Part shown: positions 1 to 64,000 of the stretch, in pieces | Layout of the letters: each line of letters begins with the position of its first letter | How positions within the stretch are numbered: position 1 is the first letter of the stretch | Source: Sphaerochaeta pleomorpha str. Grapes | Lineage (GTDB): Bacteria; Spirochaetota; Spirochaetia; Sphaerochaetales; Sphaerochaetaceae | Assembly: GCF_000236685.1 (NCBI RefSeq) | Contig: NC_016633.1 | Span: 2,542,001 to 2,606,000, forward strand | Direction of reading: 5' to 3' | Length of the DNA: 64,000 nt | Notes under the pieces: generated by a model | Told to the model about the DNA's origin: nothing | The model's database searches: none | Seen by the model: the letters and a program-made list of their open reading frames with translations, nothing else | Position numbers and translations under genes: made by a program

Positions 1-2232
1 AATGCAATCATTTACCATGACATGATATCGGTGGTTCTGCTGTTTTACATACCAGGAACCCTTGTGTGGGCATTGGTCGCATTTGAGCATCAAGGAATCA
101 TGGCGGAAACAGCTCCTGCTTATAAACAGGGGAGGTGCATACAACGTTCCTACTCTGGAGGGCTCAAACGGCCATCGCTCAGATGCAAAGGAATCATTTT
201 CCATCCAGAGATATCCTCCTGCCAGACTTGGATAAATCTGTAAAGCCATCTTGGCAGCCTCGCTGTTTGCAAGATAGAGGTAGGTGTCGAAAAAGCAGTG
301 TACGTCCGGGTTTCTCTTTGCCCAGCGAATCTGGGCGATATTATTCAACCCGATAAGCGTTCTTTCCAGATAGTTTCCTTCTTTGAGCATACGTACGATT
401 GTATCGAGGCTTTTGTAATACCGTTCTTCTTCGAACATCACAGGAGAGAGGGGCAGGTAGAAAAGATCATTTTCGAAAAACAGCAATCCTTCTATCTTTT
501 TCCCGCTTTCCAGCATTGATGCAACCTGATAGATGTCGAGGTACGGCAACCCTTCCTTTGTACAGAGCTTTTCCCTGCTTGGTAGGGTTACCATATCGGC
601 TTTTCTTTCAGATGCAGGGAAAACAACTTCACTTTCCAACCAATTGGCAAGTTTCTTGTCAAGGATTCCGTACCAGTCACGTCTGATCGATTTCAGAACG
701 GAAAGGGGCAGAAATACCTCTTCGTCCTTCAATCCGGTCTCATTCGTATAGGATAGTGAACCCAAGGTACAGTAGGACGTATCACTCTGGGAAAAAATAG
801 TCTCAAGGTGATGGGTCAAGTCCTGGCTTTTTTTGGCCACCGAAATATCGGCCGGGTAGTTCTGATTAATCTTTTCGCCCATGAAACTGGTTTGGAGGGA
901 GATCCCTTCTTTTCCTATTCTTACTTCCAGGTCCAAGGGATATTTCACCGTCTGCACACTCTCATTGAGCAAGGCAGGGTTCTGGTCGTGGGCACTGATC
1001 AGATACAGGGTTTCCCCTGCATGGGGGATCGGACCGGAACGGGGTATTTCGATCTCTACTGTTTCGCCTTTGTATGCATAGGTGATACTATTTCCCTTGT
1101 TGTCATAGATTCCACTGAGGCTGAATTTGACCGTATCGATTGGCTGGTTGATGCCTTTTGTAAAAAACATGATGCCATCGCGGATAGCAAGGTTGCATTT
1201 GGTTGTCACCACTGCATAGTCGCCTTTGACAACGAGAACCTGTGCAGCCGGGATACCCCTGTGCCCAGGATAGCTCGTGCTGCCCAAGGTAGGTTTCTTT
1301 CTTGGTACGAACGATTGGCTGGTCCTTCCGTAGCCAGTGAGCCAGCCTCCGGTCTGTCTTCGGGCAAATACGACTGAAAGGCTCTCTTCGAGCGCTTGTT
1401 TTTCTTCTTCCGTTGCTGTTCCGTCGAGGACAGAACGATAATATTTGCTGGCAGCCTCGCTGTAGGCGGGTCCCTTCATGCGGCCTTCAACCTTCAGGCT
1501 TTCGATACCCATCTCATCAAGGGCCTTTGCTGCCTCGCCTCCCTTGAGGTCACTCATGGAAAAATACCATCCGGTTGTTTTTCCTTCGGGTACAGGGGAG
1601 AGAGCTTCAGAAACTTCCTTGTCCCCTTCGAGGGAGAACCAGGAACGGCAGATCTGTGCACAGGCCCCGCAGTTGGCGCTGCGGCCGCAAAGTTGCTGGC
1701 TTGCCGTACAGAGACCGGAAAATCCATAGCAAAGGGCCCCATGGATAAATACTTTCAACTCGATATCGGGACAGGCTTCCCGTATTACCTGGATTTCTTC
1801 AAGTGTCAATTCCCTAGAAAGGACGACACGTTCGAATCCCATATCCTGCATTTGTCTCACGCCTTCAATAGTATGGACAGCAAGCTGTGTGCTTCCATGC
1901 AGGCTCAGCGAGGGGAACTGGGTTTTGATGAGGTGGGCGATACCCAGGTCCTGGACAATGACTCCATCGCAACCGATGAAGGAAATCTGGCGTAGAAGTT
2001 TTACCGCATCACTAAGTTGTTCATCGGTAATGATTGTATTTACCGTTACATAGATTTTTTTCTGTTGCTCATTTGCTACCTGCTTGAGTTTTGCCAGGTC
2101 TTCAAAGTTGAAATTGGTAGCTTCTTTTCTTGCAGAGAACCTGTGCATGCCAAGATAAACGGCATCGGCACCTTCTTTGAAGGCTACCAGGGCTGCCTGG
2201 AGAGATCCTGCGGGCAGTGCTAATTCAGTCAT
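1..2232 (-). CDS. Peptidase U32 family protein (RlhA/TrhP-like), C-terminus cut by window start
   Basis: Open for 744 codons from ATG 2230-2232 to the window edge without a stop. A Shine-Dalgarno-like AAAGGATGT precedes the start. The N-terminal half (MTELALPAGSLQAALVAFKE) is a typical U32 TIM-barrel start, and residues 160-179 (KVFIHGALCYGFSGLCTASQ) are the U32 signature. Cysteines at about 168, 175, 182, 188, 191 and 195 could hold an Fe-S cluster. Characterised relatives (RlhA, TrhP) hydroxylate 23S rRNA or tRNA rather than acting as proteases, so an RNA-hydroxylation role is inferred. A second Cys cluster lies near residues 715-725. The length exceeds E. coli RlhA, as in the longer U32 subfamily with an extra C-terminal domain. 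It follows the sugar symporter on the same strand but has its own promoter. Confidence 0.9.
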   Translation of the reverse strand, partial: MTELALPAGSLQAALVAFKEGADAVYLGMHRFSARKEATNFNFEDLAKLKQVANEQQKKIYVTVNTIITDEQLSDAVKLLRQISFIGCDGVIVQDLGIAHLIKTQFPSLSLHGSTQLAVHTIEGVRQMQDMGFERVVLSRELTLEEIQVIREACPDIELKVFIHGALCYGFSGLCTASQQLCGRSANCGACAQICRSWFSLEGDKEVSEALSPVPEGKTTGWYFSMSDLKGGEAAKALDEMGIESLKVEGRMKGPAYSEAASKYYRSVLDGTATEEEKQALEESLSVVFARRQTGGWLTGYGRTSQSFVPRKKPTLGSTSYPGHRGIPAAQVLVVKGDYAVVTTKCNLAIRDGIMFFTKGINQPIDTVKFSLSGIYDNKGNSITYAYKGETVEIEIPRSGPIPHAGETLYLISAHDQNPALLNESVQTVKYPLDLEVRIGKEGISLQTSFMGEKINQNYPADISVAKKSQDLTHHLETIFSQSDTSYCTLGSLSYTNETGLKDEEVFLPLSVLKSIRRDWYGILDKKLANWLESEVVFPASERKADMVTLPSREKLCTKEGLPYLDIYQVASMLESGKKIEGLLFFENDLFYLPLSPVMFEEERYYKSLDTIVRMLKEGNYLERTLIGLNNIAQIRWAKRNPDVHCFFDTYLYLANSEAAKMALQIYPSLAGGYLWMENDSFASERWPFEPSRVGTLYAPPLFISRSCFRHDSLMLKCDQCPHKGSWYVKQQNHRYHVMVNDCI

Positions 2233-2273
2233 GATACATCCTTTGGCCCATTCCGGTAGGAATGTCCATCATG

Positions 2274-2302
2274 ACGATAGCCTCCCACCTCTTTTCTGTC
2301 AA
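2274..2302 (-). promoter_or_regulatory. Sigma70-type promoter for the U32 gene
   Basis: On the minus strand TTGACA (2297-2302) is followed after exactly 17 nt by TATCGT (2274-2279). It overlaps the stop codon of the upstream symporter gene, so the U32 gene can be transcribed independently. A small dyad CATTCC-ggta-GGAATG (2249-2264) lies in the resulting leader. Confidence 0.55.
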
Positions 2303-3666
2303 TCTGATAGCGGGACGGCAACTACACCCCGTTTATGCAATTCCACAACAATCTGGGCGTGCCGTTTCTCATTGAGAGGGTAAAAGGCTATGGGAATAAT
2401 TCCCAGAATGCTTGAGAAAAATGGGATAAAAGCAGTGAGGGAATGTATGCCTGACAGAACCTGCTGGGATTGGGGTGCATTGGGAATGTACCCTAAAGCG
2501 GACAGTGAGGCGGCTATCATAACTGAGGTAACTGCTGCAGTGAGTTTTGCAAGGAAGGTTTGGCTTGAAAAAATAGTTCCCTCGGTCCTTTTCCCGGTTT
2601 GTAATTCCCCATACTCGATGGTGTCTGCAATCATGGCAGTCTGGATGACTTGCGGACTTGCCATCCCAAGGCTGCTGATGCAGTTGAATGCCAGCAAGAG
2701 GCCGAAGTTGTTCCATCCGACAAAATAAAATCCCAACGAGCCAAGGGCGTAGATTGCATAGTATCCTATGCAGGCAGCCTTTTTCCCAAAACGCCTGCAA
2801 AAGTAGGGAACAGTCGCGATACCGATGAGAATGAAAGGAATGTTTGCCCCTGCGAAAAGGGTGAACATCATTTCGTTGCCCAGATTGTATTTCGCATAGT
2901 AGATAAGCATTGAGAGTTTTGCTGTCTGGCCTATGCCTGTAAAAAACCCGCTGACAATTACCAGCATCAGGGGCTTGTTACTGGTGAATGTTTTGATAAT
3001 ATCCTTGAAAGACGCTTTTTCCTTGTTGCTTGGCTGGACCCGTTCTCTCACAAAGAAGAATGTCAGGGCAAAGCAGGCAACGGTAAGGATGCTGTAACAG
3101 AGGGCAGTCAACTGATAACCCCTTGCCGGGCTCTTTGGGGAAGAAAAGAGCTTGATAAGGGGCTGGGTGCACAAGGTGGCAATGGCAATGGCAATTGTCG
3201 CAATGAAACGTGGATAGACTACAACGCTGTTTCTCTCGTTTGTATCCTCGGTGATGGCACTGCTTAAGGCCCAGAAAGGAACATCGCTTGCGGTGTAGAT
3301 CATACCAAAGCAAATATAGGTAACGGCAGCCCAGGCTATTTTCCCCGTCATTGACAAAGAGGGGGTGCTGAAGGAGGCGACAGCAAAGGGGACAAAGAGA
3401 ATCGGGGTAAAGATAAGGTAGGGTCTGAATTTTCCCCAGCGGGTGCGTGTTTTATCGGCAAACATACCCATCATCGGATCGTTGATTGCATCCCAGAGCT
3501 TTGCCAATAGGAGGATTGTTCCTGCAACGGAGGGGAGTATCCCAAAGATATCCGTATAGAAAAAAAGCAAGAAGTTTGCCATGAGGCTGTAAATCATATT
3601 TTGGCCGAAACAACCAAAACCATAGGCAAGTTTCTCAGTTGTCTTGATAGGGTTTGTATTATTCAT
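2299..3666 (-). CDS. GPH-family (MelB/YicJ-like) sugar:cation symporter
   Basis: A 455-residue integral membrane protein with about 12 hydrophobic segments. The N-terminus (KLAYGFGCFGQNMIYSLMAN) and the motif DAINDPMMGMFADKTRTRWG (about residues 59-78) are diagnostic of glycoside-pentoside-hexuronide symporters, which import sugars with H+ or Na+. The loop RTRWGKFRPYL after TM2 is the conserved cytoplasmic motif. Substrate cannot be read from sequence; family members carry melibiose, xylosides, glucuronides or similar. No Shine-Dalgarno is obvious before ATG 3664-3666. It diverges from the cyclic-nucleotide-domain gene at 3784. Confidence 0.88.
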   Translation of the reverse strand: MNNTNPIKTTEKLAYGFGCFGQNMIYSLMANFLLFFYTDIFGILPSVAGTILLLAKLWDAINDPMMGMFADKTRTRWGKFRPYLIFTPILFVPFAVASFSTPSLSMTGKIAWAAVTYICFGMIYTASDVPFWALSSAITEDTNERNSVVVYPRFIATIAIAIATLCTQPLIKLFSSPKSPARGYQLTALCYSILTVACFALTFFFVRERVQPSNKEKASFKDIIKTFTSNKPLMLVIVSGFFTGIGQTAKLSMLIYYAKYNLGNEMMFTLFAGANIPFILIGIATVPYFCRRFGKKAACIGYYAIYALGSLGFYFVGWNNFGLLLAFNCISSLGMASPQVIQTAMIADTIEYGELQTGKRTEGTIFSSQTFLAKLTAAVTSVMIAASLSALGYIPNAPQSQQVLSGIHSLTAFIPFFSSILGIIPIAFYPLNEKRHAQIVVELHKRGVVAVPLSD

Positions 3667-3783
3667 AATATAAGGAAAAGTGTATCACATTGGCTCCGGC
3701 TTGCAAGATGAAAGAACCGTATCTTGAATTATATGACTTCTGCGGAGTATAATTACGTACAAATACGGATAAGGAGGTTACCT

Positions 3784-4332
3784 ATGCAGAAAAAAACAGA
3801 TGCTGGAAACTTGATAGTCGAGGTAGTCAAGGATACGGTCATTTACGAGCAGGGTGCCCCCTGTTCTACTATGTTCCTGCTTCGAAGCGGTACTGTTGGG
3901 TTGTTTCTCAACTACAGGACACCCGAGCAATTTGAGCTGGTAGAGATTTCCCTTTCCGGTTCCAGCCTCGGAGAAATGGGATTGTTTACAAAAGAGCCCA
4001 GGAATGCAACAGCGGTTGCCATGACCGATTGTGTGTTGGTAGAGATTTCCAAGGAAAAGTTCCCGGCCTTTATTGAAGCCCATCCCCAAGAGACCCAACA
4101 GATTATCCTTGATTTGAGCCAACGATTCAAAATGGCAGTAGAGGAAGTCAAGAATGAGCAGCTTATCATACAGGAGTGCTTCGAGGCACTCAAAGAGGCC
4201 CAGCTTACCAAGAAAGACACCTTAAAGGAGAGGATAAAAAGGATTTCTGATTTCCTTCTGGATATCCCCAAGGATGTTCCTCCCGATTTGTATCTGAGTT
4301 TCAATTCCCGGTTTCATGGTTCCATGTTATAG
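3784..4332 (+). CDS. Cyclic nucleotide-binding domain protein without DNA-binding domain
   Basis: The 182-residue product starts at ATG 3784, preceded by AAGGAGG at 3772-3778; an upstream in-frame ATG at 3724 has no such site. Residues 10-115 form a CAP-type cNMP fold with the phosphate-binding cassette GEMGLFTKEPRNATAVA, equivalent to the GELALMYxxPRAATV of CAP. The C-terminal 65 residues are charged and helical and show no helix-turn-helix, so it is not a CRP-type transcription factor. It may sense a nucleotide and act through protein contacts; that is inference. A second stand-alone cNMP protein lies at 22520-23005. Confidence 0.8.
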   Translation: MQKKTDAGNLIVEVVKDTVIYEQGAPCSTMFLLRSGTVGLFLNYRTPEQFELVEISLSGSSLGEMGLFTKEPRNATAVAMTDCVLVEISKEKFPAFIEAHPQETQQIILDLSQRFKMAVEEVKNEQLIIQECFEALKEAQLTKKDTLKERIKRISDFLLDIPKDVPPDLYLSFNSRFHGSML

Positions 4333-4374
4333 AGTTTCTATTATACGAAGTTAATTTCAGGTTTCTTTTCCCCC

Positions 4375-4446
4375 TGTATACAATTTCTATTGATAAACAA
4401 TTCAAAAAATTGTAAATTCAGTAAACAATTCTAAACTTTGTTTAGA
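4375..4446 (+). promoter_or_regulatory. pckG promoter with three nested dyads
   Basis: The AT-rich region upstream of pckG holds TGTATACA (4375-4382), then a candidate -35 TTGATA (4390-4395), 17 nt, and a -10 TAAATT (4413-4418). Dyad ACAATT-n5-AATTGT (4397-4413) sits in the promoter spacer, and the perfect dyad TCTAAAC-ttt-GTTTAGA (4430-4446) sits at about the transcription start. This arrangement suits repression of gluconeogenesis. The regulator is not identified. Confidence 0.5.
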
Positions 4447-4487
4447 GTTGCGTTAAGAAAATGAAATACTAATTGAAGGAGTAGTCC

Positions 4488-6317
4488 ATGAACGTAAATG
4501 AAATCAAGCATGATGGGCTAAAAAAATGGCTTGCGGATTTTATATCCCTTACCACCCCCGATGCAGTTATCGTAGCAGACGGTAGTTCAGCCCAATATGA
4601 TGAACTTATCGATGCTCAGGTCGCAAGCGGTCTTGCTACAAGACTTAACCCCGAAAAAAAACCAGGTAGTGTTCTGTATCTCTCAGATCCTTCCGACGTA
4701 GCCCGTGTTGAAAAACGTACCTACATCTCTTCTATCACCGAAGAGGCAGCAGGCCCTACCAACAACTGGATGGATCCCGCTGTTTTGAAGAAGGAAATGA
4801 CTGAACTGTATCGTGGATGCATGAAAGGCCGCACGATGTACGTGATTCCTTTCTCCATGGGTCCCATTGGCTCTCCTATTTCCAAAATCGGCGTTGAACT
4901 CACTGACAGTGCCTATGTTGTCTGCAATATGATGATCATGACCCGTGTAGGTGAAAAAGTTCTCGAGCAGCTTGGTACCGACGGATATTTTGTTCCTTGT
5001 TACCACTCTGTCGGCAAACCCCTCGCTGAAGGTGAGTCTGACAATGGCATCTGGCCTTGTGCCCCGATGGACAAGAAGTATATCTCACACTTCCCTGAGA
5101 CCCGTGAGATCTGGTCCTATGGTTCAGGCTACGGCGGGAACGCTTTGCTTGGCAAGAAGTGTCTTGCCCTTCGCATCGCTTCTGTCCTCGCCCGTGATGA
5201 AGGCTGGCTCGCAGAGCACATGTTGATCCTCAAGATTACCAGCCCTGAAGGAAAGAGCCGTTTTGTAACCGGTGCATTCCCCTCAGCCTGCGGAAAGACC
5301 AACCTCGCTATGTTGGTTCCGACCATTCCCGGCTGGAAAGTCGAGACTGTCGGTGACGACATTGCCTGGATGAAATACGGTTCTGACGGACAGCTCTATG
5401 CTATCAACCCAGAAGCCGGTTTCTTCGGTGTAGCCCCTGGTACCTCTGACGAATCCAACCACAATGCACTCGTTGCAGCTTCTTCCAATACCATCTTCAC
5501 CAACGTCGCCTTGACCGAGGACAATGATGTATGGTGGGAAGGGATCGGCTACGATGCTCCTGGCAAGTTGATCGACTGGAACGGTAACGAATGGATACAG
5601 AACAAGGCTGACAAGAGCCAGAAACCTGCTGCCCACCCGAATGCCCGTTTTACAGCACCTGCAAAACAATGCCCGAGCATTGCCTCCGAATGGGAAGACC
5701 CAAGGGGTGTTCCTATCAGTGCAATCCTCTTTGGCGGACGCCGCCCGAAGACCATTCCTTTGGTACACAGAAGCCATGACTGGAACCACGGTGTCTTCCT
5801 TGGTTCAATCGTCGGTTCCGAAGTTACCGCAGCTGCCCTCGACGTCAAGGCCGGAACCATCCGCCGCGACCCGTTTGCCATGCTGCCGTTCTGCGGATAC
5901 AACATGGGCGATTACTTCCAGCATTGGTTGGATGTAGGCCATGCTGCCCCTGACCAGGACAAGCTTCCCAAGATTTTCTACGTCAACTGGTTCCGCAAAA
6001 CTGCCGAAGGCAAGTGGTTGTGGCCTGGTTACGGCGAGAACAGCCGTGTCCTCAAGTGGGTATTCGAGAGCTGCGAAGGCACTGCAAAGTCTGTTGATAC
6101 CCCCATTGGTATCATGCCGACCATCGATGCCATTGATCGCCCTGAAGGGGTAACCGAAGAAGATATGAAAGAGCTTTTGGCTGTTGATATCGACGGTTGG
6201 CTCAATGAAGTCGCAGATATCCGTGCGAACCACTACCCGAAGTTTGGCAAGCACCTCCCCGGCGAGCTTGCAACCTTCCTTGACACCCTTGAGTCAAACC
6301 TCAAAGCTGCCAAGTAA
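4488..6317 (+). CDS. pckG: Phosphoenolpyruvate carboxykinase (GTP)
   Basis: This 609-residue cytosolic enzyme interconverts oxaloacetate + GTP and PEP + CO2 + GDP. The length fits the GTP-dependent class. The P-loop [15 protein letters not shown] (about residues 261-275) contains the hyper-reactive Cys typical of this class, and the segment around residues 405-435 ([20 protein letters not shown]) is the conserved substrate and nucleotide region. Start ATG 4488 follows GAAGGAGTAG. In fermentative bacteria it may work in the PEP-carboxylating direction toward C4 acids; that direction is inference. It is monocistronic, with its own promoter and a terminator at 6348. Confidence 0.97.
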
Positions 6318-6347
6318 CTGTTTCGCTTTCCTTTGATTTAGCTAATC

Positions 6348-6382
6348 AAGACGGTCTTTCCTGAGGGAGAGGCCGTCTTTTA
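6348..6382 (+). terminator. Rho-independent terminator after pckG
   Basis: AAGACGG (6348-6354) pairs with CCGTCTT (6373-6379), followed by a short T run, about 30 nt after the pckG stop. Confidence 0.75.
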
Positions 6383-6481
6383 CATGAGGGCCATCTCCTT
6401 CTGTTGGTTTTCTCTGGATTGTTTTCAGAAATTCACCCTTTCAATATTTTTTTTTTTGATGTTCTCAGCTATAATGCGTTT

Positions 6482-6487
6482 TATACT
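6482..6487 (+). promoter_or_regulatory. -10-like box 6 nt before the WYL gene start
   Basis: TATACT ends 6 nt before ATG 6494 and no Shine-Dalgarno is present, which fits a leaderless transcript. A second TATAAT at 6470-6475 is an alternative. Confidence 0.4.
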
Positions 6488-6493
6488 CTTGCT

Positions 6494-7447
6494 ATGAGCA
6501 AAATCGAACGAGTCTTTTACATCAACAAAAAAATCCTTGAAGAAGGAAAAGTAACGACCCAGCAGGTAGCAGAAAAATATGAGATTTCCACCCGGCAGGT
6601 AATGAGGGATTTCGATTACCTGCGTGATAATTTGAAAGCACCCATCGCCTATGACCATAATCAGAAAGGGTATATCTATACCGAGCATTTTTCCCTGCTT
6701 TCCAACACAAACGAACGTATGCTGGTGCTCAATGCAATATTTAGGAGTCTGGCAGAGTCCCAAGGGGTCATGTCAGTCGTTACCGAGATGATAACCCAGG
6801 GCATTGATAGTGGGGTAGACCAGGATTACAAGGCCCTTACCGATAAAATTGTTTTCATTACCCCCATCCAGGATTGGCCTGACTATTCGATTTTCAACAA
6901 AGTATGTTCCGCAATGAAAAGCAGCGAACGCATGACCATGCATTACCACAATGGACAGGGAGAAGCTACCGTACGGCATATCGAACCCTTGCGGTTGGTC
7001 AACTATAGTGGTCGATGGTATTTGCTTGCCTTTGATTTGAAGCACCGCGAGTTGAGAATTTTCCACCTTTCGAGGATTGAGGATATCAATGCCATCGTCG
7101 GGGATTTTTTTCATTCCTCCTTCACCGAGGATCAGCTCAATACCTTTATTCATGGTGGATACGGAATTTTTATGGGGAGTGAGAGTATCAACGTTACCTT
7201 CCGGATCTTCGGGAGTGCCGTACATACTGTCGCTACCCAGACCTGGCATAAAGAGCAGAAAGTCAAACACCTGCAGGTAGAGGGGAAAGAAGTTCTGGAA
7301 GTAACCCTCCCTGTTGCGAATATGCAGGAAATCTTGTCGAAAGTGCTTTCCTTTGGTTCTGCTGCAAGGCCTGTATCGCCTCCCTCCTTTGTTGATGCAT
7401 GGAAAGCGACAGTGCTCAAGATGCAGAGTCTGGCAGAAGAACTGTAA
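6494..7447 (+). CDS. WYL-domain transcriptional regulator (YafY/DeoR-like HTH)
   Basis: The 317-residue protein begins MSKIERVFYINKKILEEGKV. The first 60 residues are a winged helix (TTQQVAEKYEISTRQVMRDF), followed by a WYL domain whose core is NYSGRWYLLAFDLKHRELRI (about residues 175-194), and a C-terminal WCX-type segment. WYL domains bind nucleic acids or small ligands and control defence, DNA-damage or metabolic genes. The upstream in-frame ATG at 6404 was rejected because its 30 extra residues are unlike the family. No Shine-Dalgarno precedes 6494; a -10-like TATACT lies 6 nt upstream. The target is unknown, but the small-ORF pair just downstream carries a dyad and is an obvious candidate. 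Confidence 0.85.
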   Translation: MSKIERVFYINKKILEEGKVTTQQVAEKYEISTRQVMRDFDYLRDNLKAPIAYDHNQKGYIYTEHFSLLSNTNERMLVLNAIFRSLAESQGVMSVVTEMITQGIDSGVDQDYKALTDKIVFITPIQDWPDYSIFNKVCSAMKSSERMTMHYHNGQGEATVRHIEPLRLVNYSGRWYLLAFDLKHRELRIFHLSRIEDINAIVGDFFHSSFTEDQLNTFIHGGYGIFMGSESINVTFRIFGSAVHTVATQTWHKEQKVKHLQVEGKEVLEVTLPVANMQEILSKVLSFGSAARPVSPPSFVDAWKATVLKMQSLAEEL

Positions 7448-7477
7448 AAATTGGGAAAATAGCATTTTTTTATTGTC

Positions 7478-7496
7478 TATGACATTCTATGTCATA
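7478..7496 (+). promoter_or_regulatory. Perfect 8-bp dyad upstream of the small-ORF pair
   Basis: TATGACAT-tct-ATGTCATA is a 19-bp perfect inverted repeat 42 nt upstream of the first small ORF and 30 nt after the WYL regulator. It has the size of a dimeric operator. There is no T run, so it is unlikely to be a terminator. Confidence 0.55.
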
Positions 7497-7537
7497 CCTA
7501 AAGGATTATCCTTTGACCATACAGCAAAGGAGAATCT

Positions 7538-7717
7538 ATGAGCCTACAATCAAACAATTCTACCGGTTTTTCTACCAAGGAGCAGGAACAGTATCCCCAC
7601 TGGCTTGATACTCTGACCAATTCGGGATTAGATCTGGTTGCCTTGGTAATCCTTGCTACGGTTTTTTCACCGGTTCTTGTTGTGTTCGGAGCTTTTTCTC
7701 CTATTTTTCGGAGGTAG
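7538..7717 (+). CDS. Small single-span membrane protein, unknown function
   Basis: This 59-codon ORF begins at ATG 7538, seven nucleotides after an AAGGAGA Shine-Dalgarno, and ends with TAG at 7715. Residues 1-28 are polar (MSLQSNNSTGFSTKEQEQYP...). Residues 31-55 (LDLVALVILATVFSPVLVVF) form one transmembrane helix, and the tail SPIFRR is basic, predicting an outside N-terminus. The second small gene starts four nucleotides after its stop, so the two are probably translated together. I do not recognise a family. Confidence 0.6.
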   Translation: MSLQSNNSTGFSTKEQEQYPHWLDTLTNSGLDLVALVILATVFSPVLVVFGAFSPIFRR

Positions 7718-7721
7718 CACG

Positions 7722-7979
7722 ATGGGAAAAAAGGAATTGGAAAAAACGCGTCCCGGAAGAAAACTGGGAGCAGAGAAACGTCGTTTGGCACGGACCTATC
7801 TTCGTGAGTTCTATGAAACAGAATCGTTTTTGCAGATACCGCAGAAATATCGACTTGCTATCCTGGAACTTTGCCCGGTCAAAGAAAGCCACACAACACT
7901 ATTGCATGCAGAAGTCAATTGCTGGGAAAATCCAGCAAGGCCCAATCGTGAAAAACAGAATTCACTGCTCTTAGCCTAA
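7722..7979 (+). CDS. Small basic protein, unknown function, coupled to the preceding small membrane protein
   Basis: The 85-residue product starts at ATG 7722 after GGAGG (7710-7714), which lies inside the end of the preceding ORF. It is soluble and basic at the N-terminus (KKELEKTRPGRKLGAEKRRL). A mid-section, YLREFYETESFLQIPQKYRL, looks helical. One Cys is in ELCPVKES and another in VNCWENP. I recognise no family. The tight spacing, strong ribosome sites and upstream dyad argue that the pair is real. Confidence 0.6.
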   Translation: MGKKELEKTRPGRKLGAEKRRLARTYLREFYETESFLQIPQKYRLAILELCPVKESHTTLLHAEVNCWENPARPNREKQNSLLLA

Positions 7980-8050
7980 TTCAGAGGGGATAAAATTGAT
8001 GTTTAGCAAAATTATTGAATATTTATGCAATGACACTCTTCCCCTCCTGT

Positions 8051-8155
8051 AAGGTTTCTGGGTAGGATGGAGAGACTTCCTAGAAAGTCTACATCTTACC
8101 CCCAGTCTGCACGTAATTTTTTTGTGCGGTTCTTTTTTTGTGCAGGCCGAAGGAG
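8051..8155 (+). promoter_or_regulatory. Structured 5' leader of the uracil/xanthine permease
   Basis: A long hairpin is formed by CTGG/GGTAGGATG (8058-8069) pairing with CATCTTACC/CCCAG (8092-8105). It encloses an inner perfect stem AGACTT (8073-8078)-cctaga-AAGTCT (8085-8090). Downstream, CTGCAC (8107-8112) can pair with either of two later GTGC segments, separated by T-rich tracts at 8117 and 8133. This looks like a regulatory leader with alternative folds. It does not match the purine riboswitch consensus as I know it. Confidence 0.4.
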
Positions 8156-8162
8156 CTATTCT

Positions 8163-9452
8163 ATGGGCAATAAGCCATCATCCAAAAAGTTGTATGGACC
8201 AGCGGATAAACCGCCACTTGGTCAGTGGATACCTTTGAGTATCCAGCATGTGTTTGCAATGTTCGGTGCAACGATTCTGGTTCCGATTCTTACCGGCCTT
8301 AGCCCTAGTACGGCCCTCTTTACCGCAGGAACAGGTACTTTACTGTATATCCTTATTACCCAGGCAAAAGTCCCGGCGTTCCTGGGATCTTCCTTTGCCT
8401 TTATCCCGGCCTTGATAGGCGTTTCCAGCGTGTATGGCCTTCCCTATGCAATGGGCGGTGCTTTTGCCAGTGGTGTTTTCTACTGCATCGTAGCTTGGAT
8501 TATCAAAAAATCCGGTTACAACTGGTTGGGAAAAGTACTTCCCCCTGTGGTCATCGGCTCAGTCATTGTGGTAATCGGGTTGAATCTGGCTCCCACTGCG
8601 ATGGGTATGGCAATGAATGATTCCAATGGTAATTACAGCCTGTTCTGCCTGATGATTGCGGTTGTCACCTTGGCTGTCACCATAATAGCCAATATCTTCT
8701 CGAAAGGATTTTTCAGTATTATCCCGCTGCTTATCGGATTGTTCTCCGGTTATCTCTTTGCTTTGGTGATGGGTATGGCATTCCCTGCCTATGCACTCAT
8801 TGATTTCCAAGGGGTCAAAGAGGCACTCTGGTTCGGACTCCCCACCTTTGCCTTCCCGAAATTCAATATTGTACCAATGCTGACCTTTATCATTGTTTCC
8901 CTGGCGACTATCTGCGAGCACCTTGGAGATACTTTGACAATTTCAAAAGTCGTCGGAAAGAATTTCTATGAGGAACCAGGCTTGCACAGGACGCTTGCCG
9001 GTGACGGTATCGCAACCCTTTGGGCTTCATTCTGGGGTGGCCCACCCAATACCACCTATGGTGAAAACATTGGTGTATTGGCCCTTACCCGGGTCTATAG
9101 TGTCTGGGTCACCGGTGGAGCTGCCGTGTTCGCCGTTTTCCTTTCTTTCTTCCCCAAATTCGGTGCTTTGATCCAGACCATTCCAGGACCTGTCCTTGGA
9201 GGCATTTCCATGTTGCTGTTCGGGACTATTGCCTCGAGCGGTCTTCGTACCCTTGTAGATAGTGGCGTTGACTACGAGGACAAGAGAAACCTTACCATAA
9301 GTAGTGTTATCCTTGTCATCGGTATCGGTGGTGGGGTCATTACCTTTGCAATGGGTGATAGCATGCAGTTCTCCCTTGGTGGTGTTGCCCTTGCAACGCT
9401 GGTAGGTATTCTGCTCAATCTGGTTCTTCCTGTCGAAGAAGCAACAAACTAG
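8163..9452 (+). CDS. NCS2-family uracil/xanthine permease
   Basis: The 429-residue polytopic membrane protein starts at ATG 8163 after GAAGGAG (8149-8155). The in-frame ATG at 8067 would translate through the leader hairpin and was rejected. It shows the NCS2 pattern: QHVFAMFGATILVPILTGLS (TM1), QAKVPAFLGSSFAFIPALIG, and the conserved TM8-10 region ATICEHLGDTLTISKVVGKN followed by GDGIATLWASFWGGPPNTTY. The motif EHLGD and the GPPNTTYGENIG loop are typical of uracil permeases (UraA/PyrP). Substrate assignment between uracil and xanthine is not certain. It imports nucleobases by H+ symport. Confidence 0.9.
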   Translation: MGNKPSSKKLYGPADKPPLGQWIPLSIQHVFAMFGATILVPILTGLSPSTALFTAGTGTLLYILITQAKVPAFLGSSFAFIPALIGVSSVYGLPYAMGGAFASGVFYCIVAWIIKKSGYNWLGKVLPPVVIGSVIVVIGLNLAPTAMGMAMNDSNGNYSLFCLMIAVVTLAVTIIANIFSKGFFSIIPLLIGLFSGYLFALVMGMAFPAYALIDFQGVKEALWFGLPTFAFPKFNIVPMLTFIIVSLATICEHLGDTLTISKVVGKNFYEEPGLHRTLAGDGIATLWASFWGGPPNTTYGENIGVLALTRVYSVWVTGGAAVFAVFLSFFPKFGALIQTIPGPVLGGISMLLFGTIASSGLRTLVDSGVDYEDKRNLTISSVILVIGIGGGVITFAMGDSMQFSLGGVALATLVGILLNLVLPVEEATN

Positions 9453-9493
9453 CAAACGTTCTGATTTCTTACTGGTAAGCTTAAAAATAGCAA

Positions 9494-9521
9494 CTAAAGG
9501 CCCCTTTTTAGGGGCCTTTAG
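9494..9521 (+). terminator. Strong 12-bp hairpin after the permease
   Basis: CTAAAGGCCCCT (9494-9505) and AGGGGCCTTTAG (9510-9521) pair perfectly around a TTTT loop, 41 nt after the permease stop. No T run follows, so termination efficiency is uncertain. The rest of 9522-9752 shows only AT-rich promoter-like sequence (TATATT at about 9654) and no gene. Confidence 0.6.
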
Positions 9522-9752
9522 CTTGTCTGACTAGAGAAATTCAATCCATTTTACGGGTTTGGAACCATTCACCTACCTGTATATCCTAAAATCACCAATC
9601 TGATGAAAGAATTACTGCCTTTTTGGTTTCTATGGTATATTTTATATGCCCTTCGATTGTCCGGGGTTGAAACAGCGCTGTGCAAAGCTATAGATACTAC
9701 ATGGTAACTCCTCCAACAATCTGGGAATTAGCAATTGATAAGGATGTGATGG

Positions 9753-10352
9753 ATGTCAATTTCTTGCAGTCTATACCGGCTTACTATCGACCCTATCCTC
9801 AAATCCCTGCGAAAAGAAGTAGCCGCTCTTCTGAGTGAAAACTGCACTGTTATTGAACTGGGGTCAGGTACTGGTGCACAAGCTTGTGCCTTGGCTGACC
9901 GGTGCAGCAGATATCTGGGCATAGATTTGAATCCTGGATCTGTTGCATGCGCCCAGGCAAGATGTAAGGAAAAAGGGTTCGAGCAATGCGAATTCAAGGT
10001 AGTCGATGGGAGCTCTTTACCTTTTCTCAAGGATAAGGAATTTGATGTAGGTACTTGCACCCTTGCCTTGCACGAAATGCAGGCAGACATGCGCCTGATG
10101 GTTCTCAAAGAGTTGCAGAGGGTGTCCAAAAAGCTCATTGTTATTGACTATGCTTCTCCTCTCCCGCATTCTTTTGCGGGAAAAGGAGCCTGGTTCATTG
10201 AAAAACTGGCAGGTGGCGACCATTACGCCGGATTTATGGAGTATCAACACCTTGGCGGTGTGCTTCCCCTGCTCAAAATAGCAGGATGTAGCATACTTTC
10301 ACAGCAAAAATCCCTCTGGGGAATTGTTTCAATTGTAATCAGCCAGGACTGA
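9753..10352 (+). CDS. SAM-dependent methyltransferase (class I, Methyltransf_11-like)
   Basis: The 199-residue protein starts at ATG 9753, nine nucleotides after AAGGA; two other ATGs just upstream are out of frame. Motif I is VIELGSGTGAQACALA (about residues 32-47) and the acidic residue ending strand 2 is in YLGIDLNPGS. Motif IV-like DVGTCTLALHEM follows at about residues 98-109. It should methylate a small molecule or protein using SAM; the substrate is unknown. The C-terminal third is hydrophobic-amphipathic, as in UbiE/COQ5-like enzymes. It is a single gene just upstream of the RNase D-like gene. Confidence 0.82.
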   Translation: MSISCSLYRLTIDPILKSLRKEVAALLSENCTVIELGSGTGAQACALADRCSRYLGIDLNPGSVACAQARCKEKGFEQCEFKVVDGSSLPFLKDKEFDVGTCTLALHEMQADMRLMVLKELQRVSKKLIVIDYASPLPHSFAGKGAWFIEKLAGGDHYAGFMEYQHLGGVLPLLKIAGCSILSQQKSLWGIVSIVISQD

Positions 10353-10467
10353 GGGGTTATTCCCTTTATCAGGCTGGAGCGCTTATTGCAGAATACATCC
10401 CCCGCAGATCCATGGAATGGCTCATTTACTACACGGGCCTTCTGTTTGCAAACAGAGTGAATTCTGC

Positions 10468-10473
10468 TACGAT
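10468..10473 (+). promoter_or_regulatory. Extended -10-like box 6 nt before the RNase D-like gene
   Basis: TGCTACGAT carries the extended -10 TGn element and the hexamer TACGAT, six nt before ATG 10480, with TTGCAA (10446-10451) 16 nt upstream. No Shine-Dalgarno is seen. Confidence 0.4.
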
Positions 10474-10479
10474 GACAAC

Positions 10480-11367
10480 ATGTACACCTATTTGGTAATT
10501 GAATCGGATTTGCAACTTGATGAAATGGTTGCGCAATGGAAGGCACAGGGGACCAACGTCCTTGCCATGGACTTTGAAGGAGAATTCAACCTTCATATAT
10601 ATGGGGAACATCTTTGCCTTATCCAACTGTATGACGGTACTTCATTTTACCTCATTGACCCATTTAAAGTTCAGCCCTCTTCTCTGAAGGCGTTTCTACA
10701 AGATGCAGAGATAGAGAAAATTATGTTTGACTGTGCCAGTGACTCTGCCCTAGTCCGTAAGGAATTCGGGATCCTTATGCAAAACATCTACGATATCAGG
10801 GTTCCTGCCCTTGCCTTGGGCTATACGGGAAATCTTTCAGGGTTGGTGAGCCTCTACCTTGGAGAACAAGAAGAAAAGACAAACGGGAGCAAAAAGAAAA
10901 ACCAGATGACAAACTGGTTGGCAAGGCCTCTGAAGAATGATCAGGTCCAATATGCTTTATCGGATGTAGCCCATTTGTTTTCCCTCAAGGATATTCTCCA
11001 GGCGAAAATTGCCGAGAAAGGTCTTTCTGCCCAGGTCAATGCAACCATGCTGAATATTGCCAAGCCGAAAGGCCCGGACAAACCGGGGTGGACCAAATTT
11101 GCCTGTTGGAAATTTCTCAACCGGGAAGAGAAAGCTTATCTCAAGCATTTCTTCATTGCCCGAGATACGTTGGCGAAAAAATATAATGTCCCTGCAGTAA
11201 GAATCCTCGATAAACATGTCCTGGTAGATATGGCCAAGAACCTACCTGCCGACGCCAATTCCTTTCACTCTTTTTGTTATCGGTGCGGTATGCACTGTGA
11301 ACAGGAATTGGTCGAATTGCTTCTTGTGGGGAAATCTGCGGCCCTTGCAGAGATCAAAGGTGCCTGA
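10480..11367 (+). CDS. DEDD-type 3'-5' exonuclease, ribonuclease D-like
   Basis: The 295-residue protein has the three DEDDy exonuclease motifs: ExoI VLAMDFEGEFNLH (about residues 27-39), ExoII IMFDCASDSALV (about 82-93), and ExoIII VQYALSDVAHLF (about 157-168) with the Tyr and Asp in YxxxD. It should trim RNA or DNA 3' ends with two metal ions. The C-terminal part has a possible helical region in place of a clear HRDC domain. The longer in-frame start at 10417 adds residues unlike the family. Its last 14 nt overlap the convergent ketopantoate reductase gene. Confidence 0.82.
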   Translation: MYTYLVIESDLQLDEMVAQWKAQGTNVLAMDFEGEFNLHIYGEHLCLIQLYDGTSFYLIDPFKVQPSSLKAFLQDAEIEKIMFDCASDSALVRKEFGILMQNIYDIRVPALALGYTGNLSGLVSLYLGEQEEKTNGSKKKNQMTNWLARPLKNDQVQYALSDVAHLFSLKDILQAKIAEKGLSAQVNATMLNIAKPKGPDKPGWTKFACWKFLNREEKAYLKHFFIARDTLAKKYNVPAVRILDKHVLVDMAKNLPADANSFHSFCYRCGMHCEQELVELLLVGKSAALAEIKGA

Positions 11368-12268
11368 ACCGGGCTTGTTCGCAGCCTTCTACCAATAGGG
11401 AGAGGGTTTCACAGACAGGGGTAGGGATGTTGTGTCTCTGCCCTAGGTCTACTACCGTACCGCAGAACCATTGGTTTTCTGTTTTTCTCCCGGCTTCCAT
11501 ATCCTGGAACATCGAGGTTTTTCCTTCTGTTCCAAGGGAAGTGATCGTCTTGTAGTTAGCCTCGATCATTGCATCGGTAAGGATGATTCCCTCGGCCTTT
11601 GCTACCGCTTGTACTTCCTTGCTGGCTTTCCAGGCCAAGGTTCTCAGGCTTTCTGCCTTGAAATCGCCATAGGTGGCCAAACAGATTGAGGAAAGCGTAT
11701 TGAAAGCAGTGTTGAGCATGAATTTTTTCCAGAGTTCAAGACGTATATCCTCAGGTACCAGATACTTGATATGTGATTGTTCAAACAGATTGACAATCGA
11801 TCGGATACGTTCGCTTTTGCTGTTATCTTTTTCTCCAAAGACAATCTTGCCTTCCTCGGTAAAGTCTATGTGGTTCCTCTCGTGCCTTGAACTGAGACCT
11901 ACGGCAAAGGCATAGAGAACAGGTTTTGGCCCATAAGCATGTTCGAGCAAGGTTTCGCTTTCGGTACCATTCAAAAGACTCATGATAGCTGTGTCTTTTC
12001 CGACTGCGTTTTCAATAGCCTTGATGGCCTCTTTCAATTGGTGGTTCTTGGTAGCGATAATGACAAGGTCGGTCGGCTTTGCTTGGCCAGGGGTTACTAT
12101 CGGGAAGAAAACCTGCTCCCCGTTGAGAAAGAATCCTTCTTGCTCATAGCGCTTTTTCCGTTCACCCTCTGCAAGGACTTGTATCTGATCCATTCCCAAG
12201 CCCTGGGCAAGACGCCATCCGTATAAAGCTCCAACCGCTCCCGTTCCGATAAGTGTTACTGTTTTCAT
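11354..12268 (-). CDS. panE: 2-dehydropantoate 2-reductase
   Basis: The 304-residue enzyme reduces ketopantoate to pantoate with NADPH in the pantothenate/CoA pathway. The N-terminal Rossmann motif is TLIGTGAVGALYGWRLAQ, followed by DLVIIATKNHQLKEAI (Lys of the KxxQ/H motif) and SLLNGTESE, which corresponds to the family QNG segment. The conserved catalytic lysine region is ELWKKFMLNTAFNTLSSI (about residue 180). The start has AAGGTGAGGAC upstream. It begins 4 nt after the M20 peptidase stop, so they form an operon. Other members of this family reduce different 2-keto acids, so panE is likely but not proven. Confidence 0.85.
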   Translation of the reverse strand: MKTVTLIGTGAVGALYGWRLAQGLGMDQIQVLAEGERKKRYEQEGFFLNGEQVFFPIVTPGQAKPTDLVIIATKNHQLKEAIKAIENAVGKDTAIMSLLNGTESETLLEHAYGPKPVLYAFAVGLSSRHERNHIDFTEEGKIVFGEKDNSKSERIRSIVNLFEQSHIKYLVPEDIRLELWKKFMLNTAFNTLSSICLATYGDFKAESLRTLAWKASKEVQAVAKAEGIILTDAMIEANYKTITSLGTEGKTSMFQDMEAGRKTENQWFCGTVVDLGQRHNIPTPVCETLSLLVEGCEQARFRHL

Positions 12269-12272
12269 GTCC

Positions 12273-13343
12273 TCACCTTGTTGCTAATGCAAAGACAAGC
12301 TTTTCAAGCCTGTCTATCTGTTCAATGGAAATTTCCTCATGTACCGTATGGGCGTGCTCATAGCCACAACAACAGACAACGGTGGTCAGTCCCTTCGTGT
12401 TGAAGACATTGGCATCGCTGCCACCGAGAGTTGGCTGTTCATGGTAGGGTAGAGCCAGTGCTTCGCAGGTTTCCCTCAAATAGCGGAAAGCCGGACATGC
12501 GGTATCGAGTGTATAGCTGCCGTACATGTGGTCAACGGTGATTTCTACTGTACCTCCCCGTTTTCTGGCTGCTTCTTGTAGGCAGGAAACCATATGACCT
12601 GTCTGCTTTTCAAGCTTTTGCTTGTCTAAACTTCGTGATTCAAAAGTCAGAATAGCTTTGGGGTTGACTATATTGTTGTTCCCGGGGGCCAGAAACGAGC
12701 CTACGTTGGCCGTCGTTTCCTCGTCGATTTTAAGCAGTTGCATGGAAGCGATTGCCTCAGATCCCATTTGGATTGCACTGATGCCCGTCTCGGGGGAAAA
12801 ACCAGCATGGGAGGCTCTGCCGTGAAAAGTTGCCTCGATTCGGTCGTAGCCTGGAGCTGCGGTGATGCAGGTTCCTACGGGGCCGGAAGCATCAAAGGTG
12901 TAGCCATAGGAAACGGAAGCCAGTTTTTCCCTAGCAACCAGAGAAGCTCCCTGAAGCCCGATTTCTTCACTGGTAGTGAAGAGAATCATGAGGCTGTGGT
13001 GTTCGACCTTTTGGGTAATCAATCTCTCCAGGACAGAAAGAATGGCGGCAAGGGCAGCTTTATCGTCTGCTCCCAAAGCTGTTGTGTGGTCAGTTTTGAT
13101 TATTCCGTTTTCGATTACAACCTTTGCATTCTCGGCCGGGGGGACTGTATCCATGTGGGCATTGAACAGGATTGTCTCTTTCTGGCCTTTTACAAAGGCA
13201 AACAGGTTTCCTGCCTCGTCCTTTTCCGTTTCGATGCCAAGCCTCTGCAGACGCCTTGCGAGGTCTTCTCCGATTGTTTTCTCGTTTCTCGAGACAGAAT
13301 TGATAGCTACCAAATCAAGGAATGTGTTCACTGTAGAATTCAT
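12273..13343 (-). CDS. M20-family metallopeptidase (peptidase T-like)
   Basis: The 356-residue enzyme begins MNSTVNTFLDLVAINSVSRN. The zinc ligands are in FNAHMDTVPP (His, Asp), LGADDKAALAA (bridging Asp), TTSEEIGLQGA (catalytic Glu-Glu) and the C-terminal CGYEHAHTVHEE (His). The PepT/PepV-like dimerisation domain sits between about residues 170 and 280. It probably cleaves di- or tripeptides in the cytoplasm. An in-frame start at 13430 would overlap the divergent gene. ATG 13341-13343 has no Shine-Dalgarno but a -10-like TATACT 6 nt upstream. Confidence 0.85.
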   Translation of the reverse strand: MNSTVNTFLDLVAINSVSRNEKTIGEDLARRLQRLGIETEKDEAGNLFAFVKGQKETILFNAHMDTVPPAENAKVVIENGIIKTDHTTALGADDKAALAAILSVLERLITQKVEHHSLMILFTTSEEIGLQGASLVAREKLASVSYGYTFDASGPVGTCITAAPGYDRIEATFHGRASHAGFSPETGISAIQMGSEAIASMQLLKIDEETTANVGSFLAPGNNNIVNPKAILTFESRSLDKQKLEKQTGHMVSCLQEAARKRGGTVEITVDHMYGSYTLDTACPAFRYLRETCEALALPYHEQPTLGGSDANVFNTKGLTTVVCCCGYEHAHTVHEEISIEQIDRLEKLVFALATR

Positions 13344-13349
13344 TGTAGG

Positions 13350-13355
13350 AGTATA
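13350..13355 (-). promoter_or_regulatory. -10-like box 6 nt before the M20 peptidase gene
   Basis: On the minus strand TATACT ends 6 nt before the ATG. It faces the divergent YghZ promoter 30-60 bp away. Confidence 0.4.
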
Positions 13356-13382
13356 GCATGAAGAAACCCTGACGGAAAAGCT

Positions 13383-13411
13383 TTGAAGTTGTACTCTTAT
13401 CGTTGTATTAT
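13383..13411 (+). promoter_or_regulatory. Promoter of the YghZ gene, predicted leaderless
   Basis: TTGAAG (13383-13388), a 17-nt spacer and TATTAT (13406-13411) form a good sigma70 promoter whose -10 ends 6 nt before ATG 13418. Transcription would therefore start at or next to the A of the start codon. Confidence 0.6.
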
Positions 13412-13417
13412 CACTGT

Positions 13418-14410
13418 ATGAGCTATACACCAGAAAATAACAGATATGAAGAGATGAAGTACCGGTATGCTGGACATAGCGGTTTGCAGTTGCCTGAGCT
13501 CTCCCTGGGGCTTTGGCATAATTTCGGAACGGATGCTGATGATAAAGTGACGTCTGACATAATCTGCAAAGCCTTTGACAAGGGTATTACCCATTTTGAC
13601 CTTGCAAACAATTATGGTCCTGAACCGGGAAGTGCAGAAAAAAGATTCGGGAAAATAGTGAAACACCTGCTTTCTTCCTATCGGGACGAGATGCTGGTCT
13701 CTACCAAAGCCGGCTATCTGATGTGGCCGGGTCCTTATGGTGATTTTGGTTCGCGCAAATATATTATTTCCAGTTGCGACCAGAGTTTGAAACGTTTGGG
13801 CCTTGATTATGTGGATATTTTCTACCATCACCGACCCGACCCAAAGACTCCCCTTGAGGAGACAATGGGAGCCTTGGCCCAGTTGGTAAGGCAGGGAAAA
13901 GCTTTATATGTGGGGATCAGCAACTACCATGCAGCGGATGCACTCAGGGCAAAAAAAATCCTTGATGAACTTGGTTGCCCCTGTATCCTTAACCAGGTTC
14001 GGTATTCGATACTCGACCGGTGGACAGAGGATGACCACCTGCTCGATGCAATGGATAACCAGATTGGCATGATTTGCTTTTCCCCGCTTGCCCAGGGTCT
14101 CTTGACCAGCCGGTATCTCGATGGCACGATTCCCTCTGGATCCCGCGCCAGCCAGAACCGTTTTCTCAAATCGGACAAGATTACCCCTGAAATGGTCGTG
14201 ATGTTGAACCAACTGAACGCTATTGCCAGAAAACGGGGGCAGACTCTTTCGGAGATGGCCATATCTTGGTTGCTCAAGGATGCAAGGGTTACCTCAGTCT
14301 TGATCGGGGCGAGCTCAGTCGCACAGCTTGAAGATAATTTGCAGGCTGTGGGCAATTCCCGTCCGTTTACCAAAGACGAGCTGGCAGAGATCGATAGATT
14401 GACAAAATAA
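13418..14410 (+). CDS. yghZ: Aldo/keto reductase, YghZ-like (L-glyceraldehyde 3-phosphate reductase family)
   Basis: This 330-residue (beta/alpha)8 NADPH-dependent reductase closely follows E. coli YghZ, including the N-terminal pattern PENNRYEEMKYRYAGHSGL, which supports ATG 13418 as the start. Catalytic residues are Asp and Tyr in HFDLANNYGPEPG, Lys in ISTKAGY-like STKAGYLMWPGPYG, and His in DIFYHHRPD. The cofactor loop is SVLIGASSVAQLEDNL near the C-terminus. The family detoxifies methylglyoxal and L-glyceraldehyde 3-phosphate; the YghZ-specific reaction is inferred from similarity as remembered. Confidence 0.88.
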   Translation: MSYTPENNRYEEMKYRYAGHSGLQLPELSLGLWHNFGTDADDKVTSDIICKAFDKGITHFDLANNYGPEPGSAEKRFGKIVKHLLSSYRDEMLVSTKAGYLMWPGPYGDFGSRKYIISSCDQSLKRLGLDYVDIFYHHRPDPKTPLEETMGALAQLVRQGKALYVGISNYHAADALRAKKILDELGCPCILNQVRYSILDRWTEDDHLLDAMDNQIGMICFSPLAQGLLTSRYLDGTIPSGSRASQNRFLKSDKITPEMVVMLNQLNAIARKRGQTLSEMAISWLLKDARVTSVLIGASSVAQLEDNLQAVGNSRPFTKDELAEIDRLTK

Positions 14411-14429
14411 AGCAGTCCTGTAGGGAGAG

Positions 14430-14461
14430 AAGGGATATTGGCTGGAGAGTCGGTATCCCTT
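14430..14461 (+). terminator. Weak hairpin between yghZ and the DUF1801 gene
   Basis: AAGGGATA (14430-14437) pairs with TATCCCTT (14454-14461), followed by TTCC. It could attenuate yghZ transcription. Confidence 0.35.
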
Positions 14462-14522
14462 TCCTGTTCCTACCAAGATTACTTTGGCAGGCAATCAAAC
14501 AGCGATTAGTAAAGGAGGGAAC

Positions 14523-14894
14523 ATGGAAAGATTCGATACCAGGGTGGATGCGTACATCTCTACATTCCCTCCGGCTGTACAATTACTGTTACTGCAATTG
14601 CGTGCAATAATCCACGAAGAGGCTCCCGATGTTGTGGAGACCATCAGTTGGGGCATGCCGACCTTCAAATATAAAGGAACGCTTGTATTTTTTGCTGGCT
14701 TTAAGAAGCATATCGGATTCTATCCGCTTCCTAGCGGCATAGAGGCTTTCGCGCATGAGCTTGCGGGATATCATACTTCAAAGGGGACCATTCAGTTTCC
14801 CCTGGGTGCAAAACTCCCCGAGGATCTCATACGGAAACTATTGCGGTATAGGATTGCCGAGAATGAGGAAAAAGCCAAGGAAAGCAGGCACTAA
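14523..14894 (+). CDS. DUF1801 (YdhG-like) protein
   Basis: The 123-residue protein starts at ATG 14523 after AAAGGAGGG. Typical DUF1801 features are APDVVETISWGMPTFKYKG (about residues 34-52), GTLVFFAGFKKHIGFYPLPS, and the C-terminal KGTIQFPLGAKLPEDLIRKL. The family adopts a YdhG fold and some Bacillus members are frataxin-like iron chaperones; the role here is unknown. The gene ends by overlapping the convergent diguanylate cyclase gene by four nucleotides. Confidence 0.8.
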   Translation: MERFDTRVDAYISTFPPAVQLLLLQLRAIIHEEAPDVVETISWGMPTFKYKGTLVFFAGFKKHIGFYPLPSGIEAFAHELAGYHTSKGTIQFPLGAKLPEDLIRKLLRYRIAENEEKAKESRH

Positions 14895-16411
14895 CCAAGG
14901 ATTACTCTGTTTCGTCCGGAACCCTTGGCCTCGTAGAGTGCGGTATCGGCACGGGAAATCAAATCTGAACTTAATTCACCCTCCCGGTACTGGGCAATCC
15001 CTATGCTTATCGTGCTCATTATATCGGGTGAGAACGGATTATCCCTGATATGAACCAATAGGTCTTTTGCGATGTCCAAAGCTTGCTGTGCACTATGGGA
15101 AGGAAGCAAAACCAGAAGTTCATCTCCCCCCCACCTGGAGAGCGTCCCAAGGGGTCCCAGGCTTTGCTGCAGTACCCTGACAATATGAATTAACACCTCA
15201 TCACCCGTCTGGTGACCAAAATTGTCATTTACCAACTTAAAATGGTCAATATCAATAATCATGATACAGCAAAAGGTAGGCTCTTTGCTTCGGTTGTCAA
15301 TTTGCTCAGCTAGCAAGGAATTGATTTTTCTCCGGTTTATCAAACCGGTAAGGCTATCCAGGGTACTTAGTTTCTCCAGTTCCGCTGTCCGGCTTTTAAC
15401 TTTTTCAGAAAGCTCATCCATCATGACCTGCTGTACCTGTTCCTGTTCGATTACCTGCTTTCCCAGGAGGGTGATGACCGTCAAAGAAATAATGATGAAC
15501 AGGAAAAGAACGGACATGCTGATAACCAATGCATTGTCATATGAAGCCATTGCCTTGTCTATAAATGTTTCCATACCTAGGCTTAAGGGAAAATTTCCCA
15601 GTTTGACCGTGGTCAACAGGGAATTTTCGAAACGTACGGTTTTGATTCCGGCATTGATTGTTTGATCTTGGGTATTCAGTATGTTTGAATCGGAGAACGA
15701 AGGAATCAGGTGAATGTTTTCCTCTAGGTGTATTGTCTCTTTACCCAAGGCATCCTTTTGGTTCCAGGTTGCGATGGTCTTTCCTGCAGTATCGAAAAGG
15801 ATGGCTCTTTCGAGTCCTGGGATTTCCGTTACGGAAAGTAGATCAAAAAACGAATGGGTTTCTATGAGAAGACCAACTATTGCAACAAGGTCTCCACTCT
15901 GGTCAAAGAGACTCCGGCTTAGGACAAGATGCCAGGCTTTATTGTCAATGAAGGAAAACAGGGAGAACGAGATGTCTTGCCTCGTATGGGTCGTTATCAT
16001 TCTTTGCTGGTTTTCAAGCAGGTTTTCTGTAATTATGTGGAAGCTTGAATAGATTTTTGAACCATCAGGGGAGAGGATGCACAGCCCCTCAAGGTCATCT
16101 TGCAAATACAATTGGGATTTTACCAGGGAAATAAGTCTCTCGCGGTCTGTCTCATTATCCAGATCCATGGAGCGGGCGCTTTGGTTAATCATGGAAAGAA
16201 CCAATTCCAGGGAATTCAACTTACCCGCAATTTTCTCCGAGAGGAGACTGGTCTGGAGCTGGGAGCGGTTTTCAAGGTCTACAAGCTCCCCTTTGCGTTG
16301 GTTGAGCAAGACAAATACAACCGAAATAGCCAAAATGAGACAGAGAATAGTAGGGATTAGAAAGAAGCGTATATATTGTTTGTTTTTAATGGTCATAAGG
16401 TATTTATTCAT
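14891..16411 (-). CDS. Membrane-anchored diguanylate cyclase with periplasmic sensor (GGDEL variant)
   Basis: The 506-residue protein has TM helices at about residues 15-35 and 290-315 flanking a periplasmic Cache-like sensor of about 255 residues, then a coiled linker (EQVQQVMMDELSEKVKSRTA) and a C-terminal GGDEF domain (about 350-506). The domain start is STLDSLTGLINRRKINSLL. The signature reads RWGGDELLVLLP, so the usual Phe is Leu. No RxxD inhibitory site precedes it. It should make c-di-GMP if active. It begins 15 nt after the TRAP binding-protein stop on the same strand, implying that the binding protein feeds its sensor. Confidence 0.88.
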   Translation of the reverse strand: MNKYLMTIKNKQYIRFFLIPTILCLILAISVVFVLLNQRKGELVDLENRSQLQTSLLSEKIAGKLNSLELVLSMINQSARSMDLDNETDRERLISLVKSQLYLQDDLEGLCILSPDGSKIYSSFHIITENLLENQQRMITTHTRQDISFSLFSFIDNKAWHLVLSRSLFDQSGDLVAIVGLLIETHSFFDLLSVTEIPGLERAILFDTAGKTIATWNQKDALGKETIHLEENIHLIPSFSDSNILNTQDQTINAGIKTVRFENSLLTTVKLGNFPLSLGMETFIDKAMASYDNALVISMSVLFLFIIISLTVITLLGKQVIEQEQVQQVMMDELSEKVKSRTAELEKLSTLDSLTGLINRRKINSLLAEQIDNRSKEPTFCCIMIIDIDHFKLVNDNFGHQTGDEVLIHIVRVLQQSLGPLGTLSRWGGDELLVLLPSHSAQQALDIAKDLLVHIRDNPFSPDIMSTISIGIAQYREGELSSDLISRADTALYEAKGSGRNRVILG

Positions 16412-16425
16412 GGTGCCTTTCTGAT

Positions 16426-17496
16426 CTAGAGAGTCTCTTGTTCAAGAAAGAATTGCTTGAGGAGGGCATATGTTTCAGTAGGAATACCCAGTTTGGTGGC
16501 AGTTTCCTTCTCTGTCAATAATAATCGGTCCCTTGTTTCCTGTATTTCTTTTTCTGGGGGAACCTTGATTGCAATATTCTTTGCACGGATTTTTTCTTTT
16601 GCAATTGCCTGGGCGTACTTGGCATCAAACCGTTCCTGATCGACAATTGAATCCCAGGTAGTAAGAAGTGTTTGCTGTACCTCTTTGGGTAAACGAGACC
16701 AAAAAGGCGCCGAGATAATTGGGACATACTGGGCAAAATACTGGTTGTCTTCATATACCTGTTTTATCCCGTATTCCCATAGACGGGCACTTGCAACCGA
16801 TTCGTAGGAAGTGAGGATACCGTCAACCTTTGAGCGGGAAAGCGCAAGAGGTAAATCTGTCCAGGCGATTGATACTGCTTTTGCCCCAAGGGTTTCCAGC
16901 CTGAAAACATTCCCTTTTCCCCCGGCAACCCTGATGAGCTTTCCTATATAGTCTTTCTGGTTGCGTATTGGCTTTTCAGTGCTAAATACCTGGATGTAGC
17001 CGAGGTCAATCCATCTTCCGAGGATTTTTACGTCCATCGAGTTCTCAATTGCGGTAATGATCTTTTCTCCCAAGGGACTTTGCATAAGGTTGTAGGTGGT
17101 TATAGCTTTTTTCCCATAGAGCGAAGGGAGCAGAAACAAACCGACCTCTGGGATATAGCGGTCAAACTGCCAGGTTCCCGGGACTGCTATCTCGACTTTT
17201 CCCTGGCTGAGTGCTCCGAATATATCTGAGTCTTTGAAGAGTGAAGCTGCAGGAAAGAACTGGATCTCATATGTTCCTGCAAGGTTTTGCTGCAAAGCCT
17301 TTGCAAATTTTTCAACAGCCTGGGTCTGTACATGGGATGCTGTGTTTTCTACCGAAATCCTAATAATTGGTAATTCTGCAGAAAAGAGGCTTGTTAGGGG
17401 TAGCAAAAGACATGTCGCTACAAGAAAGCTGTATTTGAAGAGAGTCTTTCGAATATGGGGGGAACTAGACTTTTGAGAACAGCTACTTTTAAGCAT
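16426..17496 (-). CDS. TRAP-type (DctP-family) periplasmic binding protein, orphan
   Basis: The 356-residue secreted protein has a basic N-terminus and hydrophobic core (FLVATCLLLPLTSLFSAELP) forming a signal peptide. The mature part follows DctP: FFPAASLFKDSDIFGALSQG, GRWIDLGYIQVFSTEKPIRN, and the DctP signature around KLIRVAGGKGNVFRLETLGA, then PLALSRSKVDGILTS. TRAP binding proteins capture carboxylates or sugar acids, but no DctQ or DctM genes are near. It is co-transcribed with the diguanylate cyclase, so a receptor role is more likely than transport. The start has no Shine-Dalgarno; TATAGT lies 6 nt upstream. Confidence 0.87.
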   Translation of the reverse strand: MLKSSCSQKSSSPHIRKTLFKYSFLVATCLLLPLTSLFSAELPIIRISVENTASHVQTQAVEKFAKALQQNLAGTYEIQFFPAASLFKDSDIFGALSQGKVEIAVPGTWQFDRYIPEVGLFLLPSLYGKKAITTYNLMQSPLGEKIITAIENSMDVKILGRWIDLGYIQVFSTEKPIRNQKDYIGKLIRVAGGKGNVFRLETLGAKAVSIAWTDLPLALSRSKVDGILTSYESVASARLWEYGIKQVYEDNQYFAQYVPIISAPFWSRLPKEVQQTLLTTWDSIVDQERFDAKYAQAIAKEKIRAKNIAIKVPPEKEIQETRDRLLLTEKETATKLGIPTETYALLKQFFLEQETL

Positions 17497-17502
17497 GACA
17501 AA

Positions 17503-17508
17503 ACTATA
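17503..17508 (-). promoter_or_regulatory. Extended -10-like box 6 nt before the DctP-like gene
   Basis: The minus strand reads TGGTATAGT then six nt then ATG, i.e. an extended -10 with no Shine-Dalgarno. Confidence 0.45.
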
Positions 17509-17875
17509 CCATAGGTGTTATAGATTTTCCTAGGTCAAATAGTTTTCCCTAGCAATTAATTGCTTCTCCGTTTGGCCTTGAGTAACTGTAATCTTTGATA
17601 ATTCGCTTAAAACAGAGTGGTTCGTGTAGTGAAATCCTTCTTGCTTTTTTGTAGTATGCAATAGCTTTCTTTTTGATTTAAAATGCAGAAGCGCATAGTT
17701 TGCAGGGATATATACAGGGAAATGCGTGCCTGGTTTTTCAAATCCTCCCCCTCTATTTTCGCCTATAATAGATAGGCAACCATTTCTGATACTGCCTATT
17801 TCTTTCTGGACAATACAAATTTGCCACCGTATAGTAATTTAAAGACCCTTTGCATGCATACCATGAGGAGAATTG
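17509..17875. other. Intergenic region between divergent c-di-GMP genes
   Basis: This 367-nt AT-rich stretch has no ORF of note. A TATAAT at 17764-17769 lies within the dyad GCCTAT-aatag-ATAGGC (17761-17777), and GCCTAT recurs at 17794-17799. These could be the promoter and operator for the forward diguanylate cyclase. Confidence 0.4.
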
Positions 17876-19090
17876 ATGAAAAGTGAAAGAACTATAGCAA
17901 AAAGGGTTATTCCTTGGCTGAAACTACAGCTCGGATTGATACCTGTTGATAAAAGGGTCCTGATTACCATCAATGATTCCAATTTCAACAGGTTGCCTGT
18001 CATTACCCTTATGGGAAGCCTGATAACGTTCTCCCATGTCTTGTTATTCCATTTTTTTACAGAAACCGCATCAGCTGGGGAGGAGTACTGGAGAAGGGGA
18101 ATTGAAATGACCCATATCACCTTGACTTCGATCATGCTCGTAATAGCCCTACTCAGTTGGTTGCAGAAAAAGAGAAGAACCGGTGAGCGAACTATCTATG
18201 AAATGGTTCTCCAATTCATTGTAATTGGGGCGACCTTTATCGGATGTATTTACCTGGTGACGTTGGATCAGATTGTGACGGCAAGTATAACCCCCTTTCT
18301 GGTTGCCTGCATCATCATTTCGCTTATGTTCCAGTTGCGGCCTATCCTGGCAATTGCCATTTTTTCGTTTGGCTATTTACTTTTTTCCTCACTGATAGGA
18401 ATTTACCAACTAAATCCTTCAGTGGTCCTTTCTAATCGGGTCAACGCGCTAACGGCAGTCGGTATTGGAAGTCTGCTTTCCTTTATGGTTTGGAAGAATG
18501 CCGTGAGAAACAATACCCAAATGAACTATATTTTCCAGCAACAGGAAGAGCTCGGGCGAATCAACAAGAGACTGGCAATTCTTGCTTCCTCCGATGGCCT
18601 GACAGGATTGCAGAACAGACGGATGCTCGATAATCGTCTGGGTGAGGTGCTTTTATCGTGTGCGGAATCAAAAACCCCTTTTTCCATCGTTATTTTTGAT
18701 TTGGATAGATTCAAGGAATATAACGATCTCTACGGCCATGTCCAGGGTGATGATTGTCTTAAAATGGTGGCCTCGATGCTATTGGGATCGATGAACTTCG
18801 ATGCAGATACCGTATTTCGGTATGGTGGGGAAGAGTTTGTCCTATTGCTTCCAAACTATAACGCAGCAGAGGCTTTCTATACTGCCGAGATGGTGAGAAC
18901 CGGAATCGTTGACTTGCATATCGTCCATGCGGGAAACCCTTCGGTTCCGTTTGTCAGTGCAAGCTTTGGCGTCTTGACCCTTGATACTGTTACCGGATTT
19001 ACCGATGCAGATATCCTTGGCCGGGTCGATTCCCTCCTCTATCAGGCAAAGAGTCAAGGTAGAAACTGTTCAGTACAGGGCATCGAATAA
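17876..19090 (+). CDS. Membrane diguanylate cyclase (GGEEF)
   Basis: The 404-residue protein starts at ATG 17876 after AGGAG. Residues about 40-215 contain six predicted TM helices (e.g. LPVITLMGSLITFSHVLLF, ITLTSIMLVIALLSWL, PFLVACIIISLMFQL). After a short coiled linker (FQQQEELGRINKRLAIL) comes a GGDEF domain from about residue 238. It begins ASSDGLTGLQNRRMLDNRL and has the metal Asp in VIFDLDRFKEYND and the active loop RYGGEEFVLLLP. GGEEF is fully competent. No RxxD site is visible five residues before it. It converts 2 GTP to c-di-GMP. Confidence 0.9.
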   Translation: MKSERTIAKRVIPWLKLQLGLIPVDKRVLITINDSNFNRLPVITLMGSLITFSHVLLFHFFTETASAGEEYWRRGIEMTHITLTSIMLVIALLSWLQKKRRTGERTIYEMVLQFIVIGATFIGCIYLVTLDQIVTASITPFLVACIIISLMFQLRPILAIAIFSFGYLLFSSLIGIYQLNPSVVLSNRVNALTAVGIGSLLSFMVWKNAVRNNTQMNYIFQQQEELGRINKRLAILASSDGLTGLQNRRMLDNRLGEVLLSCAESKTPFSIVIFDLDRFKEYNDLYGHVQGDDCLKMVASMLLGSMNFDADTVFRYGGEEFVLLLPNYNAAEAFYTAEMVRTGIVDLHIVHAGNPSVPFVSASFGVLTLDTVTGFTDADILGRVDSLLYQAKSQGRNCSVQGIE

Positions 19091-19105
19091 CACAAAAAAG
19101 CAGCT

Positions 19106-19996
19106 TTACAGCAAGGTTTCGTTTGCCTCGGCAATTTTTTTATTTGGTTGCACCTCATTGTAGAGCGTGAATCCCAAAATGAGTAATCCTCCCATAACCT
19201 GGAAAGTGGTAATGCCTTCTTTCAGGATTAACACTGATGTCAGAATTGCGACCAGAGGGTCCGTATAGCTAAGGATGGCCACTTGTTGGCCGGAAACCTC
19301 CGTGAGGGAAGAAAAAAAGAGGCAATAGCAGATTGCCGTATGGAAGATTCCCAGAATAAGCAGGTTAGCCAATCCTGTCATGCCCAGTTGTCCCAGATGG
19401 AACCCCCTGCTTACGGCAATGTAGGGAATAAGTGTCATGATGGCAGAAAGGAACTGCATGAGGGTTCTGTCTATACCGCTGACATTTTTGATTCCTTTGT
19501 TAAGCAGTATTACCGTTGCATAGAGCACTGCGGCTCCAAGGCCCAGTCCTGCTCCGAGCAGATGATTGGCGGACGCCTCAGTCCCCTTTGTCCCGAGTAT
19601 GAGGATGAGTCCCGCAGTCGACATGAAAAAACAGAAAACCTGTTTTTTGGTAAGCCTTTCTTTGAAGAGAAACGTTGAAACAATCATGACAATGACCGGT
19701 GCAAAGTAATAGGCAAGGGTAGCTATTGCAATAGTAGTGTGCCGGTAAGCCTCAAAGAGAAAAATCCAGTTGAATCCCATGGCACAGCCGGAGAGTAACA
19801 GAAGGAGACTGTCTTTTTTTGCCTTGGCAAGATTAAGGCGATTTCCCCTGAAAGACTGGTAGAGGAAAATGGAAACGGCAGCGATGACAGCACGGTACAA
19901 GGCTATCTCAGCAGAAGGGAGAGGAATGTTTTTTACAAATAGGGCAATGGTACCAAAAGCGGTCATGGCGATTAAAAGTCGGGTTTTTGCATGCAT
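19106..19996 (-). CDS. EamA/DMT-family transporter
   Basis: The 296-residue protein has ten predicted TM helices arranged as two EamA repeats: residues 1-135, beginning MHAKTRLLIAMTAFGTIALF, and 145-285, beginning GAGLGLGAAVLYATVILLNK. The motif FAPVIVMIVSTFLFKERLTK closes repeat 1 and YTDPLVAILTSVLILKEGIT closes repeat 2. It probably exports a metabolite or amino acid. The track-like longer start at 20044 adds a basic segment; ATG 19994-19996 matches the family N-terminus and has CGGAG about 12 nt upstream. It is convergent with the diguanylate cyclase. Confidence 0.85.
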   Translation of the reverse strand: MHAKTRLLIAMTAFGTIALFVKNIPLPSAEIALYRAVIAAVSIFLYQSFRGNRLNLAKAKKDSLLLLLSGCAMGFNWIFLFEAYRHTTIAIATLAYYFAPVIVMIVSTFLFKERLTKKQVFCFFMSTAGLILILGTKGTEASANHLLGAGLGLGAAVLYATVILLNKGIKNVSGIDRTLMQFLSAIMTLIPYIAVSRGFHLGQLGMTGLANLLILGIFHTAICYCLFFSSLTEVSGQQVAILSYTDPLVAILTSVLILKEGITTFQVMGGLLILGFTLYNEVQPNKKIAEANETLL

Positions 19997-20063
19997 TATC
20001 TTGAATTTTCTCCGTAGGTTGTACTGTCTTGTCCGTAATGGCAAGGATTGGAAAGGGGATGGG

Positions 20064-21449
20064 TTATTCGAATTCGGTAATTTTCGAGACAGCTATATGG
20101 GTTCTGAACCAAGTTTGCAAATCCACTTCCTCTTGTTTTAGGTTTTGGTCGAAGAAGGTGAGTGCATAGCTTTGCTGGATCTCTGCGTTTTTTAAAGGAT
20201 CCAGACTGCCGGTCGCTCCCAAAATTCTGGTTATCGGTAAGTACATGTACAACATGGAAAAATCCTGATGGTTGCCACCTTGGACCTGGTAGATGCTTGG
20301 TTTAACTGTTGTGTTTTCAAAGAGCTGCTTGAGAAATGCATTGTTTGGTCCTGTTTCCCATTGCTCACTTCTAAGAAAAGCATTGGGAATTTGCAGTCCT
20401 TTTTCCAAGATATTTGTATCGATTGGTTCAACCCACGCATCGAAACCCAGCACAGCCTTGATCCTAGAGTCGGTTATTGCAAAGCTGACAGCTCCTCCAC
20501 CACCGGTGGAATGACCCATTGCCCCGATTCTTTGTTTGTCTATCCTGTCGGAAAAAAAAGGATTGGTTTCCATAAAATCGAGTACGGCACGATCATCGTT
20601 GGCGAACGTACTGACCAAGGCGTGGGAATAGACATCGAAGTTACTAACCGATGCTCTGTCAGGAAGCGCTTTTGGATCTACATATACCACTTCTCCGTTT
20701 TCGAAAACACTTACAGCGGCCCCATAGGTATGATTGATACTTACCGCTATGTAACCATGGCTTGCAAACATCTCGCCGAGATCGGAATGGAGGCTGGAAA
20801 AACCTGTCCATCCGTGAGAGATGATTACAAGAGGGTAGGTCTGTTCCTTGTTGCTTATCGGAAGTCCTTTATAACTATGGGATTTTACCAGCGCTGTGTG
20901 GTCGAGAAGGAAATCGGGAAGCTTGTACATCACAGGGATCCCTGAGGCAACTTTTCTGCCATCAACGAGCCACTTAGTCAGCTTTCCTCCCTTTTTTGTG
21001 TCTGCTGGGTACCAGACCTGGAATCTGATATGCCTGTCCAGATGGGGTTCTTGGCCATAGAGCTCTTTTCTTCCCGATTCTGTCAACTCATAGCTATCAG
21101 TTCCCACCGTGTAGGGTCCAGTGGGTTTTGGCATCGTGTTAACCGGGAATAGATACAGGGAAAGAAGGGTCCCCAGCAGACAGAGCAACGAGAGGGAAAT
21201 AACGCTTATTTGTTTTTTCCTGCTTATCTTTTTCTTGCTAAATAGAAATATAAGCCAAAGGATTGGCAGGGCAAGGTAGACACAACCCATTTGGAGACGC
21301 AAACCTTCAACAACCCCATGGGCAAAAAAAACAATGCTGGAAAGAACGAGCAGGAAGGCCTGCCTCCTTTTGTTTTTCTTATTGAAGGCAAAGGATCCGA
21401 TAACTGAACCAAATACCAGGGCGAGTAATGTGAATTCAATGGTTCTCAT
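20064..21449 (-). CDS. Membrane-anchored alpha/beta hydrolase (PAF acetylhydrolase-like)
   Basis: The 461-residue protein has three or four N-terminal TM helices (residues 1-120), then an alpha/beta hydrolase domain. The oxyanion segment YPLVIISHGWTGFSSLHSDL is followed by the nucleophile elbow IGAMGHSTGGGGAVSFA (Ser at about 317), the acid in AVLGFDAWVEP, and the His in QVQGGNHQDFSML. This layout is typical of platelet-activating factor acetylhydrolase-like lipases. The catalytic domain is probably extracytoplasmic or membrane-facing; that orientation is inferred. Substrate is unknown, perhaps a phospholipid or ester. The start has AAGGGATGACAG upstream. Confidence 0.82.
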   Translation of the reverse strand: MRTIEFTLLALVFGSVIGSFAFNKKNKRRQAFLLVLSSIVFFAHGVVEGLRLQMGCVYLALPILWLIFLFSKKKISRKKQISVISLSLLCLLGTLLSLYLFPVNTMPKPTGPYTVGTDSYELTESGRKELYGQEPHLDRHIRFQVWYPADTKKGGKLTKWLVDGRKVASGIPVMYKLPDFLLDHTALVKSHSYKGLPISNKEQTYPLVIISHGWTGFSSLHSDLGEMFASHGYIAVSINHTYGAAVSVFENGEVVYVDPKALPDRASVSNFDVYSHALVSTFANDDRAVLDFMETNPFFSDRIDKQRIGAMGHSTGGGGAVSFAITDSRIKAVLGFDAWVEPIDTNILEKGLQIPNAFLRSEQWETGPNNAFLKQLFENTTVKPSIYQVQGGNHQDFSMLYMYLPITRILGATGSLDPLKNAEIQQSYALTFFDQNLKQEEVDLQTWFRTHIAVSKITEFE

Positions 21450-21713
21450 ATTCTGTCATCCCTTGGAAGAAATAAAATGGTTGTCTTGGTTTACTATATT
21501 GGAATTTCGCTGACAATCCAAACCAAAGTAGCGGGTTTTTTCACTACTTATAGGGTATTCCCTGTAATTTTTAATAATGCTTTATCTTTTTCACATTACG
21601 AGAATCCCGATAGTCTTGCAAAAAGCCTGAAATATACAGTGGATTGATTTTTTTTTGCATCTGCTTGGTTTTAGGTATATTGTCAAGGTAGGTTGCATGA
21701 AAAGGAGAATGAC

Positions 21714-22523
21714 ATGAAACTCGATACACGAAAGGGCCAGGTCGTATATTTTTCCCATGGGGGAGGGCCTTTGCCTTTGCTTGGCGATAAAAGTCACCAA
21801 GCTATGGTTGCGTTTCTGAAAGATCTGCCTGCCCATTTGCACAGGCCAGAGGCAATCGTAGTAGTCAGTGCCCACTGGGAGGAAGCAGAAGCAACCGTTA
21901 TCTCCAGCAAGAAAGCTCCCCTGCTCTATGATTATTACGGTTTTCCCAAGGAGGCTTACAACATTACGTATCCAGCCTTGGGAAATCCTGTTTTGGCAGA
22001 GAAGCTGGTTGTCTTACTCGAGCAGGCAGGCATTCATGCCCAGCTTGACCAAAAAAGAGGGTATGACCACGGGGTTTTTGTTCCCTTGAAACTGATGTAT
22101 CCCCAAGCCGATATCCCGGTAATTCAGCTGTCTCTTCTCCATAGCCTGGATAGCAAACAACACCTTGTGTTAGGTAAAGCGCTTTCTCCCTTGCTCGAAG
22201 AAAACATCCTATGGATCGGTTCGGGCTTCTCTTTCCATAATATGCATGCATTCTCCTGGGAAGGTGGCCAGAAGAACGATAGCCAAAATGATGCATTCCA
22301 GAACTATCTTATCGATGCCTGCTCAGAAAAGCACACCCAATTTGAGCGGGAAGAATTGCTTTTGAACTGGGAGTAAGCACCGTTTGCCAGGTATTGCCAT
22401 CCACGGGAAGAGCACCTTCTGCCCCTGCATGTTTGTCTTTCTTTGGCACAGAGTCCTGCAAGGGTTGTTTTCGACGATTATATACTGGGAAAACGAGCCT
22501 TGGGTTTCCTATGGCGTAACTAG
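21714..22523 (+). pseudogene. ygiD: LigB/DODA-type extradiol dioxygenase (YgiD-like), interrupted by in-frame TAA
   Basis: From ATG 21714 (after AAAGGAG) the frame encodes a 220-residue LigB-like protein: SHGGGPLPLLGD, VVSAHWEEAEATV (metal His), YDYYGFPKEAYNITYPA, GYDHGVFVPLKLMYP and GSGFSFHNMHAF. It stops at TAA 22374-22376 after ...LLNWE. The same frame then continues for 48 more codons, APFARYCHPREEHLLPLHVC and onward, ending at TAG 22521. HPREEHLLPL is the conserved C-terminal block of the family, so the TAA interrupts a once full-length gene of about 269 codons. A C to T change at a CAA codon, or a change from GAA or AAA, would explain it. The truncated product probably lacks activity. 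Confidence 0.85.
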
Positions 22524-23005
22524 AGCGAAGTTCCCTGCCTGGTGGTTACAAGGGCAAGCAGGTTGTCTGTTGCCCTGAGTCTCCTGCTTATTTCCCTGGC
22601 AAGGTTCAAGATAATCATGGTATAGGTCATGAGATGACCTTTTGAAAGCGTGTACAGGTCTTTGTTGCTCAGGGTAATTACCGTGGTGTCTGTAAGGCAT
22701 ACGACTGAGGCGGCGCAACTTTGGATGTCAATCAATTCCATCTCTCCAAATGAGTCGCCTGTATGGAGAACAGTAATCTCACGGTCATTTTTGTCATCTG
22801 AAAGGCAATGTTTTCGAATTGAAACAGATCCTTCCAAGATGAAGTAGACACTATTGTTTGGCTCCCCTTGCCGTAGGATGAGTGAACCTTTTGCATAGTG
22901 TTTTTCGTCAAGAAGTTTGTGGATAACCTCCAGCTCTTCCTCGGTTAAACCTCCAAACATACTGTGCTTCGAAAGAAATGCATTGGTAGCGGTACATTCA
23001 GTCAT
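22520..23005 (-). CDS. Stand-alone cyclic nucleotide-binding domain protein
   Basis: The 161-residue product starts MTECTATNAFLSKHSMFGGL; an alternative TTG start at 23032 adds nine residues. Residues 12-125 are a CAP-type cNMP fold: GSLILRQGEPNNSVYFILEG, then the cassette GDSFGEMELIDIQSCAASVV, where the family Arg is replaced by Cys-Ala, so cAMP binding is doubtful. The C-terminal helix (LNLAREISRRLRATDNLLAL) could dimerise. No helix-turn-helix is present. Its stop overlaps the end of the dioxygenase reading frame by four nucleotides. Confidence 0.75.
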   Translation of the reverse strand: MTECTATNAFLSKHSMFGGLTEEELEVIHKLLDEKHYAKGSLILRQGEPNNSVYFILEGSVSIRKHCLSDDKNDREITVLHTGDSFGEMELIDIQSCAASVVCLTDTTVITLSNKDLYTLSKGHLMTYTMIILNLAREISRRLRATDNLLALVTTRQGTSL

Positions 23006-23135
23006 ACTATATGGTACGGTAGGAAATTCCAAAACGCAAGTGTCTCAGCTGATGATAAAGACTTCAGAGTACTGGACAGTCTTTGCAATAATGCAAATAC
23101 TTGGGGTATCGAGTGGAAAAAGGTGCAAAAGGAAA

Positions 23136-24299
23136 ATGGAAATATCACAGAGAGACGCAGATGAGATTGTCAAGGAATTGTCCAACCTTACCAAGCTTAA
23201 GCTAAATATTGTGAATAGCGATGCAATCATCATTGCGAATTCCGATCCCCAGAGGGTCGGCGATTTCCATGAGGCAACTAAGAAGATCATCGATGAGAAG
23301 CTTGATGAGCTGGTTGTCATGGATACTGCCCAGTATAAAGGCACTTGTGCAGGAACCAACCTTCCTATTGTCATCGACCACCAGATAGTAGGGGTCGTGG
23401 GTATCACGGGTCCATATAAAGAAGCTGTTTCCTACGGCAAGATCATCAAGAAAATGACTGAGATTCTCATTCAGGGTAAAGAACGGGAGAATGAGAAGAC
23501 CAGAAACAAGATTGCCCGGACTCGATTCCAGATTGAATGGATATGCAATGCACAGACTGAGGTTTCAGAGGCCTTGAAGGAACGTGGGAGGGATTTTGGC
23601 ATCGATATAACAGTGCATCGTAGGATTATGGTCATATCTTTGAACGAGATCAAGGGAGAATCTTCACCGTATTCAAAACTGATCAATCTTGACAGTATTG
23701 AGGATTCCATAGAACGTGAGATTCTTCTGCTGCATGCTTCCAACACTGCTTTCAAAACCTCCAATGTCCTGGTGGCTACCCTCATTGCCCCTTCCGATGC
23801 AAAACTACTCTCTGTTGCCGAAAATCTCCTGAAAAAATTCTCCAACCCCCATATTGCGATATCTATCGGTATCGATGAGGCCTGTGAAGATTATTTGAAA
23901 ATCCACGAACAGTATTCCAAGGCCCTCAAAGCCCAGATTTCCGCCAGACAACGGGGAAGCAACGCTATTACCTTCTATTCGGACCTTGACCTGGAACTCC
24001 TGCTTTCTGATATTTCCGAGAAAACCAGGCAGTCATTCATGAACAAGGTGTTCTCAGGATTTTCAGAGGAGGAAATACTCCAGTCGATGAAGACCATCCA
24101 GGTTCTATATGAAGAGAACGGGTCAATTTATAGGGCTGCCGATAGGTTGAATGAACATCCCAATACGCTTCAATATAAATTACGGAAGATTGAGAGAGAT
24201 ACCGGCTATGACCCGCGAAAGCTGGGCGATGCAGCTGTTTTCAACCTTGCCTTGTTGTTCCGGGGTGAGTATACCAGTACAAAGGACAAGCGGAATTAA
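23136..24299 (+). CDS. CdaR-type sugar diacid regulator
   Basis: The 387-residue protein starts at ATG 23136 after AAAAGGAA. Residues 1-135 form the putative sugar diacid recognition domain (MEISQRDADEIVKELSNL ... GTCAGTNLPIVIDHQIVG ... VGITGPYKEAVSYGKIIKKM). The middle is a GGDEF-like degenerate domain, and the C-terminus (about 320-375) is a PucR-type HTH: YEENGSIYRAADRLNEHPNT followed by LQYKLRKIERDTGYD. E. coli CdaR activates glucarate, galactarate and glycerate genes. The iron alcohol dehydrogenase 315 nt downstream is the likely target here, which would be an unusual one for this family. Confidence 0.87.
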   Translation: MEISQRDADEIVKELSNLTKLKLNIVNSDAIIIANSDPQRVGDFHEATKKIIDEKLDELVVMDTAQYKGTCAGTNLPIVIDHQIVGVVGITGPYKEAVSYGKIIKKMTEILIQGKERENEKTRNKIARTRFQIEWICNAQTEVSEALKERGRDFGIDITVHRRIMVISLNEIKGESSPYSKLINLDSIEDSIEREILLLHASNTAFKTSNVLVATLIAPSDAKLLSVAENLLKKFSNPHIAISIGIDEACEDYLKIHEQYSKALKAQISARQRGSNAITFYSDLDLELLLSDISEKTRQSFMNKVFSGFSEEEILQSMKTIQVLYEENGSIYRAADRLNEHPNTLQYKLRKIERDTGYDPRKLGDAAVFNLALLFRGEYTSTKDKRN

Positions 24300-24613
24300 G
24301 CTTTGTCTTTGGTGCAATTTTCTGTGCGGCATTCCCTTGTAGCATTAAAATCCAAGTGTTTTGTTTTGTAAAACAGAGAAATGTACATATATTTGTTTCC
24401 AATGATAATTTTAAACTGATTGTATCTTTGCTATACTATGGCAAAATACAGGTAGTTCCATAAGAAATAAATGCCGAGACAAGGAAAAAATCCTGGGTAT
24501 TTCGGAAAGAGAGTAGAACTATTTTTATTGGCATTGTATACAATATACCATAATGGAATTTTCTGGGTAGGACGTAGAAATTTTTAATTTTTAGAAATAG
24601 AGGAGTGATAGGT
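24300..24613 (+). promoter_or_regulatory. Intergenic region and probable promoter of the iron alcohol dehydrogenase
   Basis: A TATACT hexamer lies at 24432-24437. The perfect palindrome ATTGTATACAAT lies at 24533-24544, about 70 nt before the start codon, and has the size and shape of a GntR-type operator. No gene or clear terminator was seen. Confidence 0.45.
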
Positions 24614-25894
24614 ATGGATTATAAGAAAAAAGCGTATGAGTTGTTGAAATCCTGGAAAGGTGACAACTATGTGTTTGGCATGGGAGTCCTCGACCAAGTT
24701 GGCAAGCTTGCAGCCGGATACGGAAAAACTGCTTTGGTTGTCAGCAACCAGACCTATATGAAGCCGGTCTGTGACAAGGTTGTAGGGTATTTGCAAGCTG
24801 AGGGGGTTACCTTGGCTGGAGGTTCCGTCGCCCCTGATGCAAAACCGAATGCACCCCGTGAAGACGTCTATCGTTTGGTAACCTATATTCTGCAGTTCAA
24901 GCCCGATTGCATAGTTGCTATCGGGGGTGGTTCCACCATCGATGCTTGTAAATGTGCCAGTGCCTTGGCTGCCCTTGGTTCTGAGGTTACCCCAGAGGTT
25001 GACCACTATTTCGGGACTGGTGTTGTTACCGAGGATTTGAAAAGGACCAAAAAGAAACTGGTTCCCCAGATTGCCGTACAGACTTCTGCCTCCAGCGGGG
25101 CACACCTTACCAAATACTCAAACATCACCGACCCTGTAGTAGGGCAGAAGAAACTCATCGTCGATGAGGCTGTCATTCCCGCTACCAGTGTATTCGACTA
25201 TGAGGTAACGGTTTCGATGCCCATCAGTGTTACGATTGACGGAGCCCTCGATGCCATTGCCCATACCTTTGAGGTCTATTGTGGGGCAAAGGGCGAGAAA
25301 CAGGCTCTTTGTGGAGAACTGGCCGCAACGGCTATCAGCCTCTGCGCTGAAAATGCAAAGATCCTTGTCAAGGATCCCAAGAACCTTGAAGCAAGGGAAG
25401 CTATCGGCCTGGCAACGGACCTTGGCGGGTATGCCATCATGGTCGGAGGGACCAGTGGTGCCCACCTTACCAGCTTCTCTTTGGTCGACCTTGTGGGCCA
25501 TGGCACTGCTTGCGGTATCATGAACCCGTACTATGCGGTATTCTATTCCAAGGCGATCCAGCCCCAGCTTAAGGTTGTCGGAAAGATTTTCAAGGATTTC
25601 GGATATACCGATGCCGATATCGAGAATCTGAACGGGAGGCCTTTGGCTTTGGCGGTAGCTGAGGCTATGGTTGCCTATGGCAAGAGCATCAATGCCCCGA
25701 CTACCCTCGGGGAACTCAAGGGCTTTGGCGATACGTATATCGAAAGGGCTCTGAATGCGGCCAAAGATCCCCAGTTGAAGATGAAACTCCAGAATATGCC
25801 TGTTCCCATGACTATTGACGATGTCGATACCTACATGGAACCGATTCTCCGCGCAGCTGTTTCAGGTGATTTCTCCTTGATCAAGGAAATGTAA
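24614..25894 (+). CDS. Iron-containing (group III) alcohol dehydrogenase
   Basis: The 426-residue enzyme starts at ATG 24614, eight nt after GAGGAG; the in-frame GTG at 24605 lies inside that site. The NAD(P) motif is DCIVAIGGGSTIDACKCASA (about residues 99-118), with IAVQTSASSGAHLTKYSNIT next. The metal ligands are in TIDGALDAIAHTFEVYCG (Asp, His) and SLVDLVGHGTACGIMNPYYA (His). The enzyme interconverts an alcohol and an aldehyde or ketone. The upstream CdaR-type regulator suggests a substrate linked to sugar acids or tartronate semialdehyde; that is inference. A terminator follows at 25926. Confidence 0.92.
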   Translation: MDYKKKAYELLKSWKGDNYVFGMGVLDQVGKLAAGYGKTALVVSNQTYMKPVCDKVVGYLQAEGVTLAGGSVAPDAKPNAPREDVYRLVTYILQFKPDCIVAIGGGSTIDACKCASALAALGSEVTPEVDHYFGTGVVTEDLKRTKKKLVPQIAVQTSASSGAHLTKYSNITDPVVGQKKLIVDEAVIPATSVFDYEVTVSMPISVTIDGALDAIAHTFEVYCGAKGEKQALCGELAATAISLCAENAKILVKDPKNLEAREAIGLATDLGGYAIMVGGTSGAHLTSFSLVDLVGHGTACGIMNPYYAVFYSKAIQPQLKVVGKIFKDFGYTDADIENLNGRPLALAVAEAMVAYGKSINAPTTLGELKGFGDTYIERALNAAKDPQLKMKLQNMPVPMTIDDVDTYMEPILRAAVSGDFSLIKEM

Positions 25895-25925
25895 TACATT
25901 TCAGTCCAATTTCTGGGCAATGTAG

Positions 25926-25968
25926 AGAGTCCTGCTTTTCCTTGCGGAGGGTAGGACTCTTTTATTTT
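25926..25968 (+). terminator. Rho-independent terminator after the alcohol dehydrogenase
   Basis: AGAGTCCT (25926-25933) pairs with AGGACTCT (25953-25960), followed by TTTATTTT. Confidence 0.8.
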
Positions 25969-26070
25969 CCTTCCCTGCATAGAGAGCAGTCAATTGCCAG
26001 GGAACCCTGTAGCCAAGTATCTTTTACCGCCATATAGTTAAGGGGAAGTACCATAGTAAAGGAGTTTACC

Positions 26071-26505
26071 ATGTCTGAAGTACATACCTATCATACTGCA
26101 GTCCAATGGAGTGAAGAGAGGAAAGGAATGCTTTCTTCGGAAGGCCTTTCTTCAATTGAGGTAGCTACCCCTCCCCAGTTTCCTGGCGGCCATGCAGGGA
26201 TCTGGTCTCCTGAACATCTGTTTGTCGCCTCTGCTGAAGTTTGCCTGATGACCACGTTCCTATCCCTTGCCGAGAAAGCAAGACTGGAATTCCAAGGCTA
26301 TCATTCAGAGGCCAGGGGGACCCTTGAAAAAACGGAGGCAGGTTTCTGGATGACTCAGATTGTCATTACCCCGACACTGGTCATTGCCGATGAAGAACTA
26401 AGAGAGAAAGCCCTCAACCTTTTTTCGAAGGCTGAAAAATACTGCTTGATCTCCAATTCAATGAAGACGGAAGTCAGAATCGAGCCGATTGTTGAAGTCA
26501 TCTGA
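26071..26505 (+). CDS. OsmC family peroxiredoxin-like protein
   Basis: The 144-residue protein starts at ATG 26071 after AAAGGAG. The two reactive cysteines lie in HLFVASAEVCLMTTFLSLAE (about residue 57) and AEKYCLISNSMKTEV (about residue 125), the usual OsmC spacing. Such proteins reduce organic hydroperoxides using lipoyl or thiol donors. It is a single gene, plausibly part of an anaerobe's oxidative stress defence. Confidence 0.85.
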   Translation: MSEVHTYHTAVQWSEERKGMLSSEGLSSIEVATPPQFPGGHAGIWSPEHLFVASAEVCLMTTFLSLAEKARLEFQGYHSEARGTLEKTEAGFWMTQIVITPTLVIADEELREKALNLFSKAEKYCLISNSMKTEVRIEPIVEVI

Positions 26506-26579
26506 AATGCAATACAGTTAAGAACCAAAGTTGAGGGTGTGCCGATTCTTCCGTAGCGATGACAAGGTAGAGGGTTGGG

Positions 26580-27146
26580 TCAGAAATCCTTGGCCAAAAC
26601 GTATCTTAAAGCAACGATTCCACACGGAAAGGATGTTGCCTTTTTAATCCAGAGTGTCTGGTTTGCTTCCAGCTCAAGACAAATTGACTGTCCCCTGCCG
26701 ATTAAGGTGGGATTGATGAACAAGTTGAACTCATCTATGAGAGAGTGCCTTACCAATGCTGAGACAAAGGATACTCCCCCATAGGCAATGAGGTCCCTTC
26801 CTGTTTGATTTTTCAGCCTGGTTATTTCCTCTTCCAGATCACCGGTTGCCAAAATGGTATTGGCCCATTCTGATGCTACCAGAGTCTTGGTAAAGACGAC
26901 TTTCTGCGTCTCGTTCATTTTCTTGATGCCCAAGGCATCTTCTCCCTTTGGGGAGGATGCCCAGTAGGGGATGAACTTTTCGGCAAGTTTTCGCCCCAAG
27001 ACTATGCAGTCAACAGAATCGGTGATTTTTTGAACATAGCTCTTCAATTGGTCGTCCCAGGGCAGTGTCATCCAATCCATTTCGCCATAGAGTCCACACA
27101 TAAAGCCATCGAGGGTCAGTTGTACCTGTAATTTGAGTTTTCTCAT
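26580..27146 (-). CDS. Dihydrofolate reductase-like (RibD C-terminal domain) protein
   Basis: The 188-residue protein has MRKLKLQVQLTLDGFMCGLY at the N-terminus, VDCIVLGRKLAEKFIPYWAS (about residues 46-65), and DLIAYGGVSFVSALVRHSLI with the GG dinucleotide motif, then DEFNLFINPTLIGRGQSIC. This matches the YyaP/YwjB group of RibD C-terminal domain proteins, probable NADPH-dependent reductases of unknown substrate. A Shine-Dalgarno AGGAAAGGA lies upstream. It is not a housekeeping DHFR. Confidence 0.82.
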   Translation of the reverse strand: MRKLKLQVQLTLDGFMCGLYGEMDWMTLPWDDQLKSYVQKITDSVDCIVLGRKLAEKFIPYWASSPKGEDALGIKKMNETQKVVFTKTLVASEWANTILATGDLEEEITRLKNQTGRDLIAYGGVSFVSALVRHSLIDEFNLFINPTLIGRGQSICLELEANQTLWIKKATSFPCGIVALRYVLAKDF

Positions 27147-27588
27147 AGCGGTATATCCTTTCCTGTCAACGAGGAGTGTCCCCCTATGTACCAGTATCGG
27201 GGATTTTTTTGGAAAGTAAATATGCCGATTGGATTCCCCCCCCTAGGCAAAGGGGCCTAGAGTCTCCCGAAAAGAAATAAAGAAAGAAGAAAACAAAGGG
27301 AAGAAGAAACATACGGGGTGAAATGAAGAAAGAATACCCAATTCTTCGCTGTTGCTGATAGCGAGCTATCGCATACCGGGCTATTACCCGCTTGCAGCTC
27401 AAAGGAAACGTATACTGGCAGTTATTCGACCTGTGTGGAGTACTTGAGCAGCTTCATGCCCTCTCAGGCGGTAGGTCTGTCTCTCCCGAGGCAGAACCGT
27501 ACGGCTTTTTCTATTATGGCTTCAGCAAAAGGGGAGATTTTTTGCCTTGGCTCTGCAAAGACCGTGGAGGAATCGGGAGTCGAATGGT
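27147..27588. other. Gene-poor stretch between DHFR-like and mutarotase genes
   Basis: A terminator-like element on the plus strand is TCCCC (27179-27183), GGGGA (27199-27203) and seven T. A dyad CTAGGC/GCCTAG lies at 27243-27260, followed by a purine-rich tract. Plus frame 3 is open from 27327 to TGA 27594 (about 90 codons) but has no good start or ribosome site and matches nothing I know. I do not call a gene. Confidence 0.4.
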
Positions 27589-28521
27589 TCAAGTGAGAAG
27601 CGTATACGTTATGGTGCGGGAGTATTGTTGGCAAGGATAGGTAGGCTCTTGGTTTATGACTTGTTGCGGTTCCAATGCAAAGGCACAGCTGGGGTGGGCA
27701 AAAGACCCGTTTGCCAATTGGGTTTCTTTTCCCAGGAACCCCCCGCTATAGAACCAGAGGTCAGGGGCATCGGATTCAACGACAAGTGAAGCGGTATTTC
27801 CAGATACCTCTGCCCTGTCTGTGCAGAATCCATGGTTTATACCTTTTGCATTTGCAATCTGTTCTTTGGGAGAGCAAAAAGCGAGGGAATCCAAAAAACT
27901 TCTAGGTTCAGTGAAATCAAAGGATGTCCCCTTCACCGGGGCTTTTTCCAGGGGAAGGAAATCGCCGTCATTCAGGAAATAGTGGGAAGCAGGAAAATGA
28001 AATACATGGGCATGTATGTCCGTGGAGAAATCTGAATTCAGGTTCCAATAGGCATGATTGGTAATATTGAAGAAAGTGGGTTTGTCCGTAAAAGCGCGAA
28101 GGGTAATGACAATTGAATGGTCACAGAGGGTGTACATACAGTGAACTCTCCTGTTCCCTGGGTATCCATCGGTACCGTCAGGAAGGAAAACCTGCATCTG
28201 AACTGAAGCTCCTGACTGATTTTCTATCTCCCAATGAAAATGGGAAAGAGAATGGGTCCCCCCATGCAGGTGATTGCCCTTTTCATTCTGGGTAAGTTGA
28301 TATACCTTTTTCCCAATCGTTATGGTTCCTTGTCTTGTACGACCGCACAAAGGGCCTATGGTGTACCCACTGTAAGACTTTGGGAGGTTGCCCTCAGAAA
28401 GTGGCAAGAGGCTCATCAATGGCGAAGCTAGGCCCTTTACGCTGAGTTGTTGCATTGAACACCCTTGTTTTGAGAGAACCAAGGATAGTTGCTTGTTTTT
28501 TATTTCAATTTGCTCCTGCAT
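27589..28521 (-). CDS. galM: Aldose 1-epimerase (mutarotase)
   Basis: The 310-residue enzyme interconverts alpha and beta anomers of aldoses. The substrate Arg is in YTIGPLCGRTRQGTITIG, the catalytic His in NHAYWNLNSDFSTD (about residue 155) and the catalytic Glu in SCAFALEPQQVINQEP near the C-terminus. HLHGGTHSLSHFHWEIENQS is the other conserved block. It diverges from the pentose ABC operon and shares the same 160-bp control region, so it presumably supplies the anomer used in sugar uptake and catabolism. Confidence 0.92.
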   Translation of the reverse strand: MQEQIEIKNKQLSLVLSKQGCSMQQLSVKGLASPLMSLLPLSEGNLPKSYSGYTIGPLCGRTRQGTITIGKKVYQLTQNEKGNHLHGGTHSLSHFHWEIENQSGASVQMQVFLPDGTDGYPGNRRVHCMYTLCDHSIVITLRAFTDKPTFFNITNHAYWNLNSDFSTDIHAHVFHFPASHYFLNDGDFLPLEKAPVKGTSFDFTEPRSFLDSLAFCSPKEQIANAKGINHGFCTDRAEVSGNTASLVVESDAPDLWFYSGGFLGKETQLANGSFAHPSCAFALEPQQVINQEPTYPCQQYSRTITYTLLT

Positions 28522-28574
28522 TAAAAACCACCTTTGATGGATATAGTATGACCTAAAATCTGATATAATTTAGA

Positions 28575-28637
28575 GCAATTTTTTATAATATTATCGCAAT
28601 ATTAGCTAATTCGTTATAAAAAAAGTCATGGTAGAGT
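28575..28637 (+). promoter_or_regulatory. AraC-type activator site and promoter of the pentose ABC operon
   Basis: GCAATTTTTTATAA (28575-28588) and a second GCAA (28596) start 21 bp apart, the spacing of AraC I1-I2 half-sites. The -10 box TAGAGT (28632-28637) starts 57 bp after the first half-site, so the second half-site overlaps the -35 region. An almost identical arrangement is at 33310-33372. Confidence 0.65.
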
Positions 28638-28681
28638 TTATGAGAAAAGTAGAGAACGATAGAGAATGAGGAGATAGAAAA

Positions 28682-30187
28682 GTGGAATATTCTGTTGAAT
28701 TCCAGCATATAACAAAATACTTCCCAGGGGTCAGGGCTCTTGATGATGTAAGCTTCACCGCAAAAGGAGGGGAAGTTGTTGCCTTTCTGGGAGAGAATGG
28801 TGCTGGCAAATCGACTTTACTTAAAATCTTGAATGGTGATTACCAGCCAAGCGAAGGCAATTATCTGCTAAATGGCAACCATGTCCATTTCAGCAATCCT
28901 CACCAGGCAATAGAATCAGGGGTAAGTATCATCTACCAGGAACGGCAGATCCTGCCGGAATTGACAGTCACTGAAAATGTTTTTCTCGGAAACATGCCGG
29001 TCAACAGATTTGGTGTTATCGATATTGCAAAAGGGAATGCGCTGGCTGCAAAAATAATACATGATTTCGGCCTCCAGCAAATCAAACCTACTGATAAAGT
29101 CAAGGATTTATCAATTGCCTACCAGCAGATGATTGAAATCATGAAGGCCTACAGCAGGAAAAACCTTACCTGTATCTGTTTCGATGAACCAACCGCTTCA
29201 CTCAGTGATTCAGAGATAGATATTCTCTTCAATATCATCGAGAAATTGAAAAGTGAAGGGAAAGTAATCATTTACGTTTCCCATAGAATGAGCGAGATAA
29301 AGCGGATAGCTGACCGGGTTGTCATATTCAAAGACGGAAAATTCGTAACACTCCTGGATGCCAAGACCACAGACGAGAAAACAATGATAAAACTGATGGT
29401 TGGTCGGGATTTGCGTGACGGTTTTTCAAAACTTGCCCGCAATGAGAATGTCGGGGAAGTCTATTTTGAAGTGAAAGACATAACAAGTGAATATGTTGAA
29501 CCGGTTTCCTTTTCTCTTCGGCGAGGGGAAGTTTTAGGGTTTTCCGGACTTGTCGGGGCTGGCCGTACGGAAGTGATGAGGGCCATTATCGGTGCTGATA
29601 CCCTCAAAGGGGGGAAAATCATCCTGGATGGGAAAGAGATTCAAAATAGGAATCCCCATGAAGCGATCCTGAACGGGATAGTCTTGGTTCCAGAAGACAG
29701 GAAGTATCAGGGAATACTGGAAAATCTTAATGTCGCGGAGAACATCGCAATCGGTGCCATGGACCAGAATTCAAATAAACTAGGGGTTCTCGACAGGGAA
29801 GCAGAGGCTAAACTGGTTAGTGATGGGATAGAGGCCTTTAAAATAAAGACCCCGAATGCCAAAAAGATGATTTCTGAACTGTCTGGCGGAAACCAACAGA
29901 AATGTATCGTTGCAAGATGGATGGCTACAAAACCGAAAGTCTTGATCCTGGATGAACCTACCAAAGGTATCGATGTGGGAGCAAAGAACGAATTCTACAA
30001 TCTGATCGGTGAGTTTGCCCGCCAAGGCCTTGGGGTGATTTTGATTTCGAGTGAATTGCCCGAGGTCATTGGCTTGTCAGATAGAATCATAGTAATGAAA
30101 AACAAAAGAATCAGTGGCGTTGTCGAGAGAAAAGATGCAACTGAAAGCAGTTTGCTGGCCTTGGCTATGACTGAGAAAATTCATTGA
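28682..30187 (+). CDS. Sugar ABC transporter ATP-binding protein (AraG/RbsA-type, two domains)
   Basis: The 501-residue protein starts at GTG 28682, eight nt after GAGGAG. It has two ABC domains. The first has Walker A FLGENGAGKSTLLKILNG, a signature VKDLSIAYQQMIEIMKA region, and Walker B CICFDEPTASLSD. The second has a degenerate Walker A GFSGLVGAGRTEVMRAI, signature ISELSGGNQQKCIVARW and Walker B VLILDEPTKGIDVG. This tandem layout is typical of ribose, arabinose and xylose importers. It energises the permease encoded 22 nt downstream. Confidence 0.93.
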   Translation: MEYSVEFQHITKYFPGVRALDDVSFTAKGGEVVAFLGENGAGKSTLLKILNGDYQPSEGNYLLNGNHVHFSNPHQAIESGVSIIYQERQILPELTVTENVFLGNMPVNRFGVIDIAKGNALAAKIIHDFGLQQIKPTDKVKDLSIAYQQMIEIMKAYSRKNLTCICFDEPTASLSDSEIDILFNIIEKLKSEGKVIIYVSHRMSEIKRIADRVVIFKDGKFVTLLDAKTTDEKTMIKLMVGRDLRDGFSKLARNENVGEVYFEVKDITSEYVEPVSFSLRRGEVLGFSGLVGAGRTEVMRAIIGADTLKGGKIILDGKEIQNRNPHEAILNGIVLVPEDRKYQGILENLNVAENIAIGAMDQNSNKLGVLDREAEAKLVSDGIEAFKIKTPNAKKMISELSGGNQQKCIVARWMATKPKVLILDEPTKGIDVGAKNEFYNLIGEFARQGLGVILISSELPEVIGLSDRIIVMKNKRISGVVERKDATESSLLALAMTEKIH

Positions 30188-30209
30188 TCCAGAGGGGAGA
30201 TGTGTATAC

Positions 30210-31205
30210 ATGCTGAATAAGAAGTTTAAATTCGAGAAAATGGATGGGGGAAAAATTATCCTCATCATTGCAATCGTGGGTGTGACGGTTCTTTTTACGA
30301 TTCTGAATCCGAATTATCTGTCTTCGACAAATATGGTTAATATATTGGTTGCAGCTTCTCTTGCAGGGTTGATAGCGATTGGTGAAACCTATTTGATCAT
30401 TGCAGCACAGGTAGACCTGTCACCTGGTTCCGTGGTTGCTTTTTCCGGGGTTTTCGCGGCGTTGCTGGTATCACACGGGGTGAACTTCTATATTGTGGTT
30501 CCCCTTACCTTGCTTTCCGGTGCCCTGATCGGGCTGTTCAATGCTTTCATGGTCAATGAAATTAATTTGCAGCCCTTTATCGCAACCTTGGTTTCCCAGT
30601 CCATTATCAGGGGGGCCGCCTATATTATCTGCGGTGGAAAACCGGTGGCAATCAATAATCCTTCTTATATCGCATTGGGGAAAATCCGTTTCCTTGGCAT
30701 TCCCGCCTCCGTCTGGATCATGCTTGTGATGATGATAATCTTTGGATTCATACTTGCCAGGACCCGTTTCGGCAGAAGCATCTATGCAATAGGTGGAAAT
30801 AAATCTGCCGCACGGCTTGCTGGGCTCAATCCAAAACGGATTGTCATCTGGATGTTCTTGATCATGGGTGTCCTCAGTGCAGTTGGTGGCATTGTATTCT
30901 CTGCAAGAATGCATTCAGGGCAACCTGCGGCAAATATCAACTTGGAATTCGATGCCATTACCGGAGCTGTCCTGGGCGGTATCTCCTTTGCCGGTGGTGT
31001 CGGGGATATGGGAGGAGCTTTCTTGGGCATCCTGCTCATCCAGGCTTTCAATACTGGCCTCACCATGGTAAACGTTCCGTCCTTCTGGCAATACGTAGCA
31101 CGTGGCGCTTTGCTTCTGATTGCGCTAAGCAGTGACTTTATCAGAAAACAGAACAGGGAGAAGGCGCTTCTTGAGGCAAGTAAAAAAGCCGCCGCGAATG
31201 CATAG
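30210..31205 (+). CDS. Sugar ABC transporter permease (AraH/RbsC-type)
   Basis: The 331-residue protein has about nine TM helices. It shows LAGLIAIGETYLIIAAQVDL near residue 55 and LFNAFMVNEINLQPFIATLV, the conserved BPD_transp_2 region. RFGRSIYAIGGNKSAARLAG is the cytoplasmic loop that docks the ATPase, followed by GAVLGGISFAGGVGDMGGAF. It forms the transmembrane channel for the pentose importer. A Shine-Dalgarno GAGGGGAG precedes the start. The tail is rich in Lys and Ala. Confidence 0.92.
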   Translation: MLNKKFKFEKMDGGKIILIIAIVGVTVLFTILNPNYLSSTNMVNILVAASLAGLIAIGETYLIIAAQVDLSPGSVVAFSGVFAALLVSHGVNFYIVVPLTLLSGALIGLFNAFMVNEINLQPFIATLVSQSIIRGAAYIICGGKPVAINNPSYIALGKIRFLGIPASVWIMLVMMIIFGFILARTRFGRSIYAIGGNKSAARLAGLNPKRIVIWMFLIMGVLSAVGGIVFSARMHSGQPAANINLEFDAITGAVLGGISFAGGVGDMGGAFLGILLIQAFNTGLTMVNVPSFWQYVARGALLLIALSSDFIRKQNREKALLEASKKAAANA

Positions 31206-31311
31206 CAGCCTGATTGGAATAATCAGCTCAGGGTGTTGCCAAGGCTGTTTTTCCTGGCATTGAACTATTGAAAACGATGGAGCTTGGCTCCATAAAAATA
31301 AGGAGTGGACC

Positions 31312-32307
31312 ATGAAGAGAAAAATGGGTGTGCTGTTGCTATTAGTGCTTTGTAGTGTTGGCATGTTGTTTGCCAATGGATCGAAGGAAGCTACTGCTAA
31401 ATCAGGAAAACCGGTTATCTATGGCATCTATAAAGCTGGGGATCAGACTTGGTTTATAGACGAAGGTGCTTCAGCAAAGGTTGCCGCAGAGGCTGCCGGG
31501 TATGACTTTATCTATGTTGATGCAAAAATGAGTCCTGAAGAATATCTGCGGGCTCTTGATAATGCAATTGCAAACAAGGCTGCAGGTATCGTAACCTGTA
31601 CCCCTGACCAGACCATGAGCAGTGCTATCATGGATAAGATGAACGACGCAGGAATTCCTGTTGTTGCCGCTGATGATGCCCTCGAAACAGATGGCAAGAA
31701 GATTGCACCCTGGGTAGGTATCAATGCCTATGTTATCGGTGAAGCAAACGGTGCATGGCTTGCAAACTATGCAAAGGAAAACAATCTTGTTACCAATCCT
31801 GAGGTAGGTCTTCTGCTCATGACCATGGATACCGTATCCTCTTGCGTCCCAAGGGCAAAAGGCGAATATGCAAAGTTCGTTGCAGCCAGTCCCGAGTTCC
31901 CCAAAGACCGTATCTTCTATGCCGACTACGATGGCACCACGGATAAGGGAAACCAAGTTTCCTCAGCAGTGTTTACTGCACACCCCGAGATTAAGACTTG
32001 GCTGGTTACCGGAGCAAATGAGGAAGGTACCATTGGAGCAGTCCGTGCTCTTGAAAGTGCAGGACTGGACAAGACAAGCTGCGTAGTCGGTCTTGGTGCC
32101 TATATGGCCAAAGACGAATTCAAGGCACCAGGTGGATCAGCGATGAAGGCAGCCGCATACTTCTCATCCGAAAGTGTAGGGGCAGGGTCTGTAAAGGTAC
32201 TTCTTGATGTAATCAATGGTAAAACCGTTCCCATGGAAACTGCAGTCGATGCAGTAGTTGTCACTCCCCAGAATTATCGGGAAGTAATGGGCAAGTATGC
32301 CGACTAA
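31312..32307 (+). CDS. Periplasmic sugar-binding protein, AraF-like (L-arabinose-type)
   Basis: The 331-residue protein starts at ATG 31312 after AAGGAGTG. The signal peptide is MKRKMGVLLLLVLCSVGMLF with cleavage near NGSKEA. The mature part follows E. coli AraF: QTWFIDEGASAKVAAEAAGY, NAIANKAAGIVTCTPDQTMS, HPEIKTWLVTGANEEGTIGA and VDAVVVTPQNYREVM. The two-lobed fold binds an aldopentose or galactose. The similarity to AraF was judged by eye and is the main reason for suggesting arabinose. The gene ends the ABC operon before a strong terminator. Confidence 0.9.
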   Translation: MKRKMGVLLLLVLCSVGMLFANGSKEATAKSGKPVIYGIYKAGDQTWFIDEGASAKVAAEAAGYDFIYVDAKMSPEEYLRALDNAIANKAAGIVTCTPDQTMSSAIMDKMNDAGIPVVAADDALETDGKKIAPWVGINAYVIGEANGAWLANYAKENNLVTNPEVGLLLMTMDTVSSCVPRAKGEYAKFVAASPEFPKDRIFYADYDGTTDKGNQVSSAVFTAHPEIKTWLVTGANEEGTIGAVRALESAGLDKTSCVVGLGAYMAKDEFKAPGGSAMKAAAYFSSESVGAGSVKVLLDVINGKTVPMETAVDAVVVTPQNYREVMGKYAD

Positions 32308-32336
32308 TTTGTCTTGAAGAAGTGAATTGTGATTGA

Positions 32337-32359
32337 GGGCAGGGTAACCTGCCCTTTTT
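32337..32359 (+). terminator. Rho-independent terminator of the ABC operon
   Basis: GGGCAGG-gtaa-CCTGCCC (32337-32354) followed by TTTTT. Confidence 0.9.
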
Positions 32360-32368
32360 CACAATGTA

Positions 32369-33208
32369 TTAGATAGTTTCAGTTTCCCTGTATTGTAGCG
32401 GGGTGAACCCAGTCAACCTCTTGAACGTATTGGAAAACGAACTCTCATTGGAGAAACCGCAAGAATAGACAATATCTTTCAGGGAAGCCTTGGTGGTTTT
32501 TAAATAGAATTTAGCGGCGTTTACCCTTGTGTTGATGATGTACTCATGGGGAGTATAGCCAATTTTAGTCTTGAAAGTCCTGATAAAGTAATAGGGGGAA
32601 AGACAAGCTTTCCTGGCGAGGGTGTCAACGTCTATTTTCTCAAATAGGTGCTCATTGATATATCCGAGGATATCGTCCAGAGATCCCTTTTCCCCAGGTT
32701 CTTCTTCATTTGGAATCAAAAATTCACTCAACAGGTTTATGATTAGCTTATTGGTGAAGGCTTCGTTTGCCCCTCCGTTTCTCTGGAACATGCCGATCAG
32801 TTTTTCGAGATTAAGCACGAAAGGGTTAGGGTTGAGTAATTGAATTACGCAAGAAGATGTTTCTTTGATTGTATGGAACCAATCGTTAGCCTGTGCACTG
32901 TTGAAATGGCACCAGAGAATCTTCCAGCCTGTGTCTGTCCCATATTCATGGGGGTTGTAGCAATCGACAAGGGCTAGGGACCCTGTCTGCAGGGGTTCCT
33001 TTTTTCCATCCCTGAGCAGATACCCAGAACCTTTTACTACGAGTATCAAAAGGTAGCTGTGGTAGCTGGTTCGTTTCACCTTGTAGTGAAGGTCGCAATC
33101 ATAATTCCCGCAACACAGTATATGGAAGAAAATTGTCTGGGCAGTCTTACTTGCCGTGTGGAAGTAGACCTCTGATGCAGGTAGCACCCCTTTTTCCTGG
33201 ACTTTCAA
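32369..33208 (-). CDS. AraC-family regulator with cupin sensor domain
   Basis: The 279-residue protein starts at TTG 33206-33208, eight nt after GGGAGG. Residues 30-150 form an AraC-type cupin (SYLLRDGKKEPLQTGSLALV, HEYGTDTGWKILWCHFNSAQ). Residues 180-279 hold two helix-turn-helix motifs: DVDTLARKACLSPYYFIRTF and KTTKASLKDIVYSCGFSNES followed by SFSNTFKRLTGFTPLQYRET. It diverges from the DUF5107 gene. The paired half-sites at 28575 and 33310 are its likely targets. Confidence 0.9.
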   Translation of the reverse strand: MKVQEKGVLPASEVYFHTASKTAQTIFFHILCCGNYDCDLHYKVKRTSYHSYLLILVVKGSGYLLRDGKKEPLQTGSLALVDCYNPHEYGTDTGWKILWCHFNSAQANDWFHTIKETSSCVIQLLNPNPFVLNLEKLIGMFQRNGGANEAFTNKLIINLLSEFLIPNEEEPGEKGSLDDILGYINEHLFEKIDVDTLARKACLSPYYFIRTFKTKIGYTPHEYIINTRVNAAKFYLKTTKASLKDIVYSCGFSNESSFSNTFKRLTGFTPLQYRETETI

Positions 33209-33309
33209 TGCAGTTTCCTCCCTTTCGGGTTTTTGATGTTTGGTTCGTTGGTTTCTGACAGTATTGCATCATGCAGGGGGGAAAAGCAATAAATTGAATT
33301 TGTGATATG

Positions 33310-33372
33310 GCAATTTTTTATAACAACAGAGCAAATATAGTTAATTACACAGCCATTTTGCCATGATAGATT
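33310..33372 (+). promoter_or_regulatory. AraC-type activator site and promoter of the DUF5107-TPR gene
   Basis: GCAATTTTTTATAA (33310-33323) and a second GCAA (33331) are 21 bp apart, and the -10 box TAGATT starts at 33367, exactly 57 bp after the first half-site. Also ATGGCAA (33307-33313) and TTGCCAT (33358-33364) form an outer dyad. Orientation and spacing equal those of the ABC operon promoter. Confidence 0.65.
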
Positions 33373-33399
33373 TATGCATGAGTCAAAGGAGTGGTTTCG

Positions 33400-36300
33400 A
33401 TGGAAAAAGCAAGAGTGTGGCAAGAGACTGTTACAATTCCGACCTATGGAATTGGCAAACCAAACAAGAATCCTATGTTTCTGGAAAAAAGAGTTTACCA
33501 GGGATCTAGCGGAAAGGTGTATCCATACCCAGTCATTGATTCCCTGGTTGATGAGAAGAAAGATATGCCCTATATCGGCTTGTACCTTGAAAATGCATAT
33601 ATCAAAGTCCTTGTCCTGCCTGAAATAGGTGGGAAGATACACCGTGCGGTCGATAAGACGAACGGGTATGATTTTGTCTACCATAACGAGGTTATAAAAC
33701 CCGCTTTGGTAGGGCTCCTTGGCCCTTGGGTATCTGGTGGTATTGAATTCAACTGGCCTCAGCACCACAGGCCGACAACCTTCATGCATACTGATTTCAT
33801 GTACGGGAATAAGGATGGGGATGCCTTTATAAGAATCTTTGACCATGACAGGATACATGGAACAAATGTCGTTACGACATTCACGTTGCATGAGGATACA
33901 AGCTACATCGAAATCGGGGCAAGTCTTTTCAATCCTACCAGCCAGGCACAGACGTTTCTCTGGTGGGCCAATCCGGCGGTAGCAGTAAATGACAACACCC
34001 AGTCAATTTTCCCTCCCGATGTCAATGCGGTTTTTGATCACGGGAAGAGAGCTGTCTCGAAATTCCCCATAGCGACTGGGGAATACTATAAGCATGATTA
34101 CAGTATGGGCGTCGATATTTCCCGGTATAAGAACCTTCCAGTCCCTACTTCCTATATGGCTTATAAAAGCAAATATGATTTTGTCGGGGGGTACGACTAT
34201 GCCCAGCAGGCAGGAATCCTCCATGTGGCCGACCATCATATTTCCCCTGGCAAAAAACAATGGACCTGGGGTTGCGGGGATTTTGGGCAGGCCTGGGACC
34301 GAAACCTTACCGATGAAAACGGTCCGTATATTGAGTTGATGACTGGTGTCTTTACCGATAACCAACCAGACTTTTCCTGGCTCCAGAGTCATGAGGAAAA
34401 GCATTTTACGCAGTATTTCATGCCATATAAACAGCTTGGGGCAGTAAAGAATGCCAGCATAGATGTGTTGCTGAATTGCGAGGTTGCTAACGGAATTGCC
34501 GTTGTGTCGGTCTATACTACAAGCAAGAGAGAAGTAAGGATAACACTTTCGGGTGACAAGACCTACCTTGATGAAATCGCAGAAGTATCACCCTGTGAAG
34601 TGTTTTCCAGGGAAATTAATACTATAGCCTGCCCTGACACGGCTTTGGTCCTTTCGGTCTTCGATCAAGGGGGCATACTTCTTTTGCGGTATCAGAAGGA
34701 AGAGGAGACTATCAAACCGATGCCTGAACCGGCTAGCGCTGCAAAGGATCCCAAGGATATTTTGACCTGTGAGGAACTGTATCTAACAGCCCAGCATATC
34801 GAGCAATACCGCCACGCTACCTATCTGCCTGAACCCTATTATCTGGAAGGTTTGAAAAGGGATGAGGGGGATATTCGCCTGAACAATTCCTATGGTGTGC
34901 TACTTATGCGCAAAGGGCTTTTCAAAGAGGCTGAAAGTCATTTTGCCAAAGCGTTGGAGAGGCTGACCAGTATGCATCCCAATCCCTACGATAGCGAAGC
35001 CTATACGAATCTCGGATTTGTCTTGGAATACCAAGGATGTGATGAGGCTGCGTTCGATGCCTTCTATAAGGCTACCTGGGCACAGTCGCAGGCAGGGGTT
35101 GCAAATTACAAACTTGCCTCTCTGGCCTGCAAAGCTGGCAGATATGTACAGGCACTCGATTTTGTAGAGCGTGCCCTGCAATATAACAGCAGAAATATCA
35201 GTGCACTGGATTTGAAGGTCCTGCTCTTGTTGATGCTCAACAGAAAAGAAGAAGGGTTTGCCTGTGCAAGACAAAATATAGAACTGGATCCCTTCGATTA
35301 TATTGCTGCATTCCTGCTTGCCAGAGAAGGGCAAAGCCTTTCTTTCGATTTTTGCCAACGGATGGGCGAAAGGGAAGAGACCTATCTGGAGGGTGGTTTC
35401 CTGCTTTCTTCTTTCGGACAATACCAGATGGCCCTCGATTTTTGCAATCTCTATCAAGGGACTCACGTACTGGTTGAGTACCATAAGGCATTCTATGCAG
35501 GCAAACTTGGCCTTGGGGACAATAAATATCTGCAAAAGGCTAAATGTGCAGACCTAGCCTGTAGGTTTGCAAATACGCTTTTTGACCAGATTGTCTTGGA
35601 GTATGCGATAGGGAGGGATTCCAAAGACTGGGTGGCCCTCTATCTGCTCGGGAATCTTTTCTATGACAAGAGAAGGTACGATGAGGCCCTCAGCTGTTGG
35701 CTCAGGAGCAGAGACTGCAATACTTTGTTTCCGACTGTGCATAGGAATCTGGCAATTGCTTTCTTTAATAAGCGTAATGATAAAAAGGCTGCCCAGACAG
35801 AGCTTGAACAGGCTTTCCGTCTCGACCCCACAGACGCCCGGGTGTTTCTGGAACTTGACCAGTTATACCGGAAACTTGGATTTTCCAATGAACAGCGTCT
35901 GCAAAACTATGAAAGATATTCAGATCTGTTTATTGTGCGTGATGACCTGAAGACAGAGTATGTTACCCTGCTCAATCTTACCGGCGAATATCACAGAGCC
36001 TATGACTTCTTGAAGGCGAACACCTTCCACCCTTGGGAAGGTGGGGAAGGTAGGGTATCCTCACAATATGTCTTTGCTTTGCGGGAGCTTGCAAGAGGTT
36101 GTATGGGAACTGGCGACTATGCAGGGGCCGTCAAGTTGCTCAATGCTTCCTTGTCCTATCCCCATAATCTTGGAGAGGGGAAGCTTGAGGGTAGAAAAGA
36201 CAATGATATCCATTACTATCTAGGGCTTTGCTATGAAGAACTAGGGGATAAGGATGCCTCTATACTGCATTTCAAACAAGCGAGCGTGGGTTCCTTGGAG

Positions 36301-36657
36301 CCTGCAGGCATGATGTTCTACAATGACCAGCCTGCAGATATGATTCTCTACCAAGCCCTTGCCTGCAGGAAACTGGGAGATGACCATGGGGCCCAGGTCA
36401 GGTTGAACAAATTGGTTGACTACGGCGAGCAGCATTTCTTTGATGCGGTCAAGATAGATTATTTTGCTGTCTCCCTCCCAGACCTGCAACTTTTCAATGA
36501 GGATCTGGACCAGAAGAACAAGATTCATTGCAATTACCTTATGGCACTTGGCTGCTATGGAAAAGGTGAGAAGGAGAAGGCAACGCATCTGCTAGAAGAG
36601 ATTCTCGCTGTTGATTGCACCCATATGGGGGCAAGACTGTTGCTGGGAATGAAATAA
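33400..36657 (+). CDS. DUF5107 domain fused to TPR repeats
   Basis: The 1085-residue cytoplasmic protein starts at ATG 33400, nine nt after AAGGAG. Residues about 5-345 are DUF5107, a mutarotase-like beta-sandwich, with VLVLPEIGGKIHRAVDKTNG, GPWVSGGIEFNWPQHHRPTT, FLWWANPAVAVNDNTQSIFP and QWTWGCGDFGQAWDRNLTDE. Residues about 490-1085 contain many TPR-like helical repeats, e.g. NSYGVLLMRKGLFKEAESHF and YYLGLCYEELGDKDASILHF. There is no signal peptide. It could process or sense a glycoside or sugar anomer and assemble partners through its TPRs. Its promoter is built like the ABC operon's, so both belong to one regulon. The biochemical function is not established. Confidence 0.85.
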   Translation: MEKARVWQETVTIPTYGIGKPNKNPMFLEKRVYQGSSGKVYPYPVIDSLVDEKKDMPYIGLYLENAYIKVLVLPEIGGKIHRAVDKTNGYDFVYHNEVIKPALVGLLGPWVSGGIEFNWPQHHRPTTFMHTDFMYGNKDGDAFIRIFDHDRIHGTNVVTTFTLHEDTSYIEIGASLFNPTSQAQTFLWWANPAVAVNDNTQSIFPPDVNAVFDHGKRAVSKFPIATGEYYKHDYSMGVDISRYKNLPVPTSYMAYKSKYDFVGGYDYAQQAGILHVADHHISPGKKQWTWGCGDFGQAWDRNLTDENGPYIELMTGVFTDNQPDFSWLQSHEEKHFTQYFMPYKQLGAVKNASIDVLLNCEVANGIAVVSVYTTSKREVRITLSGDKTYLDEIAEVSPCEVFSREINTIACPDTALVLSVFDQGGILLLRYQKEEETIKPMPEPASAAKDPKDILTCEELYLTAQHIEQYRHATYLPEPYYLEGLKRDEGDIRLNNSYGVLLMRKGLFKEAESHFAKALERLTSMHPNPYDSEAYTNLGFVLEYQGCDEAAFDAFYKATWAQSQAGVANYKLASLACKAGRYVQALDFVERALQYNSRNISALDLKVLLLLMLNRKEEGFACARQNIELDPFDYIAAFLLAREGQSLSFDFCQRMGEREETYLEGGFLLSSFGQYQMALDFCNLYQGTHVLVEYHKAFYAGKLGLGDNKYLQKAKCADLACRFANTLFDQIVLEYAIGRDSKDWVALYLLGNLFYDKRRYDEALSCWLRSRDCNTLFPTVHRNLAIAFFNKRNDKKAAQTELEQAFRLDPTDARVFLELDQLYRKLGFSNEQRLQNYERYSDLFIVRDDLKTEYVTLLNLTGEYHRAYDFLKANTFHPWEGGEGRVSSQYVFALRELARGCMGTGDYAGAVKLLNASLSYPHNLGEGKLEGRKDNDIHYYLGLCYEELGDKDASILHFKQASVGSLEPAGMMFYNDQPADMILYQALACRKLGDDHGAQVRLNKLVDYGEQHFFDAVKIDYFAVSLPDLQLFNEDLDQKNKIHCNYLMALGCYGKGEKEKATHLLEEILAVDCTHMGARLLLGMK

Positions 36658-36799
36658 AAATTGGTTTCAATTATTCTGGGGGAGGGTGTTATCTACTTTG
36701 AGTCTATTGGTGTTCATAGTGCATGGATTTTCCGTACCTAAAATCTATTAGCTATGCTATGCTGGAGCATGAAAAGAATGATATTTGGAGGAACTTGTT

Positions 36800-37666
36800 G
36801 TGAAGAACACTTTATTGCGTAGATCTGTTGCTATTCTTGTCATGATCACCATTGTTACCATAGGGCTATTTGCAGAAACAACCTCTGCGGGGAATGTGAA
36901 GTTTATTACCGCTGGACCGAACGTTGAAGCCAAGCTCGAAGCCGGCTATAGCCTGAAGATTCCCATGATGCAGGGCGACGGACCCCTATTCAGTGGAAAC
37001 AACCTGAAGGTCAAGGGTCTGGTGGGAGTATCTCCCGTTGCAGCTACCGTTTCATTAGATGCTATCCTTACCCCGATTGCGGTCATTGAATTGAACCTTG
37101 GGGCTAGTTTCGGTACCGGCTGGGATTTTGGTTTGCTCGACCTTGAGGGTCTGAGACTTTCAACGGGAGGAATCGGTACTGCGCTCTCTTCCGATCAACT
37201 GGGTGGTATGTATTATAAGGTGAAGGCTGGAGCTGCTTTCCAGTTCGATACTGCAGCTATCTTTCCTGGGGATTGGACGAGCGTGGTTCTGAGAACCTAT
37301 CATGAGCTGAACTATCAGGGATATACCAATGCTGACAAAAACATTGCCTGGGAATATGAGACAAGTGGGGCAATGGAAAATGGTTTCAATTATAAGGGCG
37401 AATATCTGGTAGGGTATCAGATGCCTATCAAGCTCAATATGGTAGCCGTGCTTTTAGAGACCTATGCCTTTGATATGTTCCCTGTCACTGCCCATCCGTT
37501 CCTCTATGACCTTGGTTTGGTAATGAACTATGCCTTTACCGATTCTCTGAACCTGACGGTCATCCCACAGGTTACCACGGTACAAAAAGATGCCGTTACT
37601 CGAGAGATTAGTTACAAAGACCTATCTTTCAAGCGTGTAGCCCTTATGTTGAACTACTCGTTCTAA
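36800..37666 (+). CDS. Predicted outer-membrane beta-barrel protein
   Basis: The start is GTG 36800, eight nt after GGAGGA. The 288-residue product has a signal peptide (VKNTLLRRSVAILVMITIVT then IGLFAETTSA). The mature part is rich in alternating hydrophobic strands such as VKGLVGVSPVAATVSLDAIL and FLYDLGLVMNYAFTDSLNLT, and ends in VALMLNYSF, a C-terminal aromatic of the kind found on outer-membrane barrels. No known family was recognised. It is a single gene followed by a terminator. Confidence 0.65.
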   Translation: MKNTLLRRSVAILVMITIVTIGLFAETTSAGNVKFITAGPNVEAKLEAGYSLKIPMMQGDGPLFSGNNLKVKGLVGVSPVAATVSLDAILTPIAVIELNLGASFGTGWDFGLLDLEGLRLSTGGIGTALSSDQLGGMYYKVKAGAAFQFDTAAIFPGDWTSVVLRTYHELNYQGYTNADKNIAWEYETSGAMENGFNYKGEYLVGYQMPIKLNMVAVLLETYAFDMFPVTAHPFLYDLGLVMNYAFTDSLNLTVIPQVTTVQKDAVTREISYKDLSFKRVALMLNYSF

Positions 37667-37684
37667 TAGCTTTTTTAGTAAAAG

Positions 37685-37718
37685 AGGCATCCTTACTTAA
37701 TCGGGGGGGATGCCTTTT
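37685..37718 (+). terminator. Terminator after the beta-barrel gene
   Basis: AGGCATCC (37685-37692) pairs with GGATGCCT (37708-37715), followed by TTT. Confidence 0.8.
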
Positions 37719-37841
37719 CTCATCTCTTTGGTACTTATGGGTTTGGTGACATTAGTATAAAAGCTGTTACTTGGCTACCCGGGAAAGTGACAATCGATTA
37801 AGACCTGTCAAATCTTTCTGATGGCCTTTGCAGAGGTTGAA

Positions 37842-37865
37842 GGAGGTGGCAGAGGCCACCCCTCC
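37842..37865 (-). terminator. GC-rich hairpin after the minus-strand envelope protein gene
   Basis: GGAGGTGGC (37842-37850) pairs with GCCA and CCTCC (37855-37865) with a two-base bulge. There is no T run on either strand. Confidence 0.35.
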
Positions 37866-37902
37866 CTATGATGTCTTCGTACCGATTGAAATACAATTTT
37901 TC

Positions 37903-38562
37903 TCAATCGAGGACTGTTTTCCACAGGGTCCTGGCAGAGATGGTGACCTCAGGTCCACTCAATTCTCCTTTGCCAATACCGAGCGTGTACTCGTTTTCTA
38001 CGAAACGCCAACCGCCGCGAAGGGCAATCCGTACATGTTTTGAAAAGTTCATCTCCACACCGGTCGATAAGCTTGCATAGAAATACCGGTTGTCATTTGC
38101 CCGGTCATATCCTTCTTCACCATCCAAGTCCTCGAGGTATCCTACATTGACTCCCCCCAGGGCTATTCGTACGATTGAGTGAAGCCATCTTTCTGACCGG
38201 GGGGTAAAGAGGATTTCTGTACCACTCATCAGAGCATAGGAAGCTTCCCTGTTGGCAAGGTCTAGGTCAAAGTTGGCATCTGCAAAATTGGAGAGGGGAT
38301 TCCCTGCACAGAAAACCCCTGCTGCAATCCAAGGTGCAATCTGGAATCCTGAGGAAATTTCAGCCATGGGTGGCTTTTTGCCGCCAATAAAGGAATTTCC
38401 ACCGCCCAAAGAACCATAGGACACAAAGGAGAAATACGGTTTTTCACTATTGCTGGTTACACCTGTTTCCGTATACTTGGTTTTTACTTCGTCGGCAAAC
38501 CCTGTCGTCGTAATGAACAGTATTGCAACGGCCAAAAGAAGAAAACGATTCATTTTTTTCAT
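37903..38562 (-). CDS. Secreted or outer-membrane protein, unknown family
   Basis: The 219-residue protein starts at ATG 38560-38562, nine nt after GGAG; an earlier in-frame start at 38586 was rejected. The signal peptide is MKKMNRFLLLAVAILFITTT with cleavage after GFA. The mature part has glycine-rich and amphipathic strands (FSFVSYGSLGGGNSFIGGKK, VRIALRGGWRFVENEYTLGI) consistent with a small beta-barrel of the OmpA/OmpW type, but it lacks the usual terminal Phe. It is convergent with the beta-barrel gene at 36800. Confidence 0.65.
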   Translation of the reverse strand: MKKMNRFLLLAVAILFITTTGFADEVKTKYTETGVTSNSEKPYFSFVSYGSLGGGNSFIGGKKPPMAEISSGFQIAPWIAAGVFCAGNPLSNFADANFDLDLANREASYALMSGTEILFTPRSERWLHSIVRIALGGVNVGYLEDLDGEEGYDRANDNRYFYASLSTGVEMNFSKHVRIALRGGWRFVENEYTLGIGKGELSGPEVTISARTLWKTVLD

Positions 38563-38764
38563 AGCATCAAACTCCTTGAAAATCAATTGATACTATCGAG
38601 GGCAAGAAACAGTGTTCCTTGCTGACTTAACATTACCGATTATTCTCGAGGCACACTATCAAACGTATCTATGAAAAAGGGATAATGGTACTACGAACAA
38701 TGTATTAGTTTTCCTATTTGTAAGAGAGATGCAGGGGAAAAAGTGCACTCTTGGTTCCTTGCCT

Positions 38765-38911
38765 TCACTGTAAGGACCTAAGCATGGCAGCGAATATGAC
38801 CTCTTTGGGGGGGACGGTAATTTCTACTGGAAATATTGCGTCTTTCTCAGCAATGTCCAAGATATACTTGATAAGTGCCTGAAAGCAGTAGTCATTACCT
38901 GGAAATCCCAT
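38765..38911 (-). CDS. Possible 48-residue small protein
   Basis: The minus strand encodes MGFPGNDYCFQALIKYILDI then AEKDAIFPVEITVPPKEVIF and AAMLRSLQ, an amphipathic helix followed by strands, with protein-like composition. GAGGGA lies directly before the ATG, which is too close for an ideal site. The frame stays open upstream into hydrophobic codons. It could be a real small gene or the 3' remnant of a larger one. The rest of 38587-38957 shows no other gene. Confidence 0.3.
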   Translation of the reverse strand: MGFPGNDYCFQALIKYILDIAEKDAIFPVEITVPPKEVIFAAMLRSLQ

Positions 38912-38957
38912 TCCCTCTTTGCAGTTACTAAAACAAGGTTCAAGAGGAATGATAAAA

Positions 38958-39218
38958 ATGAACAGGACAATTGAAGACCGGGGCCAAGGTTGCTTTGTTG
39001 CGCAACTTACCGATGACTCCCAGATGTCTTGGCCTTGGCAAGATTTTTACTCCAGGCGCATACAGGAAAGAACGAAGTGCAAGCATATTGTTTGCGTAAT
39101 TGATGCGCAAGGGGACATCGGCTTTTGGGAGCTGCCAGAGGGCAGGATTTCCTTGAACGGATTGCATTGTTTAGAGCAGGCAAACAGTGTTACACTCCCA
39201 CTAGGAAAGGATACATGA
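38958..39218 (+). CDS. Small protein translationally coupled to the exonuclease
   Basis: The 86-residue product begins MNRTIEDRGQGCFVAQL with AAGAGGA about 11 nt upstream. Its TGA stop (39216-39218) overlaps the exonuclease ATG at 39215 in an ATGA junction. The core KHIVCVIDAQGDIGFWELPE looks like a beta-rich small domain. I recognise no family. The overlap is the main evidence that it is a gene. Confidence 0.45.
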   Translation: MNRTIEDRGQGCFVAQLTDDSQMSWPWQDFYSRRIQERTKCKHIVCVIDAQGDIGFWELPEGRISLNGLHCLEQANSVTLPLGKDT

Positions 39219-39715
39219 GCAATTGTAATTTTTGTGCCATAGATTTCGAAACAGCGTGTTACCAACGGGCAAGTGCCTGTGCCGTAGGATTAGTCAAAGT
39301 ACGGGAAGGGCAGATTAGCGAAACCTTCTATACATTGATCAAGCCACCTGAGGGAATGGATATCATTCCCTCCTTCACCCGGATTCACGGGATTAGAAAC
39401 AAGGATGTAACAAATGCACCCAGTTTCGAACAGGTCTGGCCTAAGATGAAAGAATTCATCGGCGATGATTTTCTGGTTGCCCATAATAGCAGCTTTGATC
39501 GAAGCGTGCTGCGATATTGCCTTGGTTATTATGGAATTGACTGTACTGTTCCTGATTTTGTCTGTACAGTCCAATGTGCGCGGCGCAAATGGCCACAGCT
39601 CTGTAACCATAAACTCGATACCGTCAGTGAATATCTACATATTGAACTGACACACCACGAAGCACTCAGTGACTCGATTGCCTGTGCGAAGATTTACCTG
39701 GAAGCACTGGCGTAA
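39215..39715 (+). CDS. DnaQ-like DEDDh 3'-5' exonuclease
   Basis: The 166-residue protein starts at ATG 39215 after AGGAAAGGA. The ExoI motif is CAIDFETACYQRASACAVGL (residues 6-25), ExoII is FLVAHNSSFDRSVLRYCLGY (about 85-104) and ExoIII is LTHHEALSDSIACAKIYLEA with His and Asp in HxxxxD. This is the proofreading-exonuclease fold as a stand-alone domain, acting on DNA or RNA 3' ends. It is convergent with the AEC transporter, and both genes end in codons for LA plus stop. Confidence 0.88.
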   Translation: MSNCNFCAIDFETACYQRASACAVGLVKVREGQISETFYTLIKPPEGMDIIPSFTRIHGIRNKDVTNAPSFEQVWPKMKEFIGDDFLVAHNSSFDRSVLRYCLGYYGIDCTVPDFVCTVQCARRKWPQLCNHKLDTVSEYLHIELTHHEALSDSIACAKIYLEALA

Positions 39716-39752
39716 CCTTCCTTGAGTCTTCCAGGTTTTATCTCTTTTATAC

Positions 39753-40715
39753 CTACGCCAGCACATACAGATAGAGCGGCAATACGGCAAGGAATACGAG
39801 ATTGCTCAAGGCTACGGCTCGGGTTGCAAATATACCATCACCTTTGCATTCGATAGTCAGAATCGAACTTTGTGTCATTACGCATGCGGCAATCTGGATG
39901 ATCAAGACATCAGCTGTTACATCCGAGATAACACCTCCGGATTTGCGCATCAAACCAATGGAAACATACATCAATACGGGAGCTAGCAGAAATCGGATGA
40001 AAAAGACTGCGATGGTATCTTTGTCAGGTACCATCTCCTTCCAATGCATAGTTGCAAGGAACATCCCGGTATAGATCATAGAAAGCGGGGTGACCATGCT
40101 TCCTATATACGCTAGGGTGTTTCCGATTGAAGAAGGAAGCTCGATATCCAGCAAGGATAAGGTGACTCCGACTAGCAGGCCAAGGATCGGAGGATTGAGC
40201 AGGAAATTTTTGCTGCGTTTCCAAAAACCTGGTTTCTCTAGGGAAATTCCGGAAAAGATTTTCCCGTCTTTCATCAAGCCTGAAATCCCCAATGTCCAGC
40301 AGACAAGTGTCGATGATAAAAAAGTAAGCATTACAGCTGGAAGGCTTGCTTCCCCAAACAATATCATGCTGATCGGCAGTCCGATGAACAGCGTGTTGCT
40401 GATAGCCCCCATCATGGCAAAAGTCCATCTCCTTCCTTTGCGCACTTTCAGCAACAGAGCTATGAGATAGGACAGATAGTAAAGGCATACTTGCATGATG
40501 AGAGGCATAGGTAACAAAGGAATCAAGTCCAATAGCTGCTCATGGGTAAACATGGACGTCAGACTGGTTACCAACATGGCCGGAACGGAAACGAACACAA
40601 TGAATTTACTCAAGAAGGCCATTGTCTCGTTGGTAACCCATTTCTTCTTGTAGAGAACGAATCCACAAAGAAACAAAAGCATGATGGTCATAATAGCTTC
40701 AAAGGCTTTGCCCAT
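39753..40715 (-). CDS. Auxin efflux carrier (AEC) family transporter
   Basis: The 320-residue protein starts MGKAFEAIMTIMLLFLCGFV after GGGGAGAG; a start at 40808 was rejected. It has about ten TM helices in two inverted halves. The conserved crossover is around AISNTLFIGLPISMILFG (about residues 112-129), and SMIYTGMFLATMHWKEM and TQSSILTIECKGDGIFATRA occur in the second half. Bacterial members export organic acids such as malate or pyruvate. Substrate here is unknown. Confidence 0.85.
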   Translation of the reverse strand: MGKAFEAIMTIMLLFLCGFVLYKKKWVTNETMAFLSKFIVFVSVPAMLVTSLTSMFTHEQLLDLIPLLPMPLIMQVCLYYLSYLIALLLKVRKGRRWTFAMMGAISNTLFIGLPISMILFGEASLPAVMLTFLSSTLVCWTLGISGLMKDGKIFSGISLEKPGFWKRSKNFLLNPPILGLLVGVTLSLLDIELPSSIGNTLAYIGSMVTPLSMIYTGMFLATMHWKEMVPDKDTIAVFFIRFLLAPVLMYVSIGLMRKSGGVISDVTADVLIIQIAACVMTQSSILTIECKGDGIFATRAVALSNLVFLAVLPLYLYVLA

Positions 40716-40913
40716 AGGTCTCTCCCCAACACAAAAAAGCTTGCACCAGCATACATGATTGGCAAGTGTTTTTAAACTACCAGATATAGGGGGAACGGTT
40801 GCCAGCATCCTACTGGTTTCCCTGGGAAGACGATTCTACAATGCAAATTGTTCTATCAAGAGCAATCCATAAAGCAAGGGACGTAACCTGTGGCATTGTG
40901 CTTTTCCTTAGTA

Positions 40914-40919
40914 TAGAAT
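40914..40919 (+). promoter_or_regulatory. -10-like box 6 nt before the DUF72 gene
   Basis: TAGAAT within TATAGAAT ends six nt before ATG 40926. The intervening GGGGGT is too close to act as a standard ribosome site. Confidence 0.4.
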
Positions 40920-40925
40920 GGGGGT

Positions 40926-41777
40926 ATGGAAAACCTTTATATTGGATCCTGTTCCTGGAAATACCCTTCCTGGGAAAAGCTTGTCTACTCAAGCAGGGAG
41001 CCAACTGATTTTCTCGCAGAATATGCACAGAAATACCGTAGTGTTGAGATTGACCAATGGTTCTGGTCTTTGGGTAAGTCTAGCTATGGTCTTCCCGACC
41101 GTGCTACGGTCGCCCAATACAATGCTTCAACCCCCTCTGATTTCCGATTTACCATTAAATGTCCAAATACGCTCACTGTCCCGTATGCTTATAAATCTGG
41201 GACCGAACCCAATCCTTGGTTTCTTGACCGTGAAGTGTTTTCCCGCTTTCTGGACACCTTGGAAGGGCTACTTCCAAAGATAGGGCTATTTATATTCCAG
41301 TTCGAATACTTGAACAAGGAGAAGATGGAGTCAAGGGAAAAATTCCTTGCCGAGTTGGATGCTTTTTTTAACTCGTTGCCCCCCTCTCTTCCCTATGGCT
41401 GTGAAATCCGTAATCCCCGCTGGTTGGATGCTTTTTGGTTTGATTTCCTCCGTTCGCACCACATAGGGCCGGTATTGCTCCAAGGCTACTGGATGGATGA
41501 TATTTCCCAAGTGCTGCAAAGGTATGCAAACCGAATCGGGCCGGTAGCCTGTATTCGATTGCATGGTGATGATCGAAAGGGAATCGAACAGGAGACAGGA
41601 GGGGATTGGAGCAAAATTGTCACTCCCCGGGATGAAGAACTTGAGAGGATAGCTGCTTATGTGTCAAAACTTGCAGAGACCGCGACCGCTTTGTATATCA
41701 ACGTAAACAGCCATTATGAGGGCTCTGCACCCCTTACCATTGCAAAGCTTCAATTACTTCTGGAACAGCAGCAATAG
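40926..41777 (+). CDS. DUF72 (YecE-like) protein
   Basis: The 283-residue protein has the DUF72 TIM-barrel signature: IGSCSWKYPSWEKLVYSSRE (residues 5-24), YRSVEIDQWFWSLGKSSYGL, DFRFTIKCPNTLTVPYAYKS, and the C-terminal YINVNSHYEGSAPLTIAKLQ. DUF72 proteins are widespread and of unknown biochemical function; some have been linked to DNA repair or Fe-S metabolism only by context. It is a single gene with no obvious operon partner. Confidence 0.85.
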   Translation: MENLYIGSCSWKYPSWEKLVYSSREPTDFLAEYAQKYRSVEIDQWFWSLGKSSYGLPDRATVAQYNASTPSDFRFTIKCPNTLTVPYAYKSGTEPNPWFLDREVFSRFLDTLEGLLPKIGLFIFQFEYLNKEKMESREKFLAELDAFFNSLPPSLPYGCEIRNPRWLDAFWFDFLRSHHIGPVLLQGYWMDDISQVLQRYANRIGPVACIRLHGDDRKGIEQETGGDWSKIVTPRDEELERIAAYVSKLAETATALYINVNSHYEGSAPLTIAKLQLLLEQQQ

Positions 41778-41783
41778 GTGTAT

Positions 41784-41893
41784 CTATGTAGATTTGGGCC
41801 CTGAGGGTAATCTATCCATGTAGTAGATGTCGGAGGCCTTTTCCCTCTTGAAAATACTCAGCGATTTGTCAAAAGAAACGTATCCATATTCTT
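41784..41893 (-). pseudogene. Short coding remnant next to the transposase fragment
   Basis: The minus strand carries CLKEYGYVSFDKSLSIFKRE followed by KASDIYYMDRLPSGPKST and a stop, in a frame different from the transposase fragment. The composition is protein-like, but there is no start. It may be the end of another mobile or host gene joined here. Confidence 0.3.
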
Positions 41894-42358
41894 TCAAACA
41901 AGGTCCAATTTATTTTTCTTGAGAATTTTTCCAACCGTGGTATGGGATATAGCATCGATATAACCCAATTCGACGGCTTTGTCTGCAATAAGCCTAAGTG
42001 ACCATCTCCTGCATCCGGCAGGAGGATCATCAATACAGATTGAAACTATATGTGATTCGATTTCACTGGTTATCCTGGCAGGGACAGGTGGGGTCTTTCG
42101 TTTTTTCCTTCGGATTGCAGACTCGCCTTCGGGGGCGTTGAGAAAATCTTTCTTTACCCGACAGACTGTCTGGACCGTAGTCTTTTCCCTGTTTGCCACG
42201 ATGGTATCTTTGACTCGTATCCGATTTTCTGATTCATCGACTGCAAGCAGGATGGAAGCCCTCTTCTTTTCATTTTCGTTCCTGTCTTTTTTAACAATAT
42301 CTTCAAAAAATTTACGTTCAGCTTTGGTCAGTGTGATGGATAATGACTGGTATTTCAT
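41894..42358 (-). pseudogene. IS630-type transposase, N-terminal fragment
   Basis: The 154-codon frame starts MKYQSLSITLTKAERKFFED and carries the IS630 helix-turn-helix region, ending in the conserved PPAGCRRWSLRLIADKAVEL and then ISHTTVGKILKKNKLDLV plus stop. In intact elements the catalytic DDE domain follows exactly here. No DDE motif, terminal inverted repeats or TA duplication were seen. The element is therefore a decayed 5' fragment. Confidence 0.7.
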
Positions 42359-42446
42359 GACATATTCCAAAATACCACTATTTTTGAAACACTGCAAATG
42401 AATAAAAAAAATTAACAAATTAATGTTTACAGATTGCAGGTAGTGT

Positions 42447-42473
42447 AACGATTAAATGTATAGGTTAATCGTT
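42447..42473 (+). promoter_or_regulatory. Dyad operator upstream of the LacI-type gene
   Basis: AACGATTAA (42447-42455) and TTAATCGTT (42465-42473) form a perfect 9-bp inverted repeat with a 9-nt spacer, each arm centred on CG as LacI-family half-sites usually are. It lies about 95 bp upstream of the promoter. Confidence 0.55.
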
Positions 42474-42567
42474 TAAATGAGCTTTTATTTTATACTAAAA
42501 AACGCAATAAAATTGATCGAAAAAGTTCTTGTAAAAATCACCTAATTTCTTTCCCTGTCTTTTTTTG

Positions 42568-42596
42568 TTGACAATTCACTAGCCTAGGTTTATGCT
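42568..42596 (+). promoter_or_regulatory. Sigma70 promoter of the polyol regulon
   Basis: TTGACA (42568-42573), 17-nt spacer, TATGCT (42591-42596); transcription would start near 42603. Confidence 0.75.
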
Positions 42597-42648
42597 ATTT
42601 TCAATAGAGTAAACCCTTTAATAATTTTCAGTTTTTATGGAGGGGAAG

Positions 42649-43671
42649 TTGTCAGTCTCAATCAAAGAAGTAGCCAAACTAGCGGGTGTGTCAGTTGCCA
42701 CGGTATCCAATGTTCTTAACAATACCAAGAATGTTCGACCTGAAACAAAAGCAAAAGTCGAGACAGCAGTAAGTCAGCTGAATTACCAGATCAACCCCTT
42801 GGCTAGAAATTTCAGGAAAGGTCAGAGCAAGGTTATTGGTTTTGTGGTTTCGGACCTCTCAAACTACTTTTTCCAAAATGTTGCAATCGGCCTTGAGCGG
42901 AGTCTGTCAGAGTACGGTTATCATGTTGCACTCATGGATTGCAAAGAATCCAAGGCCCTTGAGATTGAAAATGTCAGGAACCTTCTAGCTTCTTCTGTCG
43001 ACGGACTGGTTATCGCAACAACCGGAGAGGACTGTTGTTATCTGCAGCTTATTTTAGAGAACCATGATGTTCCTGTTGTCTTTGTTGACCGTAAACCCTT
43101 TGGCTTTACCAGTGACATGGTACTCTCCACAAATAATGAAGGGGCATACCTCGGAATCAAATACCTGATTAGCAAAGGTCATGAGAAAATCGGGTTTATT
43201 ACCAGTCGTAATGACTCGACAATGAAAGAACGTATTGAAGGCTATCGCCAAGCTTACCAGGAGGCTGGGCTGAAAGTGAATGAGAATTACATCATGACCG
43301 GTAACAATGATATATCGATATCGCAGAATCAACTTCTCCATGGTATTGCCTACACCCAAGCAAAACAATTGATTGAAGCAGGTGAGGTTACCGCTCTGTT
43401 CACGGGAAACAACCTTTCATCGATTGGCGCCTATAATTATCTTCGGGAAGTGAATATCCCGGTGCCTGATAAGATGGCCTTCATGACCTTTGATGATTCC
43501 TTCTGGCTTTCGATGACCACGCCAAGCATTTCGGCGGTAAGACAGGATCCTGACATGATAGGTTCTGTTTCGGGACAGTTAATATATGAACGTATATCAA
43601 ATAAGGTTTCTGAACAACCAAACAGGATTGTGCGTATCCCTACACGTTTGGTCTTACGTTATAGCGTGTAA
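42649..43671 (+). CDS. LacI-family transcriptional regulator of the polyol cluster
   Basis: The start is chosen at TTG 42649, which follows GGAGGGG (42639-42645); the ATG at 42637 sits inside that site. The 340-residue product begins with the LacI HTH and hinge, SIKEVAKLAGVSVATVSNVL (residues 4-23), and a periplasmic-binding-like sensor, e.g. VIGFVVSDLSNYFFQNVAIG and AFMTFDDSFWLSMTTPSISA. The typical hinge QLNYQINPLARNFRKGQS is present. It probably represses the downstream ABC, kinase and dehydrogenase genes until a polyol or derived sugar binds. Confidence 0.92.
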   Translation: MSVSIKEVAKLAGVSVATVSNVLNNTKNVRPETKAKVETAVSQLNYQINPLARNFRKGQSKVIGFVVSDLSNYFFQNVAIGLERSLSEYGYHVALMDCKESKALEIENVRNLLASSVDGLVIATTGEDCCYLQLILENHDVPVVFVDRKPFGFTSDMVLSTNNEGAYLGIKYLISKGHEKIGFITSRNDSTMKERIEGYRQAYQEAGLKVNENYIMTGNNDISISQNQLLHGIAYTQAKQLIEAGEVTALFTGNNLSSIGAYNYLREVNIPVPDKMAFMTFDDSFWLSMTTPSISAVRQDPDMIGSVSGQLIYERISNKVSEQPNRIVRIPTRLVLRYSV

Positions 43672-43737
43672 GAAGAGTGTACAGTCGACTAACATTTTAC
43701 CTAACTATTTTTCTTTAATTTTCAAAAGGAGGAAATT

Positions 43738-45117
43738 ATGAAAAAGTTTGTGAAATTGGTGACAGTGCTTTCTCTGGTATTGTTGATTGGAACATCAGCA
43801 ATTTTCGCCCAAGGGGGAACAGAAGGAACGAAGGCAGCTTCTGGTCCTGTTACCGTTAATGTTGCTTTGGCTAATAACCCCTTATCTCAGGCACTGGCAA
43901 AGTATGCCCAGCAGTCATACAAAGCTGATGGTGTAAACGTCAATATCTCGGTTCTTCCCGAGAATGATTTGCGTCAGAAATTGACGACAGGAGCTGCAAC
44001 AAAGGACAGTACCTACGATATCATTTATATCGGACCGTACGAGGCTCAGACTTGGGCAAAGAACGGATGGTTAGAGAATCTGAAACCATATTTTGACAAG
44101 ATGACCCCAGAGCAGAAACAGTGGTACGATTACGATGATCTTATCAAAGGCATGCTGGATTCTGTTTCCCTTGATGGTATTCCCTATGGTATCCCGTTCT
44201 ATGGAGAGACTTCCTTTCTTATGTACAACAAGGATTTGTTTGCAAAAGCGGGACTAACAATGCCTGAAGAACCGACTTGGGACCAGGTATATGCTTTTGC
44301 CAAGAAAATCAATGATCCTGCCAATGGGATTGTAGGAATGACCATGCGTGGAGCTCCTGGTTGGGGAATGAGCGGAGCACCGTTCACTACGATGATCAAT
44401 GCATTTGGAGCCCAGTTTTATGATATGAATTGGAATGCTACCATTGATACCCCCGCGATGCGTAATGCGTGGATGATGTATAAGAAAATTCTTACCGAAG
44501 CTGGCCAGAAAGACATCCTTAGTTACACCTACAATGAGTGTATAGCCCTCATGTCGAGTGGTAAGTGCGGTATGTATTATGATGCCACATCTCTTGCTCC
44601 TCCTTTGGAAGCTTCTGATAGTGCTGTAAGAGGTCATATCGGGTATGTGATGGCACCCCATGATCAGCTGAAGAAGAACACTGCCTGGTTGTGGAACTGG
44701 ACCATGTGCATAAACCCGAATATTACCGCTGAAAGAAAACAGGCAGCCTTCGATTTTATACTGTGGGCAACCAGCAAGGATTATGTAGCTTTGACACTTA
44801 AAGAGGATCCTTCCTGTGGAACGACTCCCAGTGCAAACCGTTACAGCACGTACAAATTGAGTGCCTATGCAAAGGCTCCGTATGCTGCAATCACATTGAA
44901 GACGCTCCAGAATCTTGATTTTACAAAACCGACACTCAATCCAGCTCCTTATGTTGGTTTACAGTACATGGCTATTCCTGAATTTGCAGATATCGGTACA
45001 GCCATGACTGAATATCTGGCTGACTATGTGGTTAACAAAACCAGCCTTGATGAGGCTATCAGAAAAACTCAGGCTGTATTCGAACAGGCTGCAAAGGATG
45101 GAAATTATAAAAAATGA
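43738..45117 (+). CDS. Polyol ABC transporter substrate-binding protein (SmoE/MtlE-like)
   Basis: The 459-residue protein starts after AAGGAGG and has a signal peptide (MKKFVKLVTVLSLVLLIGTS, cleavage after AIFA). The binding-protein family 1 fold shows IPYGIPFYGETSFLMYNKDL (about residues 147-166), LTMPEEPTWDQVYAFAKKIN and GKCGMYYDATSLAPPLEA. The pattern resembles sorbitol/mannitol binding proteins (SmoE, MtlE), judged by eye. With the dehydrogenases downstream, a pentitol or hexitol ligand is inferred. Confidence 0.9.
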   Translation: MKKFVKLVTVLSLVLLIGTSAIFAQGGTEGTKAASGPVTVNVALANNPLSQALAKYAQQSYKADGVNVNISVLPENDLRQKLTTGAATKDSTYDIIYIGPYEAQTWAKNGWLENLKPYFDKMTPEQKQWYDYDDLIKGMLDSVSLDGIPYGIPFYGETSFLMYNKDLFAKAGLTMPEEPTWDQVYAFAKKINDPANGIVGMTMRGAPGWGMSGAPFTTMINAFGAQFYDMNWNATIDTPAMRNAWMMYKKILTEAGQKDILSYTYNECIALMSSGKCGMYYDATSLAPPLEASDSAVRGHIGYVMAPHDQLKKNTAWLWNWTMCINPNITAERKQAAFDFILWATSKDYVALTLKEDPSCGTTPSANRYSTYKLSAYAKAPYAAITLKTLQNLDFTKPTLNPAPYVGLQYMAIPEFADIGTAMTEYLADYVVNKTSLDEAIRKTQAVFEQAAKDGNYKK

Positions 45118-45154
45118 TAGGTTTTAACCTTTGATAAAGTTCAATCAGTTTTCT

Positions 45155-45178
45155 GTCCGGTGGGTTTCTCCACCGGAC
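45155..45178 (+). terminator. Intercistronic hairpin between binding protein and permease
   Basis: GTCCGGTGG (45155-45163) and CCACCGGAC (45170-45178) form a perfect 9-bp stem in the 128-nt gap, followed by a weak T-containing tail. It can stop 3' decay or cause partial termination, giving more binding protein than permease. Confidence 0.6.
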
Positions 45179-45245
45179 GTATTTGTTCTTTCTTGTCGAG
45201 CTAGGGGCTCTATCGAGGGGGATCTAATCAATCATAGGGATGCAT

Positions 45246-46178
45246 ATGGAAAAGCAAAATTCGATCCAGGCGAAACAGAAAAAAATCCTAGCGACCAATT
45301 TATTCACAAAAAAACGGTCTCGAGAACAAACGGATTACCGTTATTTAATTCCTGGTATAGTGGTTGTTGCTGTGATGACCCAAGTTCCCTTTCTCATCAC
45401 CATAATTTTTTCGTTTATTAAATGGAATCTCTCCCGCCCTGATATTCCGAAAGTGTTTGCAGGATTTTCGAATTACTGGTTTTTTATAAAAAGTAGCGAG
45501 TTTTGGCAAATACTGTGGCAGACCATTGAGATTACCGGGGTTTCATTGGGGCTCTGCACGGTTTTTGGCTTTTTGATGGCTCTTTTACTTGATAATGAGG
45601 TTCCTTTTATCAACATTGCAAGGACCCTGATACTTGGTCCGTTTTTTGTAATGTCAACTGCCAGTGGCGTTATCTGGAAGACTACAATTTTCAATACAAT
45701 TTTCGGTTGGTATGGAATTCTTGCTCAGAAACTCAATTTTACACCGGTTGACTGGATAAGCTACCATCCTGTCGGTGTAATCATTTTATTATTCGTCTGG
45801 CAATGGATGCCCTTTTTTGTCTTGATTCTTTTGGCTGGACTTCAGGGGATTTCGAAAGATTTGATAGATTGTATGCACCTGGATGGGGTCAACTGGCTTC
45901 AAGGGACCTTTTTGATTAAGTTGCCTTTGATTTCGAATCAGGTCCGGGTGGCTATCATGCTTGGGTTAGTCTTCCTGATAAAGGAATTTGGCTTAATCTT
46001 AGTCACTACTAACGGAGGCCCAGGGAAAAGCAGTTATACCTTGCCTTTCTACGTTTACTACCAGACAGTGTATTCAAATCAGGTTGGCCGGGCAGGTGCT
46101 CTTGCGGTGATTACTGTTGCCCTAACTTTGGTTTTGATCAGGATCCTGTACAAACAGATTAAAAAAAGGAGTGTCTGA
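45246..46178 (+). CDS. Sugar/polyol ABC transporter permease 1
   Basis: The 310-residue protein starts at ATG 45246 after AGGGATGC; ATG 45240 is the alternative. It has six TM helices after a basic leader. The EAA loop is around GLQGISKDLIDCMHLDGVNW (about residues 200-219), which contacts the ATPase. It belongs to the MalF-like group and pairs with the next gene, which it overlaps by one base. No ATPase gene is in this cluster, so a shared MsmK-type ATPase elsewhere probably drives it. Confidence 0.9.
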   Translation: MEKQNSIQAKQKKILATNLFTKKRSREQTDYRYLIPGIVVVAVMTQVPFLITIIFSFIKWNLSRPDIPKVFAGFSNYWFFIKSSEFWQILWQTIEITGVSLGLCTVFGFLMALLLDNEVPFINIARTLILGPFFVMSTASGVIWKTTIFNTIFGWYGILAQKLNFTPVDWISYHPVGVIILLFVWQWMPFFVLILLAGLQGISKDLIDCMHLDGVNWLQGTFLIKLPLISNQVRVAIMLGLVFLIKEFGLILVTTNGGPGKSSYTLPFYVYYQTVYSNQVGRAGALAVITVALTLVLIRILYKQIKKRSV

Positions 46179-47050
46179 TGATGAATGAAGCAAGGACTAT
46201 TACACAGATTCAGCGCTCCATGCGCCTTAAGAAAATTATCAAGAAAATATTCTTGGCCCTCATAATCTATAGTATCGCGCTTACGTACTTTTTTCCGATT
46301 CTCTACATGTTTCTCTCTGGTTTTAAGACAGAACAACAGGCAGTAAATCCTTCACTCAGGTTCAGCCCGACGCTTGAAACCTATAGGAAAGTGTTGTCAG
46401 ACCCAACGATGATCCAATATCTGAAGAACTCAGTGTTTCAAGTATTTCTTGGTACCGGAATCAGTCTTCTGTTGGGGATTCCGGTGGCTTTTGCCTTGGT
46501 GTTTGGCAAACTGAAGACAAAGGATAGCGCAGGAAAAATCTACCTCTGGTTTATTACCACCATTTTATTGCCACCTGTAGCTGTGTTGATTCCCCTGTTC
46601 ATCAGTTACCAGAGAATCAACCTGAAAAACAATCCACTGGGCTTGCTGCTTGCTTATGTTGGATTCAATATCCCTTTGGCTGTTTGGTTGGTTCATTCGT
46701 TTTTCAGTGATTTGCCAAAAGATATTTTCGAGGCGGCCCGCATCGACGGATGTACCCGCTGGCAACAGATGGTTTTGATGGCGATTCCTTTGGCTCGTAC
46801 CGGTATCATCAGTGCGGGACTGATTATCGCCGTACAGATTTGGAATGAATTCTTTCTTTCCTTCAATCTGACAGGGAATCCCTCAGCTACGTTACCTGTA
46901 TATATGTCCAGGTTCCGTGAACAGCAAGGATTATTTGTTGCCCAGCTGTCCGCGTCCTCGACCATTTCCATTCTTCCTGCGTTGATTCTCGGTTGGATGA
47001 GTCAGAAGGCTCTGGTAAAAGGTTTGACGATGGGAGCTGTAAAGGAATGA
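46178..47050 (+). CDS. Sugar/polyol ABC transporter permease 2
   Basis: The 290-residue protein starts at ATG 46178, seven nt after AAGGAG. It has six TM helices and the MalG-type EAA motif FEAARIDGCTRWQQMVLMAI (about residues 184-203). The region QIWNEFFLSFNLTGNPSATL and a C-terminal SQKALVKGLTMGAVKE are typical. Its stop overlaps the kinase start (ATGA), so translation is coupled. Confidence 0.9.
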   Translation: MMNEARTITQIQRSMRLKKIIKKIFLALIIYSIALTYFFPILYMFLSGFKTEQQAVNPSLRFSPTLETYRKVLSDPTMIQYLKNSVFQVFLGTGISLLLGIPVAFALVFGKLKTKDSAGKIYLWFITTILLPPVAVLIPLFISYQRINLKNNPLGLLLAYVGFNIPLAVWLVHSFFSDLPKDIFEAARIDGCTRWQQMVLMAIPLARTGIISAGLIIAVQIWNEFFLSFNLTGNPSATLPVYMSRFREQQGLFVAQLSASSTISILPALILGWMSQKALVKGLTMGAVKE

Positions 47051-48546
47051 CTGGTCAGATTCTGGTGTACGACATTGGAACCACCAGCGTTAAGACAATC
47101 TTATTTGGTACCGATGGAAGGGAAACGGAAAGCATTTCCATTCCATATAAGACTTCCTATCGCCAGCAATGTGTCGAACAGGATCCCGAGGATTTTTGGA
47201 AGGCTGCAATTATTGGAACTCAGAATTTATCGGAAATAAGTAAGTCCATGGTCTTGGGAATCGGAATCAGTGGCCATATGAATGGAGCACTCTGCATTGG
47301 TAAACAAGGACAGAGCATTAGGCCTGAACTCATTCATAGCGATACCCGGAGTACCGAGGAATGTAATCTTCTCAGAAAAATCCAGCCTAAAATATACCAG
47401 ATCAATGGAAATCGAGTGGATGAACACTTGTCTTTGCCGAAGATCTATTGGATTTACCGCCATGAAAAAGAGACCTATGAAAGAACGGCCTTTTTTGTTA
47501 ATGCGAAAGATTATGTGAGGACTCAGTTAACTGGAATTGTCGGGGAAACTGATTTCAGCGATGCTTCCCTTTCTTGTTGTTTGGACATGCATACAAGAGA
47601 GTGGGATAGTGATCTGCTGACAAGCTTAGGGCTCGATCCAAACCGTTTCCCAACGCTGAAAAAAAGTACTGAACTTGGTGGTTACCTTACAAAAGAAGCT
47701 TCAGCCTTACTGGGGTTGCAACAGGGTATTCCTGTAGCAATGGGTGCTGGGGATGCTGCCTGTGCAACTAGAGGTGCAGGGATAAAGGATACCGATCGAG
47801 CCTATGCCTGCATTGGCAGCAGTGCCTGGATCAGTACCCTTGGTACACAGATACTTGCTGACAAAGAAATGCGGTTGCAGCATTTTTTTGACCTTGATGG
47901 TTTGCATATCAATGTCTGTGGGACAGTTCAGTGTACAGGTATCGCATTCGACTGGATACTGAAAACCCTTGGGTTGGAACGACAGAAGGTTGAAAGGCAT
48001 CTTAGCAATGCAAGGCCTGGAAGCGAGGGTATTCTATTTGCCCCGTATTTGCTTGGAGATCGATCTCCGTTTTGGGACAGCAAAGCCCGAGGTTCCTTCG
48101 TTGGTCTCTCACTATCCCAGAGTCCCCTGGATATTGCCCAAAGCGTATATGAGGGTGTGTCTTTTGCTTTGAAAAATGTGTTGGATGTCTATGCAGAATT
48201 GGGTTTTACCTATGAATCCCTAACAGTAACAGGAGGTGTGGCCCGTAGTCTTTCTTATGTGCAAATGCTAGCCAATGTCTTGGGAAAAACTTTGAAAACC
48301 CAACAACATCCAACCCAAGGTTCAGGTTTTGGTGCGGCAATCGCTGCAATGGTAGCTGTAGGTTTTTACCATGACCTGGATGAAGCTATCGACCAAATGA
48401 TCGTAAAAGAAAATTGTATTACTCCTGAAAGCTTGAAAGCCAGCCAATATGATGAGCTATATCCAATTTTTAGAAAATTATACAAGAGCGAAAAACCGAT
48501 TAACGATGCACTGTATCGGATTTGGAACAAGGACGGTGACAGATGA
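47047..48546 (+). CDS. FGGY-family carbohydrate kinase (xylulokinase-like)
   Basis: The 499-residue protein starts at ATG 47047, overlapping the permease stop, with AAAGGA upstream. The N-terminal ATPase motif is VYDIGTTSVKTILFGTDG, the substrate region GIGISGHMNGALCI, and the C-terminal FGGY motifs are LLGDRSPFWDSKARGSFVGL and VTGGVARSLSYVQMLANVLG. Overall it resembles xylulokinase or a related ketose kinase. In this locus it would phosphorylate the ketose made by the dehydrogenases. A second, more typical xylulokinase is at 62316-63818. Confidence 0.88.
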   Translation: MTGQILVYDIGTTSVKTILFGTDGRETESISIPYKTSYRQQCVEQDPEDFWKAAIIGTQNLSEISKSMVLGIGISGHMNGALCIGKQGQSIRPELIHSDTRSTEECNLLRKIQPKIYQINGNRVDEHLSLPKIYWIYRHEKETYERTAFFVNAKDYVRTQLTGIVGETDFSDASLSCCLDMHTREWDSDLLTSLGLDPNRFPTLKKSTELGGYLTKEASALLGLQQGIPVAMGAGDAACATRGAGIKDTDRAYACIGSSAWISTLGTQILADKEMRLQHFFDLDGLHINVCGTVQCTGIAFDWILKTLGLERQKVERHLSNARPGSEGILFAPYLLGDRSPFWDSKARGSFVGLSLSQSPLDIAQSVYEGVSFALKNVLDVYAELGFTYESLTVTGGVARSLSYVQMLANVLGKTLKTQQHPTQGSGFGAAIAAMVAVGFYHDLDEAIDQMIVKENCITPESLKASQYDELYPIFRKLYKSEKPINDALYRIWNKDGDR

Positions 48547-49538
48547 GAGCAATAGTGATTGAAAAACCCGGTATGATTTCTGTAAGGGAGGTACCTATTC
48601 CTGTTGTCAACGAAGATGAGGTACTTATAAAAGTAATGTCCAGTGGGATATGCGGAACAGATGTGCATATTTTCCATGGGGAATATCTTGGCTCTTACCC
48701 GATCATCCCAGGTCATGAGTTTAGTGGAATCGTGGAAAAAGTCGGCAAACAGGTAAAACGGATAAAAGTAGGTGACCATGTGGCTGTAGAACCAAATATC
48801 GCCTGCGATAATTGTGAAAACTGCCTTGAAAACCGACAGAATTTTTGTGCTAACTGGCAAGGGGTAGGGGTTTCGATGCCAGGAGGAATGGCTGAATATG
48901 TTAAAGCTCCTGAAAAAGCAGTGTTTTCGATTGGAAAACTGCCCTTTGACGAGGGGGCATTCTGTGAACCCTTGTCCTGTGTTTTGCATGGGATAGAGCA
49001 AGTTCCCCTAAAACTGGGTGATAGGGTTTTGGTACTTGGAGCTGGACCTATAGGGATGTTGCTTGCTCAAACAGCCAAAATTCGTGGAGCTTGCACAATT
49101 ACCCAAGTGGATAAAAATGAAAGCAGACTTGAAATGGCAAAGGCGTATGCAGCTGATGTGGTCTGTAATGATCTCGAATCCCTTAAAGGTCAGGTATTTG
49201 ACGTTGTAATTGAAGCTTCTGGGTCGAAGTATTTGTTGGAAAATAGTGTGCACTATGCCCGGGGTGGTGGCTCAGTTTTGTTTTTTGGCGTACCGAAGAA
49301 CGACCTTATGATCCTTCTGAGCCCTTTTGAAATTTTTTCAAAGAGCCTGAGAATTATGGGGACCTATACGTCTGTAAGAAACTCAATGCAAGCGATTCGT
49401 CTTATGGAAAGTCATCAGATTGATGTTAGGCCTCTTATTAATCCTGTGTTGCCTCTTACCTCTTTTAATCAGGGGGTGCAGTCCTTGGTTGAGGGAAAGG
49501 CAGGGGTTATGAAAGTGATGATCAAACCTCAGCAATAA
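48543..49538 (+). CDS. Zinc-type alcohol dehydrogenase (polyol dehydrogenase-like)
   Basis: The 331-residue MDR enzyme overlaps the kinase stop by four bases. Catalytic zinc ligands are in SSGICGTDVHIFHGEYLG (Cys), IIPGHEFSGIVEKVG (His-Glu) and GAFCEPLSCVLHGIEQ (Glu). The structural zinc cysteines are in CDNCENCLENRQNFCANW. The cofactor motif is RVLVLGAGPIGMLLAQTAKI. Substrate is probably a polyol such as arabinitol; that is inferred from context. Confidence 0.9.
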   Translation: MRAIVIEKPGMISVREVPIPVVNEDEVLIKVMSSGICGTDVHIFHGEYLGSYPIIPGHEFSGIVEKVGKQVKRIKVGDHVAVEPNIACDNCENCLENRQNFCANWQGVGVSMPGGMAEYVKAPEKAVFSIGKLPFDEGAFCEPLSCVLHGIEQVPLKLGDRVLVLGAGPIGMLLAQTAKIRGACTITQVDKNESRLEMAKAYAADVVCNDLESLKGQVFDVVIEASGSKYLLENSVHYARGGGSVLFFGVPKNDLMILLSPFEIFSKSLRIMGTYTSVRNSMQAIRLMESHQIDVRPLINPVLPLTSFNQGVQSLVEGKAGVMKVMIKPQQ

Positions 49539-49587
49539 TTTGTAACATAATACAGGGTATACTAATGAAGGGAATTGGAGGTTCGTT

Positions 49588-50376
49588 ATGGTTGATAAGA
49601 TTCTGGATAGGTTCAGTTTAAAAGGGAAAACCGCATTGGTGACAGGTGGTGGTCAGGGTATTGGACGCGGATATGCTTTTGCGCTGGGAGAAGCCGGGGC
49701 CAAGGTAGCCATTGTTGATATCAATGGAGAAACTGCTGAAGCGACAGCCAAGGACCTGCAAGCAGCGGGGATTGCATCAATGTCCTATGTCTGTGATGTA
49801 ACTAATCCCGATCAGGTGATGGCAATGGTGAAACATATTGTCAAAGAATGGGGGACTTTGACTATAGGGGTTAACAACGCTGGCATGGGAATCTGGAGCG
49901 ATGCAGTAACCATGCCCTATGAGATGTGGAGAAAGACCATGGCTTTAAACATGGATGGGATTTTTCTTTGTGCCAGGGAGGAGGCAAAGTATATGATACG
50001 CGAGGGGTATGGGAAAATTATCAATACTGCTTCGATGAGCGCCCATATATCGAATACCCCACAGAATCAAGTAGCTTACAATGCATCCAAGGCGGGGGTT
50101 CTCCACATGACCAGATCTTTGGCCGCAGAATGGGCTCCCTATGGCGTGAGGGTGAACTCCATCAGTCCCGGATATACAAGGACAGAGCTGGTCGAAAAGC
50201 TGCTTGCAACTCCAGAGGGGAAAAAAATGGAATCAGACTGGTTGCAACTGATTCCCCAAAAAAAGATGGCTACCGTCGAGGATTTGCAAGGCGCTTGCTT
50301 GTACCTTGCCTGCAGGGCTTCGGATTACACAACAGGTAGCGATATTCTCATAGATGGTGGGTATTGCTGTTGGTAG
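49588..50376 (+). CDS. Short-chain dehydrogenase/reductase (polyol/ketose-type)
   Basis: The 262-residue enzyme starts after GGAGG. The nucleotide motif is [20 protein letters not shown], with VNNAGMG and the catalytic tetrad Ser in TASMSAH and Tyr and Lys in [12 protein letters not shown]. The segment [20 protein letters not shown] is standard classical SDR. Its neighbours suggest it reduces a ketose or oxidises a polyol such as arabinitol or xylitol with NAD(P). Confidence 0.9.
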
Positions 50377-50388
50377 GGTAGTTTTTAA

Positions 50389-50429
50389 AATAGAGCTTTG
50401 CACGTATGACATGGGTAATCTGCTCTATT
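50389..50429 (+). other. Intergenic inverted repeat between SDR and xylitol dehydrogenase genes
   Basis: AATAGAGC (50389-50396) and GCTCTATT (50422-50429) can pair around a 25-nt loop. No T run follows, so it may be a processing or operator site. Confidence 0.3.
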
Positions 50430-50460
50430 AGCCTATATAGGTGCAACAAGGAGCTAGGTA

Positions 50461-51492
50461 ATGAAAGCATTGGTGTTGGAGAAAAAGCAAAGCTTGAGTT
50501 TGCGTGATTTTCCCATTGAAGAAACTGTCGGTCCTGATGAGGTAAGAATTCAGATAAAAGCTTGTGGTATCTGCGGTTCGGATATTCACTATTATACGCA
50601 TGGGGCTATAGGTGACTTTGTAGTGCGCGAACCCATGATTTTAGGCCATGAGGCAGCTGGAGTAATTACTGAGCTCGGCTCAAATGTCGAAGGTTTCAAA
50701 CTTGGCGACCGGGTCTGCATGGAACCAGGGATTCCTGATCTTAAAAGCAAGGAAACGTTACGTGGAAACTATAATATTGATCCAAAAGTAAGATTTTGGG
50801 CAACCCCCCCAATCCAGGGTTGTCTGCGTGAGAGTGTGGTCCATCCTGCAATGTTTTGTATTAAACTGTTAGATAATATGAGTTTTGCTGAAGGGGCCAT
50901 GATGGAACCTTTGGCAATTGGCATGGAAGCTGCCAAGAAGGCTCGAATCGAGCCAGGAGACACTGCACTGGTTGTAGGCTGTGGGACTATTGGAATCATG
51001 GTAGCCCTCAGTGCTTTGGCTGCCGGTTGTTCTACAGTGTTCATCAGTGATGTGAAACAGCCAAAATTAGACATTGCAGCAGGCTATCCGAATCTTATTC
51101 CTATTAATACTATACAAGAGAATCTGGTAAAGGCCATTTCTCAGTATACCGGGGGATATGGGGTCGATCGTATTTTTGAGGCCAGTGGGTATGCTCCTGT
51201 CTATCCGGATTTCTTGCGATGTGCTCGTCCAGGCTGCAAGGTTGTGCTGGTGGGAATTCCAGGAGAGCCTGTATTGATCGATGTGTCTTTCCTGCAAGGC
51301 AGAGGAATCAGTATTGAGACAATATTCCGCTATGTGAATGAATTCGATAAAGCGGTTGCATTGGTAAGTGCAGGAAAGATCGATGTGAAACGACTGATCA
51401 GCAAGTCATTTCCATTCGATAAATCAATTGAAGCATATCAATTTGCAGCCGCAAACCATCCAGATGTGGTGAAAGTGATGATTGAACTGTAA
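50461..51492 (+). CDS. NAD-dependent xylitol dehydrogenase-type MDR enzyme
   Basis: The 343-residue enzyme starts at ATG 50461 eight nt after AAGGAG. It shows the polyol dehydrogenase zinc site [32 protein letters not shown] and [15 protein letters not shown]. The loop [20 protein letters not shown] with [13 protein letters not shown] is characteristic of xylitol and sorbitol dehydrogenases, and the structural-zinc cysteines are reduced, as in many bacterial XDHs. It would oxidise xylitol to xylulose. It is the last gene before a strong terminator. Confidence 0.9.
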
Positions 51493-51505
51493 AAGAATTT
51501 CCTTT

Positions 51506-51544
51506 AGAGGGGCTTTTAGCTGCCAGCAAGAGCCCTTCTTTTTT
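51506..51544 (+). terminator. Rho-independent terminator of the polyol operon
   Basis: AGAGGGGCT (51506-51514) pairs with AGCCCTTCT (51531-51539, one G-U pair), followed by a T run. Confidence 0.85.
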
Positions 51545-51858
51545 GATACATTTATACCTATATATCACTAAAAGGTATCTTTAGTGAAAGAAAATGCTTG
51601 TTTTCTACTGGTGCATCACATTATCATGGGCAAGTTAGCTCATATGTCACAGCATGTTGGGTGAGTATCGTTTTTTCCCAACGCTTATGAATCTTCCAGT
51701 AGTGTAATTTCTCAGGGGACTCAAGGGAATTGAAAAATTCCTTTGCCCAATAGCATGGTATCTAACTGTGCCTGTTTTAATGAGTAAAGGGGTAACTCAT
51801 AAGCATCATATAGCTTTTTATAGCATACCTATCACACAAAAAAGAGGGTTTAGACACT
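51545..51858. other. Intergenic region upstream of the exopolysaccharide kinase gene
   Basis: Three dyads lie here: TCACTAAA-n7-TTTAGTGA (51565-51587), GGAATT-n4-AATTCC (51726-51741), and ATGAGT-n9-ACTCAT (51780-51800). Such a dense set suggests regulatory leader RNA or multiple operators. No ORF of note. Confidence 0.45.
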
Positions 51859-54153
51859 ATGCAAACTGAGGAATTTGATGAAGGAATCAGTATCCAAGAA
51901 TTATTCCAAAGTATTTTTAGCAGGTTGTATATACTCCTTTTGATTGTTTTTATTTCTGTTATGGGAGCTTTTGTATATCTGCATTATGCAGTGAAGGAAT
52001 ATCAGACTACCGTAACAATGATAGTCGAGCCGATTGCAAGGTCTTCTACTATAGGAAAGATACTTTCTTCGGATTTCTTCAATTCTGACAAGGACATTTC
52101 TACCGAAATCCATTTGATTACCAATATTATCGATTTGGAGGCTGCTGTCCGCAGACTGGACCTTTCAACCTAAAAGAACAGTAAGGGTATCTCCTATGCA
52201 AACCCCTCGGCCCTCGGGAGTCTGCAGAGCAAAGCGTCCATACATACTTTCAAGGACACAAACATCGTTGAGCTGACCATAACGGATGAAAATCCTCAAT
52301 TTGCAGCTGATTTTGCAAATGCTTTAGCCAGTAATTTCAATGAAATGCTTTCTATGTATGGGAAAGAGTCAAAGATAGCACAAATCCAGTTCTTGCAGGA
52401 GCAAATACCAGCTACCGAAAAGCAACTGGATGAAGCTAACGACAGGCTGTTTGATTACAAGGCACATACAGGAATCGATTTCCTCTCAAATAATACAGCC
52501 TCACTGGTGAATCACATCTCCTACCTACAAATGAGGAAAAAGCCCTTACAGCTTCAAATCGTCAAGAGCGAGGCTCTTTTGAAGGGTTTCCAGGAGGCTT
52601 ACCTCTATCAGTTGCCATTCCTCGAAGTCTATGGGAAAGATGATGCCATACAAGAGATTGTCAAAATTTATGGGATGGCGTTCGATGAATTGATTCAATA
52701 TGATGTTGTTTCAAACAATGATTATCGTAACACCACCTCCCTTTCGGTTATAAACAGCAATATCAATGAAAGTGTCAATGATCGAATTACGACGCTGAAT
52801 CGCCAGATGTCTGAGTCGAGAAAACAACTTACAAAAAGGGTGAATACGCTTGTTCTGGACACAGGGATAATCGGTACTGATAGGTATACTGATTATTATC
52901 ATACCCTTGATAACTATTGTTTTACGGTAGTTGATACAATCTGCAATGACGTGGATATAGTCAACATCACAAAAACCATTGAAGTATTTCAAGAGGAATT
53001 CAATAAACTGCCGATATTGGAAAAAGAGCTATCAAAACTGCAAAGTGATGTTGATTCCTTTGAATCCATCAGAAAAGAATTGAATTCCCTCTTGCAGCAG
53101 ATAACCCTTTCTGCAGCTGCACAGAACAACAATGTTAAACTTGTGACCCCTGCTAAGATTCCTCTCCATCCGGTAAGTCCCAATTCGCTTTTAATTGTGG
53201 CAGTAAGTATCTTGCTCGGAGGGGCACTAGGGGTATTGCTCTGTCTGTTCCTCGAGATGAAAGACGATTGCCTGCATTCGCTTGAAGAGATTAGAAAAAT
53301 AGCGGGCCCTAGCATCCCTCTGCTTGGATGGACCCCCCTGATCGAAATCAAAAAGAATTCAGCCAATAAAATCTCTATGAATACACACTATAAGAACCAA
53401 GGGAGCTATATTGCAGAACGCTATAAAACGATTACCTCTAATTTGCTCTACGGAAAAAATAGTGATAAAAAAGTGTTCTTGATAACAAGCAGTACTATTA
53501 ACGAAGGGAAAAGCAATCTTACCTGCAATGTCTCCCTCTATCTTGCTCATTTGGGGTATCGGGTTTTACTAGTCGATGGAGATTTAAAGACTCATTCGAT
53601 TGGTAAATTCTTTGGTTTGGAAAAAGATACGATAGGGTATGTCGAGCAAATCCAGAAAGGAGGGTCCTTGGAGGCTATCTGTATCAGTCCAGTGAAGGAA
53701 CTGGATTCGCTTCATGTCTTGATTCCTGGAAAGACTCCTTTGATTCCTTCAGTATTTTATTCGCAGACCAACTATGCGACAATTTTCGAAGCCTTGGATA
53801 CGAGCTACGATTATATCTTTATTGACGCTCCTCCCCTAGCATATGCTTCAGGCCTCATGGGGCTGCTCGAACAAGTTGATGGAATTCTACTGTGTGTAAG
53901 GCTGAGCATCTGTTCGAAAGCAAATCTAACCTTTCTCATTCAGCAATTGGAAGAGAAAACGACTAAAATCGCGGGAATCATTGCCACTGGCTGTGCCCTT
54001 GCAAAAATAGAGTCCTATACCAATACCTATGATTATTATCACCAGGGGAAACATGATAAAGATTCCCCGGATTTTGAGTATATAAAATCAGAGAGAAAAG
54101 CAATCAAGATGTTTAAAAAAGATTTGAAGGAAAAGCGCTATGCTGGCGAATGA
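51859..54153 (+). pseudogene. Wzz/BY-kinase exopolysaccharide protein, interrupted by in-frame TAA
   Basis: The frame opens at ATG 51859 with MQTEEFDEGISIQELFQSIF, TM1 (RLYILLLIVFISVMGAFVYL) and a Wzz-type periplasmic domain, but stops at TAA 52171 after LDLST. The same frame continues KNSKGISYANPSALGSLQSK without another stop to 54153, 764 codons in all. The rest contains coiled coil, TM2 (SLLIVAVSILLGGALGVLLC), and a cytoplasmic kinase: Walker A SSTINEGKSNLTCN (about 545), Walker A' VLLVDGDLKTHS, Walker B YIFIDAPPLA and a Tyr-rich tail (YTNTYDYYHQ). It should control polysaccharide chain length and export by tyrosine autophosphorylation. The stop would separate TM1 from the rest. Confidence 0.85.
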
Positions 54154-54202
54154 GGGCTCAAAAACCCCCAAAAAGAAAAACAATCATCTTGATAAAAAAA
54201 GA

Positions 54203-54225
54203 GTGGGCCATATCCAATAGCCCAC
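54203..54225 (-). terminator. Terminator of the HD-GYP gene
   Basis: GTGGGC (54203-54208) pairs with GCCCAC (54220-54225). On the minus strand it is followed by CTCTTTTTTT, so it terminates the HD-GYP transcript, and it may also stop the convergent BY-kinase transcript. Confidence 0.75.
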
Positions 54226-54256
54226 ATTTCCTTCATTGAAGCAGTTTCCTGCCCGA

Positions 54257-55282
54257 TCAAAGCAGGAAAATTTCTTTGTCTATGAAAAGGTTTACCAAGT
54301 CAGGGTCGAACTGGCTACCCGAGCAGAGCTTAAGCTCCTCTAGGGCAATTTCCGTAGGCAAGGCTGAGCGGTAGGCCCTGCTGCTGGTCATTGCATCATA
54401 GGCATCAGCTAAAGTGACTATACGTACCTCAAGGGGAATCTGGTCTCCTTTGAGTCCGTCAGGGTAGCCCTTCCCGTCGATTCTCTCATGGTGGCTTCTG
54501 ATAATCGGTCTGTATGGCTGGAAGAGTTCTATATGGTTGATAATCCGATCGCCGAAAACAGGGTGCATCTTGATGATTTCATACTCTTCCTTTGTGAGGG
54601 ACGTGGTTTTATTTAGGATTTCCTCTGATATGCCTATCTTACCAATGTCATGAAGCAGTGAACCGCCTTCGAGGGTCAAGATATTCTCATGAGAAAAATT
54701 AAGAGCTTTGCCCATCGCCACGGAAATATTCCTAACCCGGTTGCAATGACCTTTGGTATATGCATCTTTCTGCTCAATGGTCTCGGAAAAGGCTTCCAAG
54801 GTTGCCAATGTTGTGTTTTTCAAAGTAAGCAGGGCTGATCTCAATTGCTCCTGGAGATCTCTCTGGTTGGCCAGGGAATTGTTTTTCTGGTCAAACTCCA
54901 GTTTTTGCACGGTAGACTTATCGATTACCCGTTCTACACAGGAAATCAAAGCTTCCCGCAGAACCGGCTTGGCTAGGTAGTCGGAAGCGCCTAGACGCAT
55001 TGCTTTCATACCGGTATCGAGGTCGCTGAAAGCTGTAAGCATAACGACCGGTATGCTTGGATACCGGTGGCGAATGGATTCCAGTACCTCGAATCCGGAT
55101 GGCCCGGGCATTTTTATATCCAGGAGAATGAGGTCAATACTCTCTGATTCGGTTTTGAGCAAGTCAAGCAACTCATTCCCATTCGTACAGAGGGTGACTT
55201 GGTACCCTTCTTTCTTTAAGAGTATTTGCAGGATTTTTCGGATTGCAGGATCATCATCAGTTGTTACAATATGTTTAGCCAT
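54257..55282 (-). CDS. Response regulator with HD-GYP phosphodiesterase output
   Basis: The 341-residue protein has an N-terminal receiver (residues 5-120) with acidic pocket TTDDDPAIRK, phosphoacceptor Asp in LILLDIKMPGPSGF and the conserved Lys in ASDYLAKPV. The C-terminal HD-GYP domain (about 150-341) has HCNRVRNISVAMG, GSLLHDIGKIGIS and HHERIDGKGYPDGLKGDQI. HD-GYP proteins degrade c-di-GMP to GMP. The kinase-like protein at 55878 is a plausible partner. The start has CGGAG upstream. Confidence 0.93.
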   Translation of the reverse strand: MAKHIVTTDDDPAIRKILQILLKKEGYQVTLCTNGNELLDLLKTESESIDLILLDIKMPGPSGFEVLESIRHRYPSIPVVMLTAFSDLDTGMKAMRLGASDYLAKPVLREALISCVERVIDKSTVQKLEFDQKNNSLANQRDLQEQLRSALLTLKNTTLATLEAFSETIEQKDAYTKGHCNRVRNISVAMGKALNFSHENILTLEGGSLLHDIGKIGISEEILNKTTSLTKEEYEIIKMHPVFGDRIINHIELFQPYRPIIRSHHERIDGKGYPDGLKGDQIPLEVRIVTLADAYDAMTSSRAYRSALPTEIALEELKLCSGSQFDPDLVNLFIDKEIFLL

Positions 55283-55314
55283 TTCTCGCTTCTCCGGTAG
55301 TGTACCTAGTACAG

Positions 55315-55821
55315 TTATATAAAAAAGTGTGTTTCTTTCTTGTATTCTTCATATTCAGAGAACATTCTTGGGAAAAAAATCAAATCCTCTATCAGTATCA
55401 GTAGCAGATTGCAGGCCGTGAAACCGATACAGAGCAAGGTTATCTTAAAATTCCAGAAATATACACCTATCAATAAATTAATCATTGTAAACCAAATAAA
55501 ACCCGGGTGTCTAGAAATACTATAGGTTCCACCTCGATAGAGTTTTCCTGTTTTTTCTGCTTTTAGGGGAATTTCGAGAAGAACAGAATAGACTAATAGT
55601 ATTGAAAAAACACCTATAAGAATGATTGTTGCCCAGATGGCAATCAATGAGAGCGGTGATTCGTGGGTAAAGAATAGTATCGGGTAGGGGATGGGGGTGA
55701 TGAAAAAACCTAGATAAAAGACCCTTTTCAATACAGGTTTTTTATATACGATTGCCAAATCGTAAAGCCCTGCGAGGAAATATCCTATAGCACCTAGAAA
55801 AAATAGTTTGATTAATTCCAT
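55315..55821 (-). CDS. Isoprenylcysteine carboxylmethyltransferase-like membrane protein
   Basis: The 168-residue protein (start MELIKLFFLGAIGYFLAGLY; an ATG at 55854 is the alternative) has four to five TM helices. The C-terminal signature is YSISRHPGFIWFTMINLLIG followed by EDLIFFPRMFSEYEEYKKET, which matches the ICMT/phospholipid methyltransferase family (RHPxY...E...Y..Y). It probably methylates a lipid or small membrane-associated molecule with SAM. Divergence from the sensor kinase gene by under 60 bp suggests a functional link. Confidence 0.65.
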   Translation of the reverse strand: MELIKLFFLGAIGYFLAGLYDLAIVYKKPVLKRVFYLGFFITPIPYPILFFTHESPLSLIAIWATIILIGVFSILLVYSVLLEIPLKAEKTGKLYRGGTYSISRHPGFIWFTMINLLIGVYFWNFKITLLCIGFTACNLLLILIEDLIFFPRMFSEYEEYKKETHFFI

Positions 55822-55877
55822 GATTTGTCCAATAATAATACAGATAGCTATCATTTGAAAGTAAAAAAGGATTTTCC

Positions 55878-58800
55878 ATGATCATTGATATCTCTACCAT
55901 TATTCCTGCAGTCGCTTTCATCTTATATGTTTCTTTTTTTATCTTTGGATTTTTACAGTATAAGAAAGATAGATTTTATTGGTCGTTCCAGCTCTACATG
56001 CTTTTTGTATCCATCTGGAGTTTTGGTTCCATGATGATGCATCTCAACAGTGTATATATGACACCGTTGTTCTGGAACAAGGTTATGCTCGTCGGTTTAC
56101 TTTCGGTTCCGTTTGGATTGGTCAACTTTATCGTCGACATCCTTGAATTGCATAAAAAGCCAATCAGGATATTCACTACTGCAAGTTATCTTTTCCTCAT
56201 TCCCCTCATGATCTTCAACTTTTCCGGAAATATCGTCAATGATGCCGGCTTCACTTCCGACGGCGCTTTCTTTTACCAGCTTGCCCCTGGCGCTGCGTAT
56301 GCCTATTCCATAAGTTATGTCTATCTGATTCTCACTCTAGTAATCCTGTTGCTTGGTTCAAAATCCAGTTCCCCGGAAAAATATAAAAACAATGTGATCT
56401 TGCCGCTTATCGGAATGGTCATTATGCTCATCGGTATTTTTATGAATATCTACCCGAGACTCGGGAAATACCCTATCGATATATTTTCGGCCACCATCAA
56501 TGCGATGTTGCTTTTCTATACCATCTAGAAATACAGGCTTATCAACTACTCTCGTATTGGTCTGAGCATAATCTTTTCTACTATCCTTGCAATCGTTGCC
56601 TCCTTCTCTTATTACGTTATCATTACGTTTATCCAGAGCTTTAACAGTGATTTTGCACCGGGCAATGTGTCCCAGCTGGCAACGATTCTGGGAATCGTAA
56701 CTGTCATCATTATCCATCCCATGAGAAATATGCTTGCCTTCTTCGTTGATACTATCATTATACCCAAGAGGCATCCTTATCAGGCAACTATCAAGAATCT
56801 CAGCCAAAAGCTGACAACTATCGTAGACCTCAAGGAACTTGGCGAAGAAGTCGTCAAAAACCTTAGCTCTGGGCTTAAAACCGAATGGGTAGTTTTTGCT
56901 GTCAAGCAAATTAATGATAATGACCGGTTTTTGATGATCGCAAACAGTAAATGCCCTACAAAACTCAAAGTAGATGATCCGATAACTTTTTCATTCCCCC
57001 AATATGTGGACGAGAAGTTGCAGCGACTTAGAAGGGAAAACGTTTCCTCTATTCTCAATGTCAGTCCTGACGAGCAAAAGATGCAGGTGAGTGCCCAACT
57101 TCCCCCCGCCGATGTGCTCATCCCGCTTGTTTTCAGGAAACAGATTGCCGGCTATATCCTGATCGGATATGACTACACCAAATCCCTGATAACAGAGATT
57201 GAAGTGGAAGCTTTAGAGATTTTGGCTGCGCAGAGTTCGCTTTCCCTTGAAAACGCCCTTTCGTTCGAGAAGTTGAGAATCCAGGGTAACGAACTGACGA
57301 TGAGCAAGAATAAACTGGAGGCAATCTTCAACGGCATTGCTTCTCCCGTTTGCCTAATCGATATTGATTATACGATACAAGAGGCAAATTCGGCAGCCGT
57401 AACGTTCTTTGGCAATAACAAAAAGGATTTGATCGGCAATAAGTGCTATAGGGCTTTCTTCCACCGTACCAGACCCTGTCCTTTCTGTAAGGCCCTTGAC
57501 TGCCATCACAGTGGAGTAGTCCAAGAGACAGAAGCCGATGTTTCAGACAAAATCTATTCTTTTCAATATCATAACGTACTGGTTCCCGAGAATTCCAAGA
57601 GTGTTTTCATTGAAATCATCAACGATATTACTGAACAGAAACACCTCCAGGAAGAACTTGTGCGCACCGAGAAGATGGCAGGCATCGGGACTTTGGCTGC
57701 CGGTATCGCCCATGAACTTAACAACCCCCTTGCCGGGATCTCGGGTACGGCAGAGATAATGCTGTCAGAGGTTCCCCAAGACAGTGAACATCATGAATAC
57801 CTTGAGGATATCCTTTCCTATTCGAAGACGGCTGCCGATGTAATCAAGGAGCTTTCAATATATTCGCGTAAAGAGGTCAGAGAAATCCAGGAAGTTGAAA
57901 TTGTCAAAATCCTGGAGTTCTCCCTTCGCCTTGCAACCAGGGGCATCGATTCCCAGAATATTACTATCAAGCGGAATTACCATGCCCTCCCGTTCATCGA
58001 GGCAAACGAAGGGGAAATGCAACAACTTTTCCTTAATCTTATTGTAAATGCTATTCAAGCAATGGAAGGAAATGGGACTCTGACCCTTACTTGCATGGAG
58101 AAAGATGGTTTTGTATTTATAAAGGTGGCTGACACAGGGTGTGGTATCGCGGAAGAGAATCTCAACCAAATATTTACGCCTTTTTTCACCACGAAAGCCC
58201 CAGGTACCGGTACAGGTCTTGGACTTTCTAACTGTTACGGTATAGTAGAAAAAATGGGGGGTAGAATCAGAGTGAAAAGCGAAGAACACGTTGGATCAGA
58301 ATTTACGACAATTTTCCCACTGAGTGAAGCGGGAAGAGATGCTATTCATTTCTCCTTGGTCACGGACCAAGCAGGATTGAATGATGTTTTCTTTATCCAG
58401 AGGAAAGTCTTGGTTGGGGAAAAAGGCTATATGGAAGAGACTATCCATAGGCCTGAAGACGAGAAAGCCACGCACATCCTTGCCTTCAAGGGATTGCAGC
58501 CGGTAGGGACTGTTTCTTTGATGACCTCAGAAGTTTTTTGGCCATTGCCAATATCCAAATACTTTGATATTGAGTCATGTCTGCATTCGCGCAACTGCTC
58601 GGAGATTATCCGTCTGGCTGTTTTGCCTGAGATGCGCAACACGACAGCCTCCATTGGTCTTTTGATCCTGATCTTTTTGCTGGCCCGCAGCAAAGGGGTG
58701 GAGAATTTGATCATCGATGTGTTTGCCGACGATGAAAAGACAATCAAGCTCTATAAGAAATTTGGCTTTATCGAGGTGGGAACCTACAATTCACCGGATG

Positions 58801-58997
58801 CTGTCACTGTCTTGGCTCTGCAGAACAAGTCCACCCTGGAAACCGACCAGAGTCAGCTCAGACATTTTGTAAAGCCGCTTTTCAAGAGACTGCGTACGAT
58901 GTTCGACTTTGGCGATTACACTCAGCTTGTACTTGAGGAAATGGACAGAATCCTCAGTGAAGATGTTGAAATCGAGAAAGACGAGATGTCTGTGTAA
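55878..58997 (+). pseudogene. 7TM sensor histidine kinase fused to GNAT/acyl-synthase-like domain, interrupted by in-frame TAG
   Basis: From ATG 55878 (after AAGGATT) the frame encodes seven TM segments, stops at TAG 56526 after ...LLFYTI, and continues in frame as KYRLINYSRIGLSIIFS without another stop to 58997 (1039 codons). The natural boundary of 7TM kinases reads YxIYxYRL, so a Tyr codon probably became TAG. Downstream are a GAF-like domain (about 310-480), a PAS domain with CYRAFFHRTRPCPFCKALDC, and HisKA with His in GIAHELNNPLAG (about 611). HATPase follows with [18 protein letters not shown] and [10 protein letters not shown]-terminal domain (about 820-1039) has EIIRLAVLPEMRNT and TIKLYKKFGFIEVG, a GNAT fold like FeeM-type N-acyl synthases. 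Confidence 0.85.
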
Positions 58998-59073
58998 TAT
59001 GTCCTGACAGGTTTTGCCATGGTCACTTCAGGATACCACTACCTGGAGGTTTCTCATATTTGAAAAAAGCTCC

Positions 59074-59144
59074 CCCCTTCCTATCCAAGGAAGGGGAGGT
59101 TCCTAGCCACTCTATTGGTATTGCAGGACAGCCCTGTTCAGGGC
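59074..59144. terminator. Two hairpins between convergent genes
   Basis: CCCCTTCC (59074-59081) pairs with GGAAGGGG (59089-59096), and GCCCTG-tt-CAGGGC occupies 59131-59144. Neither has a full T run on the relevant strand, but together they separate the kinase and ferritin-like genes. Confidence 0.45.
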
Positions 59145-59243
59145 AGATTGTTTTACAGAACTGCCACAGACATAATAACCTTGGCGTGCACGATACGTTA
59201 TTAGATTTTGTCCACGCCTGGCTTTTTATAGGTTTGTATAACC

Positions 59244-59723
59244 TTAATAATCTTCCCGTACTCCGAATTCTGCATTTTCTACCCAGGACTCAGGACGACT
59301 GAGCATTTTGATGAGTTCCTCCAGCATCGAATAATGGCGTTTTTCTTCGTTTAGGATTTCTTCTACATTCTTGCGCATTTCTTCGGTTTCAAGATTCCCC
59401 ATCTGGGCTTCATAGAATTCAATGCTCATTTTTTCAACATTCAAAGCCCGCTCATATACTTGCATCTGGGCTTTTTCCTTTTCGAAGTCTTCTTTTTTGA
59501 AGCCTCTGATTATGGACATAGCTTTATCTGCGACCTTGGTTGGTACCATCACTGATTCTGACTTGTTTTTGAGTTTCGTGAACACTTCCTGGTGTTTTTC
59601 CTCGTCTTCTGCCAACATCTTGAAGATGGTTTTGAAGCCCTTGGTAGGGGCTTTATCAGCGAGGTCATAATAAAACACAGCACCTTCTTTCTCCATCTGG
59701 ATTGCAATTTCAAATATATCCAT
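59244..59723 (-). CDS. Ferritin-like/rubrerythrin-family protein
   Basis: The 159-residue protein starts at ATG 59721-59723, seven nt after AGGAGG; longer in-frame starts add a non-homologous segment. The four-helix bundle carries the di-iron ligands in QMEKEGAVFYYDLAD (Glu), AEDEEKHQEVFTKL (Glu, His), NVEKMSIEFYEAQMG (Glu) and ILNEEKRHYSMLEELI (Glu, His). There is no C-terminal rubredoxin domain. It probably deals with peroxide or iron under oxygen stress. Function within the family is not resolved. Confidence 0.87.
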   Translation of the reverse strand: MDIFEIAIQMEKEGAVFYYDLADKAPTKGFKTIFKMLAEDEEKHQEVFTKLKNKSESVMVPTKVADKAMSIIRGFKKEDFEKEKAQMQVYERALNVEKMSIEFYEAQMGNLETEEMRKNVEEILNEEKRHYSMLEELIKMLSRPESWVENAEFGVREDY

Positions 59724-60098
59724 GCTGATTCCTCCTGTTAAGGTTTCTAGGCTTTTATAGTATACCCTTTCTATTGTCGTACTGGCAAGGAAATATGGGT
59801 TTGTATGCTTGAGCCATAGGAATAGGGTTTTCGGATAAATCCCCCCCCTCATCCTCAACTGGTGAAAATCTGCATTAAAAATAAGCTCAAGTGAGTAGGC
59901 CCAGAAGCAGTAGTTGTGCTTAAGGTTCCATCCGAAACAGGAACCCAAAAGGTGAGGATTGTAATATTTCACCAGATATCTGCTACCATCGATTATACTA
60001 GTGACGCAAAAAAAGCCCAGTGGATCTGCTATGTCCCTTTTGTTGATTCTGGTAGGAACTTTGCTTACCGGGATCCCTGTACATTTCTGGATAGCCTT
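59724..60098. other. Gene-poor stretch
   Basis: It contains promoter sequence for the ferritin-like gene and a C8 run at 59844. A plus-strand ORF from about 60031 has one hydrophobic segment but runs antisense into the tocopherol-cyclase-like gene, so no gene is called. Confidence 0.4.
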
Positions 60099-61064
60099 TT
60101 ACATCCAGAGATTCTTAGCTTCTGAGAGTTCAATGCCAGAATGGGTCCCGGTTTCCTGGAATACAAGGGTGTGGTCCTTGTCTCTGACACTGACCGTTAT
60201 CGTGCCCAGGATACTTTCCAAAATGGTTCTTTCCATTTTTCCCTGCCGGGGTGCTGCAAGTTTCGAGGTAGGACCAAGCTCTGCAATGAATTCAATGTAC
60301 TGTTGCTTCGTCTGAATCTGTATGCGGGCATGGGTTTCGTCACTTTCGAGTTTGGTGATTTTTGCACCTGTGTAGGTCCCGAACCTGATCAATTCTCCCC
60401 CGATTTGTACAAATCCCAAAAATCCTGGGAATATCTTTCCCAAAAAAGGTATTTTTGCCACTGAAAGCATACAGGAAACGTTTTTTGAGGGAAAACAATT
60501 CGATTGCAGCCACACCCAGGCTTCGGGAAAAGAAGTTCCCCAGTCTTTCTCTATATATCCCGAGCCTCCTGTGAAGTCTGTTTCAACACCGTTTAAAGAA
60601 AGCGAGCCTGAAAGCGTATGTTGGGTCGAAACCACGCCATGGAAGCACTCCATGAATGGTATATAGGCATACCATCCCATGATTCCTGGCGATTTGAACG
60701 TTACGGGGAAGGGGTGCAACCCAAGGTTTCTTGCAGTTCCATTTAATTGCAGGCCATCAGAGGCAAGATCCAAGGTTATTTCTTCGGGGGTAAAACGGTT
60801 ACCTTCAATTTCGACTAACAATCTTTTTTTATCGGCTTTGAAGGAATCAAAGGGGAATTGTATATTCCAGCTTCGATGCTCAGCGCTGCTTATGACCTGG
60901 ATGAAAGCATGTCGATCTTCTTTGTTTTTTCCAAAAGCTACACCTGGAATGACTGCGAGTACCTCAGAAGGTTTTGCCATTTTAAAATACCATCCTTCGA
61001 AGTAGTCATTTTCTTTATGTCTGCCTTGAAAGGTTTCAGGATGGAACAGAGAATGTATGCTCAT
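60099..61064 (-). CDS. Tocopherol cyclase-family protein
   Basis: The 321-residue protein starts at ATG 61062-61064 with GAGGTT eight nt upstream. The hallmark motifs are FQGRHKENDYFEGWYFKMAK (about residues 11-30), GWYAYIPFMECFHGVVSTQH (about 143-162) and GYIEKDWGTSFPEAWVWLQS (about 184-203). The family includes plant tocopherol cyclases and many bacterial proteins of unknown substrate. There is no signal peptide. A role in lipid or isoprenoid chemistry is only inferred. Confidence 0.85.
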   Translation of the reverse strand: MSIHSLFHPETFQGRHKENDYFEGWYFKMAKPSEVLAVIPGVAFGKNKEDRHAFIQVISSAEHRSWNIQFPFDSFKADKKRLLVEIEGNRFTPEEITLDLASDGLQLNGTARNLGLHPFPVTFKSPGIMGWYAYIPFMECFHGVVSTQHTLSGSLSLNGVETDFTGGSGYIEKDWGTSFPEAWVWLQSNCFPSKNVSCMLSVAKIPFLGKIFPGFLGFVQIGGELIRFGTYTGAKITKLESDETHARIQIQTKQQYIEFIAELGPTSKLAAPRQGKMERTILESILGTITVSVRDKDHTLVFQETGTHSGIELSEAKNLWM

Positions 61065-61452
61065 GGATATAACCTCAATGAGAATGGATGCGTTTTTTGA
61101 TTCTACCCTATAGGTGATTGATTTCAAAATAAAATAACCATGAAGCGATGGAGCATCGTAATAACCCCGCTTTTGAGGGAGTACTGTTTGGTATCTCCCA
61201 CAAGGTTGTATGCCCTGCATTGCAGGGATTTGAACCAAAACCAATGAAACCCTTTACAATGCTCTAGGCAATGATAGACTACGGTAAGATCCTTGGCAGA
61301 AAAAAGAGTAGCAGACGCCGCTAGAGCAAGTCTAACATGAGGGTGAAACAGAAGGGATCGAAGCGTATCACCCTTTGATTGCCTTGTCCGTGGATGAACT
61401 GTTTTCCGGAAAAATGGAAATCTTCACACATATTTGCAGGGGGAGAAAACCT
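61065..61452 (+). promoter_or_regulatory. Leader of the epimerase-xylulokinase operon
   Basis: A perfect 15-bp palindrome CCCTGCA-T-TGCAGGG lies at 61213-61227. A candidate promoter is TTTACA (61253-61258), 16 nt, TAGACT (61275-61280). A 7-bp stem AGGGTGA/TCACCCT spans 61340-61374, between promoter and start, and could act as an attenuator. No gene was seen. Confidence 0.45.
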
Positions 61453-62316
61453 ATGAGAACCTTGGGCATTTATTATGGTTTCTGGACGCATGACTGGGAT
61501 GTTGATTTCTTACCGTTTGTTTCCAAAGTAAAAGAACTCGGATTTGATCAATTGGAGGTAAACGGAGGTACCTTGGTCTCATGGAAAGAGGCTGACCGTT
61601 TGACCCTGGTCGAAGAGGCCCGTAAGGAAGGGATTCTCCTGTCCTACGGTTTGGGAATGACAGCTGAGCATGATGTATCCTCTCCCTGTGAAGAGATTCG
61701 TCAGAATGGTATCCGGTTTATGAAAGACATGATCAAGATGGTAGGGAGAATGGGCGGAGGCATGATCGGTGGATCGACCTATTGCTCCTGGCCTAAACAG
61801 CTTCCCAAGGGGGACAGCAAGAAGGAATATCAAGACCAGAGCCTGAAGAGTATGAAGGAGCTGGTAAAGGTGGCGGAGGACAACGAGGTCATCCTCAACC
61901 TCGAGGTTCTCAATCGCTTCGAACAGTTTCTCTTCAATACCTGTGAGGAAATCCTTCCTTTCGTTGAAGAGATTGGAAGCCCGAACTGTGGTATCCTGCT
62001 CGACACTTTCCACATGAACATCGAGGAAGATTCCTTACCTGTTGCCATACAGCTTGCAGGTTCCCATCTCAAGGCCTTGCATATCGGTGAAACAAACCGC
62101 AAACCGGTCGGACTGGGACGTCAGCCCTGGAAAGAGATCAGATCTGCCCTGGATGCTATCGGCTTTGACGGTCCTTTGGTGGAGGAACCTTTCGTTCTTC
62201 CCGGGGGACAGGTTGGTCAAGATATATCTGTGTGGCGCAATTTGTTTGATAATCCCGACTTGGATAAGCTTGCAGCTGATTCCGCGGCCTTTGCACGTCG
62301 CACCTTGATACTCTGA
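61453..62316 (+). CDS. D-psicose/D-tagatose 3-epimerase-like sugar epimerase
   Basis: The 287-residue protein starts at ATG 61453, with GGGGAG upstream; a start at 61375 adds an unrelated tail. The N-terminus GIYYGFWTHDWDVDFLPFVS matches ketose 3-epimerases. Metal and catalytic ligands are Glu in ILNLEVLNRFEQ, Asp in GILLDTFHMNIEE, His in KALHIGETNRK and Glu in PLVEEPF. It would interconvert ketoses such as fructose/psicose or xylulose/ribulose at C3. It overlaps the xylulokinase start. Confidence 0.9.
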   Translation: MRTLGIYYGFWTHDWDVDFLPFVSKVKELGFDQLEVNGGTLVSWKEADRLTLVEEARKEGILLSYGLGMTAEHDVSSPCEEIRQNGIRFMKDMIKMVGRMGGGMIGGSTYCSWPKQLPKGDSKKEYQDQSLKSMKELVKVAEDNEVILNLEVLNRFEQFLFNTCEEILPFVEEIGSPNCGILLDTFHMNIEEDSLPVAIQLAGSHLKALHIGETNRKPVGLGRQPWKEIRSALDAIGFDGPLVEEPFVLPGGQVGQDISVWRNLFDNPDLDKLAADSAAFARRTLIL

Positions 62317-63818
62317 TGACCGCTCTCTTGGGTATCGATCTGGGGACTTCAAGCGTAAGATCCCTGGTGATGGACGAAGAAGGCCATCTTTTGGCGCTGG
62401 CCAGTCAAGAGTATCAATTCGATATGCCCCATCTCAATTGGGCAGAGCAAGATCCTGAGACTTGGTGGAATGCCACAGTCAAGACCTTGAAAGAGGTTTT
62501 GTCCAAGGTTGATCCCTCACAAGTAAAAGGTATCGGATTCTCTGGCCAGATGCATGGGCTCGTCCCGCTGGACAAACAGGGGAGACCGGTGCGCAAGGCC
62601 ATCATATGGTGTGACAAGAGGACTAGCCTGCAGGTAGCTGAGGCGAAAGCCTTGGTGGAAAAGCAACACCTAGCCTCGCTTGTCCATAATCCGATTGGGA
62701 CCGGCTTTTTGGTTCCTTCTTTGCTGTGGTTGAAAGAACATGAGCCAAAGTCCTATGAAAATACTGCCTACCTCATTCTACCCAAGGATTACATTAGGTG
62801 TAGGCTCACCGGGAATATCGGAACCGATAGTACCGATGCTTCAGCCACTTTGGCTTTCGATATGCCAAAAGGCTGCTGGTCAGACGAACTTATTGGCTGC
62901 TTTGGTTTTTCACGCTCCCTTTTTCCCGACCCGATCGGATACCCTTCGGATATTGCCGGGGAAGTTACAAAAAAGGCTGCAAGCGAGACTGGGTTGAAAG
63001 CTGGCACCAAGGTTGTATTTGGCGGTGCTGACCAAGTGATGCAGGCTATTGGAAACGGATTGCTTTGCCCAGGTGAAGTGTCAGTTACTATCGGCACCGG
63101 AGGACAGGTGCTTTCCCCGCTGGACAGGCCGCTGAGTGACCCTGCCCAGGTTTCCCATGTGTTCTCCTTTTACAAACCGAGGTCTTGGTATTATCTCGGT
63201 GCAACGTTGAGCGGAGGTCTCTCTCTTCGTTGGTTGCGTTCCCTGATCAATACCGATGAGAGCTATAAGGCGATTGATGCTGCTACCTCAAAACTCCCGA
63301 TCGGGTCTGAAAACCTACTCTTTCTTCCTTACCTCTCCGGTGAGCGAACTCCCTATATGGACAGTAATGCCTGCGGAATGTTCTTTGGGCTGGCGTTGCA
63401 TCACACGCCTTACCATTTGTTTCGTGCGGTAATGGAAGGGGTGACTTTCTCCATGAAGGATTGCCTCTCTGTCTATGAGCAGAACTTCGGCGGAACATAT
63501 GCAAGTGTAATTGCTTCAGGCGGAGCTTCCCAGAGCCCTTTGTGGCTTCAGATGCAAGCTGATGTCTTTAATGTCCCTGTCTATAAAGTGGAGATGAAAG
63601 AACAGGCAAGCACAGGTGCCGCAATAACAGCCGGGGTAGGGGTCGGAATATATTCTTCTTATCAAGAAGCTTGCTCACGCATTGTAAAGCGGAGCAAAGA
63701 GCCGGTGGTACCCAATGGTGAAGCGAATAAAAGGTATGCTGAGCATTACGAGATATATCGCGATCTCTATCAGGCTAACAAAGCTATAATGGCTAGGTTG
63801 TCGAATCTTGCCCTGTGA
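62316..63818 (+). CDS. xylB: Xylulokinase
   Basis: The 500-residue FGGY kinase starts at ATG 62316, overlapping the epimerase TGA in TGATG, so translation is coupled. The ATP motif is LLGIDLGTSSVRSLVMDEEG, the substrate motif GIGFSGQMHGLVPLD with the catalytic Asp in IIWCDKRT, and C-terminal motifs LPYLSGERTPYMDSNACGMF and VIASGGASQSPLWLQMQADV. It phosphorylates D-xylulose at O5. No xylose isomerase gene is beside it, so the xylulose is probably supplied by polyol oxidation or by the epimerase. Confidence 0.93.
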   Translation: MTALLGIDLGTSSVRSLVMDEEGHLLALASQEYQFDMPHLNWAEQDPETWWNATVKTLKEVLSKVDPSQVKGIGFSGQMHGLVPLDKQGRPVRKAIIWCDKRTSLQVAEAKALVEKQHLASLVHNPIGTGFLVPSLLWLKEHEPKSYENTAYLILPKDYIRCRLTGNIGTDSTDASATLAFDMPKGCWSDELIGCFGFSRSLFPDPIGYPSDIAGEVTKKAASETGLKAGTKVVFGGADQVMQAIGNGLLCPGEVSVTIGTGGQVLSPLDRPLSDPAQVSHVFSFYKPRSWYYLGATLSGGLSLRWLRSLINTDESYKAIDAATSKLPIGSENLLFLPYLSGERTPYMDSNACGMFFGLALHHTPYHLFRAVMEGVTFSMKDCLSVYEQNFGGTYASVIASGGASQSPLWLQMQADVFNVPVYKVEMKEQASTGAAITAGVGVGIYSSYQEACSRIVKRSKEPVVPNGEANKRYAEHYEIYRDLYQANKAIMARLSNLAL

Positions 63819-64000
63819 GACATCCCGATGGTAAGCAGGTACTGATTTGTTGGGCTTTTCTTGTCTTTTCGGTCCAGCTTTGTTTTTCTGTTTCAATACT
63901 TTTCTTTTCGTTGCAATTTCTTTTGGTGCACTGTGCCAGATAGGCCTCCTGCAAAGCCTCGGCACAGGAATAGCTATTGTTTTGTCCTGCTGCTTCCAGA
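63794..64000 (-). CDS. Possible C-terminus of a convergent gene running off the window
   Basis: The minus strand is open from the right edge to TAG at 63794-63796, reading EAAGQNNSYSCAEALQEAYL then AQCTKRNCNEKKSIETEKQS and onward. The purine-rich, Lys/Glu-rich composition is protein-like. It overlaps the xylB end by 25 nt. No domain was recognised. Confidence 0.3.

Follow-up and report, generated by a model that had tools for sequence, protein, structure and literature searches.

The closest described system to the locus analyzed here is AraC/araBAD of E. coli, in which the half-sites I1 and I2 are direct repeats that partly overlap the −35 element (review, PMC7408454). The corresponding L-arabinose ABC transporter is AraFGH. 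E. coli AraC acts at araI1-I2 as an activator and also represses, through looping. A literature search found no paper on an arabinose regulon in Sphaerochaeta and no paper on the function of the DUF5107 domain, which in the literature searched is named by one paper, a single time. The window, meaning the whole 64,000-nucleotide stretch of DNA analyzed, has 45% G+C and belongs to a host genome consisting of a single contig of 3,590,853 bases. Two of its promoters, P1 and P2, are here judged highly likely to be the co-regulated pair of one small sugar regulon having the AraC-family protein encoded at 32369–33208 as activator. The regulon plan itself is very probably of a known, textbook kind, that of a small arabinose-like regulon.

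Architecture of the two promoters

The sequence GCAATTTTTTATAA occurs at 28575–28588 and at 33310–33323, with no other copy on either strand of the whole window. A second GCAA follows 21 bp after the first at both promoters (28596 and 33331), and the −10 boxes, TAGAGT at 28632 and TAGATT at 33367, each lie 57 bp from the first half-site. Direct reading thus confirms the shared arrangement described in the original prediction, and its equation of the 21-bp spacing with that of araI1-I2 is borne out against MG1655, the −10 offset being within 1 bp of that of araBAD. Two features absent from that account are an extended −10 element (TGN) at both promoters, with TGG before TAGAGT and TGA before TAGATT, and a second conserved box 12–14 bp inside each half-site of P1 and P2.

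All promoter elements are on the forward strand. At P1, the distal, I1-like half-site AGCAATTTTTTATAATA spans 28574–28590 and is kept upstream of araG in G002, G024, G035, G215, and G294; the proximal, I2-like half-site CGCAATATTAGCTAATT (28595–28611) is its direct repeat 21 bp downstream and reaches the −35 position (28609–28614). The extended −10, TGG-TAGAGT, occupies 28629–28637, and transcription is predicted to start near 28644. P1 also has a TATAAT, located within its distal half-site and served by a weak −35. At P2, the distal half-site GGCAATTTTTTATAACA (33309–33325), likewise I1-like, is retained ahead of the DUF5107 genes of 15 genomes; the I2-like proximal half-site AGCAAATATAGTTAATT (33330–33346) overlaps the −35 position (33344–33349), the extended −10, TGA-TAGATT, is at 33364–33372, and the predicted start is near 33379. 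Some AraC-independent activity of P2 is possible because its −35 matches 4 of 6 positions.

Genes downstream of and adjoining the promoters

P1 precedes a forward-strand operon in the order ATPase, permease, binding protein. The sugar ABC transporter ATPase (28682–30187; Pfam and NCBIfam) is AraG-like and the permease (30210–31205) AraH-like: AraG and AraH are their best-scoring models, with scores below the equivalog cut-offs (597 of 689 bits and 258 of 378 bits, respectively). The closest solved relatives of the periplasmic sugar-binding protein (31312–32307) are L-arabinose-binding proteins (PDB 4kzk and 6abp best, E = 2e-24), and ribose-binding proteins match too. P2 precedes the forward-strand gene of a 1,085-residue protein with a DUF5107 domain (Pfam, 1.6e-50) and TPRs, at 33400–36657, for which the ATG at 33400 after AAAGGAG fits better as start than the GTG at 33391. 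Between the P1 operon and this gene, on the opposite strand and divergent from the DUF5107 gene, lies the gene of the AraC-family regulator (32369–33208, TTG start), the candidate activator of both promoters. The regulator combines a cupin-like sensor, an N-terminal AraC-like sugar-binding domain (PF02311, 1.1e-12), with a C-terminal pair of HTH motifs (HTH_18, PF12833, 3.5e-22; HTH_AraC, PF00165, 8.8e-21); the NCBIfam AraC equivalog is its best-scoring model, at 90.7 bits against a cut-off of 208. Homology of these products supports the earlier designation of the region as a pentose locus.

An aldose 1-epimerase gene (27589–28521, reverse strand) diverges from P1; G002 and the genus of G035 likewise have such a gene beside the regulon, oriented divergently to one of the two promoters. 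A separate sugar locus at 42637–51492 of the window comprises a LacI regulator, a CUT1 ABC transporter, an FGGY kinase, two zinc alcohol dehydrogenases, and an SDR; no AraC-type site was found at that locus.

Specificity of the site

By chance, the 25-mer would turn up 0.14 times per window when up to three mismatches are allowed; the window contains two exact copies and one copy with three mismatches. The genome search proposed in the original prediction, GCAA-N17-GCAA with the same −10 offset, proved too unspecific by itself, because with any TAnnnT it gives 14 genome matches against 4 in the control, the spacers of the 14 being mostly unlike the motif; GCAA-N17-GCAA without a −10 box, occurring 12 times in the window, is too common. 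Once the extended element is included (GCAA-N17-GCAA with TGNTAnnnT at the same distance), the only two matches in the 3.59-Mb genome are P1 and P2, and the reversed-pattern control gives none.

One further match in the window, at 8006–8068, shows TAGGAT at an offset of exactly 57 bp, immediately ahead of a Xan_ur_permease gene (8067–9452). It was not counted, as it is without TGN, has a weak second half-site with a poor second box, and places its −10 over the listed ATG of the permease; it is probably due to chance. Another AT-rich GCAA-N17-GCAA, with TATGCT at +57, lies elsewhere in the host genome (L127, C1:307922–307984).

Conservation of the site with the AraC orthologue

The genome collection includes at least 25 other members of the host genus. 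An AraC match at 1e-42 or better is present in 11 relatives, besides the window genome; G028, whose AraC is 33% identical, was set aside as having no DUF5107 gene. All 15 examined genomes in which the DUF5107 gene and the AraC orthologue are both present carry an AraC-type site ahead of the former; these represent at least five genera, and, as the compared genomes are related, the counts are not independent events. The 15 are the window genome; G001, G002, G008 (whose contig ends just inside the DUF5107 gene), G010, G012, G017, G019, G024, and G040, all with GCAA half-sites; G035, with GCAG variants; L003, a contig named Treponema sp. UBA1798 with the same site layout; and G215 and G294 (exact) and G244 (one mismatch), which were added by a wider search. 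In the window genome and ten relatives, direct repeats spaced 21 bp apart and a −10 at 56–58 bp precede the DUF5107 gene. Conversely, the site was found, even with one mismatch allowed, in none of the 10 genomes that have a DUF5107 gene but for which the thresholds used gave no AraC orthologue (G026, G038, G047, G286, G147, G110, G074, G109, G153, and G154). No site was found at DUF5107 in G134, whose AraC match is weak and unlinked (1.8e-44), nor in G260, G082, and G273, which were compared for the site only.

The full pattern, GCAR-N17-GCAR with a −10 at 56–58, is present in 9 of 9 promoters whose genome or contig encodes the AraC orthologue and in 0 of 7 unlinked DUF5107 promoters, and its chance occurrence is at most 0.003 per promoter in dinucleotide shuffles. 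A spacing of 21 bp separates the GCAR pair in nine cases, whereas any other spacing occurs at most twice. The sequence flanking the conserved sites has diverged widely. Given this conservation, it is very improbable that P1 and P2 owe their likeness to chance, or to duplication of a T-rich promoter element devoid of regulatory meaning: although the shared 14-mer is T-rich and the 14 genome matches to the looser pattern show that it is not rare, the site persists at 14 distinct promoters while their surroundings diverge, and it is absent from DUF5107 promoters in genomes without the AraC orthologue.

The same co-occurrence bears on the choice of regulator. The genome encodes many AraC-like proteins (33 first-look candidates), and the half-sites of AraC-family proteins can resemble each other, so another member of the family might bind these sites while the adjacent gene is a bystander. 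This, too, appears improbable, since the presence of the site follows this particular AraC orthologue genome by genome, including genomes that lack the transporter, and does so even in G035, G244, G294, and G215, whose DUF5107 promoter has the site without araC as its neighbor. The attribution of the sites to the AraC protein at 32369, made in the original prediction from the spacing, thus gains comparative support from the 15 of 15 genomes with and 0 of 10 without the orthologue, and from the araG-like gene, where a site is found in 6 of 6 cases; overall, that interpretation is supported at the level of sequence comparison.

Elsewhere in the host genome (L055, C1:1755500–1774500), two divergent DUF5107-TPR paralogues that are 30–37% identical stand side by side at 5519–8674 and 10030–13236 of that segment, and neither has an AraC-type site. 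The same side-by-side arrangement is seen in G018 (L056).

Motif and proposed mechanism

The half-site consensus is AGCAATTTTTnnnAAT, about 17 bp long and directly repeated 21 bp apart. Across 14 aligned promoters, no variation is seen in GCA (positions 0–2), AA (12–13), A (33), or T (35); 13 or 14 of them retain GCA at 21–23, and all have a −10 offset of 56–58. Each half-site may therefore be viewed as two contact boxes separated by about one helical turn, as two AraC-type HTH motifs would read them. The proximal half-site overlaps the −35 hexamer position by about 3 bp, and the −35 itself matches the hexamer at 0–3 of 6 positions at most promoters and at 4 positions at two. The constant position of the proximal half-site at −35, the extended −10, and the mostly poor −35 together give the layout of a class II activator.

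Binding, activation, inducer, and start sites are predicted here from features that are directly observed, namely the site, its spacing, its uniqueness in the genome, its conservation, and its co-occurrence with the araC gene. In the proposed mechanism, the sugar-bound AraC-family protein would occupy both half-sites at P1 and at P2 and would contact RNA polymerase at each promoter, giving class II activation in the manner of E. coli AraC at araI1-I2. Uptake through the AraG/AraH-like operon (28682–32307) and production of the DUF5107-TPR protein (33400–36657) would then be switched on together, the inducer probably being L-arabinose or a close sugar.

The looping repression exerted by E. coli AraC, together with weak half-site-like words at window position 33286 and, in G002, close to araC, allows a different view, in which repression is the protein's main role at these sites or it activates only one promoter. 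Such a role is considered unlikely, as the class II layout described above argues against it and no upstream half-site is conserved across genomes. A search across genomes for a conserved distant operator like araO2, which serves in repression looping, found only weak extra half-sites in single genomes.

Transporter operon in relatives and the inducing sugar

Among the 60 relatives, every genome with an orthologue of the binding protein has the AraC orthologue as well (G000, G002, G008, G024, and G035), and an araG-like gene about 70% identical is present in G215 and G294. All six genomes that have the regulator and whose contigs include the operon start (G000, G002, G024, G035, G294, and, with one mismatch, G215) carry a second site, located ahead of the araG-like gene. 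A more distant araG-like gene (53%) occurs in G286, which has neither the AraC orthologue nor the site. Six genomes, G001, G010, G012, G017, G019, and G040, lack the transporter but have the regulator and DUF5107; the site at DUF5107 is the only one found in them. The finding that the site is present at DUF5107 even where the transporter is missing indicates that the DUF5107 gene is the constant target of the regulator.

In the sister genus (G035, G294, and G215), the DUF5107 promoter heads a run of genes ahead of the transporter genes. The order in L048 (10379–18501, G035), L110, and L111 is DUF5107, IclR, SGL lactonase, SDR, IlvD/EDD dehydratase, RraA-like, and araG, followed by (araH and the binding protein). 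A set of gluconolactonase-like, SDR, IlvD/EDD-type dehydratase, and RraA-like proteins fits a non-phosphorylative aldose pathway, e.g., for L-arabinose or a related sugar, and by its gene content the run is likely such a sugar pathway under the same two promoters. In G019 (L042, 9941–17849), L046, and L047, the AraC-DUF5107 pair without transporter adjoins a second AraC-like gene and a CUT1-type ABC transporter, with a GH2-like enzyme of 927 residues and a zinc alcohol dehydrogenase also nearby; this neighborhood is possibly a glycan locus.

The pocket of the L-arabinose-binding protein is taken here to consist of K10, E14, W16, F17, C64, D89, D90, M204, N205, and N232. In the alignment with the binding protein of the window, K10, W16, F17, C64, D89, D90, and N205 are kept, E14 is replaced by Q and M204 by A, and N232 falls in a gap. 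H93 of E. coli AraC, a pocket residue, is not conserved in the aligned regulator. The binding-protein alignment thus supports an arabinose-like sugar without making it certain, and the lack of H93 in the regulator and of an N232 equivalent in the binding protein weighs against naming one exact sugar. There is nearly an even chance that the regulon is real and its inducer is a sugar other than L-arabinose, such as D-galactose, D-fucose, D-xylose, ribose, or an arabinoside. Consistent with this are the matches of the binding protein to ribose-binding proteins and its lack of some pocket residues of arabinose-binding protein, the fit of the sister-genus enzymes to several aldose-to-acid routes, and the retention of the DUF5107 target in six genomes without the transporter; against it, proteins of L-arabinose systems are the best matches for ATPase, permease, binding protein, and regulator alike.

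Implications for DUF5107

What is new here, and the novelty is modest, is the link between AraC and DUF5107 and the emergence of this almost unstudied domain as the most constant target. It is tentatively suggested, with somewhat less than an even chance of being correct, that the DUF5107-TPR gene is the core target of the AraC regulator and that DUF5107 thus contributes functionally when the cell handles the inducing sugar. If so, the protein might, for example, bind or process the sugar inside the cell, which would constitute the first functional assignment for the family. A comparison of DUF5107 profiles with those of the neighboring aldose epimerases, the profiles being shallow, detected no relation, and the AlphaFold model built for the domain from two sequences had too low a confidence for use (pLDDT 35). 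The tie to an arabinose-like sugar regulator offers a direct handle on the role of DUF5107, and, for a free-living spirochaete lineage, the locus represents an AraC regulon that is clean and open to testing.

Comparison with known systems

As in E. coli AraC/araBAD, the half-sites are direct repeats 21 bp apart with the proximal one at −35, so that, far from the enterobacteria, the araI1-I2 layout persists with almost base-pair precision; read from MG1655, the araBAD −10 lies 56 bp from the GC of araI1, compared with 57 bp at P1 and P2. The regulator has the same domain order as E. coli AraC, to which it is 24% identical, and an AraFGH-like transporter is common to both systems. The half-site word differs, however, being TAGC... 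in E. coli and AGCAATTTTT..AA here; in contrast to araBAD, most promoters here have an extended −10 and a conserved araO2-like site was not found, and the targets include the DUF5107 gene rather than araBAD. The transporter resembles AraFGH by its best NCBIfam models, AraG and AraH, and by the closest PDB relatives of its binding protein, whereas it differs in scores below the equivalog cut-offs, in a distant binding protein with some pocket positions changed, and in the gene order ATPase-permease-binding protein. The N-terminal domain of the P2 gene product (residues 43–346) matches both DUF5107 (PF17128) of TPR proteins and PDB 5cd6, but here the gene is tied to a sugar regulator.

Follow-up and report, generated by a model that had tools for sequence, protein, structure and literature searches.

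A GNAT/FeeM-like domain fused to a 7TM sensor histidine kinase suggests a self-contained chemical signaling circuit in spirochaetes

In the window analyzed here, a stretch of 64,000 nucleotides of the Sphaerochaeta pleomorpha str. Grapes genome, we found a gene in which a 7TM sensor histidine kinase continues into a GNAT/FeeM-like domain. The fusion and its neighbors suggest a self-contained chemical signaling circuit in many spirochaetes. The explanation that best accounts for the whole, to which we assign a probability of about 0.42, is that a FeeM-like acyltransferase fused to the kinase works in an Rpf-like circuit with ICMT-like and HD-GYP neighbors. In S. pleomorpha the kinase gene is broken by a TAG codon, and the circuit is cut in that genome. 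The gene is organized as follows:

55878..58997, + strand: gene of the 7TM-PAS-HisKA-HATPase-GNAT/FeeM-like sensor kinase, interrupted by TAG at 56526; intact orthologues of ~1040 aa are present in relatives
55878..56525, + strand: HisKA_7TM membrane sensor region, 216 aa, before the stop (PF16927, E 3e-13)
56526..56528, + strand: in-frame TAG at the site of a Tyr codon in relatives, invariant where relatives cover the site
57309..57641, + strand: PAS domain of the kinase (PF00989/PF13426)
57690..57875, + strand: HisKA domain, with the H-box AHELNNP from nt 57708 (PF00512, E 1e-12)
58008..58325, + strand: HATPase_c domain with intact ATP-binding glycine motifs (PF02518, E 1e-24)
58329..58823, + strand: GNAT/FeeM-like acyltransferase domain (PF21926 and PF00583 above cut-off; AlphaFold2 pLDDT 85)
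58602..58613, + strand: E-I-I-R on strand beta-4 (Glu 58602-58604, Arg 58611-58613), found in 32/32 sequences
58824..58967, + strand: C-terminal two-helix extension beyond the GNAT core (domain residues 174-189 and 195-210 are helical in the model)

The kinase ATG at 55878 is preceded by an SD-like AAGGAT, and the H-box motif is kept in 31/32 sequences. The C-terminal ~220 residues (58329-58994) come directly after the HATPase, and the motifs quoted for them in the original prediction (VFFIQRKVLVGEKGYMEE, EIIRLAVLPEMRNT, and TIKLYKKFGFIEVG) are in frame, in the same ORF. The prediction had also described a protein of 1039 residues. Such a protein does exist in relatives, where a search for the domain order, as the prediction had proposed, recovered the same order as a single frame of ~1040 aa; in S. 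pleomorpha, the TAG at 56526-56528 ends the frame that opens at ATG 55878, and the copy consists of a 216-aa 7TM fragment and an open frame of 822 codons (PAS-HisKA-HATPase-GNAT).

Most members of the genus carry the fusion, and it recurs in other families of the same class as well as in further classes of Spirochaetota. Among the 393 sampled Spirochaetota genomes, 14 strong matches to the fusion were retrieved, with frames of 1035-1141 aa except for the broken S. pleomorpha copy, and no free-standing close homologue of the domain was seen. The scan of 84,980 species by short exact peptides, a method that covers relatives outside Spirochaetota poorly, returned spirochaetes only, and the plasmid collection gave no match. 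No description of a kinase-FeeM fusion was found in the literature searched, which excludes most subscription papers.

FeeM-like sequences were also observed in other arrangements. In another spirochaete, a FeeM/Acetyltransf_5 protein stands alone and matches LuxI weakly (L099:1438-2307, + strand), and two proteins (L095:1-2112 and L105:1-1998, both on the - strand) unite FeeM-like, cyclic-nucleotide-binding, and SAM methyltransferase parts. The L095 protein adjoins a cyclase-like membrane protein and the L105 protein a phosphatase-like one (neighbors assigned by eye).

Two Pfam families matched the C-terminal domain of the S. pleomorpha protein above their cut-offs: FeeM (PF21926), with 29.9-32.9 bits versus a cut-off of 27, and Acetyltransf_1 (PF00583), with 26.8-29.7 bits versus 20.7. 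These scores, with the recurrence of the domain order in relatives, show that the resemblance is not accidental. PF21926 was matched by 13/13 aligned members, with a best E of 2.3e-15 and scores of up to 53 bits in other members. The LuxI family profile Autoind_synth (PF00765) was absent from 13/13 members at E<=0.1, and the PEP-CTERM/exosortase acyltransferase profile TIGR03694 remained below cut-off, appearing in 2/13 members only (best E 0.042). PF13444 had no match in the S. pleomorpha genome (one 3.59-Mb contig).

The AlphaFold2 model of the domain was built on 13 sequences and its structural matches were ranked within Foldseek's best 1000 chains. Among these, the top match was FeeM 2g0b (Z 17.1, rmsd 2.9, 173 aligned residues), tied in fold score by the plain GNAT SACOL1063 (5jph, Z 16.8). 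The AHL synthases RpaI (Z 14.9 over 186 residues) and BjaI (Z 14.6 over 177) rank after these two, yet they cover more residues (177-186). The viral structure library returned general GNATs only, including a phage AHL synthetase-like protein. The resemblance to FeeM-type or GNAT enzymes put forward in the original prediction is borne out by both Pfam profiles and by 2g0b as top structural match; of its comparison with FeeM, LuxI, and GNAT, the FeeM part stood as the top fold match, tied with a plain GNAT, and the LuxI profile PF00765 was unmatched. The GNAT fold is present in the model and the key residues, as assigned by motif and position, are not lost, the two points on which that prediction could have failed.

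On the basis of motif and position, we propose that E-I-I-R corresponds to the catalytic Glu of FeeM/NAS proteins and to E101-x-x-R104 of LasI. The catalytic Glu of NAS proteins is Glu95 in FeeM and Glu103 in Nas354, and the change of Nas354 Glu103 to Ala led to the loss of the surface-active and haemolytic phenotypes (PMC4897644). A review names FeeM Glu94-Gln97 and LasI Glu101-Arg104 among the pocket residues (PMC9654057).

The same data bear on the possibility that the domain is an ordinary GNAT acetyltransferase, which would acetylate the kinase, the regulator, or a small molecule and so couple acetyl-CoA status to the two-component output. Acetyltransf_1 is above cut-off too, and SACOL1063 and YjcF were the best matches in a profile search of PDB sequences, in which FeeM was not retrieved at E<=10; SACOL1063 also ties in fold score. 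However, the canonical acetyl-CoA pyrophosphate loop R/Q-x-x-G-x-G/A was found in 0/32 sequences, and FeeM outscores Acetyltransf_1 for the S. pleomorpha protein and is also ahead of it in best E-value. We consider this reading unlikely.

The absence of the canonical CoA loop would also be coherent with a non-catalytic or slow acyl-ACP/acyl-CoA sensor gating the kinase, as would the C-terminal place of the domain beside the HATPase, without a long linker. The share of invariant positions is 27% in the GNAT/FeeM-like domain and 26% in the HATPase. However, conservation is densest in the domain's N-half, where 39% of the positions are invariant; this, together with the Glu and Arg of E-x-x-R, both invariant, fits catalysis. 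A non-catalytic or slow sensor seems to us improbable, and we retain the FeeM-like acyltransferase as the preferred reading.

Upstream of the kinase, the window contains the other members of a three-gene module:

54257..55282, - strand: response regulator with HD-GYP output, putative c-di-GMP phosphodiesterase (PF00072, PF13487; HDIGK, HHE, DGxGYP)
55315..55821, - strand: integral membrane protein of 168 aa with the ICMT fold, a putative carboxyl methyltransferase (AlphaFold2 pLDDT 90.5)
55822..55877, no strand: divergent intergenic region of 56 bp between the ICMT-like and kinase genes

The promoter scan gave background level only. The conservation of the module was counted on the 32 distinct loci whose upstream sequence was long enough. 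The divergent response regulator-HD-GYP gene is present at 31/32 kinase loci, and the ICMT-like gene lies between regulator and kinase at 29/32, the other three HK-FeeM loci having no adjacent copy. Among the aligned regulators, HDxGK and HHE are present in 30/30 and DGxGYP in 28/30.

The top four structural matches of the ICMT-like model (4quv, 5vg9, 4a2n, and 5v7p) all have the ICMT fold. The sterol reductase 4quv, of the same fold, reached Z 12.0 and the three ICMT entries Z 8.8-9.9 (5vg9, 9.9; 4a2n, 9.4), values of moderate weight for an all-helical fold. This fold is common to sterol reductases, and the methyltransferase label is putative. The ICMT-like proteins share the invariant pattern GTY...RHPGF...D..FP..F, which we take to be of the ICMT kind. 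With PF04140, the S. pleomorpha copy scored 17 bits against a cut-off of 24, and 8/12 relatives matched weakly at E<=0.1 (best 1.7e-5); the search of PDB sequences with the ICMT-like profile gave no match.

The search of Spirochaetota with the ICMT-like profile also returned a parallel module. Four genomes (L129-L132) have no fused enzyme at the ICMT-like locus: there, a GH3 protein of ~530-555 aa and a 7TM kinase without the GNAT domain come after the ICMT-like gene. In a fifth genome (L179), which has a fused kinase as well, a GH3 gene adjoins a 7TM kinase gene and the ICMT-like gene is on another contig. The 7TM domains of the fused and the GH3-linked kinases are homologous (E down to 1e-21, ~26-33% identity). 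The GH3 proteins (PF03321/PF23571/PF23572) are above the Pfam cut-off in L129-L131, and the nucleotide-binding motifs TSGRSGEY..K, YG(S/C)TE, and RY(I/V)(I/L)GD, compared with PMC12493201, are readable in L129 and L131. N-acyl ornithine is the product of the GH3-like enzyme OlsH (PMC12493201). The FeeM-like and GH3 families, both known makers of N-acyl amino acids, have no relation to each other and occur in one gene context. Their exchange is our best evidence for an N-acyl amino acid product, as an association and not a proof. An ordinary acetyltransferase leaves both the ICMT-like neighbor and the GH3 gene of the parallel loci unexplained, and the exchange with a GH3 enzyme argues against a mere acyl sensor as well. 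Because of these neighbors, namely the HD-GYP regulator, the ICMT-like gene, and the GH3 alternative, the suggestion of the original prediction that one protein would link sensing to signal production has become likelier.

The product could instead be a structural or protective aminolipid rather than a signal, with a kinase that controls the state of the membrane or is controlled by it and has a c-di-GMP output. The product of OlsH is an amino lipid of bacterial membranes (PMC12493201), and both the 7TM and the ICMT-like parts are membrane proteins. Nevertheless, the fusion of enzyme and kinase and the fixed pairing with the response regulator-HD-GYP fit signaling better than bulk lipid synthesis, and we regard an aminolipid of this kind as distinctly unlikely.

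In the signaling circuit that we prefer, the FeeM-like domain would attach a fatty acyl group to an amino acid or a similar amine, the donor probably being acyl-ACP or acyl-CoA, and its product would be used or regulated by the same 7TM kinase to which the domain is fused. We hold the chances of N-acylation of an amino acid by the fused domain to be roughly even. Where relatives have kept the gene intact, the carboxylate of the product would be methylated by the ICMT-fold neighbor, a capping step that we advance tentatively. The 7TM domain would sense the product or a related lipid; that the product is sensed by the very protein that makes it is somewhat doubtful. The kinase would then phosphorylate the divergent response regulator-HD-GYP, and c-di-GMP would be lowered. 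The analysis establishes the fold, the Pfam assignment, the residues retained, the conserved association of the genes, and the GH3 alternative; we infer the direction of kinase signaling, the ligand, and the product.

A more specific form of this circuit would be quorum sensing or self-sensing, in which a single chain serves as both receptor kinase and synthase. The FeeM-like domain would make the signal, an N-acyl amino acid methyl ester whose cap is added by the ICMT-like protein; a parallel version would rely on GH3, and the output would be c-di-GMP hydrolysis. This form is, in our estimate, rather unlikely. If true, autoinduction would be the property of a single protein, the extreme of the RpfC-RpfF contact, and the GH3 version would represent an independent test, since both versions are expected to give the same product class.

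Regarding the interrupted gene of S. pleomorpha, we evaluated the tRNA content of the genome. ARAGORN was run on the loci covering the 50 tRNA-family matches, of which the weakest yielded no gene. No tRNA with a CTA or TTA anticodon was found among the tRNAs of the genome, and tRNA-Tyr has the GTA anticodon only; recoding of TAG 56526 by a suppressor is unsupported. A long-decayed pseudogene was rejected as well: the protein distance shows no clear rise, and pN is ~0.12, far below a saturated pS. Given this strong constraint and a branch without clear acceleration, the TAG is therefore apparently a recent lesion, or else a sequencing error.

Two further lesions were observed. In another genome of the same genus (G019, single contig; locus L240), there is a one-base insertion near the codon of kinase residue 160, in the 7TM region; it is independent of the S. 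pleomorpha TAG, so that two separate lesions fall in the same sensor region. Within the window, the Wzz/BY-kinase gene at 51859-54153 has a single in-frame stop, a TAA at 52171-52173, where 11/11 relatives have Tyr. It sits 4.4 kb from the kinase TAG, and both are Tyr-to-stop changes; their closeness may point to adaptation in the laboratory or to errors in the sequence.

Rpf is among the closest known systems and is similar in circuit design. RpfC senses DSF, signals to the HD-GYP protein RpfG, and physically binds the synthase RpfF (PMC5391125). The spirochaete module likewise has a membrane histidine kinase, a response regulator-HD-GYP (31/32 loci), and a candidate synthase of a lipid signal. 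Unlike in Rpf/DSF, this candidate is a FeeM-like GNAT and is covalently fused, the 7TM sensor is of the PF16927 type, and there is an additional ICMT-like gene. No RpfF-type synthase is present in the three-gene module; the synthase differs from RpfF, and Rpf is therefore an analogy and not a membership.

The AHL synthases of the LuxI family (BjaI, RpaI, LasI) share with the spirochaete domain the general fold, which takes in part of the C-terminal region, and E-x-x-R, whereas the domain has no PF00765 match and the three-gene module has no LuxR-type partner. As for OlsH, other spirochaetes have a GH3 enzyme next to relatives of the ICMT-like and 7TM-kinase genes; unlike the fused domain, the GH3 enzyme is ATP-dependent and encoded by a separate gene, the two enzymes are unrelated, and OlsH itself acts in the ornithine-lipid synthesis of a planctomycete. 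The predicted product type, an N-acyl amino acid methyl ester, resembles the N-acyl alanine methyl esters (NAMEs) of Roseovarius, whose synthase genes are unknown (PMC11580390); no product chemistry for these spirochaetes was found in the literature.

FeeM/NAS proteins (2g0b, Nas354) are a close counterpart of the domain itself, with the GNAT fold (Z 17.1), a Pfam match above cut-off, and a Glu on beta-4 whose correspondence is proposed from motif and position. They differ in that the spirochaete domain, at 15% sequence identity, forms the C-terminal end of a histidine kinase of the 7TM type. In Nas343 and Nas354, the NAS domain is linked to c-di-GMP via a PilZ-like domain (PMC4897644). Combinations comparable in kind to the spirochaete fusion already exist in these NAS-PilZ proteins (PMC4897644) and in the FeeM-cNMP-methyltransferase proteins described above.
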